DNA from: Bugula neritina
Taxonomy: Eukaryota; Bryozoa; Gymnolaemata; Cheilostomatida; Bugulidae
Reading direction: 5' to 3'
DNA length: 64,000 bases
Assembly: GCA_964035545.1 (NCBI GenBank)
Contig: OZ037770.1
Coordinates: 3,143,662 to 3,207,661 of the forward strand
Shown: positions 1 to 64,000 of the stretch, in pieces
Position numbering within the stretch: position 1 is the stretch's first letter
Layout of the letters: each line of letters starts with the position of its first letter
The notes under the pieces: model-generated
Seen by the model: only the letters and a program-made list of their open reading frames with translations
The model's database searches: none
What the model was told of the DNA's origin: nothing
Translations under genes and position numbers: made by a program

Positions 1-26
1 ACTGGTATCTTATATAGAACAGCTTC

Positions 27-3000
27 TCAGCTTATAGCATCTGCTTTCAGCTGGTACTCCTGTGCTTTTCCATATTCACCCATTTCCTCATATACAATTC
101 TGATGTGTTTATAAGAAGTAGCGATGTGTGGATGTGTAGCCTCACTGCCATAGACAGCTAGCCCCATATCTAATGACTTAGTATAGTATTCTAGTGCCTT
201 GCTATATTCACCCATGCCGCAATACACAAGACCAATATTGTTATATGAAGTAGCAATGTCTGCATGTGTAGCCTCACTGCCATAGACAGCTAGCCTCATA
301 TCTAATGACTTAGTATGGTATTCTAGTGCCTTGCTATATTCACCCATGTTGTTATACACAAGACCAATATTGCTATATGAAGTAGCAATGTGTGCATGTG
401 TAGCCTCACTGCCATAGACAGCTAGCTCCATATCTAATGACTTAGTATAGTATTCTAGTGCCTTGCTATATTCACCCATGTTGTTATACACAAGACCAAT
501 ATTGCTATAAGAAGTAGCAATGCTTGCATGTGTAGCCTCACTGCCATAGACAGCTATGTACATATCTAATGACTTAGTATAGTATTCTAGTGCCTTGCTA
601 TATTCACCAATGCTGTAATACACAAGACCAATATTGTTATAAGAAGTAGCAATGTCTGCATGTGTAGCCTCACTGCCATAGACAGCTAGCTTCATATCTA
701 ATGACTTAGTATAGTATTCTAGTGCCTTGCTATATTCACCCATGCTGTAATACACAGTACCAAGCTCACCATAAGCACTAGCTAAGTCTACATGATTTGT
801 CTTCCCATGTACAGCAATATACATGTCACATGACCTGTTCATATAAAGCAAAGCCTGATCATAAAGACACATATCTCGATACACTCCACCAACTTGGAGA
901 TAACATGAGGCTATATCAGGATGAGCACCTTGTACCTCTCTACTAGCTCTTTCTATATTCAATTGTCTAGCCTTAGTACCTAAGTCTATAGAAAACTTCC
1001 CCATTTCTCCATGAAGTTGGGCCAGTATTGGAATGTCTTTAATCTCATTAAATATGTTTTTAGTCATTTCTAAAGCCATTGCATGATATTTGAGTGCAAG
1101 CTTTTCTTTTCCCATCTCACTATATACTCTACCATAAGCAGAGTGTATGTCTGCAATGTCTATGTGGGTGGTCTCTGCTGTAGCCTGTGAAATCTTAAGA
1201 GCTGATTTGAGACTTGAAAGGGCTGAGTCATAATCCCCCATAAGGCAGTGAAGGAGCCCCACTTCCACCAGTAGACTAGCTTTTTCATGATTACCTGCTT
1301 CTATGCTATCATATATGTGTCTAGCTGTATGATAATTACTGAGTGCTGCATCATAGTTTGACCTTTTGACTTCCAGAGCTGCCACATCTCTATAACACTG
1401 AGCAACACTGCCATGATGAGTTGTGGTGTACAGGTTCTCTGTCATATACAAAGCTCTGCTATAGAAATGCAATGACATTTCATAGTCTTCAATATTTTCA
1501 TAAATTAGTCCCAACCCTCTCAGTAGTATTGCAACATCTGGGTGATCAACACAGTCAGTGTGGAGCTCTACCAACTCATCAAGGTACTGAGTCAGGTACT
1601 GTATACCTCTCTCATGCTCTCCTTTCTCCGAATGTATTAAAGCTAATGATACTATCAGCTCAATGTAATGGCTATCAAGTCTTTCCTGTTTGTCAACTGA
1701 GTGCAGCCTGTCAAAAACTGTGAGGGCAGAATTGGCCATTTCCTCTGCTTGTATGTAGTTCTTTGTGTTTTTACATGCTTCACTGAGGACTCTGAAAGCT
1801 TGTGCAGTGAGTTCAAACCATCGCTTGTCTTCATCTGGAAGTTCAGAGCTTGTAGACATCTTTTTTACAAACCTGAACAGAGTTTGCCCTTTACTCATGT
1901 TAAACTTGGTCTTTAGAGTAGAGTAAACATCTCCAAGCAGTGAAAATACATTCGTATAGTTGTGAAGTTTGTTAGCACAATCTGTGGCCAAAATCTTCCA
2001 CTTCAACACATCAATTGGAGTTTCTTTAGAATTTTTGGCCAGCCAAGTAAAATATTTCAAAGAGAGCTGGAAATTTTGTGAAGAATATAACAAATAGGCT
2101 GCCAGTTCAATAAGTTGCTGGGAAGTTTTTACTTCCTCTGAGCCACTACTTAACAACTTTGACGTTTCTGATTTGTTTTGGTTGAGAGATTTTTTTACAG
2201 TCTTTGCAAATGAATCAGGTCTCTCAGCAAATATTTCTTCACCACAGTTGGTTCTTATGGTTTTTATTGCCTGTTCATAGGATCCACAGAAGTACTCAGC
2301 TTCAGCTTTTACCATAAAAGATGAACTCTGCACATTTAAATTGCTTACTAAACGCTTCATCACATCAACCTTGTCTGTTGTGTTTAGACTGGTTAGTGAA
2401 ACAAAATTTTCAGCAATGCACAATTTGAAAGGAACAATTGTGTAGATCATCAGGATGAAAATATCAGGCGATAAGCAGTAAACTTTTCTGTTTGATTTTG
2501 CTGCAGGATACAGTGAAAATTGATCTTGCTGAGATTGTAGCTGAATACAAGCTGCTGTCCTTATGTATATAGCTAAAGCTGATACTAAGTTTAGTCTGAA
2601 ACACTGTGCATCATCTATATACCCACATTCTTTCAGTTTCTTATTTACCAACCAAGGTTTTGTTTCAGAAAATCCTAAAAGCAGTCGGAGATGATCAACC
2701 AAAAGTGTTGGGTATCGAAATAATTCGGACTTCACTTTAAGCTGGGTGTTGTCTGGAGGCCCAAAAGACTCAAAACTAGGTTGGAAGTTATATGTATTCA
2801 CATCATTTTCTAGTACTGCTAATCGCTTTTTTATTAGCAATGCGCTCGAGCTTTCTTCTGCTAAGATTTTATGAAAACTTTCTTTTACTGTTTCGTAAAG
2901 AGCATTACCACTTTTATGGGAGTAAACCAACACTGAAGAAGAGAGAATGTCACCAATATCTGCTGTGTCACCAGCAGGTGAACACAACGCTTCCCTATAC

Positions 3001-3900
3001 ACACAGGTTAACTGCTCTGGCATCAGGATCAAGTTCTTAGCACCATCACCTCTTCCAGTAGGGATATTCCCTGCTTTCTTTGATATGCCATCAATGTGAA
3101 ACCCAACAGTCACATCATCATTGTAGGACTTGTCTATCTCAGCAATATCAAAGGTTTTCAAGGGAGATTCTCCCATGTTCCCTATTCTAAAGTAACTATC
3201 AACAGCTAACTTAGTAAAGTAGTCCATGTGACTGTCAGACTCCACAATGAAGGCATATTCTAAGTCAGAGTAAGGAGTGGCTGTACCACGAGCAACAGAA
3301 CCCAATGCAATCACAGCAAAAGAACAAGGATCCTTCAAACCTAACTTACTAAGATTATCAACACTTGACTGCATAATGGACGCACAGACTGAAATAAATC
3401 GGTTACTACATTTTTGACTTAGTTTAAATACAGCATCAGAAAAGGAAGACAGTTGATCCTTTGAAGGGTAACTGTCAAGGTTTAAATACTTTGTATCAAT
3501 AGAGTCAAAGTCATATTTAGTTTCATCTCTGTACTCTCTGAGTAGCTGTAAGTGTTTGGTTGTTTGCTGCTCATGTTCCTCATATGTAAGTGGATGCCTA
3601 CCTTTGTACCAGCTATCTTCTATATCATAGACTTTACGCTTTCTTTCTGCTGTGAATTCTCTGGCAAGACATCTGTTGGCCAACCCATGAGCCTAAGTAC
3701 AATACCACAATATTCGTTATATTCATTATACATGCCTATCACAAACAACTTTGAGACTCAAGTATAGTAAGTATGTACATTAATTAGTCACCTATACACA
3801 CCTTAAGGTAAGGCACCCAGTCACCATTTGAGTCTCTTGCCTCATTCTGGTATTTCTCTGTCAACTCATCCAACTTCTCAATGTCTCTATAGCTCTCCAT
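27..3900 (-). CDS. Nucleotidyltransferase-like / TPR repeat protein (two exons)
   Basis: Exon 1 is 3900-3802 (33 codons from an ATG) and exon 2 is 3692-27. They join in phase 0 across a 109-bp GT-AG intron, giving about 1254 residues. Residues about 125-220 carry a nucleotidyltransferase-like signature: LGSVARG followed by SDLEYAF, i.e. G-S then D-x-E as in the GlnD/DUF294 superfamily. The middle is helical. From about residue 650 to the end are tetratricopeptide repeats of the kinesin-light-chain/nephrocystin type (42-residue units such as GEYSKALEYYTKSLDM). The last five full units are nearly identical at DNA level. There is no signal peptide or membrane segment, so it is probably cytoplasmic and TPR-scaffolded. 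The sequence TATCTTGTAG just upstream of the ATG is a good splice acceptor, so at least one upstream (5' UTR or coding) exon exists. Catalytic activity is not proven. The domain combination is recalled from sponge and cnidarian gene sets; the specific role is unknown. Confidence 0.88.
84..745 (-). repeat. Near-identical 126-bp TPR-coding tandem repeats
   Basis: Five complete 126-bp units (42 codons each) plus a partial last unit encode the C-terminal TPRs of the nucleotidyltransferase/TPR gene. The segment tgccttgctatattcaccca recurs every 126 bp (about 201, 327, 453, 705; one variant near 579). Differences fall mainly at the residue after SLDM and after EATH, so these positions vary while the helix scaffold stays constant. 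Confidence 0.9.
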
Positions 3901-4325
3901 TACTTACTGTCTACAAGATAAGTGAGTAAGTTATTACACATATCTCTGCAAAGAGATACAATGTATTTCAACTTCCTAAGAAAAGGTATTAAATTCAAAA
4001 AGGTAGCAATTATTTTTTCTAGCCTTTATAATAATAGAATAATGTTTAAATTATAAGAAATTCCATATAATTTGGTAAAAGATAAAGCAATTGCTTTCCT
4101 TATACAAGTAACTTGCAAGAAAAACTAACTGGTTACTAGGAAATAAAATAGCAGCAAAATGTGCAGCACAAAGTAAAGTTATCTAAACTCAAACTAAATA
4201 AAGGTCAATGCTGCAATTTTAATAATCTGTTAAAATAGTTTTACATTTGAGTTTTTCTAATTTCTTTTGCTTCAAAGCAATTGCAAAATTCAATTGACTT
4301 ACCTGAGAAAATTTATAATTAGAAT
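3901..4325. other. AT-rich intergenic or upstream intron sequence
   Basis: This is upstream (minus-strand sense) of the TPR gene's first visible coding exon. An acceptor-like CTTGTAG lies just before the ATG. No open frame, RNA gene or repeat is recognised. Confidence 0.5.
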
Positions 4326-5100
4326 AAAATCAGAAACTTACTTCAAATTAATGAAGGAGGATGGTCTATGTCAGCTGAGGTAGAGTCAACTTTGTGACAG
4401 GTGTTAGCAGGTGTGTTGTGGCGCTGTATATATATAGTGGGGCTGTGACAGGTAGACTTCGGAGGTATTGTGCTGATGGCAGGTGCTGACAGGTGTCTTC
4501 TAGTTGGGTGGTGACTGAAATTAGCAGTAGAAATACATATAAATTTATTTTTACAAATCATTTTATAACTCAGTATGCCAACAAGGTAAAAATTTGGTAA
4601 TTAAATTAACAAACAAGAAGGTCATACTTTCATAGCAGCTACCAGTTACCAGTAGGTCTACAGAATTATTATTAGCGACACCAGCAACCAAAGAATATGT
4701 TAATTCAAACTGACACAATATTCATCAGAGAAATGAGTTCGAGGACTGCATATATTTTCAAGACTACATTTTCTTAACCAGTATAAACTCAACACATGCA
4801 GTATAATATGATAGTAGGTAGAAATGTTTAATTTCAGGGAAACATTTGCTTAACAAATATTATCCAATTATAGCTTTAATTGCTGAAACAAATAGCTTGT
4901 TGACAATGTCTACATATATACAAGTGTTTTTAGTCGTAACCATAGCAACTATCAGTCTACTATCAAGGTTAAATATAACAACCACAGAAAGCTTTGTAAA
5001 CTTCAAAGAGTAAATTATGTAACTGGATGCTGTACTGCTTATGTGAATGGGGAATATAGAATAGAAACTGCACTTAGTTGGATGTAGAAACAAAGGCTTA

Positions 5101-5432
5101 GCCTAGGGCCACACGGTGCGTATTTTCTCATGCGAAAATTGAAATCACAAGTAGCAAAGGTGTCCACTGTGCGCGTTGAGAAAACATTAGCACTTGTCGC
5201 TCAGCATTTTCAACGCAAGTGCGAATCGTCACCTAATTGGCTGGTAGTTATTCAGCGAGCCCAATTTCTTTATTTTAGTGCTACATTCCAGTAAATTGCG
5301 TTTTATTGAAAACGAGTGCGACTTAAAAATGAAAGCTTTATTTATCACGCATCACTGACGCTACAGTGGACACCTTTGCTACTTGTGATTTCAATTTTCG
5401 CATGCGAAAATACGCGCCGTGTGGCCCTAGGC
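5101..5432. mobile_element. Harbinger-like MITE, copy 1
   Basis: This 332-bp non-autonomous element has terminal inverted repeats of about 70 bp, beginning GCCTAGGGCCACACGG. It is flanked by 3-bp TTA duplications (5098-5100 and 5433-5435). It has no coding capacity. The long inverted termini and TWA target duplication are typical of PIF/Harbinger MITEs. It sits inside the exon-like array. Confidence 0.85.
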
Positions 5433-6787
5433 TTAGAGTAGTAAAAGTCTGCTCTATAAAATATTCCTCACCGGAGATGTAGGCCAGTAAAGTATAATGA
5501 AAGACATTGACTGTAAAGAAGGTAGAAATTTTAGTCAGCTAATAAGAAAATAACATTTCAAAATGTAAAAAAAAAAAACTTACTTTTAGGTAATTAAAGA
5601 CATGTGTTGGCTTTATGCAGTGGCAGACTTTGTGACAGGTGATAGCAGGTGGGTTCTATTGTGGTAGTGTCTAGAAAGAAAACTCACATTTATATTCTAT
5701 ATGATTATAACTATAAAAGTAATGAAGATCTCAAACCTGAGGTAGAAATGATAAAAGTCAAGAGAACTGCAACACTGCATAGCTTTTCTAAAACAACTGC
5801 TACATGTAAAACTTTCTGTAATCTTCATTCTGATGAGTTAATTTTTTTTAATAAAGAATACATACATATATTTTAGGTTATTACTAGAGCTGCATAAAAA
5901 AATAGAGCAATAGGAATACATGGTGCTTAACATACACACCTTCCTAAAGCAACAAATTTATATTTTAACAGAGTTACTATTTAATTTAAACTTCTTATAC
6001 TGATGCAGCAACTGTAAAACCCTTTAGGTAATTGTCTATGTCAGGGAAGAGAAATATTGTATGGGTGTCAAAAAGCCTCTGTAAAATTTTATTATTAGTT
6101 ATTAGAAACTTCACTTGTAGGAGAAACTTACTTCTAGGTAGTTGATATGGGAATTGTCTATGTTAGTTTATAGGTGAGGCTCAACTTTGTGGCAGGTGAT
6201 AGCAGGTGTGTTGTGTTGCTGTATTTATATGGTGAGGCTGTGACAGGCAGACTTTGGTAGTAAGGTAGTGATGGCAGGTGTCAACATGAGTCTTCTGCTT
6301 GAATGGTCTCTATAAAAATGTATCAACATTTTGTATTTTTTACTATAAAAACTGAAATATCTCAGCTAAGCCTATGCCTCAGTTATGCCCACACCATTCC
6401 TCATAATATTGGGCTTTATTTTGATCCTGATGCTTGTAAACAAAACCATAGCAACAATCAGTAACTAATGTATTGATTATTTACATGCTTATTAACATGA
6501 GCACAGATATTATCAGAAATATATTTGCTCAACATTTAAAAAGTTAGGAGCAAATAGTGCATGTCTTTAAGATTATTACATGATAGTCAGTGAAAATGTT
6601 TAGCTTCAGAGAGACACTTGCTGAGCAAACTTTCTGCTGAAAATTCTGATTGTAGAAGGAAGTAACATGACTACAATGTCTACATAATGTCGAATAAAAT
6701 GTATCACTGCCTTATATTTTTATTATAAAAACCTGAATCTCTCAGCTAGGCCTTTGCCTCAGCTATGCCCATTGGAAGGTAAACATT

Positions 6788-6853
6788 GCACAGGTAATAA
6801 TGGCACAGGTAATAATGGCACAGGTAATAATGGCACAGGTAATAATGGCACAT
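6788..6853. repeat. 15-bp tandem repeat
   Basis: Just over four copies of GGCACAGGTAATAAT occur in a row. A degenerate relative appears near 9312-9390 (GGCACAGGTAACAAT). Confidence 0.85.
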
Positions 6854-7804
6854 GAGACAATCTATAGTCTAAACTGAGGTTATTTTAAAGTCAGAAGATG
6901 TAGCTGCATATATAAACTTATATTATATGTATATTATAACTAGAATAGTAAATATATACATCTACATATGAGATAAATAACATGACTGTAGGTGATACAT
7001 CTATCAAACTAACAGTGAAGAAAGGTGTTAAATAAAGAGTTTACTAATAGCTCACTCTATACACTATGAAAGGCATTAATTCACTTTAATTATCACCTAA
7101 TAATGCTTTTCAATTAACAAATAACTTCTCTAACTACTCACAAAATAATGGTTCAAGTTAGTTAAAACAGAACTGTGTACTGTGTAGACTACAGTATGTA
7201 ATAATTTACTAAATTTATGCCAGTTTAAATGCCTTCTTTAAAAAAAATGTAGTGACTCAACTTTTTCAAATCAATTTTTTAAAAAGTAAAAAGGTTTCAA
7301 CGCTACAAACCCTCATAAAACTATGATTCACTTTAATCAAATACTTAATATTGGTGAGGAATTTTTGAAGGTTTTAGATTATTTTATGCCATTAAAAAAG
7401 TTTCATTTTCAATTATAGGTATTTGAGGAGGATATTTAGTATTATCTCAGGTAGTGTGACAGGTGATAGCAGGTGTGTTGTGATGCTGTATCTATATGGT
7501 GAGGCTGTGACAGGCAGACTTTGGTAGTATTGTGCTGATGACAGGTGATAGCAAGTGTCTTCTACTCGGATGGTGACCGGAATTAGCAACAGAGTTGCAT
7601 AAAAATAATATTGAAATATTTTTGGAAAGTCAACAAATTAGAAATGTGTGATAATTAAAACAAATAATTTTGTTTTTATTTCTCTTTTACTTCTAAAAAC
7701 TGGGAGCAGCAGCAAAGTTCCATAAAAGGTTTAAGTCTAAAAATAATAATCGTGCAACTTTATGATTTGTTTGCTAACAAATATAACTGTGGGAATGTAA
7801 CACA

Positions 7805-8125
7805 TTAACAGCCAATAGTTTAGCAAATATTATTGAGTAGAAATCTACATGAGATGCTGTATACTGAAATAATGTTTTGAGTCACAAGATGTAGAGAAAG
7901 TTATGTAGAATAATATCTTTCTAGGTTTATCTAATAAAAATATTATCTTTGTATGTAACTCAAATTTAAATCTATATTACAGAAATTACAATTGATCTAT
8001 AAATACAGATATAATAAATATAAACTAAATTAGAGATTAGCATGTGACACAGCACCCACTATGTGACAGGTGTTAGCAGGTGTGTGCTGGTGTCAGAATA
8101 CTGCTTATCACATATTTGAGAGGCT
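7805..8125. repeat. 320-bp segment duplicated at 11555-11880
   Basis: The stretch beginning ACAGCCAATAGTTTAGCAAA is present again with few differences at 11555. Both copies end in the same CAGGTG core segment. This shows the exon-like array grew by segmental duplication, not only by multiplication of the core. Confidence 0.88.
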
Positions 8126-9102
8126 TTAAAATTGTATTGAAGAGGATAAATTCTGAAAAACGCCCACTTTATCTCAACTCTAGTGTTTATATCAACTGAT
8201 AAGGAATCTGAATATTCTGCTAAGTAGTAGAAATACTACACCTTCTCTATAAGATAATATCTCATAATAAAATAATAAAAACAATATAAGCTATAGTGGA
8301 TAAATGTATAACATGTTGCATACTTAATCAAAAGACTAGACAAATGTGTGTTGAACGTAGGTTGCCTGCAGCACCTTTTCATTATTTACTTTGTATATGA
8401 GCTTTTTCTGTGCCTGAAAATAGCTGCAGGGTGGAGCATTATATTATAACTGTTTTTATAAATAACTTCTCTAACAAAATAATAGTTCAAGTTAGTTACG
8501 ACAGAGTATAAATTAATTTTGTATGCCAGTTTAAATGCCTTCTTAAAACTAATGTAGTGAGTCACCTTTTTCAGCTCGATTTTTTCTCAGGGGCAAAATA
8601 TTTTAACAAACCCTCATAAATCTATGCTTCATTCTAATTAAATATTCAACTTTGGTGAGAAATTTTTGAAGGTTATGGTTATGAAAATTTTCACATAGAA
8701 AATCTATTTACAGGTCTTTGATGAGGATATCAAATATCAGGTCAGGTAGTGTTAGCAGGTGTTCGCAGGTGTATTGTGGTGCTGTATATATATGGTGAGG
8801 GTGTGACAGGCAGGACCTTGTAGTAATGTGCTGATGGTAGGTGCTGACAGGTGTCTTCTATTTGGGTGGTGTCTAAAATTGGCAGTACAACTACATACAG
8901 TAGCTTTCACAAAAATACTATATGTAATAGCTAACAAACTCACACTTTCATATATTACATGCAAAATTAAATCTATATCAACAAGTTGACTATAAACAAT
9001 ACAGTTGCTTTAATAAAGTTATAATATATATGCTGACAACATATAACTTGAATTATAGTTGTGTAGGATGAAGATATGAACATATGAGACAACATTTGTG
9101 AC

Positions 9103-9178
9103 AGGTGTTAGCAGGTGTGTGTTGGCAGGTATTAGCAGGTGTGTGTTGGCAGGTTTTAGCAGGTGTGTGTTGGCAGCT
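9103..9178. repeat. 24-bp tandem repeat within the array
   Basis: Three consecutive units contain TTAGCAGGTGTGTGTTGGCA with small changes. It is a local expansion of the CAGGTG core. Confidence 0.8.
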
Positions 9179-11554
9179 GAATAATGTCTATGAACTCTAT
9201 AAGAGTTTATCTCATGTCATCATAAAACTTTAATACAAAGTCTAAACTCTGGTAACACCCACTTTATCTCAACTTTAATATTTATATTAACTGATAAAGG
9301 TGTCCGGCAAAAGTGGCACAGGTAACAATATCACAAGTAAAATTGAACAGCAAAAATACCAGAGGTAGTAATAGCACAGGTAACGATGGTAAAATAGGTG
9401 ATAACATGGATAAATTGGCAGGTTTTCAAGTTAGAGTTTTGGGACTTCGGGTTTGAACAAATTAAATATGAGTGTGCTAGTTTTACTAACTTTTCCTTTT
9501 CCATTTGTGCCATTATACTACATGTGCCATTATTACCTAAAATCCTAAATAATATAAATTAATATTTATATGGTATTAATTCTAAAGTATTAAGTGATGA
9601 TAAAAATATTTTAAATTTATTGATTAGCCATGCGGATAACAAAATATTCAACTCGACACACACTACAACTCTGGAGGATATGAGTATCTAATCTAAGGCA
9701 AATTGATTTCAGTTATAACTGTTTGCAAATTTTTGGTATTAGAAATTTTACTTTTAAGAAAAAGAAACTCACTTTTAGAAAGTATAAATGGTGACTTTTT
9801 GTTGGCAGTGAGAGGCTGTGTGACAGGTGATAGAAGGCTTGTTGTGTTGCTTCAACAGGCGTTTGTATGGTGAGGCTGTGACAGGCAGTCTTTTGTAGAA
9901 ATGGGTGTATGGCAGGTGCTAGCAGGTGTCTTCTGCTTGGGTGGTGGGGTCTAAAAATAGCAGCAAGAGTGTGCATATAGCATTGTTTAAATCACAACAA
10001 GTTTTGGTGACGCCCACTTCATCTCAACTCTAATATTTATGTTTACTGTTAAGAATCAAAGGAGACATGAAATGGTGTTAAAAGTAGGTCAAATTTAGTT
10101 ATATATATGTTTTCTATTATCATATTTTTTTAAAAATCTTGACTGGTTTATAAAACACTAAGAGAAGGATGCAAGTGAAAAGATTTCCATTAAAAGGTTT
10201 TTCAAACATCCCCACTGATCGAATAAATATTGAAAAATGGTTATTTCCTTTCGACGTCACTTTTGTAAAAAGAATTACCTGGTTTCCAACATAATAAAAG
10301 TAGTTAAATGTGCTTTCATACATCTTCACTGAATTAAAATGCAAAGTTTTTGTTTAAATAGGTTGACAACTCAGGAAACTAGTGAGATATAATTAAATAT
10401 ATGCAATATATTTGATAAATACTTCAGTGACTTCAATATAAAAAATGATATCCGCTATGTTATTTTGAGAAATTATTCCTAGATCATAAATTCACTTCTA
10501 AAATATTTAACTTACTTTTACGTAACTGAAGATGAGCGTTTATTTTTGGCAGTGAGTAACTTTGTGACAGGTGCTAGCAGGTGGGTTTTGTTGGGGTAGT
10601 GTCTAAATAATAGATAATGTATTAATGTTTAGACTACAAAGTAATTGAAAAATATTCTAATATTAATTAGGTTTAGTGACTACAAATATAATTAAAATAT
10701 TTGAGAAAAAGAATTACAAATCTAGAGGATATGCATATCTTATCAAAGACAAAATGATTTTATTGACAACTGTATGCATCTTAAACTTTGTAGTATCAAA
10801 AGATTCGCCTTAAGAAAGAGAAACTTACTTTTAGAAAGTTTAAATAGTGGCTTTTTATTGGCAGTGAGAGGCTGTGTGACAGGTGATGGCAGGTGTGTTG
10901 TGTTGCTTCAACAAGCGTTTGTATGGTGAGGCTGTGACAGGCAGTCTTTTGTAGAAATGGGTGTATGGCAGGTGCTAGCAGGTGTCTTCTACTTGAGTGG
11001 TGTGACCTAGAAATAGCAGCAAAAGTTTACATTTAGTCTTGTTTAAAATAACACTGTGAGCTGTTAGTCTAACAACTATAGAAATATATTGTATTTGATA
11101 TTAGGTAAAATAAAAACCAATCGGTGAAAAGTTGTTCAAAAACCTGCATATTACAGATTTTTGAAAGGTGTTGACAAGTGTGTGCAATTTAATTTTGAAT
11201 AACGCTGAAAAGTTATGTAAGAGATTTCATTTTCACCACAAAATTTGACAAGAAAATTTATTTTTGGTACCGTTCTCTTCAACTCAACTCTAAAATTGAT
11301 ATTTACTGATAAGTATCAAATAAGACATAAAATGGTGTTAAAAAGTAGGTCAATATCAGTTCTATATAGATGTTTTCTTTCAAACATAAAATAACCTGTC
11401 CATTAAAATTCTTTTTAAACATCTTCAATAGATTGAAACTCACAAAATTAATTTTAATTAGTTGACAACTGAGTGAACTAGTAAATGTAATAAACATGAT
11501 AAATACTTTTTACTCATCTTAGTATAAAATAATAACCATTATATTATTTTAAAA

Positions 11555-11880
11555 TTAACAGCCAATAGTTTAGCAAATATGATTGAGTAGAAATCTACAT
11601 GAGATGCTGTATACTGAAATAATGTTTTGAGTCACAAGATGTAGAGGAAGTTATGTAAAATAATGTCTTTCTAGGTTTATCTAATAAAAATATTATCTTT
11701 GTATGTAACTCAAATTTAAATCTATATTACAGAAATTATAATTAATCTATAAATACAGATATAATAAATATAAACTAGATGGAGAGATTAGCATGTGACA
11801 CAGCACCCACTTTGTGACAGGTGTTAGCAGGTGTGTGCTGGTGTCAGAATACTGCTTATCACATAATTATTTGAGAGGTG
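11555..11880. repeat. Second copy of the 7805-8125 segment
   Basis: Nearly identical to 7805-8125. The differences are scattered substitutions and a short insertion near the right end. Confidence 0.88.
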
Positions 11881-13393
11881 CATATGCAATAAACATAATA
11901 AATATTTTACTCATCTTAGTATAAAATAATAGCCATATTATTTTGAAACTATTATTAGATGGAAACTCCAGTTTTAAAAGAGATAATTTACCTTTATGTA
12001 ACTGACGGTGTGTTTATTTTAGGCAGTGAGTGACTTCGTGACAGGTGCTAGCAGGTGAGTTCTGTTGTGGTAGTGTCTAAATGAACAAATAATGAATAAA
12101 AATAAAATAATGCTTAAGTTCTTTAGTGTTTTGGTTAAAGAAATAACTATACAATTTTAGAATGCAATGGAATTTTCAAAAGCATATTTGGTTTTATAAA
12201 TGTATTTCCTTTTAACAGGCACTGAGTTAAATTTTTAAACTAAAATTCCTCCCTACAAGGTGAAAATAAAAGATAATATAAATTGTTGTGAAATATTGGC
12301 ATTATATAAGTTAATAGAAATTGTGATTGCATAAGCTATATTAGAAACTTTACTAAGAAAAGACAGAAACGTACTTGTAGGTATAGTTGAAGAGGATTGT
12401 CTATGTCAGCCGATGTCGTGATCAACTTTGTGGCAGGTGCTAGCAGGTGTGTTGTGTTGCTGTACTTGTATGGTGAGGCTGTGACAGGCAGGATCTGGTA
12501 GTAATGTGCTGATGGCAGGTGTTAGCAGGTGTCTTTTGCTTGGATGGTGCCGAAAGTAGCAGCAGAAATACACACAGTTATTTTAAAATCAAGTTATGAA
12601 TTATTTGTCAAAAAAGACATTATATCAAATTACCTAACAAGTAGTTTTAATGCCAACAGAAAAAATTTACTTATAAATTCACACTGCAAAGTATTAGAAA
12701 TGTATCATATGTATGCTTAGTTGAACAGTGGATAATAAAACTATTATCAATCAAATAATATTTGAGTAGAAAGTTGCGGAGTAAAATGTTAGTTAATACA
12801 GTGAATATAATTAGACAGAGCTGGGTATAGTAGATATTTACTTACCAACTTTATGTCAGGTTAAACTCTATCTCTATATAACAGACAGTGTGTTCATCTC
12901 CTCAACTTTGAGTTATTTCTCTGTCAGCACAATAACAGGAAAGGAAAAACAAAATTTAAATAAATTATTTTGTACCATTATACTATATCTACACGGCTAA
13001 CTGTAATACAAATCATTAATTAATTTTCAACAAAATATATAATACAAAACAATATAAAGAAAATTTGTCATCAGAAAAATTAAAAAAAACTCAAAACATT
13101 GACTAACCTGTAGGTAAATGACTCAGTGTGTTGTGTAGTGACAGACTATGTGATATGTGTTAGCAGGTGTGTGTTGGTGTTTGACCAATGCTTATCACCA
13201 CTATGAAGGTTATATACTTGTCATCATGTAATTTTGATAAGAAAGTATTTAATTAATGGCACCGACTTTATCTCAACTCTAATATTTATATTTACTTAAG
13301 AATGGGAATTCAAATAATATGGCTAACTAACCAATTTACACTTAGTTGGGAAGAATTTGACTGAAATCACAGAAATTATCTGGGAAATTTATT

Positions 13394-15073
13394 CTATTTT
13401 AAAAACCTTCGAAGCAATAAAATAAATTGCATGTTAAACATATTTTTATGACTGATATACCAAATTAGGAATGACATGATAAAAACAAAAACTAAAACTG
13501 TTTCGAAAGCATTGAGGCTGATAAATAAATCAAATGGATTGAAAAGAAATCCTAGGAAAAAATCAAGGTTAGCTGATTGTCCACCAGAAAGTTTGAGGAT
13601 ATGAGTCTGGGTGTGAACACCACCCCACTCTCCAGCAGTTATAGAGTAGGTTCCTGGGTCTACAGATATACACATTCCCTCCACAGCAGCATCTGTCAAC
13701 TGTAAACACAAAGTGAAAGTAACATCATTCTACTTCCCTGACCTTGAACTTCTCCAACTGGTCACATGACTAACTTTATTCACTGCGGAATTAGAATAAA
13801 ACTAGACAATACTTAATCTAGTGTAAGGATTTAATGTAGATGAGTCAGAGTGGAGTGAGTAGAAATACTAGAACACTGCTCTCTGTAGATAGATTGACAC
13901 TTTATACCCTTAGATTATAGGTGAGAGAGTAGAGAACGTGGTTGCTAGGTAACTGATGAAAACAATTCATTGAACTGACTGAATACTATTGATAAATGGT
14001 GAATAAAGTCATGTGAAGAGGAGATGCTCAGCCCTAAGCTAATTACTTTTTATAATTTTAATGGATGTTATCTCGGATGACAATGACGGAGACGCACCAT
14101 GGAGCATGCGGTTTGCAGATGATCTGCTACTATGTGATGAGAGTAGAGACAACAGAGAAGAAAGATTGGAAGACTGGAGAAGGCGATTTGAGGATGTTGG
14201 CCTAAAAGTCAGCAGGTCTGAAACAGAGTACATACCAAAAGAAAGCAGTGATGACACCAAATTGAAAGAATACGATAGCTCTGAGTACTTTGTCTCAAAA
14301 AGTCACATTTAAGTACCTGTGGACTCCACCTGGAGGGATGATGCAGGACAGAGGTGCAAGTGCGTATTGGCAGAGCCTGGGAATGGAGGCAGCAGACGGG
14401 GATCTTGTGTGACCAGAAAATTCTAAAGAGACCCAAGATCCTCATTTACAAGACAGTAATAAGACTGGTGCTACTATACGGGCAGAAACATGGTGAGAGA
14501 GTGATTACCTTGCGGAGAGAGTGAGCGTATGTGAAATGAGAATGCTAAGCTACTGCCTAGGAGTTACTCTGGAAGAGCACAAGACCAAAGGAAAGAGGTG
14601 AAAGTAATGAGTTGAAAGACCAAAGCACAGATACTATCAGAAAAGACCTCCAATCCTGCTCCCACAACGAAGAAGACGCTCAGGACAAGGTTACGTGAAG
14701 AAGCTTAAATGAGCCACCTGAGACCCGAACAGAACAAAGTGGGGATAGGTGAGAATAGGTGAGAATGTGAAGAGGAGATGCTGAGATTTCAAGTAGCATT
14801 AGATCTATCGAAAGTTTGTAGCAAGAAAGAAGATGGAAAGTGAACGAAAATCGTCAAATGAGAAGGCAACTAATCTAATGATGACATAATCATTTCACCT
14901 TCACTCAGAAGTACGGAGGAGATAACTACTACTTTTACTGTGTGTAGTGAAATAAAAATAAAACTTACTGTTTTTCTTGAAAGTTTACTCAGTGGATCTG
15001 ATTGGTGGAATCTGTCACAGTGAGTCTTATCATAACCATTCTCCCTCCACTCTGGTTGGTCAGTGTAATACTT
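13394..15073 (-). pseudogene. Duplicated 3' exons of the gene at 32.4-34.3 kb (copy 1)
   Basis: Two exons match the last two exons of the 32.4-34.3 kb gene: 15073-14969 (35 codons, KYYTDQPEW...) and 13699-13394 (LTDAAVEGM...). They join in phase 0. The upstream exons of copy 2 (CVLC-containing) are not found here; a minisatellite and REV1 exons occupy that place. The final exon reads on past the position where copy 2 stops and adds a hydrophobic stretch (about 24 residues, ...TVLVFVFIMSFLIWYI), so this copy could end in a membrane anchor. In the alternative reading frame of the first exon there is a TGA (14989-14991) where copy 2 has CGA. The intervening intron holds a 1.1-kb retroelement insertion. 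With no 5' part visible it is most likely a partial duplicate. Confidence 0.6.
13778..14909 (+). mobile_element. Insertion carrying a non-LTR retrotransposon fragment
   Basis: The boundaries come from comparison with the empty site at about 32.63-32.65 kb. From 14061 an open frame encodes a reverse-transcriptase piece with the FADD catalytic box (MRFADDLLLCDE) followed by the thumb-like EDWRRRFEDVGLKVS. Further frame-shifted similarity to a LINE 3' region continues to about 14900 (RIGRAWKWR, KILIYKTVIRLVLLYG). There is no endonuclease and the frame is broken at 14312, so it is dead. Confidence 0.75.
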
Positions 15074-15244
15074 CTGTGAATATCAACATGATTATTATTA
15101 TAATTATATTAACATCTTATTCAAGATGATAAGATCATTATATTGACAAAACAGTTTTAGTAGCAGCAGGAAATATAGCAGTGAAATTACTAGTGGTAGT
15201 GGCAGCAGCAGTAGAGGCTAAGTTTAAAAATTGTTGAATTAACA

Positions 15245-16710
15245 AGTGCGAATATGTAATAACTACACTATAATACGTGTAACCATGTAATATCTACACT
15301 ATATTATGTGTAACCATGTAATAACTACACTATAATATGTGTAACCATGTAATAACTACACTATAATATGTGTAACCATGTAATAACTACACTATAATAC
15401 GTGTAACCATGTAATAACTACACTATAATATGTATAACCATGTAATAACTACACTATAATATGTGTAACCATGTAATAACTACATTATAATATGTGTAAC
15501 CATGTAATATCTACTCTATAACATGTGTAACCTTGCAATAACTACACTATAATATGTGTAACCACGCAATAACTACACTATAATATGTGTATCTATGTAA
15601 TAATTACACTATAGTATGTGTAACCATGTAATAGCTCCACTATAATATGTGTAACCATGTAATAACTACACTATAATACGTGTAACCATGTAATATCTAC
15701 ACTATAATATGTGTAACCATGTAATAACTACACTATGATATGTGTAACCATGTAATATCTACACTATATTATGTGTAACCATGTAATAACTACACTATAT
15801 TATGTGTAACTATGTAATAACTACACTATAATATGTGTAACCATGTAATATCTACACTATAATATGTGTAACCACGCAATAACTACACTATAATATGTGT
15901 ATCTATGTAATAATTACACTATAGTATGTGTAACCATGTAATAGCTCCACTATAATATGTGTAACCATGTAATAACTACACTATAATACGTGTAACCATG
16001 TAATATCTACACTATAATATGTGTAACCATGTAATAACTACACTATGATATGTGTAACCATGTAATAACTACACTATAATATGTGTAACTATGTAATATC
16101 TACACTATAATATGTGTAACCATGTAATAGCTACACTATAATACGTGTAACCATGTAATATCTACACTATAATATGTGTAACCATGTAATAACTACACTA
16201 TAATATGTGTAACCATGTAATATCTACACTATAATATGTGTAAGCATGTAATATCTACACTATAGTATGTGTAACCATGTAATATCTACACTATAATATG
16301 TGTAACCACGCAATAACTACACTATAATATGTGTATCTATGTAATAATTACACTATAGTATGTGTAACCATGTAATAGCTCCACTATAATATGTGTAACC
16401 ATGTAATAACTACACTATAATATGTGTAACCATGTAATATCTACACTATAATATGTGTAACCATGTAATGACTACACTATAATATGTGTAACTATGTAAT
16501 ATCTACACTATAATATGTGTAACCGTGTAATGACTACACTATAATATGTGTAACCATTTAAAAACTATACTATAATATGTGTAACCATGTAATATCTACA
16601 CTATAATATGTGTAACCATGTAATAGCTACACTATAATATGTGTAACCATGTAATAACTACACTATAATATGTGTAACCATGTAATATCTACACTATGAT
16701 ATGTGTAACC
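15245..16710. repeat. 31-bp minisatellite, about 47 units, with higher-order structure
   Basis: The unit contains ACTATAATATGTGTAACCAT. The spacing of AACCATG is 31 bp (for example 15281 and 15312). A multi-unit variant block beginning ACCACGCAATAACTAC recurs at 15561, 15871 and 16305, i.e. 10 and 14 units apart, so blocks of units have been duplicated. It lies directly downstream of the last REV1 exon on the minus strand. Confidence 0.93.
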
Positions 16711-16723
16711 TCCTCATCCTGAC

Positions 16724-18733
16724 CTTTCAACTCTGGATGCTGCCTCAACACAACGCTGACAAAGAAGCAATCCATGTCTATGTGCATGTACACAGAACTA
16801 GTAGACTTGTTATGTGAAGATAACTCTAGTGTGAGAGGTGATGAGCTAGGTTTGCTACTGTCTAGGTACTTGTGGACGAGATGGTCTCTTCCAGTTAGCT
16901 TGTGTTCTGGATCTGCTCTGATCTCATTGACCTGTGGAAGGAATCAGAGGCTATGTTTTGTATAGTTTGATGCTAAGTCAACTGTCACACCTATTTTATA
17001 CTGGAATAGTATTGGATAAGATGGTATTATACAAGACATAGAATAACATATCACAGTACTAGGAAAAAGAGTGAATACTCTCATATGTCTGCCAGATCCT
17101 TCAGCCGAGTCCTCCATTCGGAGAGATGGTGTAGGCGGGAGTTTCCGTAAAACTCAGCCACAAAACCAGGTTGATCAGCACTGAACATGTTGAGGGCCGT
17201 AGATTTGCCACCCTTCTTTGACTGCTCTTCATGGATAGTGGCACCTGGGCTACAGAAAAGCACTAAAATAAAGAAATTGGGCTCGCTGAATAAATACCAA
17301 CCAATTAGGTGACGACGACAGAGACGATTCGCACTTGCGTTGAGAATGCTGAGCGACAAGTGCGAATGTTTTCTCAACGCGTACAGTAAAACATACATTC
17401 ATAATAAACATGTTACAGTATGAGTCATATTACACTTTGTATATTTAGGATCGTCACAGCACTAGTTCTAATGTACTGAAGATACACACAGCACTTCTTC
17501 TATTACATATTGTGGAGTGTAAACCGTCACAGCACTAATCAGTGAAGTAGTAACAAATAAACTCACAGATCTTCAGTCATGGAGCTGTAGAGGTCTTTGG
17601 AAGTGGAGGACTGAGGAGCATCTTCTGCTACATCATTGATCTCTACAGCACGTTGAGACATACATATGAGACAAGTTACATGTGCAGATCACGTGACTGT
17701 ATATTATATAATTACATGGTATGGAGAGATGAATCATGAAAGAGAGGCTGTGGGTTTTGAGAATTGTCTTCCCACAGAATAAAACTACTCATTCAAAACC
17801 CAACCATGAGATTCTGCTGCTCATTTGTTCAGATAATCTAGAGAATATACTTTACTTGTCCAATAGGAGAGCTGAGTAGTAGGAAGTAGAGAAAGACATA
17901 TACTAAACTCACATGACTAAAGAGGTACATGAAGCACTGATATTGACAGTCAGCATCTTGTATTACGCTGACTCTTACCTGAAGAATCTATGACATCACT
18001 TCCTGTCCAGGGTGCTGACTCTCGGCTGGTGAAGAAGTTTGTTATTTTATTTCTTTTCAACAGCAGATATTTCTCGTATGGCTGGAGGGAATTTTCAATT
18101 TTCATTTCAGCATGTTATTAAAAGATACAATACAATAGTTATTCTCTTAATTACTATGTTGAAATTATTACAACATAGTACAGAGTACAGGTTTATATAT
18201 TCAATTACAATTCTGTATAGAAACAAGTTCTAAGGCTACACTAACTGTAGACCACTGTTACTCTGCACTTTATAAGTCACAGTTTCTATTATCATACCTC
18301 TCTGGTGCAACTCTAACTCCAAACTTGGAAATTATACCACAAAATTGGAAAATAAAAATCATAATCAAAACAAGACTAGAAATACTGCATACTGAATGGT
18401 CTACATAAATTCCTTTACATGAAAATTCCTTCCACACAGAGGTACTTTCTTCATATGTAAATTATATACCAGCTTGAGTTCAGAAAGTTGATTTCATCAT
18501 TGAATATAAAGTATACATGTATGTATGTGAGAATCCCTTATATAATGTCTGATAATAGTCTCATTCTTGCCAGTACGAGAGGTGAATACACACCCCCTAC
18601 TTTTGATACCAAAGTTCTACGACTAACCTGTGTAACCGTTGACAAAGATAGCCACGTTTTCAAACAATTTAGACTGAAATTCATGGTTTTCACGAGATTT
18701 ATCAGAGTCGTACTTGTTGATTAGTTTCTGTAC
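16724..18733 (-). pseudogene. REV1: Fragment of REV1 (Y-family translesion polymerase scaffold), incomplete
   Basis: Five exons on the minus strand. 18733-18628: VQKLINKYD...VAIFVNGYT, the start of the BRCT domain. 18081-17979: PYEKYLLLKR, the end of BRCT and linker. 17642-17567: acidic/Ser linker. 17249-17084: FVAEFYGNSRLHHLSEW, the motif just before the catalytic core. 16931-16724: ...YMHIDMDCFFVSVVLRQHPELK, the first polymerase motif with metal-binding D-x-D. Phases agree between exons 2-3 and 3-4. Three things are wrong. No exon for the BRCT core is seen between 18628 and 18081. After exon 4 (ATA then TGAGAGT) the donor GT is absent, as if one G was lost. No exon of the remaining polymerase domain follows; a minisatellite and unrelated exons do. 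The first coding exon is also not found. REV1 normally inserts dCMP opposite lesions and recruits other Y-family polymerases. This locus is probably non-functional or mis-assembled. Confidence 0.8.
17259..17382. mobile_element. Partial Harbinger-like MITE next to a REV1 exon
   Basis: This is the internal part of the same MITE family as 5101-5432, in inverted orientation (CACTAAAATAAAGAAATTGG ... TTTTCTCAACGCG). It has lost both termini. It ends about 10 bp from the REV1 exon-4 acceptor at 17250 and so supplies most of the pyrimidine tract. Confidence 0.8.
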
Positions 18734-19844
18734 CTTAGTAACAAATAACACTATTAAAAAGAATAAATTTATTATGCAAATTAGAACAGTCATAAATAAT
18801 GATTGACAATTTACATATCTCTAAAGTTTAGATCTATTGCACTACAATACTATCAAGTGCATAGCCGCTATAAAAAAGTTAAGGTCTAATTTTAGAATAA
18901 TGCTACTTATCACATGAGACTGGGTGTATCTGTAACAGTAATTTCAAATATATCTTACATCTGATAATTTACAATAATAATAATGACACATAATTGATAT
19001 TACTGTGAATTAAAAGTTATATCTGTAGGCTAAAGTTATTACTCTACTTCTAGTTAGTAAAATAACATTTACTATTACTGCAGAAGACTAGTTGATGTTA
19101 TAACTATTAGTATCATCATTATACAAGCATGCATAGTAGTACTAATAGAGCAAGTTTCAATAGAATTAATTAATAAACCTGAATGTGAGTATAATTTAAA
19201 TCATAACTCTACAGTCTATATTCTATAATTATAAAAGAGAAGTCATAGGACAGCCATACTCACTGTGACTAACTACTACAACTTTTGTTACTTATAGTTA
19301 TAGTTTAAGTTACAAGCGCCACTATGACTATTAGCATTACTATTAGTACTACTATTAGTTTTGGACATAGGTACAATAAAACTAAATGTATTAATATTAC
19401 CATTATTATTAGCATGTGTATTACTAATTAGCTTTAGTGATAGCATTGCTATTAGTATTAGTATTACTAATAGTAATAAAATCACTATTAGTATTAGTAT
19501 TATAGTATGGGTTCCTGGCGGTTCTACACAAATTTCTGTACACAAAATGAATAATGAATCAACCTTAAACCTAAGCAATAAGTAAATATCAAAAACATAG
19601 CAAAAACATTATATATTTGAGTTAATTTCTATTGTTGCTTACAAAACGACATGTGTACAAAATAACCGGCACTCTATAGTACTAGACTTAGTAATACTAA
19701 TACTAATAGTATTAGTATGATAGTATGACTGTATGAGTATCACTGTCAGTGTGACTGTAGGCTACCAGCATGAGTATGACTATGGAATTGATTACGAGTT
19801 TTACTACTATTATTATTACTTATACATTAACTTGTAGTTGTCTT
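18734..19844. other. Non-coding AT-rich stretch with ATTAGTATT-type simple sequence
   Basis: No REV1 start exon was identified. From 19325 to 19505 and again 19680-19740 the sequence is dominated by ATTAGTATTACTATT-like simple repeats; open frames there are artefacts of low complexity. Confidence 0.6.
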
Positions 19845-19918
19845 GTCTTGTCTTGATTTAGTTCCAAGACCCCAAATAGGGGAAAGGTGGAACTATCGGA
19901 TGTTCAGGTCTTTTTTTA

Positions 19919-22762
19919 TTAGTCTGCTAGTGTTTCTCCCGTGCGTAGTTCACGGGCTGTTCTAATGAGGAAGCTATGCAGGAAATTATTAGTATTACAG
20001 GATATTGAATTAAAAGAGTTACTGTCCCCAATATTGGTATTACGGAGAGATTTCATGGAGTTAAGAGTGTTAATTAGGTTAGGGAAGAATGCTTCATGCT
20101 GCAACACTTTGAAGAATAGCGTGAATCTGTGTTCTTGTCTGGATTTATTTAAAGCCTTTAAGTTTAACTCCGCCTTGGATTCGGTCACTGAGACATCCCA
20201 GCCTTTTAAGTTTTTTACAAAACGTACTGCCTTGTTTTGAACTTTCTCTAGATTGTTGCTTAGCATGAGATGTGCAGGATCCCAAATTTCGCAGGCATAC
20301 TCTAGAAGCGGTCTACACAGGGTAGTGTATGCTATGAGCTTAACTTTAACTGGAGCATCATAGAGTACATTTTTGATTAATCCTAAAATACGCATTGCTT
20401 TATTGACTACTGAGTTTATGTGATAATCCCACTTTAGATCATGTACCAAATAGATTCCTAGGTATTTTACACAGCTACTTTGTACTAATTGTTCGTTGCT
20501 CAAATAATAAGTGTGCGTTATAGGCTTAGGGCTTTTATCAAACACAATGATGTTGCTTTTTGTTGCATTGAATTTCATGGAGTTTTTAATACTCCAGTTG
20601 TGTAGAGCGTTAAGGTCATTTTGCAAATTTTCCTTGTCTTCGTCTTTAGATATATGCGTATATAGTATAGTGTCATCCGCGAAGAGCCTTACAGTGCAGT
20701 ATTTTACACATTTAGTGATGTCATTAATGAAAAGTGTGAAAAGTGCAGGCCCTAAAACGCTACCTTGAGGGACACCTGAAGTAACAGCTACAGCATCAGA
20801 TTTGTGGCCTTTAATCACCACTCTCTGAAAACGACTGGTTAGAAACGAGGATATCCATTTTACTAAAAGAGGATTTACTTTGTACTCAATAAGTTTCTGA
20901 ATCAACAGATGATGGGGAACTAAATCAAAGGCCTTAGAGAAATCTAGCACTGCCGCATGTGTAGCCATTCCATTGTCCATATTACTCAATATGTCATGTG
21001 TTAGGCAGGCCAATTGAGTTGTGCAAGACAGGTGACTTCTAAAACCATGCTGGTTTATGGACAGGATATCATTCAATTTGTTTTGCATAAGGTGAAGTAT
21101 AATGTGCTCCATCATTTTACAGACTATTGATGTTAAGGATATTGGTCTATAGTTAGAGGGCAGCTCACGATTTCCTTGTTTGAATATTGGGGTGACATGA
21201 GCCAGCTTCCACTCTGATGGAAGTGTACCTGTTGTTAATGTATAGTTGTAGATGGAAGCTAATAGGGAAGAAATAATTTCAGGGGAGAGCAGTAGCTTTT
21301 GTTTGCTAATAGAGTCTGGCCCTGAAGCTTTACCATTTTTGAGAGACTTAATCAATTTTAACACACCTTCAGAAGTTACTAATATGTTATCTGCATCAGT
21401 TGGAGCCGGAGCTTCTGGGAGCACACATGCTGGTGTAAAAACACTGTGAAAATACAAGTTCAAAGTATTTGCAATGTCAGATAAATCATTAGAGCTGGTC
21501 TTTTCACTAATTTGAATGCTTTGAATACTGTTATTGTTGCCTTTAATTTCTTTAACATATCTGTAAAAAGGTTTCGAGTCTCCATTTGCCAATGGGTAGT
21601 ATAACTTTTCACACATGAAGTCTTTTTTGAGTATTTTAAATAGTTTTTTGTTTTCACGCCTTAGTTTTTTGTATTTGTCAAATAAAACAGAATCACCTGT
21701 GAGCTTGTATCGTGAGTAAAGTTTTCTTTGCTTGTTGCAAGCTTTTTGAGCATCTTTATTAAACCAAACAGGTTGAAAATGTTTTCTAGGTTTAAATTGC
21801 TTTTTAGGTACATGGTCAGTTATTGCCGAATGTAATCCATTTCTAAATGTAGACCAAACAGTATCAATGGGCTGTATATCGTTTATTAGAGAGTTCACTT
21901 CTGAGAGCAAGGCTGCCATTGAGGAATCAAAACCGTTTCTATTTATTTTGTGATACACAAAAGTATAACTATCTTCTACACTTTCTTTAAACTTTTGGGG
22001 TGCTTCTATTGAGCATTCAATCATAAAGTGATCACTGACACCTGGTTGGATTACATTTAAGTCGCAAATTAAATGTTTAGAATTAGTGCAAAGAAGGTCA
22101 AGTATATTGCCAGCTATATGAGTTGGCTCATTAACAATTTGATCCATGTCTAATTCCGATAACAAATCTATGAAGTCATTGTAAAAAGATCTCCAACTGT
22201 TAGAGAAAGTGAAGTCATTCCAATTGATGCCAGGTAAATTAAAATCGCCAGTTAGAACTATTGTTGACCCTGGAAAAAGTTTTTTGATTTTTGACATGTA
22301 ATCTACAAGTGGTTTAATGTTGTATGTTGAAGGCGGTCTGTAGTATGTTACCAAAATATAAGGAGCTACGTTAGATTCAAAATTAAACTTGATTGCTGTT
22401 ATTTCTGCTTCAGATGGTATATCTATTGGAGAATGTGAGATTTGCGAATTAACAGCTATTAGTACACCCCCTCCATATTCATTCCTATCTTTTCTGTAAA
22501 CCAGTTTGTTATTTGGATGGAAGATTTGAGCATTAGCATAGGATGGGTTTAAATGAGTTTCAGTGATAGACATCACATCGTAGTCAGAAGCTATAGCTTG
22601 TAATTCAGCAATTTTACCTTTGATTGATCTTGCATTGATGCTAATTAATCTGTAGATATTTTGACTATTTGGTTTTTCTGTATTTTGTATGTGCTTAGAG
22701 GATCCTGTTTTCTTACGTCTCTTAACTGTTGTCTCAACTGAAAATCCTTGTTTTGCTCTTCT
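19919..22762 (-). CDS. LINE ORF2: apurinic-type endonuclease and reverse transcriptase
   Basis: The frame is open from about 22762 to the TAA at 19919. The first in-frame ATG is near 22573, already inside the endonuclease. Upstream codons encode the conserved start LISINARSIKGKIAELQ, so translation probably begins by reinitiation or frameshifting in the overlap with ORF1 (22645-22762). Endonuclease motifs are present: ITETHL, GDFNLPGINW and SDHFMIE. RT motifs are all present: KNGKASGPDSIS, NYRPISLTS, QHGFRSHLSC, DFSKAFDLVPH, GVPQGSVLGP and the catalytic RLFADDTILY. A C-terminal Cys/His-poor domain follows (CRPLLEYACEIWDPA). No internal stop or shift was seen, so the copy looks young. It would copy element RNA at a nicked target site. 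Confidence 0.92.
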   Translation of the reverse strand, partial: RRAKQGFSVETTVKRRKKTGSSKHIQNTEKPNSQNIYRLISINARSIKGKIAELQAIASDYDVMSITETHLNPSYANAQIFHPNNKLVYRKDRNEYGGGVLIAVNSQISHSPIDIPSEAEITAIKFNFESNVAPYILVTYYRPPSTYNIKPLVDYMSKIKKLFPGSTIVLTGDFNLPGINWNDFTFSNSWRSFYNDFIDLLSELDMDQIVNEPTHIAGNILDLLCTNSKHLICDLNVIQPGVSDHFMIECSIEAPQKFKESVEDSYTFVYHKINRNGFDSSMAALLSEVNSLINDIQPIDTVWSTFRNGLHSAITDHVPKKQFKPRKHFQPVWFNKDAQKACNKQRKLYSRYKLTGDSVLFDKYKKLRRENKKLFKILKKDFMCEKLYYPLANGDSKPFYRYVKEIKGNNNSIQSIQISEKTSSNDLSDIANTLNLYFHSVFTPACVLPEAPAPTDADNILVTSEGVLKLIKSLKNGKASGPDSISKQKLLLSPEIISSLLASIYNYTLTTGTLPSEWKLAHVTPIFKQGNRELPSNYRPISLTSIVCKMMEHIILHLMQNKLNDILSINQHGFRSHLSCTTQLACLTHDILSNMDNGMATHAAVLDFSKAFDLVPHHLLIQKLIEYKVNPLLVKWISSFLTSRFQRVVIKGHKSDAVAVTSGVPQGSVLGPALFTLFINDITKCVKYCTVRLFADDTILYTHISKDEDKENLQNDLNALHNWSIKNSMKFNATKSNIIVFDKSPKPITHTYYLSNEQLVQSSCVKYLGIYLVHDLKWDYHINSVVNKAMRILGLIKNVLYDAPVKVKLIAYTTLCRPLLEYACEIWDPAHLMLSNNLEKVQNKAVRFVKNLKGWDVSVTESKAELNLKALNKSRQEHRFTLFFKVLQHEAFFPNLINTLNSMKSLRNTNIGDSNSFNSISCNTNNFLHSFLIRTARELRTGETLAD

Positions 22763-23471
22763 TTAGTTAAGTCTAGGCGTGCAAAAGTACCTGGTACTTT
22801 GAGATTGTTGATACGTTTTAAAAGTTCCCACTTGTCAAACTCTGAGTCAAGTGAGAGTCTAACAGGTCGAGGTTTATCTACTTTTTTAGCCCCTAGTCTA
22901 ATAGTATTAGATTTTGTGGCATTAAACATAAAACTACACTCAGAAATCATAGAATTTACCAGTTCGACTGTGTCAGCAGGGGATGATTCACCCTCATTAA
23001 TGCCAAATATGATGACATTCTTCGCTCTGTTTTCAGTTGATAAATCATTTCTAAGATTTTTTATTTGTTTTTCTTGGTCTTTTATACATTTCTCTTGGTC
23101 ATTTAGATGCTTGCTTAAAACACCTTCAGATTTTTCAATTTTTGAAACTACACTAGCATATGTTTCATCACTCTTGGACTCTTGTGTGTCAATGCTTTAA
23201 ACCTAGAGTCAATCGATTTGAGAACATGATCACACTTATCACAAAACCAGTGGATTCCCCTCTTTTCAATTGTGTTCATGTCACTCGCATCTAAGTCCAC
23301 GCATCTAATATGAAACCAGTTAAAGCAGGACTCACACTCGATCGTTAAGTCACTCAGGGTTTTATTGCACTTTTCACATTTTGATTTTTCAGTATTTTTC
23401 CTGCTACTAGCAGCATCACCAGAGGCAACACTGTCCACACGACCTCTTCTTGTTTGCGTTTTGGGGGGCAT
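22645..23471 (-). pseudogene. LINE ORF1 (PHD finger, coiled coil, RRM-like), one frameshift
   Basis: The 5' part (23471-about 23200) starts MPPKTQTRRGR and contains a PHD-type zinc finger: CEKCNKTL, CESCFNWFHIRC, WFCDKC. The 3' part (about 23195-22645) is in another frame. It has a Lys/Glu-rich coiled coil (DQEKCIKDQEKQIKNL) and an RRM-like fold ending RPVRLSLDSEFDKWELL. The frames switch around 23190-23205 in an ACACAC-containing stretch, so a single base indel (or an error) separates them. ORF1 proteins of this group bind element RNA. The final codons overlap ORF2. Confidence 0.78.
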
Positions 23472-23971
23472 ATTAAAATAAAAGAGATAGAATGAGAAAT
23501 ATAAGTATTAACATAAAGAATATTATACACTTAACAGTATGAGTACTATAGTATAACTAGTAGTGATAAACTTATAAAGAGAAAGGAGGGTATGGAAAGG
23601 AAAAAGAACAATAATAAAGTTGGTTAAAGTTATAATTATAATAATAATGTTAGAAGTATAGTATAGTTAATTGTTAAGTATAGTATTAGTATAAGTTTAG
23701 TATTGAAGACAAGGAAAGAGTTCACCACACTTCCTCCGCAATAGTCCAGCCAGATTCAACCACTGCTAAGGTCCAACTGGGCGCAGACAGAGCTAGCAAG
23801 CCAACTCTTGGTGCCTGTTCCTCACGATAGCACACCCAACCCTACCGGTGTCCAAATCAAATCTCTGCAGGCAACAGCTCCTTGAAGGCATATACTGGTA
23901 ATAGCAGGTTTTGATGCAAAGAAATTTGGAAACTTTCGGAAGAGCACTCAGAAAACACGTGCGGACGCCAT

Positions 23972-25296
23972 GACAACTAATTCCAAATATATTATAATTA
24001 TTAGTATAAATACAACTATGAACTATCATTGGTGTCATCCCAGATAGACTATTATTATTATAAATATAATGATAATCAAAATCAATAAAACCAGTATCAT
24101 GATTATCATTATGATTACAGATTGATATTTAGACTAGGGTTTACTTTTAAAATAAAATAAAATTATGCTATAAATATTTATTATTTTATAACTCAATTGG
24201 CCTTTGCCTTTGGGTACATTAATTTCAGAATGCAAAAAATACTAAAATTAAATAAATTTAAATGCAAAAATAAATATTGCCTACTTATTAGGCTGATTTA
24301 CTAGGTGCAATCTTCCATCTTACACTATCATTTGGCGAGAACTTTTCCTTTGTGAATACATTAAAACGCTAGTTCAACAAGTCTGACTCTTCGACAACGA
24401 CTTTCATTTTCATTCACTGAAAATAAAAGCCCGGAATCCAAGCCTAGCAAGTTTGTTGGTGATTAGTTTTGATAAGCACAATGTGTCAATTTAACAATAT
24501 AATGACAATGCGTGGTCGCAAGGCTATAGCAAAAAAGTCACGTGCTAGGATACAAAACGAGTTGTGCCTTCTTGGAAGACTCTGCAACTTGTTGCTTTTC
24601 CGTTAATAACTTCACGGTATTGGGTAAAACTATTGATTCCGTTTTCACCATTTGTTCTAGTTTCCTTCATATTATTTTGCAAATGAATATCGATATTCAT
24701 ATTTGAGTTGGGCATTACCATAACTTATAAGCATTACTAATACTATATAGTAATAGTAATACTAATGCTATAAATATTAAATTTGACGTGGTCGTATGTT
24801 GAAGTTGTTCACTTAGTGCAACACTAACACATTTAGTGTTACACTTAGTGACTTACAGTTACTGTTGCTAGGATAAGCCTAAGGATGTAGTGTTACTGTT
24901 AGTCAGTAAGTTAGTGTTGCTATGATGCAGCATTACTGTTAGTGTACCAGTGAAAGTCTTAACATAAAAAAGTGTCTGTGTGTGTAGTGTGTAGTTAAGT
25001 TTTACATTCACATGATTATTATGATAATGTTGATGATTACTATTACCATTATGATTATGAATGCCACTAGGCATCATGATCATGACAATTATAATTATTG
25101 CGTAATGGTAATAGCTAGTCACTGAATCTAAGCAAGTATCTAAGCTATCAAGTATCAAGAGTTAAATTCTCGATTTCATGTATTAGTTACTTTTTAGAAA
25201 AGGTTTTAAGTTTGAGTTCAGCCAACTTATTTCATATCTCATCCACCAAGTTACTCAACTCAGCTTATTTACCTTTGTTGATATTTAGATAGTGCC
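23972..25296. other. Intergenic AT-rich sequence
   Basis: No gene is recognised. It presumably includes the promoter of the plus-strand oxygenase gene at its right end. Short AT and ATTATG simple repeats occur at 24060-24120 and 25020-25100. Confidence 0.5.
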
Positions 25297-27968
25297 ATGG
25301 AGAAGTCAATAGTGCCTGTAATAGACTTTACTGCTGGACAGTCAATACCAGGAGATGCAGCACTGCTATGGAAGACAACTCCTGAACAGATATCACTGGC
25401 TGATGACATAATAGCAGCATTAAAGACTGTAGGATTTATCTGTCTGGTGAACACAGGAATAACTCAAGACGAGGTAATATACAAGTAGTGTGCAGGTGTT
25501 TATATGAAGCAGATTAGAGAGAATGTCATATAGTATGTAACTCTGTATTTATTGTTAATATTTATGAGTTTTGTTTATATTTCTATCACCATTGCAGAAG
25601 TCACTTTCAACTGTATGAAGCTGCATCCAGGTGTCAGCAGGCGCTCTGTAGTGTATATGTACAGGTACTCCCAGGTGCTAGCAAGTGCTCTGTAGTGTAT
25701 ATATACAGGTACTCTCAGGTGCTAGCAAGTGCTCTGTAGTGTGTATATACAAGTACTCTCAGGTGCTAGCAGGTGCTTTGTAGTGCCTATATATACAAGT
25801 AATCCCAGGTGCTAGCTGTTCCTCTGTAGTGTATGTGTACAGGTGAAAATTGTTTCAATATACGATACTTTATTTCGTCTACTTCATGCTTTTAGATGGA
25901 CACATTGATGAACGAAGTAAAGCATTTCTTTGGCTTGGGAGGAAGTGAAAAGTGTTTGTACACAAAGGGACTGATGAGTAACACAGGATGGGTGGATGTT
26001 GGACGAGAAACTCTCTCTACTGATAGAAAGGCAGGGGACTACAAGGAAACTTTTAACTTTCAACCAGTAATGGCAGAAACAGTGAGTTTGTAGTGTAAAA
26101 TGTGTTCATTGTCAGGTTTATAGTGTGTACTGAACATTGGTACAAATATGAGTGTGAATTGAAATCTTTCATGTATGACATAGTCACTTTGTATTGTAAT
26201 GAATATCTATAATTTTTGCACACAATGTCCAGCATAATATTATTGTTTGAAGTTTTTATCGTTTCGTTTCATTATTTTAAAAATTAACAACTTCCAGACT
26301 GAGAATGTAAAGAGTGAGCCTTTGCTATTAATATTTTACACTTTCTCTAGGAAATACCAGATTCTATGAAAGTTCTCAAGGAATGGTGGGGGAGACTGTC
26401 TACCCTCTCACTGCAGTTCATGAAGCTGATGGGCCTAGGTCTAAGACTGAAAGAACCGTCTTATATAGCAAATTCTCATAACTTTGGTTCCTCTCAGAAC
26501 GAGTCGGCTATTCGAGTTAACTTTTACCCAGCCACTCTCAACAAAGGTGAGATTCCTAAGCTATATTTTACTCGTTGTATGTACAACACACATTCACACA
26601 TACTAAGAGTAACAGTATAGTTGTATATTCTGTGTATATAATAGAACAGACAGTGTTACTTTAGTAAACCATATTTTAGTACAATATTAACATCAACATA
26701 GTATATCATGTATATGTAGGAATCTTGAGATGTTTCCTTGAACACTAAGTATAAGGATAAGATTTACATCTGTTAGTTATGGTATTGTATACAATATATT
26801 GCATGTGTGAATGTAGTTTCAAGTGTGACATCACTTCCTATTCAACCAATCAGATGAGCTAACAAGATTGCTTGTTCTGTGAATGTAGACTTAGAACCTG
26901 GCCAAGTTAGATGTGGGGAGCACAGTGACTACGGCTCCGTTACTTTACTGGTTCAAGATAGCCCTGGGCTAGAGGTTCGTATTACATAATACTTGTATGA
27001 GTTAGTTGTGCCTGACCTCTACACAATGAGCTCTGAATTCTATCATATTTGTTAGTTTAATTTACTAACATTTAGAAGTTATCTTTCCTGCTTGTAGTCT
27101 CTGTGTATTATATTATACCAGGTGATGAATAGATCTACTGGAGAATATGAGGCAGTGACAGCTCCCCCTGGTGGTATTATTGTTAATATTGGTGATGTAA
27201 TGCAGTTCTGGACGTCAGACACTCTGGTTGCTAATGTAAGTTCCACAGTGTGTTATATTGAGAAAACAAACCCATCAATCTACCATACAACTGTATTCTA
27301 TAGACTGAGTTCTGGGATGTGTTATATTGAGAAAATAAACAAGGAAACTTTAGTCTAGACTGGGTTTGTCTTCGCATTAAAAATGCTCTTTGCTCTGTCA
27401 TACTAACTAGTGATGTCATACTAACTAGTGATGTCATACTAATTAGTGATGTCATACCAACTAGTGATGTCACACTAACTAGTGATGTCACACTAACTAC
27501 TAATACCAATAGTTAAAAAGACAGCAAGCAAGCTCTACCAGGTTATGTTGCTGGTTGCATATTTTATTGAACACAATTGAAGAGCTACTCCACTGGTAAC
27601 CTTGTCTATGTGATAAACATAATGTTTCTGCTGTGAATTTGGTTCAAGCTTTGCTTTGTTGCAATTTTATAGAAAAACTCTGATGGAAGAAAGTCAAGTT
27701 TGACTTAAAATTTGTAGAATGCAGTATTTCCAGGAACTATTCTCTTTGTTCCCTGAGAACTGTTTATGTTTTTCAGAAGCACCGAGTGTTGGTGTCAGAT
27801 GACATGCACCTGCAGGAGGCTGACAGAGTTTCTATCCCATTCTTTGCTATTCCAGACCAGACCACACTAATAGAATGTCTAGTGGGGCGCTCTCAGTATC
27901 CCCCTGTCACTATGCATGAATGGCTGAAACAGAAAATAGACTCTGCTTTTAAAGAACGACAACTCTAG
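25297..27968 (+). CDS. Isopenicillin-N-synthase-like 2-oxoglutarate/Fe(II) dioxygenase, six exons
   Basis: Exons 25297-25473, 25896-26081, 26351-26546, 26889-26974, 27122-27235 and 27777-27968 have GT-AG borders and matching phases, giving 316 residues. The N-terminus (IVPVIDF..., ADDIIAALKTVGFICLVNTGI) is the DIOX_N segment. The C-terminal jelly-roll has the iron ligands His198 and Asp200 in GEHSDYGSVTLL, then NIGDVMQFWTSD, the third ligand His255 (KHRV), and Arg270-x-Ser272 (RVS), which binds 2-oxoglutarate. All catalytic residues are present and length is normal for the family, so it should be an active oxidase of a small molecule. The substrate cannot be read from sequence; relatives include flavonol, gibberellin and penicillin-pathway enzymes. 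There is no signal peptide, so it is cytosolic. Intron 1 carries a minisatellite. No clear AATAAA follows within 300 bp; ATTAAA near 28325 is possible. Confidence 0.93.
25620..25845. repeat. Minisatellite in oxygenase intron 1 sharing the AGGTGCTAGCAGGTG core
   Basis: About five units of 50-56 bp, each containing CAGGTGCTAGCAAGTGCTCT or a variant and a TGTAGTGTATATATACAGGT segment. The core closely resembles the one in the 4.3-13.2 kb array. Confidence 0.82.
27398..27500. repeat. 18-bp tandem repeat with CRE-like TGATGTCA
   Basis: Five to six units of TCATACTAACTAGTGATG lie in oxygenase intron 5. Each junction forms GTGATGTCA, one base from a palindromic CRE (TGACGTCA). Confidence 0.85.
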
Positions 27969-28480
27969 TAGAAGAGACTGCTGTTTATGGAAAGTAGCAG
28001 CATTAATATAGATTTTTATAATGGAATATACCATTTACACGTTGGGTGCTTCTTTAAAATATTACTTGAGTATTTTTCTAAGCAACTACTATGCAACTGG
28101 GTCTCCTAATCTGAATTGGTTCAAAATGAAACTTTTTCACAGTTTTATTATTTCAAGAAACTCAAAATAATTTACTAACTTTTTATACTTCTAGTAATCT
28201 GTTAAATGACTAATTTTATATGCTGTATTTTAGTTTTTCTCTGTTAAAGGAGGATAACTCCAATTTCTCAACTTTTTATTTATGTTTTCAATTTGAAGTT
28301 ACTTTAGGGTGTCAACTTATACTTATTAAATTCAAACTAAAATAAGATGTTACAAACATTTTTATATAATATAATATTCAAGAATACAAAAATATATAAA
28401 AATTTCTGTTACCTGCAAGGGCAAATTAAAATGAAAGTCAAACTCAAAACGAATAACGAAAATTAACTGTAACTTATAAT
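27969..28480. other. Oxygenase 3' flank
   Basis: AT-rich sequence after the stop codon. No gene or strong polyadenylation signal was seen. Confidence 0.4.
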
Positions 28481-28923
28481 TATAATATATCGACAGCCCC
28501 AAGCTGTCACCGTGACCTCCAAACCGCTCCTTAGTCACTCCAATCTCCACCGTGATCTGCCCAGTAAATCACCGTATTCACCCAGAATACAATGACAAGA
28601 ATGCTGACTTTGCTAAACTCTCTAATAGATATAAATTTTGTCAGTCGAACACTGTTGCGCGATAGAAAAGGGTCTTTTGTTTCGCAGCGCAACACGAGGC
28701 AAAATCTTTGACTCTTGCTGTGTACCTAAGCACTCTATCTTGCTACACCGTTAACGGCATTGGCATACTTACAGCCCACATCTCCTTTAGCTTCTTGCAA
28801 AGCTACTAGGGGGACGCCATGACCTCCGGCCAGTCAACATAATGATTCAAGTACGCAGGTCGCCGCCGCACACGTTGCGGCCGTCCATGATGGATCAGCG
28901 GCACATCTGCATTTTCGCTCTCC

Positions 28924-29560
28924 TCAGCATTGGCTCCAACCTGTTCGGCGGGGCGTTCTGGACACCTTACACCTTACATCGGGTTGGGCTAGGTCTTCCC
29001 AAATGGCATACTGATCCGCATTGGCCTCCTCGTCAGGCTTCTCAATCAGCACTAACGGCAGATCTCCTGGAGGTCCAGCATAAGGCATTTGCTGATCATC
29101 AACATGAGCAGCCCGTCGACACAGCCATATCAAAGACGCAAGGTCCGTTCGTAATCTGAACGTGCGTCCATAAAGGTATGGTCTAAAGTGTTTCACCGCC
29201 TTGACTACTGCCAGGAGCTCTCTCCTGGTGGTACAGTAGTTCTTCTCAGGCGCCGACAGAGCCTTACTTTAGTAAGCTACCACCACCTCGCAGTCATCTT
29301 AGACCTGAGACAGCACAGCCCCCACATTATGGTTACTGGCATCAGTATCCAAAATGTACTCCTTCGCCGGATCAGGGTATGCCAAGATGGCCGCCTCTAC
29401 CAAACGATCCTTGAGGTGGTCAAATGCCTGCTGTTCTGTATGCGTCTACTGCCATCGCACCCCTTTTGCTGTCAGCTGGTTTAGTGGCTGCACAATTCCT
29501 GCAAAGTCTGGTATGTACTGACCGCAATTCAGGGAGGTCGACAGGGACGGCCCAGTCCCT
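28924..29560 (-). pseudogene. Gypsy-type RNase H region, broken
   Basis: Recognisable RNase H pieces include LDTDASNHNVG and KHFRPYLYGRTF. At least three in-frame stops lie between about 29230 and 29460, and there is a frame change relative to the reverse transcriptase around 29490-29540. The last open piece is 29196-28924. Confidence 0.75.
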
Positions 29561-30541
29561 CACAGCCCGTACTTTCTCGGGGTCGGTGGCGACCCCGTCT
29601 CGACCAACTACATGGCCCAGGTACTTAACCTCGCGTTGCAGTAATGCACACTTCGAGGGCTTGAGCTTCAGGCCCGCAGCTCGGAGTCTGCCGAACACCT
29701 CCCTGAGTCGACTGACATGTGTGTCGAAGTCGGGGGAGATGACGATGACATCATCGAGATAGATGAGCAAGGTCTTCCAGTGCAGTCCACTCAGGACCTG
29801 CTCCATGAGTCGCTGGAAGGTGGCTGGTGCGGACGTAAGTCCGAATGGCAACACCTTCCATTTCCAGAGCCCATCTCGCGTAATAAACGCGGCCTTGTCT
29901 TGTGCATCAGGACTCAGAGGCACCTGCCAATACCTGCTTAGCAAGTCCAACGTACTGAAGAACTTGCTACCAGCTAAGGCATCTAGCGACTCATCGATCC
30001 TAGAAAGAGGGTAAGCGTCCTGGATGGTCACGCTGTTCAATTTGCGATAATCTACGCAAAACATCCAGCTCCCATCCTTTTTCCGAACCAGGACAACTAG
30101 AGAGCTCCAAGCACCATGGGCTGGCTCAATCAGGTCCCGGTTCAGAAGGTCTTGCTCCTGTCGGCTCACTCCCTTTTCCTTCTCAGGACCTAACCGGCGG
30201 GTCGGCTGCCTGATAGGCACCATCCCAGCCGCCAGGGGTATCTTATGACAGACAGCCTTCGCTATGCCCATGTCATGATCGCCGCAACTGAACACATCCT
30301 TGTACTCAGAGAGTAGCTGCGCCACTACCAAGTGTTCTCGTTTACTCTCACAGCCATCACAGGCATCTCCGTATAAATCTACCAAGTGTTCAGGCACCGG
30401 CCTCCTGCCATCCGTAGTGAGTACCCGTCGAGCCTTGTCCGCTGTTTCCAGGGCTGGCCCGACATCCTCCTCCTGTATGGAGTGGAATTTTCCCACTAGT
30501 GACCCAGCCAGAAATTCTACCGGCTCCGTGAAAAGATTCAC
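29420..30541 (-). pseudogene. Gypsy-type reverse transcriptase ORF
   Basis: A 373-codon open frame contains the RT blocks VRKKDGSWMFCVDYRKLN, LPFGLTSAPATFQRLM and the catalytic YLDDVIV, then the linker KYLGHVVGRDG. The end of the frame (after VPVDLPELR) is out of register with the family, so the polyprotein is interrupted. Confidence 0.85.
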
Positions 30542-30738
30542 ACACTGGACCAGGAACTCCCCCAGCTCATCCAGTCTATTCAGACAGTTAGCGAGCCAGA
30601 CGCCCCCAGCGCACCTTCCAACACTCCTAAATTTGAGATTTTCCTACAGTTCACTCTGCAGTGAACTGTAGCCCTAGAGCGCCCAGGTACAGTACAGCGC
30701 TGTACCACCTGCACCTCCCCCACCAAGAGCCGGCCAAA

Positions 30739-31440
30739 TCAGTTGACACAGGCCAGCTCACGCCCGACCATCACTACCGCCGACTTATTAAAGTCAATAT
30801 GGCACCTGCGTCGCTTCAGAAATGGCATGCCCAAGATGGCATACTCCTTGAGTTGACTGACGATGAAGGTCTCGCTGATCATCTGATCACGGACTCTACC
30901 AGTCAGCTCTATCACACCATAAAAAGGAATACATGACCCGTCCGCCAACGTGCCGTGTTCCCCTTCATATGGCTCTAGGTTAGCCCGGTTCCTAGCACTG
31001 AATGTGTCAAACAGACGCCAGTTCAGAAGATTTGTGGTACACCCAGTATCTAATAGGAAGGTGGCAGCTTTTCCGGCAAGTTTACCGGGGAGGAAATAAC
31101 TGCTCCCATATGACTGGGCGCTCACTGAGCGATTCGTCTCTGGAGGTGCATGGAGTTGGGAATGCATCTGTGCTTTTCGGTTGCGAGGGGGTTGTCGACG
31201 TTTCGTGGGCAAACAGGTTACATCTCGGTCTTGCTCACACACAGACGGCCTAGTGAATGCTCGGTCTTGCGCTCGTGTGGGCAACCGAAGGAAATCCCTG
31301 TCTCGCTCCCACTCGTCGTGCACTCCTTCATCAGGCAAACCTTCAAAGCGGTTTTTGAGTGCCCAAGCCGAAGGTTTTGGCGGGCCTTGCGGCCTGCTAA
31401 CTCTTGTTTTTTCATGTCAAACAGACCATTGCATGTGATT
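30739..31440 (-). pseudogene. Gypsy-type gag tail and aspartic protease
   Basis: An open frame has an Arg/Pro-rich linker and then a retropepsin-like domain with FLLDTGCTTNLLN (the DTG active site) and AILGMPFLKRR. The upstream gag is mostly absent, and the link to the reverse transcriptase is interrupted near 30540-30740. Confidence 0.8.
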
Positions 31441-31480
31441 CTCGTGATCGTGAGGCCAGGCCTTTAGGGTCGTAAGGTCA

Positions 31481-32401
31481 AGTTTTCCCCTAATTTCAGA
31501 TGTTTCTATTCTTAATTCCCTTATAGTATGCTATTTCTGTAATAACCTAGTAATTCCCTAGTATACTATTTCTAAAATAATATCTTGTTCGCAATGATTA
31601 CATGTATATTAGTCTACTAGGTTGACATCAACTGATCATAGCTGTCACTGAGAGATGTGCACATAATTAAACTGTTAGAATTACAGAGACTTTATAGTTG
31701 AGTATTCGAAACACTGGTAGCTACATGAAAATCGAAACCAGAAGTGAAACTGCGCTCAGTGATATTATAATTGTTGTTGGACTTTCAATCATGAGAACAC
31801 AACTACCAGATAAAGACTAGGCAAGCTTTGTCCTAACTATAATACTATACAACTGTATAGGTAACTGATGTTTTTGGAATATTCTTCCCCTAATCACTAA
31901 GTAAAGAAAAGAGTAAGAATAATATTCACCTCCAGGTTTTAGATTTCTATGCATGGTGCCTGGAGTCAGCTTTAGTATTGTACATATTACTATTATGACA
32001 TTATATTGTGCAGTCACATCCAGAACCCCAATTAGGTGAGTTATGTAACCTCAAAATATGGAATATAAATATTGGTTGCCTTCTAAGAGTTGCCCCACCC
32101 TATAGCATGTATTTGCATTGTCTAAGCAGGTAATTCTAGGTTTACATGGTGACTGTTATATTAAGAGGATGTTATCGGAAGAACTGTTAGTACTGTATGA
32201 TATCAAATGAATAATCAGGGAAATTCTTATAATATATTAAACATCTCTGAGACAATACAATAAATTATATATAAAACATTTCATCTACTATGACTGATAT
32301 ATCAAATTCGGAGTGATATGATAAAAACACGAACTAAAACCATTTTGAAAGAATTGAGGCTGATAAATAAATCTGCTGTAAAATAGATACACAGAAAAAA
32401 C
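31481..32401. other. Intergenic sequence, minus-strand downstream flank of the 32.4-34.3 kb gene
   Basis: From about 32275 to 32400 it is alignable with 13410-13560 (the membrane-segment part of copy 1), but here it lies beyond the stop codon. Nothing else is recognised. Confidence 0.5.
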
Positions 32402-32979
32402 TCAGAAGACAAAATCTAGATTAGCCGACTGTCCACCAGAAAGTTTGACTATATGAGTCTGGGTGTGAACACCACCCCACTCTCCAGCAGTTATAGAGTA
32501 GGTTCCTGGGTCTACAGATATACACATTCCCTCCACAGCAGCATCTGTCAACTGTAAACACAAAGTGAAAGTAACATCATTCTACTTCCCTGACCTTGAA
32601 CTTCTCCAACTGGTCACATGACTAACTTTCTCTGTACAGAATCTAAAGTACGGAGGAGATAACTGCTACTCTTACTGTATGTAGTAAAATAAAAATAAAA
32701 CTTACTGGATTTCTTGAAGGTTTACTCGGTGAATCTGATTGGTGGAATCTGCCACAGTGAGTCTTATCATAACCATTCTTCCTCCACTCTGGTTGGCCGT
32801 TGTAATACTTCTGTGAATATCAACATGATTGTTATTAGTAAATATAAGCATCTTATTTAGAAGTTGTATTTTTGTATTTTATTAAAGAGAAAATAATTGT
32901 AGCAGCCACAATAACAGCATTAGCAGCAGTAGCACCAGTAGTAGCAATAGTAGCAGCAGCAGCAGTAGTGCTAAACTGT

Positions 32980-33019
<40 letters not shown>

Positions 33020-33038
33020 GCTACTACTGCTGCTACTG

Positions 33039-33085
<47 letters not shown>

Positions 33086-34319
33086 GAAACAATACTTCTA
33101 CTCTAGTTACTGCTGTTAGTGCCACAAGAAGATAACTTCCCTTCATTATGTGAGTGTAGAGGTCCCAAATATACTAACCAGTTAACTAACAATAGTTTAG
33201 TACAAAGCAGTGTTACTATAGCCAGCTGTTGTTTTGACTACCAGTTGCTATAAGTAACGGTTGCTATGACTACCTGTTGTTATGAATACTAGTTGCTATG
33301 ACTACTAGTTGCTGTGACTACCATCATACATAGAACTAGTAGAAAGAATAACAGCTCTATCATTGATGTTTACATATTATATCATATTATTGATCTTTAT
33401 AAACTCTGCTGCTGCTGCTACTACTATTATTATTACTACTACCACTAGTACTACTACGGCTGCTACTACTAATATACCAGTTGCTATACTAATACTGCTA
33501 CTAATAGTTATACTACTACCACTAGTACTACTAACACCAGTTGCTATACTAATACTGCTACTAATGGTGATACTACTACCACCATTGCTGCTGCTGTTAC
33601 TACTACTCACTATTACCATCATACCCCTACTAGTATTACCAAGACTACTAGTTGCTATGACTATCAGTTGCTAAGACTACAAGTTGCCATAACGACCAGT
33701 TGCTATGACTACCAGTATACATAAAACTAGTAGAAAGAATAAAAGCACCTTCACACATACCTTACAGTGTCTAGTAGACGTGTTTAGATACTGCACCATG
33801 GTACTGATGGCATCGTTGATGGAGCACGAGGAAAGATCTCTGATTGGCTGGGATTGGTCAGTCGGTTTTACAGGCCAACTTACGGAGCGAGTCTGGGCAC
33901 GTCGTAGAGATCGTGCAGCTTGTATCCGGGTGCGACAGAGTACGCAGTGAACCCAGTCCTCTGGCTCATGTCCCTAAACAGTGTATAGAATAACAGAATT
34001 ACTTTCTATGAGAACAGACAACTCTTAGGACACTTCTCTACTCTGTCTGATAAATATGTATTAAATAAACACAAACACACAACACAACAACTGTTCAGCA
34101 TATCAACTTTCTATCAACTCAATAGTATATATAACAGACACTTTACAGGAGAGGATAAATCCCTTGAAGAGCTAGACAGCAGTAAATACTAAATGTTGAA
34201 CTACTTATACTCAATGTAACTATGGTAACGATATAAACATTCTTACTGAACAGTGAATAGGCGAGGAACATCTGTCCATTCTTTCTTCCAACAAGTCTTT
34301 CTTCTTTCTTCTGGTCTCC
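32402..34319 (-). CDS. Unrecognised Cys-containing protein, 3' part (copy 2)
   Basis: Four exons join consistently: 34319-34247 (KKKDLLEERMDRCSSPIHCS), 33973-33761 (71 codons, GHEPEDWVHCVLCRTRIQAA...), 32810-32706 (KYYNGQPEWRKNGYDKTHC...) and 32551-32402 (LTDAAVEGMCISVDPGTYS... ending NLDFVF). The spacing of Cys and His (CSSPIHC, CVLC) resembles a zinc-binding module; the last exon looks beta-strand rich. The 5' end was not found. A competing solution uses another frame and an internal GTAAGT donor in the second exon (reading ...HDLYDVPRLAP then SITTANQSGG) and stops at the start of the last exon. I prefer the first because it uses the full 71-codon open exon and reads to a natural stop. The family is not recognised. 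The last two exons are duplicated at 13.4-15.1 kb. Confidence 0.55.
32975..33092. repeat. CTA trinucleotide microsatellite
   Basis: A nearly pure run of CTA triplets, with CTG interruptions, in an intron of the 32.4-34.3 kb gene. It creates artefactual poly-Tyr frames. Confidence 0.95.
33405..33660. repeat. Degenerate CTA/CTG-rich repeat
   Basis: Includes a 60-bp unit repeated about twice (CCAGTTGCTATACTAATACT at about 33477 and 33537). Flanking units of CTAGTTGCTATGACTAC extend from about 33240 to 33715. Confidence 0.8.
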
Positions 34320-35929
34320 CTACATATAAAGTTTAACAGCATTGTAAAACTCAAAGTTAAAGATAAAAAACACTTTTGATAATGCTTTGAGACCGTAGCT
34401 GAGGTGATCGAGACCCACTAACCTATGACCCGTTACCAAGAAAGTGTTTTAAACCAATTAACACTAGCAAAAAGATCAGCAAAATATAAAACAACGTTAT
34501 TGTGACATTTTGACAGCCATATGAATGAATAAGAAAAAATATAAACTAAAATAGATTGGATAAAGCAGATGCATATTGAGCCTAAAAATGTAGTGATTGA
34601 GATTGAGTGAAATATTTGATCTGAGCGTAACTCATTGACTAAGAACTTAGCTAAAATAACTCATTACATGGCTAACTTCAGCAACTGTACTATTGAAAAT
34701 TTTTGCCATGGTTTACTTGCCTAATATCATTGAATATTTATAACACATTTGATTATAAAAACTGAAAGGTTTATGAATACACAAATTTACCACATATTTA
34801 ACTTTATAAAATAACGCTATAGATTACTTAAAAATTATTGTAACAATACTACAAAAATGTAATAATTGCACTGCTAATAATAATACCAGTAATAGTAGGA
34901 GCAAGTTAGTACAAGTATTGCCAGTTAAGACTACTACCATTAGTATGAGTCACACCACAAGAATCACACTTACAGTGTAGAGTGAGACATAGTCACAGCA
35001 TCAGTGTGATTGACTAACTCACTATACTATTTAATTGATAAACTCTAATCAGTTATAGAAAAGACAACTCTAAGTATAATTATTTTTAACAATAATTCAG
35101 TTTGACACGATTAATAATTATTATTACATTAGAAAAAAGGGTGACCATACAACTAACTAGTAGAATACCAAAAGAATATTACTAATTACAGGTAGTTGCA
35201 ATACCAACTTTTACTATGATAAGATTATTAGTTGAAAATAGCATAATGTAAGCAGAGCCAATATTATAACATCAAGTTTCTCAGAGTTGGCTTTTATCCA
35301 ATTTTAGCATATCTCAAATTGTTTTATAATAAATAATTTTGCACAAGTTTATGGCTCATATTCATAGTGTTGACCAAAAATTTTCAGCTATTCACAATTT
35401 CTATTTGAAAATGTAACAACCAGTTAAATATTTTTCTTGCAACTGGTAAATTATTAACAATATGATTATTTAAAGTTAATTAGTTATTAACATCATTATT
35501 AACATCATTATTAACATTATTAACATCATTTTGACGGATACTGAGTAGCCTCCATCAAGTATGAATAAAAACTTGAGCTGCTAGTACTTTCTATCATGGC
35601 TAGTGTAATTGTAATTAGTATTTCCTAATGAATCAAATTGTTGACATGACACAACAATTATAAACATAATCACCATAGGTCATGTAGCCTACTGCTAGAA
35701 CTAGTAGAATTAGAAGTAGAGTAACTGTAAGAGAAGCATGCAACCTATCCTTAAAATGAAACAAATTCAAACTTCAATTGCTAAACATAAGACTATCTCT
35801 CAGTTTAGTTCAGCAAATTACAACAAGTTCAAATTGAATTTCAACTTGTAGTACTAGTACTAGTAGTAGAGTACTAGTGTTCTCACTATTATAGTAATAC
35901 TAATACTAATGGTAATAGTACAACACTAC

Positions 35930-36245
35930 TGCTGCTACTGCTAGTAGTAGGACTACTACTACTACTAGTAGTAGAGGTAGTACTACTAGACTACTACTAC
36001 TACTAGATGTAGTAATAGTGGTAGTATTAGTATTACTACTACTACTAGATGTAGTACTAGTGGTAGTATTAGTATTACTACTACTACTACTACTAGTACT
36101 ACTACTAGTACTAGTAGTAAATCAAAATGTAATAGAAAAGTTGAAGTTCAACACTAGCAGTAGCACCACTACTAGTAGTAGTACTAGTGTCTGCACAAGT
36201 ACTACTACCACTAGTACTGTAAAACTACTAATAGTAGTTGTACTA
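35930..36245. repeat. CTA/TAG simple-sequence block
   Basis: Mixed runs of CTA and TAG triplets on the same strand, able to form hairpins. It is not coding despite a Leu/Val-rich open frame. Confidence 0.9.
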
Positions 36246-37101
36246 GTGCAGTGGGAGACTGGTAGTAGTTCAAGTTGTTGAACAATTGAATTTGATGGCT
36301 GTTACTGTTAGTGTTATTCACTTATTCACTATTGTTAAGTGTTAAGTCTAAGGCGTTAACGGCTGGGAGTGGGTCTGGTGTCGTCGTCCATTTATTAGTA
36401 CTACTGGCACAAATGCAATGCATGTGACGACAAGATATTTTTTGACTTCTAAAACCATCATTTTGCAATAGCTGCATTAACATACCTGCCGCTGGAACTT
36501 CGCCTTCGTCTCACAAGTTTGCTCCACTGCAAATAGCTTGTCTATGCTGATTCACTTAGCTAACGCGACGCTTGTTTCAACTTTCAAATTAGTAAACATC
36601 ACCCAATCAATGATATGTGTTTGTGAAACTGGCCAATGACCGATAGTGAAAGCAAGTTTGAGCGAGTCAAACTTTACTCTTTGCTTTTTATGGAGCATTT
36701 TGCAAGTTTAGTAAAAGAGCAGCCAACTCCGAATTATTAAAACTACTGAACAATAAACCTAAATGATGTTCATGACATTTCAATGAATGCAGCAACAATG
36801 GAAGTTTTGGTTTGTGTTGTTTTGTCATAGTACCCACTATGCTGTGCGAATTTCTTGTCAGTGTTACATGCTTTCATAATATTTTAGAACATATAATAAT
36901 ATTATTCATATAAAAAACAATTTGAAAAAGGAATTTCCAATAACAAAATGGAATTTACAAATTTTCATAGCCAAAATTTAACATCCGATCTTAGGTAGCT
37001 GGAGACGCAATTGGAGACGCTCGCATATATTAGACTATAGAGGTTTACACACTTATTCTAGCAACCTTGACCTGTCATTTGCTTTTGCTCGCTGCATGGT
37101 A

Positions 37102-37272
37102 GTCTTTCCATACGAACGCCTTTTAAAAAGGCCTTTTAGACTGTAAAAATTTAGAATGACTCTTCTTGACATCACCAATAAGTGTGATTGGAATCCATAA
37201 CTTGTTCTATAGTAGGCTCTGTAATGGTTAGACAACTGCTAGCAGTTTAAAAGGCATTCTTATGGAAAGACT
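37102..37272. mobile_element. Short inverted-repeat element
   Basis: AGTCTTTCCATACGAACGCC at the left end is matched, inverted, by GGCATTCTTATGGAAAGACT at the right end. The arms are about 27 bp with 3 mismatches. The total is about 170 bp with no coding capacity. Target duplications were not evident, so it may be a MITE or a simple foldback. Confidence 0.6.
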
Positions 37273-38212
37273 TCCAAAAATATTTTGTAGGTCACTATAT
37301 TCAAAACTAGGTCACTTTAATACTAGTTATATATAGGCTTTATGTTGTGGGTTACAGTGACTGATTATGCAATATTGACTAAAATAATTTTAATAAATTA
37401 AATATTTACATGCTTGCATGTTGTTTTAGCAATCATAATGTAGAATGTACATCTTTTAAGCATATTATAATATATAGTTAATAATATAGTATATATAATT
37501 AGGCAAAATATGCATAAAAAAACTATATCATTTAAATTTACAATATATCTGAGACAAAAATTAAACGGCTGCAGTTTAACTTTTTTTTTCAATATACAAA
37601 ACATTTAGGCTATAAAAGTAAAATATATCTAAAATATTGCTAACTTCTACTTAACAAGTATAACTTGGTTTGTGATTGTCCCAGGTTTCTGAGTGGCTTA
37701 CATCATAATGTCAAAGGTCATGCTACTTATCTTAAAGCAAGTGTGCAAAGTACTTATCCACTCATCCTAACACATTATAAAGCTTTCTTCTCATATATTA
37801 TGGTTGGAATGCTACTAGCTATAAACTGCTTTCTATATACCAGTTCATAGTAAACTTTTAAGATTAATTACCAATAAATTATGTAATTGTTTTCATCAAT
37901 TAACAATTATTAATTCAAATTGAATACAATTGATATGTTCATTACATTCATTCTGTGCTATACTCAATCTTCATTAAATTATCTGTGTTAGCCTGTGGTA
38001 TTGGTAGCCTGTGTTCTAAACTTTATATATAAAATTATTCTAATATACTATAATATCTTCTATAGTACTTTGTAGTCTCATATTTACACTGCTCTATAGA
38101 GCACAAAGGCTACTCAGGTTTATAGATGCAGAAATAAAATTTTCAAAAATTGTTCGAGATAAAATTATATACTGTGTTTAAAGGTTTGCAGATCAGGCTG
38201 CATATTTTTATC

Positions 38213-38652
38213 ACAATGTTACTATAGTTACTGGTAGATCTCAATGTTACTATAGTTGCTGGAAGATCTCAATGTTACTTTAGTTACTGGTAGATCTCAA
38301 TGTTACTATAGTTACTGGTAGATCTCAATGTTACTATATATAGTTGCTGGAAGATCTCAATGTTACTATAGTTACTGGTAGATCTCAATGTTACTATAGC
38401 TACTGGTAGATCTCAATGTTACTATATATAGTTGCTGCGGAAGATCTCAATGTTACTATATATGGTTACTGGTAGATCTCAATGTTACTATCGTTACTGA
38501 TAGATCTCAATGTTACTATAGTCACTGGTAGATCTCAATGTTACTATAGTTACTGGTAGCTATCAATGTTACTATAGTTACTGGTAGATCTCAATGTTAC
38601 TATAGTTACTGGTAGATCTCAATGTTACTATAGTTACTGGTAGATCTCAATG
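38213..38652. repeat. 28-bp minisatellite, about 15 units
   Basis: The unit contains ATCTCAATGTTACTATAGTT followed by ACTGGTAG. Some units have a TATATA expansion. It is flanked by unrelated AT-rich sequence. Confidence 0.93.
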
Positions 38653-39683
38653 CCTAAATAAGAAACTTGATTAGATATATATTCAAAACTCCATCAAAAA
38701 TAACTTTTAAAAATCAACATTGTATGTTACAATAATATTCTTTTTGTTTTGTTTTGCTAATAAATAAACATGCAAATATAATATTTAATAACATTTCAAA
38801 AAGAAGAAAGAAACAACTTTCGGTGGTTAGAGAGCTGTTTGGTTGTTGAGTATCATGCCATATTTGTTTGAAGTTGTCTTACCTTTTCTGTCATTCCGGT
38901 GTATAAAAATAACACTATTTAATTAAATTAGTTTCAAACTATAGTATTATATAACGGCTGGAAATTAAAGTCGATTTGATCACTTTCAAATTGTGGTTTA
39001 TCTCTAATTATGTTATAACATATAGGCTCAATAATAATATTCTTTGGTATCATATAGTATATTATATTATAATATATTAGATAATACACTGCCTATATAT
39101 TCTAATATAAGTTTTAGTTTTGGCATTGGTTTTAGGTATTATAGAATTGAAACTGTTTTACTTAATCAAATATTTATTTATAGTCATTGTGATAACATAA
39201 TATATACATCTTTAGAAGGATCAAACTCTGTTGAGTGTTATGCATTGTGATATTTTAAATAATTATAGGCTGGCAAATCAACAATAAATAAAACTTATGT
39301 CAATATACTAATGTAGATACTCTATTGTCAGTATAATGTAAAATTGCTTTTCCTGTTCAACAATTTAAATAAATTTATCTGATTTTGGCACTACTTGAAA
39401 CCTATATTGTAGTTGCATTGTTCTATAAACAATAATCGTTTTAACATTAATTGTTTAAATGATAAATGATTGAACTCAGCATATTAGATAGCCTTTGTTT
39501 TATAACTTGTTTAAAATTGTTCAATGCTGAAGTGTAATCTCTACCCTTAATATTACACAGCATAAACTAACTTTAGAGAGCTAAGGCAATAAATTTTTAA
39601 ATTTAAATATGAAGAATGAAATGAATGTTTTCAGAACTCTATCCACGTTAAACTAGTTCAGACTAAAAGTTTGATCAGGGAAA

Positions 39684-42655
39684 ATGTCTTTACTCATGAA
39701 GTTAGCGCTTGTTGGTGAGTTTGCTTTAAATAAGTTCTAAACTTTTCAAGAATTATGATTACTTATTAACTGAACATATTTTGGCAATTTTCAGTTTGTA
39801 TTAGGCAAACAGCATATTGGTGTCTGCCATAATCAAGGCTTTGCACAAAAGACTGTATTTTTTTTAAAAACTGTAAATACATTTTTATTTGAAAAGTTTA
39901 ATTTACACTAAGAGTTTACTTTTGAATTGTAAACCGGAATTTTGTTTTTTTAAGACGGGCAAAGATTAATTATTTTTTTTACAAATCATTTATTCATTTA
40001 AAAGCTATGCAGTATTAAATTTAACACAAAATAATTAATTTACTCGAAGATTTAGGAATTAAAAGAACAATAATTTTTTTAACTTCTTATATAGTGTTGC
40101 TGACATACCCAGCTACTGGACTTGAAGAATGCAGTCTGCATGAGTTAGCTATGAACGGTGCACTCCCGTGTGGCTTTGAATGGTGGCAGAAACATGACCT
40201 TGGGCAGGACATCAATGTCACCAACAAAATATCCGACATAGCAAAGCGAGTATTAATGGCTGTGGACTCAAAGTTATATAATGAAATTTATCAGGAACTT
40301 TTTGAATTACCAGATATTGGCTCTGCTGACCCAATAGCAAAGGTCATTGAATCTACTATCATTCTGTTTCCCTCTTTCTCTGGCTTGCTGTCGGAGGTCA
40401 TGAATGCTGTAGATTTGAGCCCTGAAGCCCTGACAGCTTTGAATCTAAGTAGAAAGGATTTTGAAAAAAGGGGACTTTCAAAGATGGTGAAAGAATACTT
40501 TACAGCTTCTTGTTCAAAGTAAGTCAAACTGATATAATAGAATGATATAATATAATTATATATATATAATGTATATAATTCTGTCTTAAATTGGTCCACC
40601 TCAAAAAAATAACTATAACACAGTTACATATGCCATCCTTATTTACATATACCAACTGTTTAATGTGTCTTTGTAAGCATGATGTTTTATTTTTCAGTCT
40701 TATTTCGTTTTGCAATAATAATAGGTATATTGTCAACACAAGAGAATAAATATGTTGTCAGACTCCAATATATAAATATACAGATAACTATTTCTGTTGC
40801 ATAAATTGTTCGAAATATTTTATTTCTAAGGGCTATTATATGATTTCTTTTATTTTCATTATTCACTTTTGTGCTGTGTCTTTCTTGGCAGGGAGTGTGG
40901 CCTGAAGTCCTCTGTAAAATGTTTCTATACTTGGGTGGATGAAAACTGCTACCGCAACCCGACAATTAACTACTTGTTCGATGAGCTAAGTCACTTGCAA
41001 GATGCATTCTGTTCAGGGGAGCAAGCTAAACGCAGTGTGCTGAAAAGTGAGTCAGTGTACCTGAATTATATAAGTTTTAGCAAATGAAGTTTGGCTCTAA
41101 GCAACCCAAACTTCTGTATTTTCAGTTGACAACTGAAAACGATTATTCTAGAACTTATATGAAAAGCATTAATAAAAGAAATTGTGCTTAGCCTTTTATT
41201 TGTGAGACTTTGCAATATAGAACTTATATATATAGTTGTGCTTTGTTGATTTAGTCATTGTTTTGATTTTACAAAATGTAACATATGTGTACATTACACT
41301 GGACTTTAATACACACTCGTTTATATATAATGATGATGGTAGAATTTCTCAAAGTATTTTGCAAAAAAAACAAAACCAAAAGAAAATTATATATATATAT
41401 ATATATATACACATTGGAGATCTATAGGCCGTTATATATAGACATTTGATAGGTGTAACAACTTTTTTATTGGTAAATTTCTCAAGTTTCACCATTTCAG
41501 ATAGAGCTGAATGTTCATCTCATTGACCTAATTTGTTTATATGTTGTAGTTATCAACAAAAACATAGGTCAGGTTGCCAAAGCGCTGATAAAGTTCTTCG
41601 GAGTTGAGGAAGACTTGGAAAGTTATTACAAATTCCGTTTAAGTCCAAACTCAGAATTTGCAGGCTTTCGAAATAAATTTAAATTATTTCTGGAATTGGC
41701 AACCAGCAGCTCTTGCGTTAATAACAGCCCGACGACATTTAATGAATTGAAAGAAAAAGTCTTAAAGCTTGTAAATGTGGGAGGAACTTCTGGCTTGATT
41801 GAGGAAATAAAATCGTAAGCAGTTGATACTGGGATATCATTATTCTATCACAACTTAACATTAGGACATGTTTAGTGTAATTGTATGTAGCATAAGCTTG
41901 ATTATAATATACCTGGAATTATATACAAGGCAGCATAAAATTAAGAAAATAATTTTTAATAAATCTTAAATTTGAAGAAAAAACAGTTTTTGGACAGGAT
42001 GTGAAGCCTCAAAATCTACATTGAAATTATAAACTATTTTTTAATCATTGAACTTTATTTAATTAACTTCGCGTTCAATGAAACAATTATAATTTAAATT
42101 ACAGTAAATAAATTTGCATAGTGGTTTATTACTACGATTTCAGGCAAATTGTTTAAATGTTTTGCATTGTTATAGAGTTGTGATCTAGGGGGCTGTATAG
42201 GACTAGTTTAGTCAACACCGGGTTGTGGGTTTTACTGCCGTAAATATTAGGCAATGTTAGGACAAGCATCCAATCATAATTTCTCTTTGTCACAACATAG
42301 ATAAGTCTCCAGACTGCTTTAAAACAATTCTGTTCATGAAATATTCCTATATACAGGGAATAGTGAGTATATAAAAACTTGTGTTAATCTAGATGTATTT
42401 ATAGAATCTACTGTATAATAATCTATAGAATCTAGAAGTTCTATAGATATGCATTGTAATTCATATCTACAGAACTTCACATGCTAAATCATACTTTACA
42501 GGGATGTTGAGAAGCTCATGATATGTGGCTTGAATTTCTCGGGAAAGTTTGTTCCAGAAATGGTCAGCTCAAGCACTATGAAGAAGTTTGACGTTGTGAT
42601 GGACCGATTCGGAATATTTAAATTTAAGAATAAATTTGCAGACTTTTTAGGATGA
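39684..42655 (+). CDS. Secreted 8-Cys family protein A (five exons)
   Basis: Exons 39684-39714, 40095-40518, 40892-41046, 41550-41814 and 42502-42655 join in phases 1-2-1-2 to give 342 residues. The N-terminus MSLLMKLALVVLLTYPATG is a typical signal peptide, so the product should be secreted; no membrane segment or domain of known type was seen. Family signatures are CGFEWWQKHDLG (residues 36-47) and CFYTWVDENC in exon 3. There are eight family cysteines plus one extra at the start of exon 3 (ECGL). A potential N-glycosylation site is at N51 (NVT). The body looks largely helical. The untranslated tail may contain an intron (donor TTATGTAAGT near 42668, acceptor TTTGTTTCAG near 43059) before AATAAA at 43307. 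It is the first of four tandem paralogues; the function is unknown. Confidence 0.85.
42190..42335 (+). mobile_element. tRNA-derived SINE, copy 1
   Basis: A tRNA-like head (GACTAGTTTAGTCAACACCG ... GGTTGTGGGTTTTACTGCC) is followed by the shared body AGCATCCAATCATAATTTCT. It lies in intron 4 of gene A. Confidence 0.65.
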
Positions 42656-43306
42656 CGCCAAGATTGCTTATGTAAGTGTCAATTGTGTTGGCAGTAGTTT
42701 TGAAATTCACTTTGAAGTTGCATTGCAAAATTAATTTTTTTTGTATTTTCACATATTTCAAAGAAGTGGCAAATTTTACATTCAGTCACTAATTGTGCCT
42801 CTTTTATCCTAATTGATGTCACTTGCTAACCATTAATGAGTATTAAATCAAATCCAACTTATATACTAATTTTGACTGCTATTAAATTTCACTAACTGCA
42901 TTGTTGTATTATGACTAATTTCTTACCACACAAGTGAAGCAGCAGTGTTTACTAATTATAGCAGTGGCAATAAATTACTATAACTACAAACTAGATAACA
43001 ATAGCTATATAGTTACATAATATAGCTTGCTAACTATTGTTTTATTCTTTTGTTTCAGGTTCTAGCTCCAGCAACATTGGACTGAACATAACTATGCTTG
43101 TGATGGTTTGGCTTTTGAGTCTATTTAAACTATTATTTTAACTTTTGAAACTTTTTGCCAGTTCTATTCTTTCAATAGCTAACTTTCTTCTCTATCATTG
43201 CTTATTTTGAATTTCTATAATTTTACTGGACTCTGATTTCTTGCACAAACTTACGATATTTATATATTAGCTTGTAACTCTTTCTACGTTTTAGTCAATT
43301 TTTCCT

Positions 43307-43312
43307 AATAAA
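43307..43312 (+). promoter_or_regulatory. Probable polyadenylation signal of gene A
   Basis: AATAAA lies 652 bp after the stop codon, downstream of a candidate 3' UTR intron. Confidence 0.45.
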
Positions 43313-44189
43313 AAACTCCTCCATGCACATTCAAAGCATGTTGTAAGGTGTTTGTTAGTAGCTGGTGAAGCTATACAGACTGCCAACTACCATAGCTGCT
43401 GAAGCAGCGTATGGTATATAGGCATTATTGTATGTGTGATTTCAAGCTAGCTATAGGATGCCTTGAAAAATATTCCCCCTTTCAAGTCATGCCCCATGAA
43501 TCATCATTGTTTTTATAGATATTGGGTTTAGGACAAGCTTTGTTGATATGATTAATTAATTACTGCAGTTGTTGAAATGTTTTAGTCATTGATTGTTAAA
43601 ATTAGTTATTGATTAGTGATTGATCGACTGTCATTAGCGTTCCATATTTGGCCCGTTGTTGTTCAACTCATGCTTAGATTAATTGACATTATATATGTTG
43701 TTGCAATAGCTCACTATCCTATGTGTCAGAAATATTATGAGTGGAAATTTTTTCGATAATAAATGACACTTTAATTTGAATGAGTGTGCATATAGCAGAG
43801 TGGATCTCATAGGAGGAGAAGTAACCAATAAATTGCTCAGTATATGTAATCATTCTTGACGAAAAAGTTGTTAATGTAGTAAACCATTAAAAATACAGTA
43901 TATATAATTATGTTGTTGTGAATATAGCTCAATTTATACTTGCTTTAAAGCTTTACAGCCAAAAATCTATAAATACAAAAATAACAATAATTTAAGATCA
44001 TTTTATGATAAAATGATAAAAATAGGTTTAGATAAAATAACAATGCGCATGTGAAAAACCATGATTTTTGTCTTGATAAAGTTTTCATTATTTATAAAAT
44101 AAAGTTACTCATATTGGTTGAAAGTTTTGCAAGCTTTCTTCTGTCAGCTTCTTTTCATGGTTTACAAATAACATTCATAGTAATGTTGC

Positions 44190-44285
44190 TTGGAATCCCA
44201 AAGCCCTTGTGGTGTATTGGTTTAGTATGCCTGCTTGCAAATCAGAGGTCTGTGGCTCGAATCTTGGTTGGGGCAATTATTTTAC
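44190..44285 (+). mobile_element. tRNA-like head of a second SINE type
   Basis: TGGTGTATTGGTTTAGTATG resembles an A box and GGCTCGAATCT resembles a B box, about 40 bp apart as in a tRNA. The same head occurs inverted near 52430-52492. Arm pairing is imperfect, so it is more likely a SINE head than a functional tRNA. Confidence 0.6.
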
Positions 44286-45020
44286 AATTAATTGAATTAC
44301 AATTCAAGCGCATAGGAAACAGTACAAAGCATTTCCCATTCAAGTATTGATTTTTGACAGCAGTCTATATAATTATGGGTGAAAACCCTTGTTTGAATTA
44401 CATTAATTCTTGCAGTCTCTGCATCACTAGATATTACATTTCTCAATTTGGTTTTAAATCCTTCAATAATTCAAGTGATAACTTAGTTTTTACATATGCG
44501 AATTATTATTCTGCAGAGGGGGGAGGGGGGGGGGAAACAAAGGCAATTAAGGTATATACTGTCTTGATTTACACAAACATTTACTCTGAAATAAAGATAT
44601 ACAGTAGTTCGAAAAAGTGCATTAGATGCACAACAAACTTATAGATAATTATACAGAGGAGATGCATACATGATATTATATAAAGCAATTTATTGTAACA
44701 TAAACCAAAGTTCTATAATAAATGCATGGCGTAGCTATTTAATGTAGTAGCTTATAGCATGTATGATATAATAATATATTATAAAACACACATAATTTTA
44801 TGGCATTAATTATATTGTTTTATATATATTATATAAACAAATCTTTTATAATAAATTGCATCATGCTACAACCAGATTATATCATAACTGAATTGCACGG
44901 AACTTACGTTATATGGCTATAATCTTATAGGATTCCTAACTTGAAAATAAATATTTTGCTGTTTTATTTGTTTAACATCAGTTGCTCAGTATCAGAATTG
45001 TTTTCTAATCTGCAAAGTAT

Positions 45021-45230
45021 AGCAGCAGCCGCAGTCTAGGGGTCAGAGCACTGGCTTAGCAAACCTGAGGTCATGGGTTAAAATCAGCAGAATATGGACA
45101 ACTGGTAATGATAGAAAAAGCATCCAGTCATAACTTCTCCTGTGCCTCATCTGGATAAGTCTTTAGCCTGATTTAAAAACTTCTTTCTATTAGAGGCTTC
45201 CCTTAAAGGTAGTAACGATATAAACTTTTA
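45021..45230 (+). mobile_element. tRNA-derived SINE, copy 2
   Basis: Head AGTCTAGGGGTCAGAGCACT with B-box-like GGGTTAAAATC, then body AGCATCCAGTCATAACTTCT and ATCTGGATAAGTCTTTAGCC. The body is shared with the copies at 42190, 45870 and 62755. Confidence 0.75.
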
Positions 45231-45869
45231 CACCAGCGAGCTGTTCCATGCAAATCTGCAAAACATGTTTTCCGTTACATGAAAAATAATCAATTTTAAT
45301 TTGAAAATAATTTTTTTTTCAATGTTTATATAACACTGGTTCAAGGCTATATAGCTGTATGAGCCACAGCTATAGAAAAGTATAGCGATAAGTGAAGAAT
45401 AACCATATTATAGTTAAAATATAAGCACATCAATAGTTAGTTTATATATAAAACATAATTACTGTAATTGAACCATAACTACACGTATAGGTAAACTACA
45501 AAGTTATATAATATATTATAGTTATGATAAGCATAATATCATTGAAGGAATATCTGATAATACATATAGATAATTTAACACATATTGTTTTATGTTAAAA
45601 AATAAAAATAATATTTGATTTGATCTTTAATGTTATATTTTAAACTCTTTATACCAGCCTAACACTGGCTTGCTTGCTATTTAAATATTAGGCAGATGCT
45701 GTGCATTATATATAGCTCACTATAAGCACAGTGTATGGGGTTTTGTAACTAATTTTCAAACTCAAATAACCTGTTTATATAATACTTTGTTAGCTTATAG
45801 TATACAATATAAATACAAAATCATTCGTTAACGCAGCTTACACTGCTCGCAACTAAAACTGATGTAAGT

Positions 45870-46045
45870 TTATGGTCACTGTCCCTGTGGGAATCTCTGA
45901 TGAAGACTTTTCCTATTGTGGCAAAGGGGAAATTTTAACTGGATGCTATTTCTATAATATAAACGTCAACACCAATTTTTGGACTCAAACTATTGACCTA
46001 TATAGTGTTTACTAGGTCAGTTCTCTAACCACAGCTGCTTCCAGT
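45870..46045 (-). mobile_element. tRNA-derived SINE, copy 3
   Basis: Inverse orientation. It contains AACTGGATGCTATTT (body) and, at the right, GGACTCAAACTATTGACCTA and TCTCTAACCACAGCTGCT, the complements of the B and A boxes. Confidence 0.72.
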
Positions 46046-47050
46046 GCTTCTCAATGCTTTGCTGTATTATTATTAAAATAATAGCACTCATTTAAATTAA
46101 TGCGGTTTAATTACAGATTGTGGTTCAAAATAGTGTTAAGATAATTACTTCAGCTCACTGCTTCTCGTAGTTATGACTTTAATATATATTTATACCTCTG
46201 AAGATTAACCCAAGAAGCATTTAGAGTATCATGATAGTACACAGGTCTAGTAAATTATAAACGTGCTATATCATATATAGCATGTGTGTGGATTCAAATC
46301 TTTGCAGCCACTGATATAATGCCAGAAAGAAAAATCAGTTATGAATTTCCCTGAATTACTTCAATCGCATTATTAAAACTTATCATTGGCTCTATATATA
46401 TTATCTTCTTTATAACATAAGAAATAATTTCTATGAGTCTTAATTAATTGATTCAAAAAGTTCTAAGAGAACTATAAAGATGCAAGCAACATATATATTG
46501 CTGTGAAAGGCCGTGCCCATTGCACGCATGGCTATAACTTCAACCTAGTTAACCATACGTGCATGTTGTTAAAGTTTTGCTATTCATGATGCAATAAAAT
46601 AGATAAACAAAAAAAAATTATATTGTCTGATTTTGACAGATAAACATTTAGATTTTTATCATAGATATATAAACCACTAGTTGTGCATTTTTATCAATAA
46701 TAATGCACTATGCTAATTTTGTTTATGTTATAATACAATAATTATAGAATGAATTTGGCTCAAGTGCTTTGATTGTATAGAAAAACAATAGTTAATTGTA
46801 TTCACATCACATGGCTCTTCAGTAGTTTAGAAGTAGGTCTATACGTACGGTTTTATGTTTTGAAATTAGCTTATTTTCAATATTGCTTAATTATTACAGA
46901 TATCATCAAAGGGAGTATAATATATATACTATAGAACCAAGGCTATAAAAATGTAAATACATATATAACCATAAAGCTGGTTACAGACTAATACAGTTGG
47001 AGGTTGTTCAAGTTAGGCTGCTTTCTGATTGACAGCTAATTGACGGAATA

Positions 47051-49267
47051 ATGCAGTTACCTGTATTAGCTATTATTATTGGTATGTATATTGCTTTTTG
47101 GTTGCTCTATATATATCTCTATAACTTTTTCATTATTGCATTATGCAATAATTTTTTCATTTGGCTAATGGAAGTATATAAGTTACATTGAATGAAACTA
47201 TTATAAGTTAATGCAAAGCACTACCCACATTTATTATAATGCACAGTCTTGGAAATGCAGTGAGCAGATATTTTGCATAGTTGTTCTATAATATAAATAT
47301 CCCAATTATTTCTGTTATTAATTGGCAATTAGTTACTATATTACATTTCCTGCATTATTTGCTATATACATCTGTACCGTATTTGCTTTATAAAGTGCCA
47401 ATTATTTGCCTGTGCATTGTTGCTTGTTATTTTCTATAATAATATACATTTCCTGATGTTACTCAAAAAAGTCTTTATATAGCAATTTTGCTAATTGCTA
47501 TTGTTTTTGCTTGTTGTTACATGTCTGTATTGTTTGCTAATTGGTATAATTTTTGATTCGTGCTACATGTATATTATAATGCTATATAAAAGTTATTTTC
47601 TAGTCGCTTATATATATGTGAAATATTGCTGTGTTTGCAGAAGTTTGTTAATCAAACCAAGTTATTCAAATAGTCAAAATTATTTTAAAAGAAGCCGTGT
47701 GAACTTGTTATGTTACAAAAGGCACACGTTAAGTTTTAATGTACATCTTTTACAAGAACTGAGCAAAATAAAATTCAAGTTTTGTTTCGTTTCAAATTTT
47801 TAAAAACCTATAATGAAAATATAGTGTGTCTCTAAAGAAATTGAAAGAATTTTACTGTGGCACGGAACAAAATAATAGTGCTATACATTCCTTTACATCA
47901 AAAACTTACTTACTAAGCTAGAGAATTTATCACTAGACATAATAACTAACATCATAAAACTAGTATAAACTAAAATATAATAAAGAAAAGTCATTTTTAA
48001 CTGCAAATAAAATTATGTGCCAAATTTTATGGGTTTAAAATACTTTTCAGTCCTACTATCCAGCTGTGCTGCTGGCAAGCCAAAGTGTGACATACGGAAG
48101 CTGAGTGTAGAAGGAATATATCCGTGTGGAGCAAAATGGTGGAAGTACTTTGACCTGGGACAAAGTAACAATGTCACTATCAAGATGTCCGACTTAACCA
48201 AGGTCGTGCTGAATCATTTCAACCCGTGGTTGCACGCTGGAATAAATTTAGAACTCTCTGAACAGCTGCATATTGACTCAGTAGACCCCATGGCAAAAAT
48301 TCTGGAGTCAACCTTCACTTTGTTTCCGTCGTCTGTCAGCTTCATTTCTGAGATATTAGATGGTCTTCAGACAAAGCCAGATGCGCTGAGGAGTTTTGGC
48401 ATAGAGCCTTTTTCTCGTTCAAGGAGAATTCTCCAAGATGTTTTTATAAAAGACTATTTTGAATCTTCCTGTTTAAAGTAAGTGAATTTAATTTAAATAA
48501 TAATGTATGCAAATAAGATTTGAATAACAATTAAAATTGTTAGAAATATATAATATCCTAAACTGAAATTAGTATAAGATGCATATAGTATACTATATGT
48601 TCGTCTGTGCGTGCGTTTGCGTTTGTGTGACCTTACATAAAATACAGGAAATGTATGTACTGTATGTAGTTTATGTATAGAACAAAAATAATTTATAGAA
48701 TGTGAAATGTGTTACCGAATATAAATTATATCTACATGCATCATTTGAAATATATACAATGCATTGAAAGTGTAAAATTTATAGAATATTTAGTTCCATA
48801 GAATAATATATGTAAAACATAGAGTGTGCAGGATATAGTTTTTATTGGGCATTTTATCATTTATTGTACTTTTAATTGTCTTTCTATTAAGTTTTATGAA
48901 ATAGTTTTAGACAGAAGGGCGAAATTTATTCCTGTTTCTCTGAGTGGGTGTTTTCCAACTGTGAGATGGACAGGTCTGTTGACTTCCTGTGGGACTTGTT
49001 AGACCATTTCACTACTGAGTACTGTAACCATGACAACACAGTCAAACAAAGCGTTTTGAACAGTAAGTGGATTACACTGTATAATACATGTTATCTGACC
49101 TGTGTTCAACTAATACAATATCAGATTGAAACTTTAGTGTGTGATAACTTCTGAAACTTTTCTGATTAGAAAGATTAGCAATGATAAAATAATTTAATAA
49201 AATACTCATTATAAACAAATATAACTACAAATTATTTGTAATATATTATAGTATATACATCATTAGG

Positions 49268-49322
<55 letters not shown>

Positions 49323-50759
49323 AACGTCTATATACTGTATTATGTATATTGCACTTTGTAAATTAAAACTATATAGTATCATGTCCATCTGAATTTAAAC
49401 ATACCTAAACTTTTTACATTTTATTACATGATACAGCATCAGCTTGGTTGGTTGAGTAATTTTCTTAGTGAAAGTATATTGCTTTTACATAATTTCAAAT
49501 ATAATATGCAACATTTTACAATATTTACTACAATTTTGCACTTTCAATGAATAATAGTTATTAGCCTATAATACCTCATTTGCTTTATCTTAAACTAACT
49601 TTTTCACTATACCAAAACTGAAAACAAAACATTTTAAACCAGTTTGCACAAATTTTTAAGAACTTTATTCTTTGTCATTTCTTGCAGTTTTCAACACCAA
49701 TTTTGGAGCAGTGGGTGCGCAACTCTCAAAGTATAAAGGGACAGAAATAATCATTGAGCACATCAACCACTTTCATTCAACCGACACAATCAAATTTTCA
49801 TTCTACCCATTGCTAAAGCATTTGGCGCAACTACATGGTGTGGAAGACACCTTCTATGCTATAATGCACCATTCCAACTCCCCTGAGGATGTTTTGTTTC
49901 ATATCGATCAAGTTGTCTCCCCTTACCTTATTCCTCACTGCAAACAGAATCTTTCCTCTATTATTCACATAATACGGGAAAGTTTTGAAAAAAATATTTT
50001 GAGGAGCTCCAACATTCGTGTCGGCAGCATGAAAAAGTAAGTGAGGAAATAAACATTTATTTTAACTTGGCTCCTGCAGTTTTTGCGCTTTGAGGTTTTT
50101 CTTTCAGATATCTAAACTGCATGGCACTATTTCTTGTTCTCTCAAATGTTTTGATAGACGAGTTAGTTTTAAAAAAAGTTGATATATATGTGTATAGTAG
50201 TTGGTTTCACAGTATCTTTCTTAGATTGGTTTATTCTTTTTTAAGCAAACTTACTAGCTACAACGGAAAAATATTAAACTAATGTATTATGTTATAATTT
50301 ATATACCAGTTCAACTGTTTTTTTACACTTGAAAGCAATCAATTTAAAAGAAATAGTGATTATATTTAATGTAGCAGTAAAACCACATATTTCAATTTAT
50401 AGACAAGCAAATATATCAAAAAGTAAAACATATTAGCCGGAAAAAACACCTATAAAATTCACCTCCATTAAACGAGCTATTTGTGCTGTGTATAAATAAG
50501 AATCATTATTTTAAAGTGTTAAATGGAATGGTACAATGTCCTAATTAGGCTAAATCGTATATATACAATATAAACTCTAAAGATAACCATATTGTGATAT
50601 TACAGAGTTTTAGAGCACTACGGCATATGTGGTCTGAAAGCCATAGGCTCTGTAGCCTCTGAGGTGATAACTCCCAGTTCCCTGAACAAAATTAACCTTA
50701 TAGTTCGTCGTCTTGGAGTAATCAACTTTAAAGAAAAGTACAACCACTTTAAACCTTAA
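47051..50759 (+). CDS. Secreted 8-Cys family protein B (five exons, most divergent)
   Basis: Exons 47051-47081, 48051-48477, 48911-49062, 49688-50036 and 50606-50759 join in phases 1-2-1-2 to give 370 residues. The start MQLPVLAIIIVLLSSCAAG is a signal peptide. Family signatures: CGAKWWKYFDLG in exon 2, CFSEWVFSNC in exon 3, GICGLK and RRLGVINF in the last exon. Exon 4 is 115 codons against 84-87 in the other paralogues, with an insertion rich in His (HINHFHS, IMHHSNS). Sequence divergence from A, C and D is high, but the exon structure and eight cysteines are kept, so it is under structural constraint. Intron 3 holds a long AT microsatellite. AATAAA is at 50845. The function is unknown. Confidence 0.84.
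49268..49318. repeat. AT dinucleotide microsatellite
   Basis: About 25 TA units in intron 3 of gene B. Confidence 0.97.
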
Positions 50760-50844
50760 TAGAGCCTATTGTAAGTTTTATTAAAAAATTTTATGGTTCC
50801 TCTTTGCAAAAATATATGGTGAAGTTTGTTGAAATGTAAATATA

Positions 50845-50850
50845 AATAAA
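50845..50850 (+). promoter_or_regulatory. Polyadenylation signal of gene B
   Basis: AATAAA 86 bp after the stop codon, followed by GCTTGTGTTG. Confidence 0.7.
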
Positions 50851-51397
50851 GCTTGTGTTGCAATATTCTCAGTTGATTGCAAGTTTTATTGCTGTGTAAG
50901 CTTTTCTTCAATTATTGTATTTTATGACATTTCATGCAGTTGTGATAAGTGAGTTACAGTTGTTTCATTGTGACTGCAGGTATATTGCACTGACTGTCAT
51001 CATTATCTAATGGTTTAGTATAATCTGTCCAAAATTATTTTGACTCAATTGTAACGTTTGCTTGGTTTTTTGAGAGGAGACAAACGTTATATATATATAT
51101 CTGAATATTGCACAGCTCTAATACATAATGATTATTACATTTAATTAAAGAAAAACAAAATAGCGGTATTTAAACAGTTAATTTCAATTTTAAATTTTGA
51201 ATAGTTATTAATGAATGCATCGAATGGCTATGTTTTATTTTTGTCATTTGATCAATGTTATTGTCTCAACAGAGACAACTGCAGTTTAATCAAAACGAAA
51301 AATATGAATAACAGCACTTGAATTATGCAACTCCAAAATTTAAATTTTATTTTTAGAATTAGAGAATTATGTTTCTGAAATTTATTTTCTAGGTTTT

Positions 51398-51511
51398 GAC
51401 CTATGACCTGATGACCTAATGACCCTATGACCTGATGACCTAATGACCCTATAACCTGATGACCTGATGACCCTATAACCTTATGACCCTATGACCCTAT
51501 AACCTTATGAC
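51398..51511. repeat. Tandem array of TGACCT / TGACCC
   Basis: Six exact TGACCT and five TGACCC occur in about 115 bp, mostly with an 8-bp period. TGACCT is the complement of AGGTCA, the nuclear-receptor half-site. Confidence 0.85.
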
Positions 51512-52424
51512 ATCTCTCACGTCTTCAGTAATTATACTTGTGTTCGTTGAAATTTATTTATAAAGAAAATTTTAAATTTTGTGTTTATGTGATTGAAAGA
51601 CTTTAATTTACTAATTTGCCCCAATTAAATATTTTAGTTTTTTAATGTTGCAAATAACATATTGTTTTAACTATTAGCTCAGCATTCAAGCTACAGTTTA
51701 AAATATTCAGTTATAATTATTTGTTGTTTAAAGTTGTTTTAATAAACTTTAACCTGCATAACTCTAATTAATTGCTATTTCTACTATTATTGGCCGTTTC
51801 TAACTATAAGTGGTATAATTATGCATTCAAGTTGCTTCCATCAACTTTTATCAAAATGATACATTTAAACTACAAACTTATAAAAAATGTTTTAGGAATA
51901 AACCTAATCATGAGCAGGTTGTAAATGATTTTAAACAAAGTAGCTTAATGTTCACCAGCTTTATACGCACTAAACTGAAATATTATTGATCTTTACTTCG
52001 AAACAAAAATAACTTCTATTAAATAAGATATAAACTTGCAGACAAGCCAAGTGTATTATAATATTTGTGATGATAAACAAAACTGTCAAAAATAATTTTC
52101 AAATTGATTTCCTGTTGCTTTGTAATTTACCCAGTGTATGACACAAATTGCATCTGCAGTTTTTTTATCCTCAATAGTGTCATGCAGCACAGCGTATATA
52201 CTAAAACACAGTATATATAAGTTTTCAAAAAATATGCATTAAAACAATATATCATAAAGCAAAGACAATGTCTATTATAATACAATATGTAATAACATAC
52301 AATACACAATTAAGTTTATGTTGCACCAAATTCACAAAAGGAACAGAAACTAGCTAGTAGAATACACTCATATAACTGGCTGCTCATAATTGCTTGCAAA
52401 GGTTTTGCTATAAAAACCTTCACC

Positions 52425-52495
52425 TCTACTGGGATTTGAACCACAGAACTCCGATTTGCAAGCAGGCAAACTAAACGTCGCACCACCATTAAACA
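52425..52495 (-). mobile_element. tRNA-like SINE head, inverted
   Basis: Complement of the head at 44190: TGGGATTTGAACCACAGAAC, then GATTTGCAAGCAGGCAAACT, then GCACCACCA. Confidence 0.6.
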
Positions 52496-52979
52496 CTATT
52501 ATAATTGCAAGACCTCAAAAAGTTCACTTATAATTGCATTATTAAAAAATAGAAATTGCAGTACACTAAATACCATTATGTAAAAAAAGTCTTTAGTTAG
52601 AAAGTGCTAAAAATACAAATCACTTTAGCAGACGTGAGATATGAGCACGTAGCAGCATTTCAACTCGGCAGATGTCTCTCATTATTACCAATTGTTCTGT
52701 GATTATTGTAATAGATGCTGGTTTAGAACGTGACAAAACATTTATCTACTCTTGGCAAAATACCACATGATTTCGAGTAGTCCTCAGCACACTAAGTAGA
52801 CTGAGTTCTAGCTTTACTTAACAATAATCATAAGTCATCTATATATGGGACACTTAAATGAGTACTATATATCGATTGTTTATCTATTATACCAAGGCTA
52901 TAGATTACTTGCATGGTTGTATATTTATAACGTCAAGCTTTCCAGTGTTTGACAATTTGCTTACAAATTCGGTAATAGA

Positions 52980-55900
52980 ATGACTGACTTAAAGACAAGT
53001 TTCACTTTTGTTGGTAAGTATAATAGACACTACAAAATTTCTATTTTTTTATAACTTCCACTAACTGAAAAAAGTTCCAGTTATACTATAATAATTATAG
53101 TATAACTGGAACTTTTTTCAGTTATTGTTTGTTCACAGCTTAATTTCTGACTTCACTGGTAATGCTGGTATTTGATCACAGAAATAGACTTATTTGGTGT
53201 ACAGCTTATAGATTGTCAAATTTAATAATTATTTAACTGGGAAAAATATTTTAGCTTCAGGGTATTTTATTTTTACCAGCTCGCAAGTGGCTTTTACATC
53301 TTTTTTTGAAAGCAAAAATTTACAAGTTAATTTGCATTTATAAAGTTGCATGTATAATATATTGCCTTTTTTATTGTTAATTGAAAGTTCAACTGCGCGT
53401 TCACATCAAATGTGTTTAACTAGTTATGAGTCAGGTATAAAACATACATAAAATCAACAGGATATTAAACTGATTTGCACATGCTCCATACTTTATTTTT
53501 TTTAAAAGTAGGCCTACATAATAATATATTACTAGCCCTTGACTGCATTTATATGTAAGTATTTGGAAAAAACTGCAACACATTGATTAGAGTTAAACTA
53601 TGACCTACAAGTCCTAGGAGAAGTATTGCATATAGATACACTGACAAGCCCCACTGCTGTGCAACAAACATTTATCTTTATTTACCTGTATCTTAGTCTT
53701 CTTGACAGCTAAAGAGAGAAATCTACAGTGGCTTATTTAACCCTAATAATGTAGCATGCAAATGTATGCCTAATAAATGTTTAAAAGCAAATAAAGAATT
53801 AGCATCAATTGTTGTTACCTGGAGAAGTGCATTCTAAAATGCTCTACTGACTATTAGCTTTACCATACATTTTATTATCAGCTGAAAAATTGATTTTCAT
53901 TCTTGCAAAACATAATATGCATGATGATGAAATGTTGAAGCAATTAAATTGCAGTTATGTAATCATTAATTTGTCTTTTTGCAGTTTTAGCTCTGATTGC
54001 TGGGCCTGGCTTGGCTAGCAGGGAATGCAATCTGCACAACTTTAGTATACGTGGAGCTGCTACTTGCGGCTTACAATGGTGGCAGTCTAAAGACCTCGGG
54101 GAAACAATCAGGGTTTCTAATAAAATATCGGAAATTGTCAAAAACCTGGTAAAATCTGTTAATGCTTCTCTTTACGATGAAATAAGTTTTTCTCTTCATG
54201 GACAGATCATGGCTGAGTCAAATGACCCTCTAGCAAAGGTCATTGAGTCTGCTCTTACGGCATTTCCATTCTATGCAAGCATCGCGGCTGACATTCTCTA
54301 CAGCTTGGAGCTGACTCCAGATATGCTGGTGACTTTGAACCTACCAGAAGAACTTGCGACTAAAGAGTTCTTGCAACAGATGACAAAGGAATACTTTGAC
54401 TTTTCTTGTTCATCGTGAGTAAAATTTCATTTGCAAAACGAAATAAACTCAAGTTTCCATTGTACAAAAAGTCTTCATTGGTTCAGTGTATTAAACGATC
54501 TAAAATAAAAACGAATTACTTTAGGTTTCATCATCTCCTACCTGGTATCGTATATTAGCACCACCCACCTATACATTTGAACCAGTCATCTAAATGTTAG
54601 CACCACCCACTTATATTTATAAACCCCACCCATTTGTCTGAAATAAAAAGGAGCTACTTTAAGTTCCAGCATCTCCTACCTAGTTTTGTATATTATAGCC
54701 CCACCCACTTATATATGAGCCCCACCCACTTAAGTATTAGCACCTTCCATCTATATAGTAAAACCTATTACTTCTATAATTATTGACACCACCCACTTAT
54801 ATATTAGCACCAGTCACCTACATATTGGCCCTACCTACTTATATATTAACCACACTTACTTATATATTGGAACTGCTCATTTATAAATAAATAGCACCAC
54901 CCACCTATGTATTAGCACCACCCATTTATATATTAGCACCACCTAATTATATCATGTATGCATTAGCACCACTCACTTATCCATTAGCACCACCCATTTA
55001 TGCATCAGCACCACCCATGCATTTACATATATATTAGCACCACATATATAATATTAATATAATATAGTGAAGTAGCAATTGCATTCCCTAAGAAATTTTT
55101 GCTACTTTATAGTTCCTAGCTTTCTTGCATTGCTGAACAAATGCTTCTTTGCACTTAAAAATAAATAAAAAATAAGATGGCATATAATATGGGGTAAAAT
55201 TATGCTTTATCAGACATATGCATGTAAAGTCTATATTCAAATTGAATGACAATATTGTAGGTTTGGACTTGAAAGTGTGGTGAGCTGTACAAGGAGATGG
55301 GTAGTCCGCAACTGTAGAAATGGCGAGGATGACGTGCAGCAAGTAGCCAACTTGCTGAATCACCTCTTGAATGAATACTGCTACAACCGCTTTGCTAAAT
55401 CCAGCGTGTTAACCAGTAAGTCTTCAGCAATAGCATTTGATAAATTTTGATGTCAATAATTATTTTTAAATAAATCTCTCGCTTCTATATTATAGTTATT
55501 TGCTATACTGCAGGCTGTAGCTTTATAGGAACAAAAACTTTTTATATACCTGCGAGGTTCTTTATGTAATTACATATTCAATATTGATCCAATAAAAAAG
55601 TTGTTTGATAATATTTCAGCTTTCAACAGAGATTTTGGAGAGATTGGCAAAGCAGTGGTAGATTTTTACTGGGCTGAAGTGAACCAGACAGACTTGCACC
55701 AGCTGCCTCTGTCAAACACCTCTATTCTCGCAGATATCCTTTCTGGCTTTGATATGATAGTGCCACCTGATTTTAGTGCTTGCAGTCAGCTTGCTGAGCA
55801 ACTGATTGCAGGAATTTCTAAAATGAGCAGCCCTTTTAGCAATGTCGGGGTTGGCACAGCTCTAGAGAGTCTATCAGGGTAAGCAGTTTAAATATTAACA

Positions 55901-56683
55901 TTTGACATGCACTAGAATTTAACTTGAAAGCGGTTTTATTTGAGGTGCAGTAATGGAGAAATTGAGAAGATCCCGTGTAGCTCTAGATTATAATTTCAGC
56001 ATAACAAGTTATGCTCTCAAAAAATTTTGCACTTTTGCAAAACTAAAAGTTAGTAAAAAATTAAAGAACTTAGGCTATCTCAGTTTCTTCACTATATAAT
56101 AACTGCTCCTGTAAAAGTTTTTTCTGTCTTGAAACTCCTGAAAAATGAATTATCTTTTCTCAGTACAACTTAACTACTAATCTTGAAATATTGTGTTCAA
56201 TTTTGCCAAATTTAAAACACAAACTTGAAGTTACAATCTCCATGCTGCATGCTATTTCTTTATGGTATAGCATAGGCAGAGATTCTTAACTCTATATTAA
56301 AGAAATTTTTAATTTGAAGTCATGCAATGTGCATATTTTTAATTATGTTGTAAAAATTTCCCGTTTAAATACATCAACAGCATTTTTGGCTACTTTATTT
56401 TTCATTAGCACATATTAACATTTATTCACATATCATAAACTACATTATATATGACTAATCAAGCTAGCACACACAAACACACTGTATGTAGCAGGTTTTA
56501 TAGCAATGTCACCTGATTTATAATTCTAGAAAAATAGGAAGCTATATGGAATGTGTCCTTGACACGATACCTGAGGTATTTCCAGCTCTGGCTACTCAGA
56601 GTTCTCGTGAAAAGTACACCCTCTTCTTCAGACGTTTAGGCCTGTACAGATATGTTCAGCATCTCGATGTCACACAGGGATAG
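52980..56683 (+). CDS. Secreted 8-Cys family protein C (five exons)
   Basis: Exons 52980-53013, 53985-54414, 55261-55415, 55620-55878 and 56530-56683 join in phases 1-2-1-2 to give 343 residues. The N-terminus MTDLKTSFTFVVLALIAGPG is a signal peptide with probable cleavage near GLAS. Signatures: CGLQWWQSKDLG (exon 2), CTRRWVVRNC (exon 3), SACSQ in exon 4, RRLGLYR near the C-terminus. It has eight cysteines, consistent with four disulfides, and possible N-glycosylation at NAS, NQT and NTS. It is closest to gene D: the signal-peptide tail and large blocks of exon 2 are almost identical. Intron 1 contains a perfect 61-bp palindrome and intron 2 an AGCACCACCCA array. AATAAA lies 11 bp after the stop, so the 3' UTR is very short. 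Substrate or partner unknown. Confidence 0.87.
53063..53123. repeat. Perfect 61-bp palindrome
   Basis: 30-bp arms with no mismatch around one base. The left arm starts AACTGAAAAAAGTTCCAGTT and the right arm ends AACTGGAACTTTTTTCAGTT. It lies 50 bp into intron 1 of gene C. Confidence 0.95.
54540..55045. repeat. AGCACCACCCA degenerate tandem array in gene C intron 2
   Basis: About 18-20 units of roughly 20-25 bp around TATATTAGCACCACCCACTT. It is related to the array in the same intron of gene D. Confidence 0.85.
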
Positions 56684-56693
56684 TTCACCTGAC

Positions 56694-56699
56694 AATAAA
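56694..56699 (+). promoter_or_regulatory. Polyadenylation signal of gene C
   Basis: AATAAA starting 11 bp after the TAG stop. Confidence 0.6.
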
Positions 56700-59095
56700 A
56701 CTAATCTGCATGTAATAACGTGTTTACTTACTGCCAAGCTAGCTTTCTACATATTATAATATAATAACATTATAATGTATTTGTTTGCACTGCCTATATC
56801 ATGTTTTGCTAGAATATGATTCACTTATTAATTTGAAATGTATTTTGTTTTACTTATAATGTCGAAATATTAAAGTTTGTACTAAATAATCAATGAACAA
56901 ATCAATAATTCAAAATACAGAAATAAAATAAAAGCTTTTTCTCAAATGACTAATTATCTAATAAGTTTTGCATTACCTTTTATCAGGTGCAATACTTGTT
57001 CAGCTACATCTACCTGATATATACATATCCTATAATGTTACTAACTATAGTATGCAGAAACATATCCTACATGCGGTACTCAATATGTTTAACAGATTTA
57101 TAAACTCTGTCTGCAAATTGTTGTACTGCATTGGAAAATGATTTCATTTATGTAACTTTAATAAAAAATTGAAATAGGTTATATAAAGTGTAAGTCGCCT
57201 ACTTCTTTCTATTGATTAATAAAGTGAAACATTTATGAAAAGCCAAGTGCATGACATAAATTTGAAAAATTGTTACATAGTAATATCATGAATACATAAA
57301 TTGTTTTCCAGTAAAGGAATATTTTGCAAACTGTGAACTATATATAACTGTTTTTACCATTGAGTAATATTCATCAAAACAAGGAACATGAGGTTATATA
57401 AGCTTTCACATCTCGATAGACTTTGTTCTTAGATTGTGATATAACATTTGATGTTATAGTATACTCTCTATATATAATTATTATAGTGCCAAGGGTTCTC
57501 TCAGTAGTTCACACTTTAAAGCAAACCTAAGTTATTATGTGAATATATATAAAGTGACACTAATTCCTATTAAAACAATAAGCTGGTAAATAACTTTATA
57601 TATACCAAGTTTTGCAGTGCATTATTGCATCATTGAAACTCATGGTTTGTATTATTATGCCGTCAATGTTACAACGTCTTTTTTTTGGAACTATTTTATG
57701 AGCAGCTTGGAGTTGAGAGTGAATGAGTGCATTAGCTTGGGGTCCTCAAGCTTTGAGTTGATGGACCTAATTCCAGACTAGAGAACCCCAAACTACTGCA
57801 CTGAGTCATCCCCAATTCCAAGCTGCTTATATAAGAACAATTTGTTTTTCTTTGAACATATATATTTTATAATATCAATTTTACTTCAATAGAATAAATT
57901 ATATTTTTTTAGTCATCAATCTAAAAGTATTTTCTCAATTTTTTGTTCATTAATTAAAAATATTGGCAGTGTTTTCAAAACTTAAAAACGTCATGGAACA
58001 ATTAATTATAGGTACATCCAGAGTTCTTCTATAATATTTATACATAACATTTCCTGCATAGCTGCAATAATTAGTCATAAATCAAATTTTTGAAAAAAAC
58101 AGACGTACAGTTTTTTTAAATTAGCAATAATGCACAAATATATGCAGTTTATAAATTTTTGATAGCTTCAAAAGCGATGCGTAATATAGGCTACAAGAAA
58201 ACATCTGCGCTCAAAAGCAAAACAAGTGAATTGCCAAAATATTTTTTAGTGAATCCTGGCAACAGTTTTCTGTAAATTATAGTTTTAGTAGTTTACGCAT
58301 TTCGTTTGCTAACCACAGTTTTCAGAAGAGTTTTAAAAGAATTTTACGATGATTCTGAATTTTAGATTAATGTGAAAGGGTAGATATTTTATTACTAGTG
58401 TGGTCTGTAGTTTTTATCCACATATTTGAAGTACAGCTTATGTTACGTACTCACTCTTGATCACAGCTAGCAGGATAAAGATAAGTTCTGAAGCTCTATA
58501 AATTAAATTTGAGATGCTAATTAAAACACTATATTTACATCACAAGTCTATAATTATTATGACCCATAGCAATGTAGAGCAGCATATTTAAGCACAAATA
58601 ATAACTTTTAAAGTTGATGTTATGTTGAAAGCAATGAGCACATGGCTAAAGTTTATAAAAAAATGTGTCACTTATAACTATATCAAATTGAAACCCTTTG
58701 ATTAAAATGTCGTTATTATAGTCCTTCTGCTTGTAGTACAATACTATCTAGTAGCAAAGCATAATATGCATTGTCAACAACTAAGAGACAAGGAAATTAC
58801 TCTACTATGCAGGAACTACATAGAATAGCAGAATTATCAGCTGTGAAATTGTCAAGCATATCATATAACCACCATCTGTTCTCTCCTATTGCGCTGTAGG
58901 TTTCACTAGAACGTGCCCGGTGCCTCATGGTGTCATATGAATGATGATTGAAAGATTTATTGTACGCTGAGCTAGCTAGTAAAAAGCACATATTTGGCTA
59001 AAAAGACATTGCAATCTCCAGAGATAACCAAATATATTTTAGGAACTAAAAATGTTATTTTAGAGTTGTCTTATTTTATCATTGTCTTGCAGTTA

Positions 59096-59424
59096 GCCCA
59101 GGGCCACACGGTGCGTATTTTCGCATGCGAAAATTGAAACCACAAGTAGCAAAGGCGTCCACTGTAGCGTCAGTGATGCGTGATAATTAAAGCCTTCATT
59201 TTTAAATCGCACTCGCTTTCAAGAAAACGCAATTTACTGGAATTTAGCACTAAAATAAAGAAATTGGGCTCGCTTAATAATTACCAGCCAATTAGGTGAC
59301 GACGACAGAGACGATTCGCACTTGCGTTGAAAATGCAGAGCGACAAGTGCGAATGTTTTCTCAACGTTTGCTACTTGTGATTTCAATTTTCTTATGCGAA
59401 AATACGCACAGTGTGGCCCTAGGC
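59096..59424. mobile_element. Harbinger-like MITE, copy 2
   Basis: 329 bp with ends GCCCAGGGCCACACGG and its inverse, and TTA target duplications at 59093-59095 and 59425-59427. Its internal part is inverted relative to the copies at 5101 and 63615. Confidence 0.85.
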
Positions 59425-59884
59425 TTACTCATGATGCATTCCAATTTTTCTCTCCTATGCAGTACTCTTTTCAGCATGGCTGACACATAAATAGCACCCG
59501 GGCATATTCAAATATATAATCAGCAATCACATGATGGGCATACACCAACAGTATCATAGCCAAACTCTGTGGAATCTGTCTGTTATTATTAGTATGTGAT
59601 AAGTATAAAGGAAATTATTGCTAGGCAAGTTGGCAGGCTATTCGTACCTTGATGGCAGATCACCACAGGGTGTAAGTGCTTTAGCACTTAATACTCTGGT
59701 AGACTTTGTTCTGTAGCTTACCATTTGCTGAACCACTCAAAGACAGCTTCTATATGAAAAACCAATTCGGATAACACTTTTAGTTTTCATTAGGCTGAGG
59801 CTACACATCACTCGTCTAGTTTCATATATTTATAGCAATCAAATTCGTAATCCTGCACAGTTGCCAGACAGAGCTTCATTAAAA

Positions 59885-62418
59885 ATGACCTATCTGAAAG
59901 AGATTTCAGTTCTGATTGGTGAGTAGACTAAATTATATTTAAAAGCATACATTTTAAGTTTGTGTCGAAGTTTTCAACAAACTGGAAAGAGAAAAATATC
60001 TCTTTAGCTTAATACTTGTTTTATTTATTCTATGTGCTCTACTCTTAAAGCTTACTACTTTTTTATATTCGGAAAGTAGGCTCTTATGTTCTTTCAGCTA
60101 GATTCTATGCTGTTGTTTTTTATTATTTATTTGACAAAAAAAGAACATATTTTGTAGCTATTCTTTAAAGTTTTACATCTATATTGTCTCTAATTGGAAG
60201 AATATTTTAACATATTTTTGTCTTCACAAGTTATAAACAGTATATTATTATAAAGCTTAGACTTGAATTGCTTTCTAATGTATCCATCAAAATATCAAAT
60301 GACAACATAAAATGTGGTTACAATTATTAAATTGTCGATTAGTTCATCAGCGAGTTACTTGGTCAGTAAGCTACCCAGGAGTTAGTATTTTCAATTAATT
60401 AACTGAATGCGGCATAAGCCAGGTTCATGTTATATAATCTTTGAAATGTGTAAAATTTTGAGCTCGGTAGAAGTTACCATAATTCCTTCTCATTTGAAAA
60501 AATGATTTTTTTTTTTAATATAACTTAATATATCTGCTACCAACAATTTTAAACGAACTAAATTGCTTTAATGACTTCAAACTTGTCTTGCAGTTTTAGC
60601 TCTGATTGCTGAGCCTGGTTTGGCTAGCAGAGAATGCAATCTGTACAACTTTAGTATGCGGGGAGCTACTACTTGTGGCTTACAATGGTGGCAGTCTAAT
60701 GACCTTGGACAAACAATAGCTGTGACAAACAAGATCTCACACATAGCAAGAAATGTGATGAATACTATTAATGAATCCCTTTACCACGACCTAAATTTGT
60801 CATTGGTTGGACAGATTATGGCTGAGTCAAATGACCCCTTAGCAAAGGTCATTGAGTCTGCTCTTACAGCATTTCCATCCTACGCGAGTCTTCTGACTGA
60901 CATTATGTACAGTTTAGAACTGACTCCAGAAATATTGCAACGTTTCAACCTACCAGAAGAACTTGCGACCAAAGAGTTCTTACAGCTGATGACAAAAGAA
61001 TATTTTGATTTTTCTTGTTCACCGTAAGCTATTTTTTAAATTATTAAATTAATAATACCCAAGAACCTTTATTAATATTTAATTTTCTTTTAATATTCTG
61101 AAAAAACATACAAGGAAAAGGGCTTATAAGTTCTATCATTCTCGCATAATGTATGTTGAATTGCATCATTCCAACTGGTATAAATATGTAGTTTAACACT
61201 GCCCATTTAATACAGTATAGCACTGCCCAATTCTTATAGCTTAGCACTGCCCACTTTTCATAACTTAGCACCGCCCATTTTTTATAGCTTAGCACTGCCC
61301 ACTTTTTGTAACTTAGTATACTGCTCACTTACTATAGACTCCTAATTGTCCACTATACCAGTCCAATCTAAAAACGCAGGCTGAATAATATAAGCTCACA
61401 TTTCATTCTGCATAATACTTATACATGCCTATCTTTTTTAACTTACTTGATTGCAATTTTGTAGGTCTGGGATTAAAAGTGTTGTGAGCTGCCTTATGAA
61501 TTGGGTGAGACTCAACTGTGGGTATGATGACAATGTATATCGAATTGATTACATGCTCAGTAAAGTAGCTAATGAATACTGCGATGGTAGCTCAGCTAAG
61601 CCAGCTGTGTTGACTAGTAAGTTATTAGCATGTATAGTTCCTCATAACTGTATAATACATCAATTATTATTTTATTTTAGATATTATACATTTATTTTTA
61701 GAAAAAAGCTTTGTGGTAAACACGGGACTTTTTTAAAAACTAAAATTTCTTCACAAATGTGAGATTTCGATATTGTAACAGTGTTTTTATAATATTGCAG
61801 CGTTTACCAAAAACTTTGGAGAGATTGGTAAAGCAATGTTGAAGCTTTATGGAATTGAAAAAGATCCAACAAGTCCCTACCAGTTCCGTCTGTCAAGCAA
61901 CTCCCTGCTTGCAGACCTCCTTTCAGGTACCAACGTGACCGTGCCGGGTCTCAGCGCTTGCAGCCAGCCTGTAGTGCAGCTGAACAGAGCGATTGCTGAG
62001 CTGAGCAGCCCTTACAGCATTGTAGGGACTGGCGCGGCTTTAGAAAGTCTATCAAGGTAAGTAATTGAGGCGTTTAGTCACATATGGTAGTTACGAAATG
62101 CTTGTATGAATGTTTGATAGCTATTTCTGTCTCTTGTTACACAGAAAACTGTCTTTTTCTAGCTTAAGTTTACACACACGCACACACACAGCACACATGC
62201 ACATGATTGAAGATTTTGGGCCAAGGACTGTCTCTAAAAACTTGCTTTGTTAATTGATAAATTCCATTTGCAGAGAAATAGATGCCTATAATACAGAATG
62301 CGTCCTCAAATTCATTTCTGAAGTATTTCCAGCCCTGGCTTCTCAAAGTTTTGTAGAAAAGTACACTCTCTCTCTCAGACGTTTAGGAGTGTACAGATCT
62401 GATCAAAGTCTCTTATAA
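59885..62418 (+). CDS. Secreted 8-Cys family protein D (five exons)
   Basis: Exons 59885-59918, 60594-61023, 61465-61616, 61801-62056 and 62274-62418 join in phases 1-2-1-2 to give 338 residues. MTYLKEISVLIVLALIAEPG forms the signal peptide. Signatures: CGLQWWQSNDLG (exon 2), CLMNWVRLNC (exon 3), SACSQ (exon 4), RRLGVYR (C-terminus). It has eight cysteines and NES, NLS and NVT glycosylation motifs. Exon 2 is a mosaic against gene C: the first 40 residues and the GQIMAESNDPLAKVIESALT block are almost identical, while the 33 residues between share only about 15. Exon 4 is closer to gene A in one segment (YQFRLSSNS versus YKFRLSPNS in A). AATAAA is at 62575. It is the last member inside this window; more copies could lie to the right. 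Confidence 0.87.
61190..61332. repeat. AGCACTGCCCA array in gene D intron 2
   Basis: Five to six units of about 25-30 bp (ACTTAGCACTGCCCACTTTT type), in the same intron as the related array of gene C. Confidence 0.82.
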
Positions 62419-62574
62419 TCGCACACAACGTGCAGCTTCATATTAACAATGATTTAAATATACCAACGCTAGCTTATATCTATTTACCACTTTGCTTCTG
62501 GTGCAAATACATTATTTTGTAGACTTCTATTATACTATAGTATGAAGTAGCACTCATTATTATATACATGCTTT

Positions 62575-62580
62575 AATAAA
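62575..62580 (+). promoter_or_regulatory. Polyadenylation signal of gene D
   Basis: AATAAA 157 bp after the stop, overlapping a second AATAAA-like stretch. Confidence 0.6.
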
Positions 62581-62754
62581 ATAAATATATATTCACTGCG
62601 AACAAAAATTATGTATGAAAATAAGCAAATAGCACATAAATAACATGTGCATCAATTACTTGTTATATAGGGTTTGATATTACATTACTATAATACCCCA
62701 AAATACTATATATATACACCCTGTGAGAATTCCTTATGGAGCAAGTTTTTGTTC

Positions 62755-62900
62755 AAAACAGAATAAGTCTTTTGTTGAATAGGGCTAAAAACTCATTTAG
62801 ATGAGATACAAGAGCAATTATGACTGAATGTTGCTTTTAACATCACCAAAAGACTTTACTGGGATTTAAACCCATGACTATAATATTGTACAATCCATGT
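62755..62900 (-). mobile_element. tRNA-derived SINE, copy 4
   Basis: Inverse orientation. It contains AATTATGACTGAATGTTGCT (body complement) and TGGGATTTAAACCCATGAC (B-box complement). Confidence 0.7.
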
Positions 62901-63614
62901 TATTTTACGACACATATGCTAATGCTTTTATTACTCCAACACACAAACACTCAAGTTACAGTTTGAGCTAAACATTAAATTTCATCTTCAATTAGAGCAT
63001 AACTCCAAATGCAAGTTTTAGTTGGCTGTTTCTAATAATAGTACTTATAATAATTTATATAATTGCACATATGATAGGCTTAAAAGCACAATTCAACACA
63101 CGAGCCGATTTTTGTAATCAAATAATTCAACTGGCTAGTTTGTAAAATATTAGAGTAAACTATGTATTATATAATACAGCCACTATGCATAGTATTCTAT
63201 ATACATGCAGGACACATGCAATGTGCTAACAAGTATAGAAAATAAACAAACAAAACCTCAACTTCAACTTAAAAATGTTTAGATTATGAGTTGCTTATAC
63301 ATATATCCATAAAAATTATAAATTGTTATTCAACATAAGAACTTTTATTTAAGTATGTTAATGCAGATATTTGAATCATTCATTTAATTTGAGTTTCAAT
63401 TTTAGAACAATTATCAACAGGCCTCATGCTTGGATTTGTTAACTCGTGAAAAATTTACTCCATTAGTATACTAAATATATTAAGAGGTAATATTGTAGTG
63501 AACTTACAGTTCACTATAAATTGTGGGTCTACTTATGCAAAGCCACTTCGCCAGGTTTCGTACAAACTGAATAGACTTTATTATTGCGAATAATACAAGA
63601 AATAAAACTGCTAA

Positions 63615-63958
63615 GCCTAGGGCCACACTGTGCGTATTTTCGCATGCGAAAATTGAAATCACAAGTAGCAAAGGTGTCCACTGTGCGCATTGAGAAAACA
63701 TTCGCACTTGTCGCTTAGCATTCTCAACGCAAGTGCAAATCGCCTGTGTCGTCATCACCTAATTTGCTGGTAGTTATTCAGCGAGCCCAGTTTCTTTATT
63801 TTAGTGCTATATTCCAGTAAATTGCGTTTTATTGAAAGCGAGTGCGATTTAAAAATGAAAGCTTTATTTATCACGCATCACTGACAATACAGTGGACACC
63901 TTTGCTACTTGTGATTTCAATTTTCGCATTCGAAAATACGCACCGTGTGGCTCTAGGA
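63615..63958. mobile_element. Harbinger-like MITE, copy 3
   Basis: 344 bp, same orientation as copy 1. TAA target duplications lie at 63612-63614 and 63959-63961. The left end is GCCTAGGGCCACACTG; the right end is slightly altered (GTGTGGCTCTAGGA). Confidence 0.85.
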
Positions 63959-64000
63959 TAACTAACACTAGTACACACGATTGCATAATAATAGAGTGAT

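Follow-up and report, generated by a model that had tools for sequence, protein, structure and literature searches.

Gene anatomy in the window

The window that we analyzed, a 64,000-nucleotide stretch of the Bugula neritina genome, contains four genes (A, B, C, and D) on the + strand between positions 39684 and 62418. In cox1 of the mitochondrial contig of this genome, AGA/AGG is consistent with serine, on which ground a sponge origin was rejected. Gene models assign each of them five exons separated by GT-AG introns with phases 1-2-1-2, in agreement with the gene number, exon number, phases, and end points given in the original prediction. The leader peptide, which is split by intron 1, was called by eye. 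The exons and the type of evidence for each are as follows.

39684..39714, + strand: gene A exon 1, start codon and first part of the leader peptide (gene model)
40095..40518, + strand: gene A exon 2, Cys 1-3 and CGxxWWxxxDLG (gene model and exon match)
40892..41046, + strand: gene A exon 3, Cys 4-6, CxxxWVxxNC, and one extra Cys (gene model and exon match)
41550..41814, + strand: gene A exon 4, Cys 7 (gene model and exon match)
42502..42655, + strand: gene A exon 5, Cys 8 and stop (gene model)
47051..47081, + strand: gene B exon 1 (gene model)
48051..48477, + strand: gene B exon 2 (gene model and exon match)
48911..49062, + strand: gene B exon 3 (gene model and exon match)
49688..50036, + strand: gene B exon 4, which exceeds its counterparts in A, C, and D by about 30 residues (gene model)
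50606..50759, + strand: gene B exon 5, with stop (gene model)
52980..53013, + strand: gene C exon 1 (gene model)
53985..54414, + strand: gene C exon 2 (gene model and exon match)
55261..55415, + strand: gene C exon 3 (gene model and exon match)
55620..55878, + strand: gene C exon 4 (gene model and exon match)
56530..56683, + strand: gene C exon 5, with stop (gene model and exon match)
59885..59918, + strand: gene D exon 1 (gene model)
60594..61023, + strand: gene D exon 2 (gene model and exon match)
61465..61616, + strand: gene D exon 3 (gene model and exon match)
61801..62056, + strand: gene D exon 4 (gene model and exon match)
62274..62418, + strand: gene D exon 5, with stop (gene model and exon match)

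Family membership, as defined here, entails five exons, intron phases of 1-2-1-2, and eight cysteines in register, and genes A-D have all three features. The eight cysteines occupy shared columns in all four window proteins, with one extra cysteine each in A and B, and both the CGxxWWxxxDLG and CxxxWVxxNC signatures are present in all four. Moreover, exon junctions 2-4 fall at identical alignment columns (157, 210, and 328) in the four genes, with junction 1 being at column 14 in A and B and at column 12 in C and D. Because exon 2 of every window copy matches that of all the others in an all-versus-all comparison (E 3e-21 to 1e-68), a chance origin of the likeness is excluded. Exon 3 also matches between window copies (E 1e-7 to 0.02), exon 4 matches are seen for the A/D and C/D pairs, and exon 5 matches for C/D only. 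The near-identical blocks expected between C and D are short; overall identity is 62%, and at the DNA level exon 2 is 80% and exon 1 is 49% identical. An Rfam scan of the window returned no match. We regard it as virtually certain that the family and its gene anatomy are real.

Copy number, conservation, and selection

Queries with D and N identify at least 14 copies of the eight-cysteine family in the B. neritina genome, a lower bound resting on these two queries only, and every copy lies on a single contig (C6). Eleven of them form an 81-kb cluster composed of A-D, five further genes on the + strand, and two on the - strand, with the remaining three being located 2.2-2.3 Mb from the cluster. 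The proposed cluster of four is, as a result, only part of a larger array, which extends beyond the window edge. For the ten copies outside the window, exons 2-5 were fitted with the 1-2-1-2 phases imposed, and copy I could be fitted only when its stop was allowed. Exon 1 was located in 10 of the 14 copies (six of the ten non-window copies); that of M and that of N were looked for and not found. Copies G and I look broken, with I having an in-frame TGA for which it was left out of our 13-copy alignment. For this alignment, we shortened exon 5 of E-H to 45 codons and trimmed exon 2 of G and J until it was as long as in the remaining copies; alignment A3 comprises eight of the 14 copies.

The eight cysteines, claimed for the window proteins, prove to be invariant in all 13 aligned copies (I excluded). 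The two signatures, which had been called strict, are less so across the family, each being kept in 11 of the 13 aligned copies, with M and N failing both. A, B, M, and N exhibit just 18-35% identity to the copies compared, the value for M/N being 33%. Each aligned copy has between one and six N-glycosylation sequons. In addition, copy M contains a 246-residue Thr/Pro/Ser repeat stretch (35% T, 21% P, and 11% S) with a 36-nt repeat unit.

Duplication in the family is recent, and some copies are apparently broken. Copies E-I are recent tandem duplicates and K/L are segmental duplicates, making the expanding family of 14 copies larger than had been supposed. Recent duplicates are 78-97% alike with introns and flanks included, K and L have zero synonymous differences, and the E-H proteins are 90-96% identical. 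The family is under purifying selection: with M excluded from the table, dN/dS is 0.21-0.53 in 21 pairs having dS of 0.08-0.9, and per-exon means in recent copies are likewise below 1. A separate estimate for C/D is 0.28-0.33. Values in this range give no sign of positive selection for the 21 pairs, all of which have dS below 1, nor is any seen per exon in recent copies. No sign of arms-race selection is seen in dN/dS, and these unraised values run contrary to the prediction of rapid recognition-type diversification.

Searches for relatives and predicted structure

Pfam-A scans of the four window proteins, and then of eight of the 14 copies taken singly (A-D, F, J, N, and M minus its repeat), gave no score over the curated cut-off, with the best E being 0.085. 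This value belongs to Thioredoxin_13 (PF18401), the only Pfam name obtained for a window gene in the first scan; 59 residues of D match it weakly and locally, at 13.2 bits versus a cut-off of 26, and the match, which is seen in one member only, was taken as chance. Similarly, none of the NCBIfam models exceeded its cut-off for the four window proteins, the lowest E (0.031) being that of a model for a tRNA methyltransferase, and PDB sequences yielded nothing credible, the best match having E 0.88 in one search with unrelated names and E 0.37, again with an unrelated name, when an eight-member profile was compared to 177635 sequences. The reading of the family as a known domain was dropped since these names are weak and mutually inconsistent. 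No SapB, C1q, or defensin match was found in Pfam up to E 10, and the Pfam scans linked the proteins neither to vitellogenin nor to any family of carriers and revealed no known immune domain; a homologue with known function was not found in the Pfam, NCBIfam, or PDB sequence searches. IMG/VR (viral) and GTDB (prokaryotic) genomes and, for exon 2 of D only, a plasmid collection contain no relative, none of these being a collection of animal genomes. Among the papers listed for such families or for Bugula secreted proteins in searches by words rather than by sequence, none shows this family. The suggestion that it is possibly undescribed is supported only within the range of Pfam-A, NCBIfam, and PDB sequences.

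In 12 copies, hydrophobic helical periodicity (near 100 degrees) is 0.300 compared to 0.218 (sd 0.014) for shuffled sequences and was reached by none of 500 shuffles, with strand periodicity being matched or exceeded by 376 of the 500. Because the mean propensity for helix equals that for strand (1.004 and 1.021, respectively), it is this periodicity alone that speaks for helicity, and the computed but indirect measure suggests that the proteins are mostly helical. Structure prediction for exon 2 of D only, using four sequences, gave a mean pLDDT of 41.9, too low for the model to be informative or to serve in a fold search. Saposin-like (SapB) proteins are small, helical, secreted, and disulfide-braced, with a six-cysteine pattern. 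The family resembles these and other small helical disulfide proteins in its computed helicity and its predicted secretion and disulfide bracing, but it has eight rather than six cysteines, is several times longer, and lacks a SapB match. Bivalve C1q-domain proteins and big defensins are reported to be secreted products of expanded gene families, C1q by tandem duplication. The Bugula family is alike in apparent secretion, expansion, and tandem duplication, but neither a C1q nor a defensin domain, nor any other from Pfam, is found in it, and its eight cysteines are distributed across four exons and about 300 residues. The kind of system is known, and the eight-cysteine family itself appears to be unnamed.

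Candidate roles of the family

We propose, with a probability of about 0.35, that these genes form a birth-and-death array of secreted, disulfide-braced, mostly helical binding proteins, one of them mucin-like. The family would have grown by birth-and-death on one chromosome, and the proteins that it encodes are of secreted type, measure about 320-350 residues, and carry N-glycosylation sequons. The eight cysteines might form up to four disulfides bracing a globular, non-enzymatic domain, and different paralogues may bind different ligands or surfaces. The putative site is a secretion, either external or within a body cavity, for which mucus, coelomic fluid, and the fluid of the brood chamber are candidates, with copy M perhaps displaying the same domain on its mucin-like stretch within a mucus gel. 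A binding function for the family, proposed from sequence, is doubtful when taken by itself, and the recognition, defense, or matrix role offered by the original prediction is a guess.

It is rather unlikely that the proteins are instead matrix, cuticle, or adhesive components (zooid wall, mucus, or larval cement) whose extra copies raise dosage. The mucin-like M suits a matrix role, although no repeat or polymer-like composition is evident by eye in the window proteins; dosage fits the highly similar recent copies (K/L and E-H), yet pure dosage needs no divergence, and A, B, M, and N retain only 18-35% identity to the copies compared. It is also unlikely that the proteins are factors of innate immunity or of self/non-self recognition that duplication has diversified in this colonial animal. 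A tandem array with recent duplicates and apparently broken copies, and disulfide-rich proteins of extracellular type, can be cited for this reading; the dN/dS values of the 21 pairs, the per-exon means below 1 in recent copies, and the absence of a known immune domain in the Pfam scans argue against it. Helical secreted proteins are frequent carriers of hydrophobic ligands, which would accord with nutritive, storage, or lipid/hormone carriers, for example for brooded embryos. Some cheilostome bryozoans are reported to have a placental analogue, but Pfam reveals no similarity to vitellogenin or a carrier family, and such a role is improbable.

Any of these functions would be compatible with the family being a divergent branch of a described secreted helical family that is invisible to the sequence methods used, which is plausible at somewhat less than even odds. 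The searches comprised HMMER against profile libraries and PDB sequences, with fold prediction limited to exon 2 of D, leaving room for such a relationship; the lack of a credible PDB match for the eight-member profile, and of any Pfam match better than E 0.085 for members scanned singly, argues against it. There is perhaps a small chance that the domain has a new fold of bryozoan origin and that its expansion on a single chromosome produced a secreted repertoire, including a mucin-like form, with which a colonial animal achieves recognition in its mucosa or brood chamber.

Chromosome-level genomes of bryozoans are recent. Clear gene models, very recent duplicates, and two divergent copies that form a pair (M and N) make the eight-cysteine family a concrete target for expression and proteomic study, through which mucus, brooding, settlement, and defense could be addressed in a fouling species. 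If relatives are absent elsewhere, the family would be a clean example of a young extracellular domain.

Anatomy of the four window genes

We rebuilt genes A, B, C and D (39684-62418, plus strand) from the window DNA, splicing at GT-AG sites, and obtained spliced models encoding 342, 370, 343 and 338 residues, respectively. The original prediction had proposed a tandem cluster of genes with five exons, intron phases 1-2-1-2 and eight shared cysteines, and all four rebuilt genes bear this out, with the outer limits of the cluster falling where they had been placed. The eight cysteines occupy shared alignment columns in all four proteins, and exon junctions 2-4 likewise fall in identical columns. 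A hydrophobic leader, judged by eye in A-D, takes 10-11 residues from exon 1 and continues into exon 2, in agreement with the predicted split by intron 1. The first AATAAA/ATTAAA signals, located 187, 21, 11 and 157 bases after the stop codons of A, B, C and D, respectively, provide weak support for the gene ends given the AT-rich DNA.

Exon 2 of each copy matches exon 2 of every other copy in tblastn searches (E 3e-21 or better), which excludes chance as the source of their likeness. Protein identity is 62% for C and D, and 27-34% for all other pairs. Exon 2 is 80% alike in C and D, and their introns are 51-59% alike in global alignment, a range that may partly reflect chance in AT-rich DNA. 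The dN/dS ratio for this pair is 0.28 (NG86) or 0.33 (YN00). The window also contains the following elements.

Other elements in the window
27-3692, minus strand: uninterrupted 1221-residue ORF encoding numerous TPR repeats and a DUF294-like nucleotidyltransferase region
19919-23507, minus strand: LINE-type retrotransposon with three overlapping ORFs
28924-31416, minus strand: LTR-type element in pieces, with reverse transcriptase, RNase H and a weak aspartic protease match
38182-38716: minisatellite, unit about 28 bases
51379-51527: minisatellite, unit about 8 bases
54540-55046: minisatellite, unit about 21 bases, within intron 2 of C
61189-61308: minisatellite, unit about 24 bases, within intron 2 of D
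59091-59429 and 63612-63963: a pair of foldback (inverted-repeat) elements, each about 340 bases long, flanking D on both sides

The foldback elements, which are 88-94% alike in the stretches compared, are probably a small mobile element. One LINE-type ORF has a PHD finger, one has no Pfam match and one carries endonuclease and reverse transcriptase, while the LTR-type pieces lie within a GC-richer patch (47%).

Copies on contig C6

Searches of the whole genome (215.85 Mb) with proteins D and N as queries gave at least 44 matches for D at E up to 10 (all 42 first-look candidates scored) and at least 29 for N (29 of 29 scored), these counts being lower bounds. Every listed match of both queries lies on contig C6 (16,049,455 bases), very probably chromosome 6. 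Modelling of exons 2-5 in the matched regions yielded at least 14 loci; because these came from queries D and N, there may be additional diverged copies. The window corresponds to C6:3143662-3207661, and along the contig A-D are followed by E to I on the plus strand and then by M and N on the minus strand.

Further copies on C6
E, exon 2 at 3215.6 kb, plus strand
F, exon 2 at 3220.9 kb, plus strand
G, exon 2 at 3224.9 kb, plus strand
H, exon 2 at 3231.2 kb, plus strand
I, exon 2 at 3236.3 kb, plus strand
M, 3249.5-3246.9 kb (G000:C6:3246899-3249526), minus strand
N, 3264.6-3261.9 kb, minus strand
J, K and L, 861, 907 and 1010 kb

The modelling script imposed the phase pattern on these ten copies, so their fit is consistent with it and is not independent proof. 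A phase-1 exon 1 could be identified in E, F, H, J, K and L, which with A-D makes 10 of 14; in M and N it was looked for and not found. Some array copies look broken. Exon 1 seems to have been lost in G and I, because good matches to the upstream region of E are confined to the final 29-31 bases ahead of exon 2 (E 4e-9), all other matches having E 0.048 or worse. In copy I, exon 3 is further interrupted by an in-frame TGA, and the model of this copy has no homologous donor after exon 4. The C-termini of E-H are uncertain because their reading frames extend beyond the stop position used in J-L.

Recent duplication is evident in E-I and their flanks, which share blocks of 0.5-4.6 kb that are 78-97% alike in DNA, and weaker similarity, of about 71%, connects them to a stretch beyond I. 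A two-gene unit (F-G/H-I) seems to have been duplicated, since a 4.6-kb block running from F into G matches the H-into-I block at 92.8%. Between K and L, the main shared blocks are 2.0-4.7 kb long and 94-97% alike, shorter ones are 83-97% alike, and the two coding regions have no synonymous difference (dN 0.005, dS 0.000). Purifying selection is seen in the 21 pairs whose dS is 0.08-0.9, with dN/dS values of 0.21-0.53; older pairs have dS above 1.5 or saturated, and their ratios carry little weight. Mean per-exon values for E-H against J-L are 0.12-0.35 (dN) and 0.47-0.87 (dS). Neither the 21 pairwise ratios nor these per-exon means give evidence of positive selection.

The genome note for Bugula neritina gives 216.00 Mb for the genome, 15.25 kb for the mitochondrial genome and 16.05 Mb for chromosome 6 (PMC11480708). 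In the assembly, cox1 on contig C295 (15,248 bases) has 9 in-frame TGA codons. Its 14 AGA/AGG codons fit serine at the usual cox1 serine positions, which indicates the invertebrate mitochondrial code. Further cox1 matches occur at C6:11174072-11175412 and on C17, C196, C65 and C4. The C6 match scores 433.3 bits against 435.4 for the mitochondrial copy, and might be a recent nuclear insertion; the C17 match has no TGA and perhaps belongs to a contig of another organism.

Conservation, predicted fold and possible function

All eight cysteines are kept in the 13 copies aligned (all except I), among 25 invariant columns that include C-G-x2-W-W-x3-D-L, A-K and E-S. The two strict signatures originally proposed, C-G-x2-W-W-x3-D-L-G and C-x3-W-V-x2-N-C, are both complete in 11 of these copies, but both fail in M and N, which are without the final G of the first and the W-V and N of the second, the latter site reading C-A-K-P-K-x4-C. 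Identity is 33% between M and N, and 18-27% between these two and the six other copies compared. In the tree of the 13 copies, M and N pair (100/100), as do A and B (96/98) and K and L (100/99), and E-H form one group (98/97), although the placing of B, A, M and C is unsure because these were flagged as long branches.

Sequence searches of Pfam-A, NCBIfam and PDB gave no credible relative, none was found in IMG/VR contigs, GTDB genomes or plasmids, and a literature search by words returned nothing on the family, which appears to be unnamed in the libraries searched. In an alignment of 12 copies (all except M and I), hydrophobic periodicity near 100 degrees is 0.300 compared to 0.218 (sd 0.014) in shuffles, a value reached by 0 of 500, and there is none at 160-180 degrees (value reached by 376 of 500). 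This strong periodicity near 100 degrees, and its absence at 160-180, points to a structure that is mainly alpha-helical. The mean propensities for helix and strand (1.004 vs 1.021) do not discriminate, and the helices drawn by AlphaFold2 for exon 2 alone, at pLDDT 41.9, count for little.

Exon 2 of M contains a 246-residue stretch (T 35%, P 21%, S 11%), mostly a 36-base repeat of about 17.7 units. Mucin-like O-glycosylated stretches typically have such a composition. Because the stretch in M splits the exon-2 domain into two halves, this site appears to tolerate a large insert and probably forms an exposed loop.

Secreted Cys-rich proteins encoded in tandem arrays are an already known kind, and this family has secreted-type gene anatomy. 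Its members could be matrix or adhesive proteins, immune or allorecognition factors, or carriers of nutrients or lipids. The reading that we propose is that four disulphides would hold together a helical globular domain, which may act outside the cell through binding, and that M would be a mucin-like version of this extracellular binding domain.
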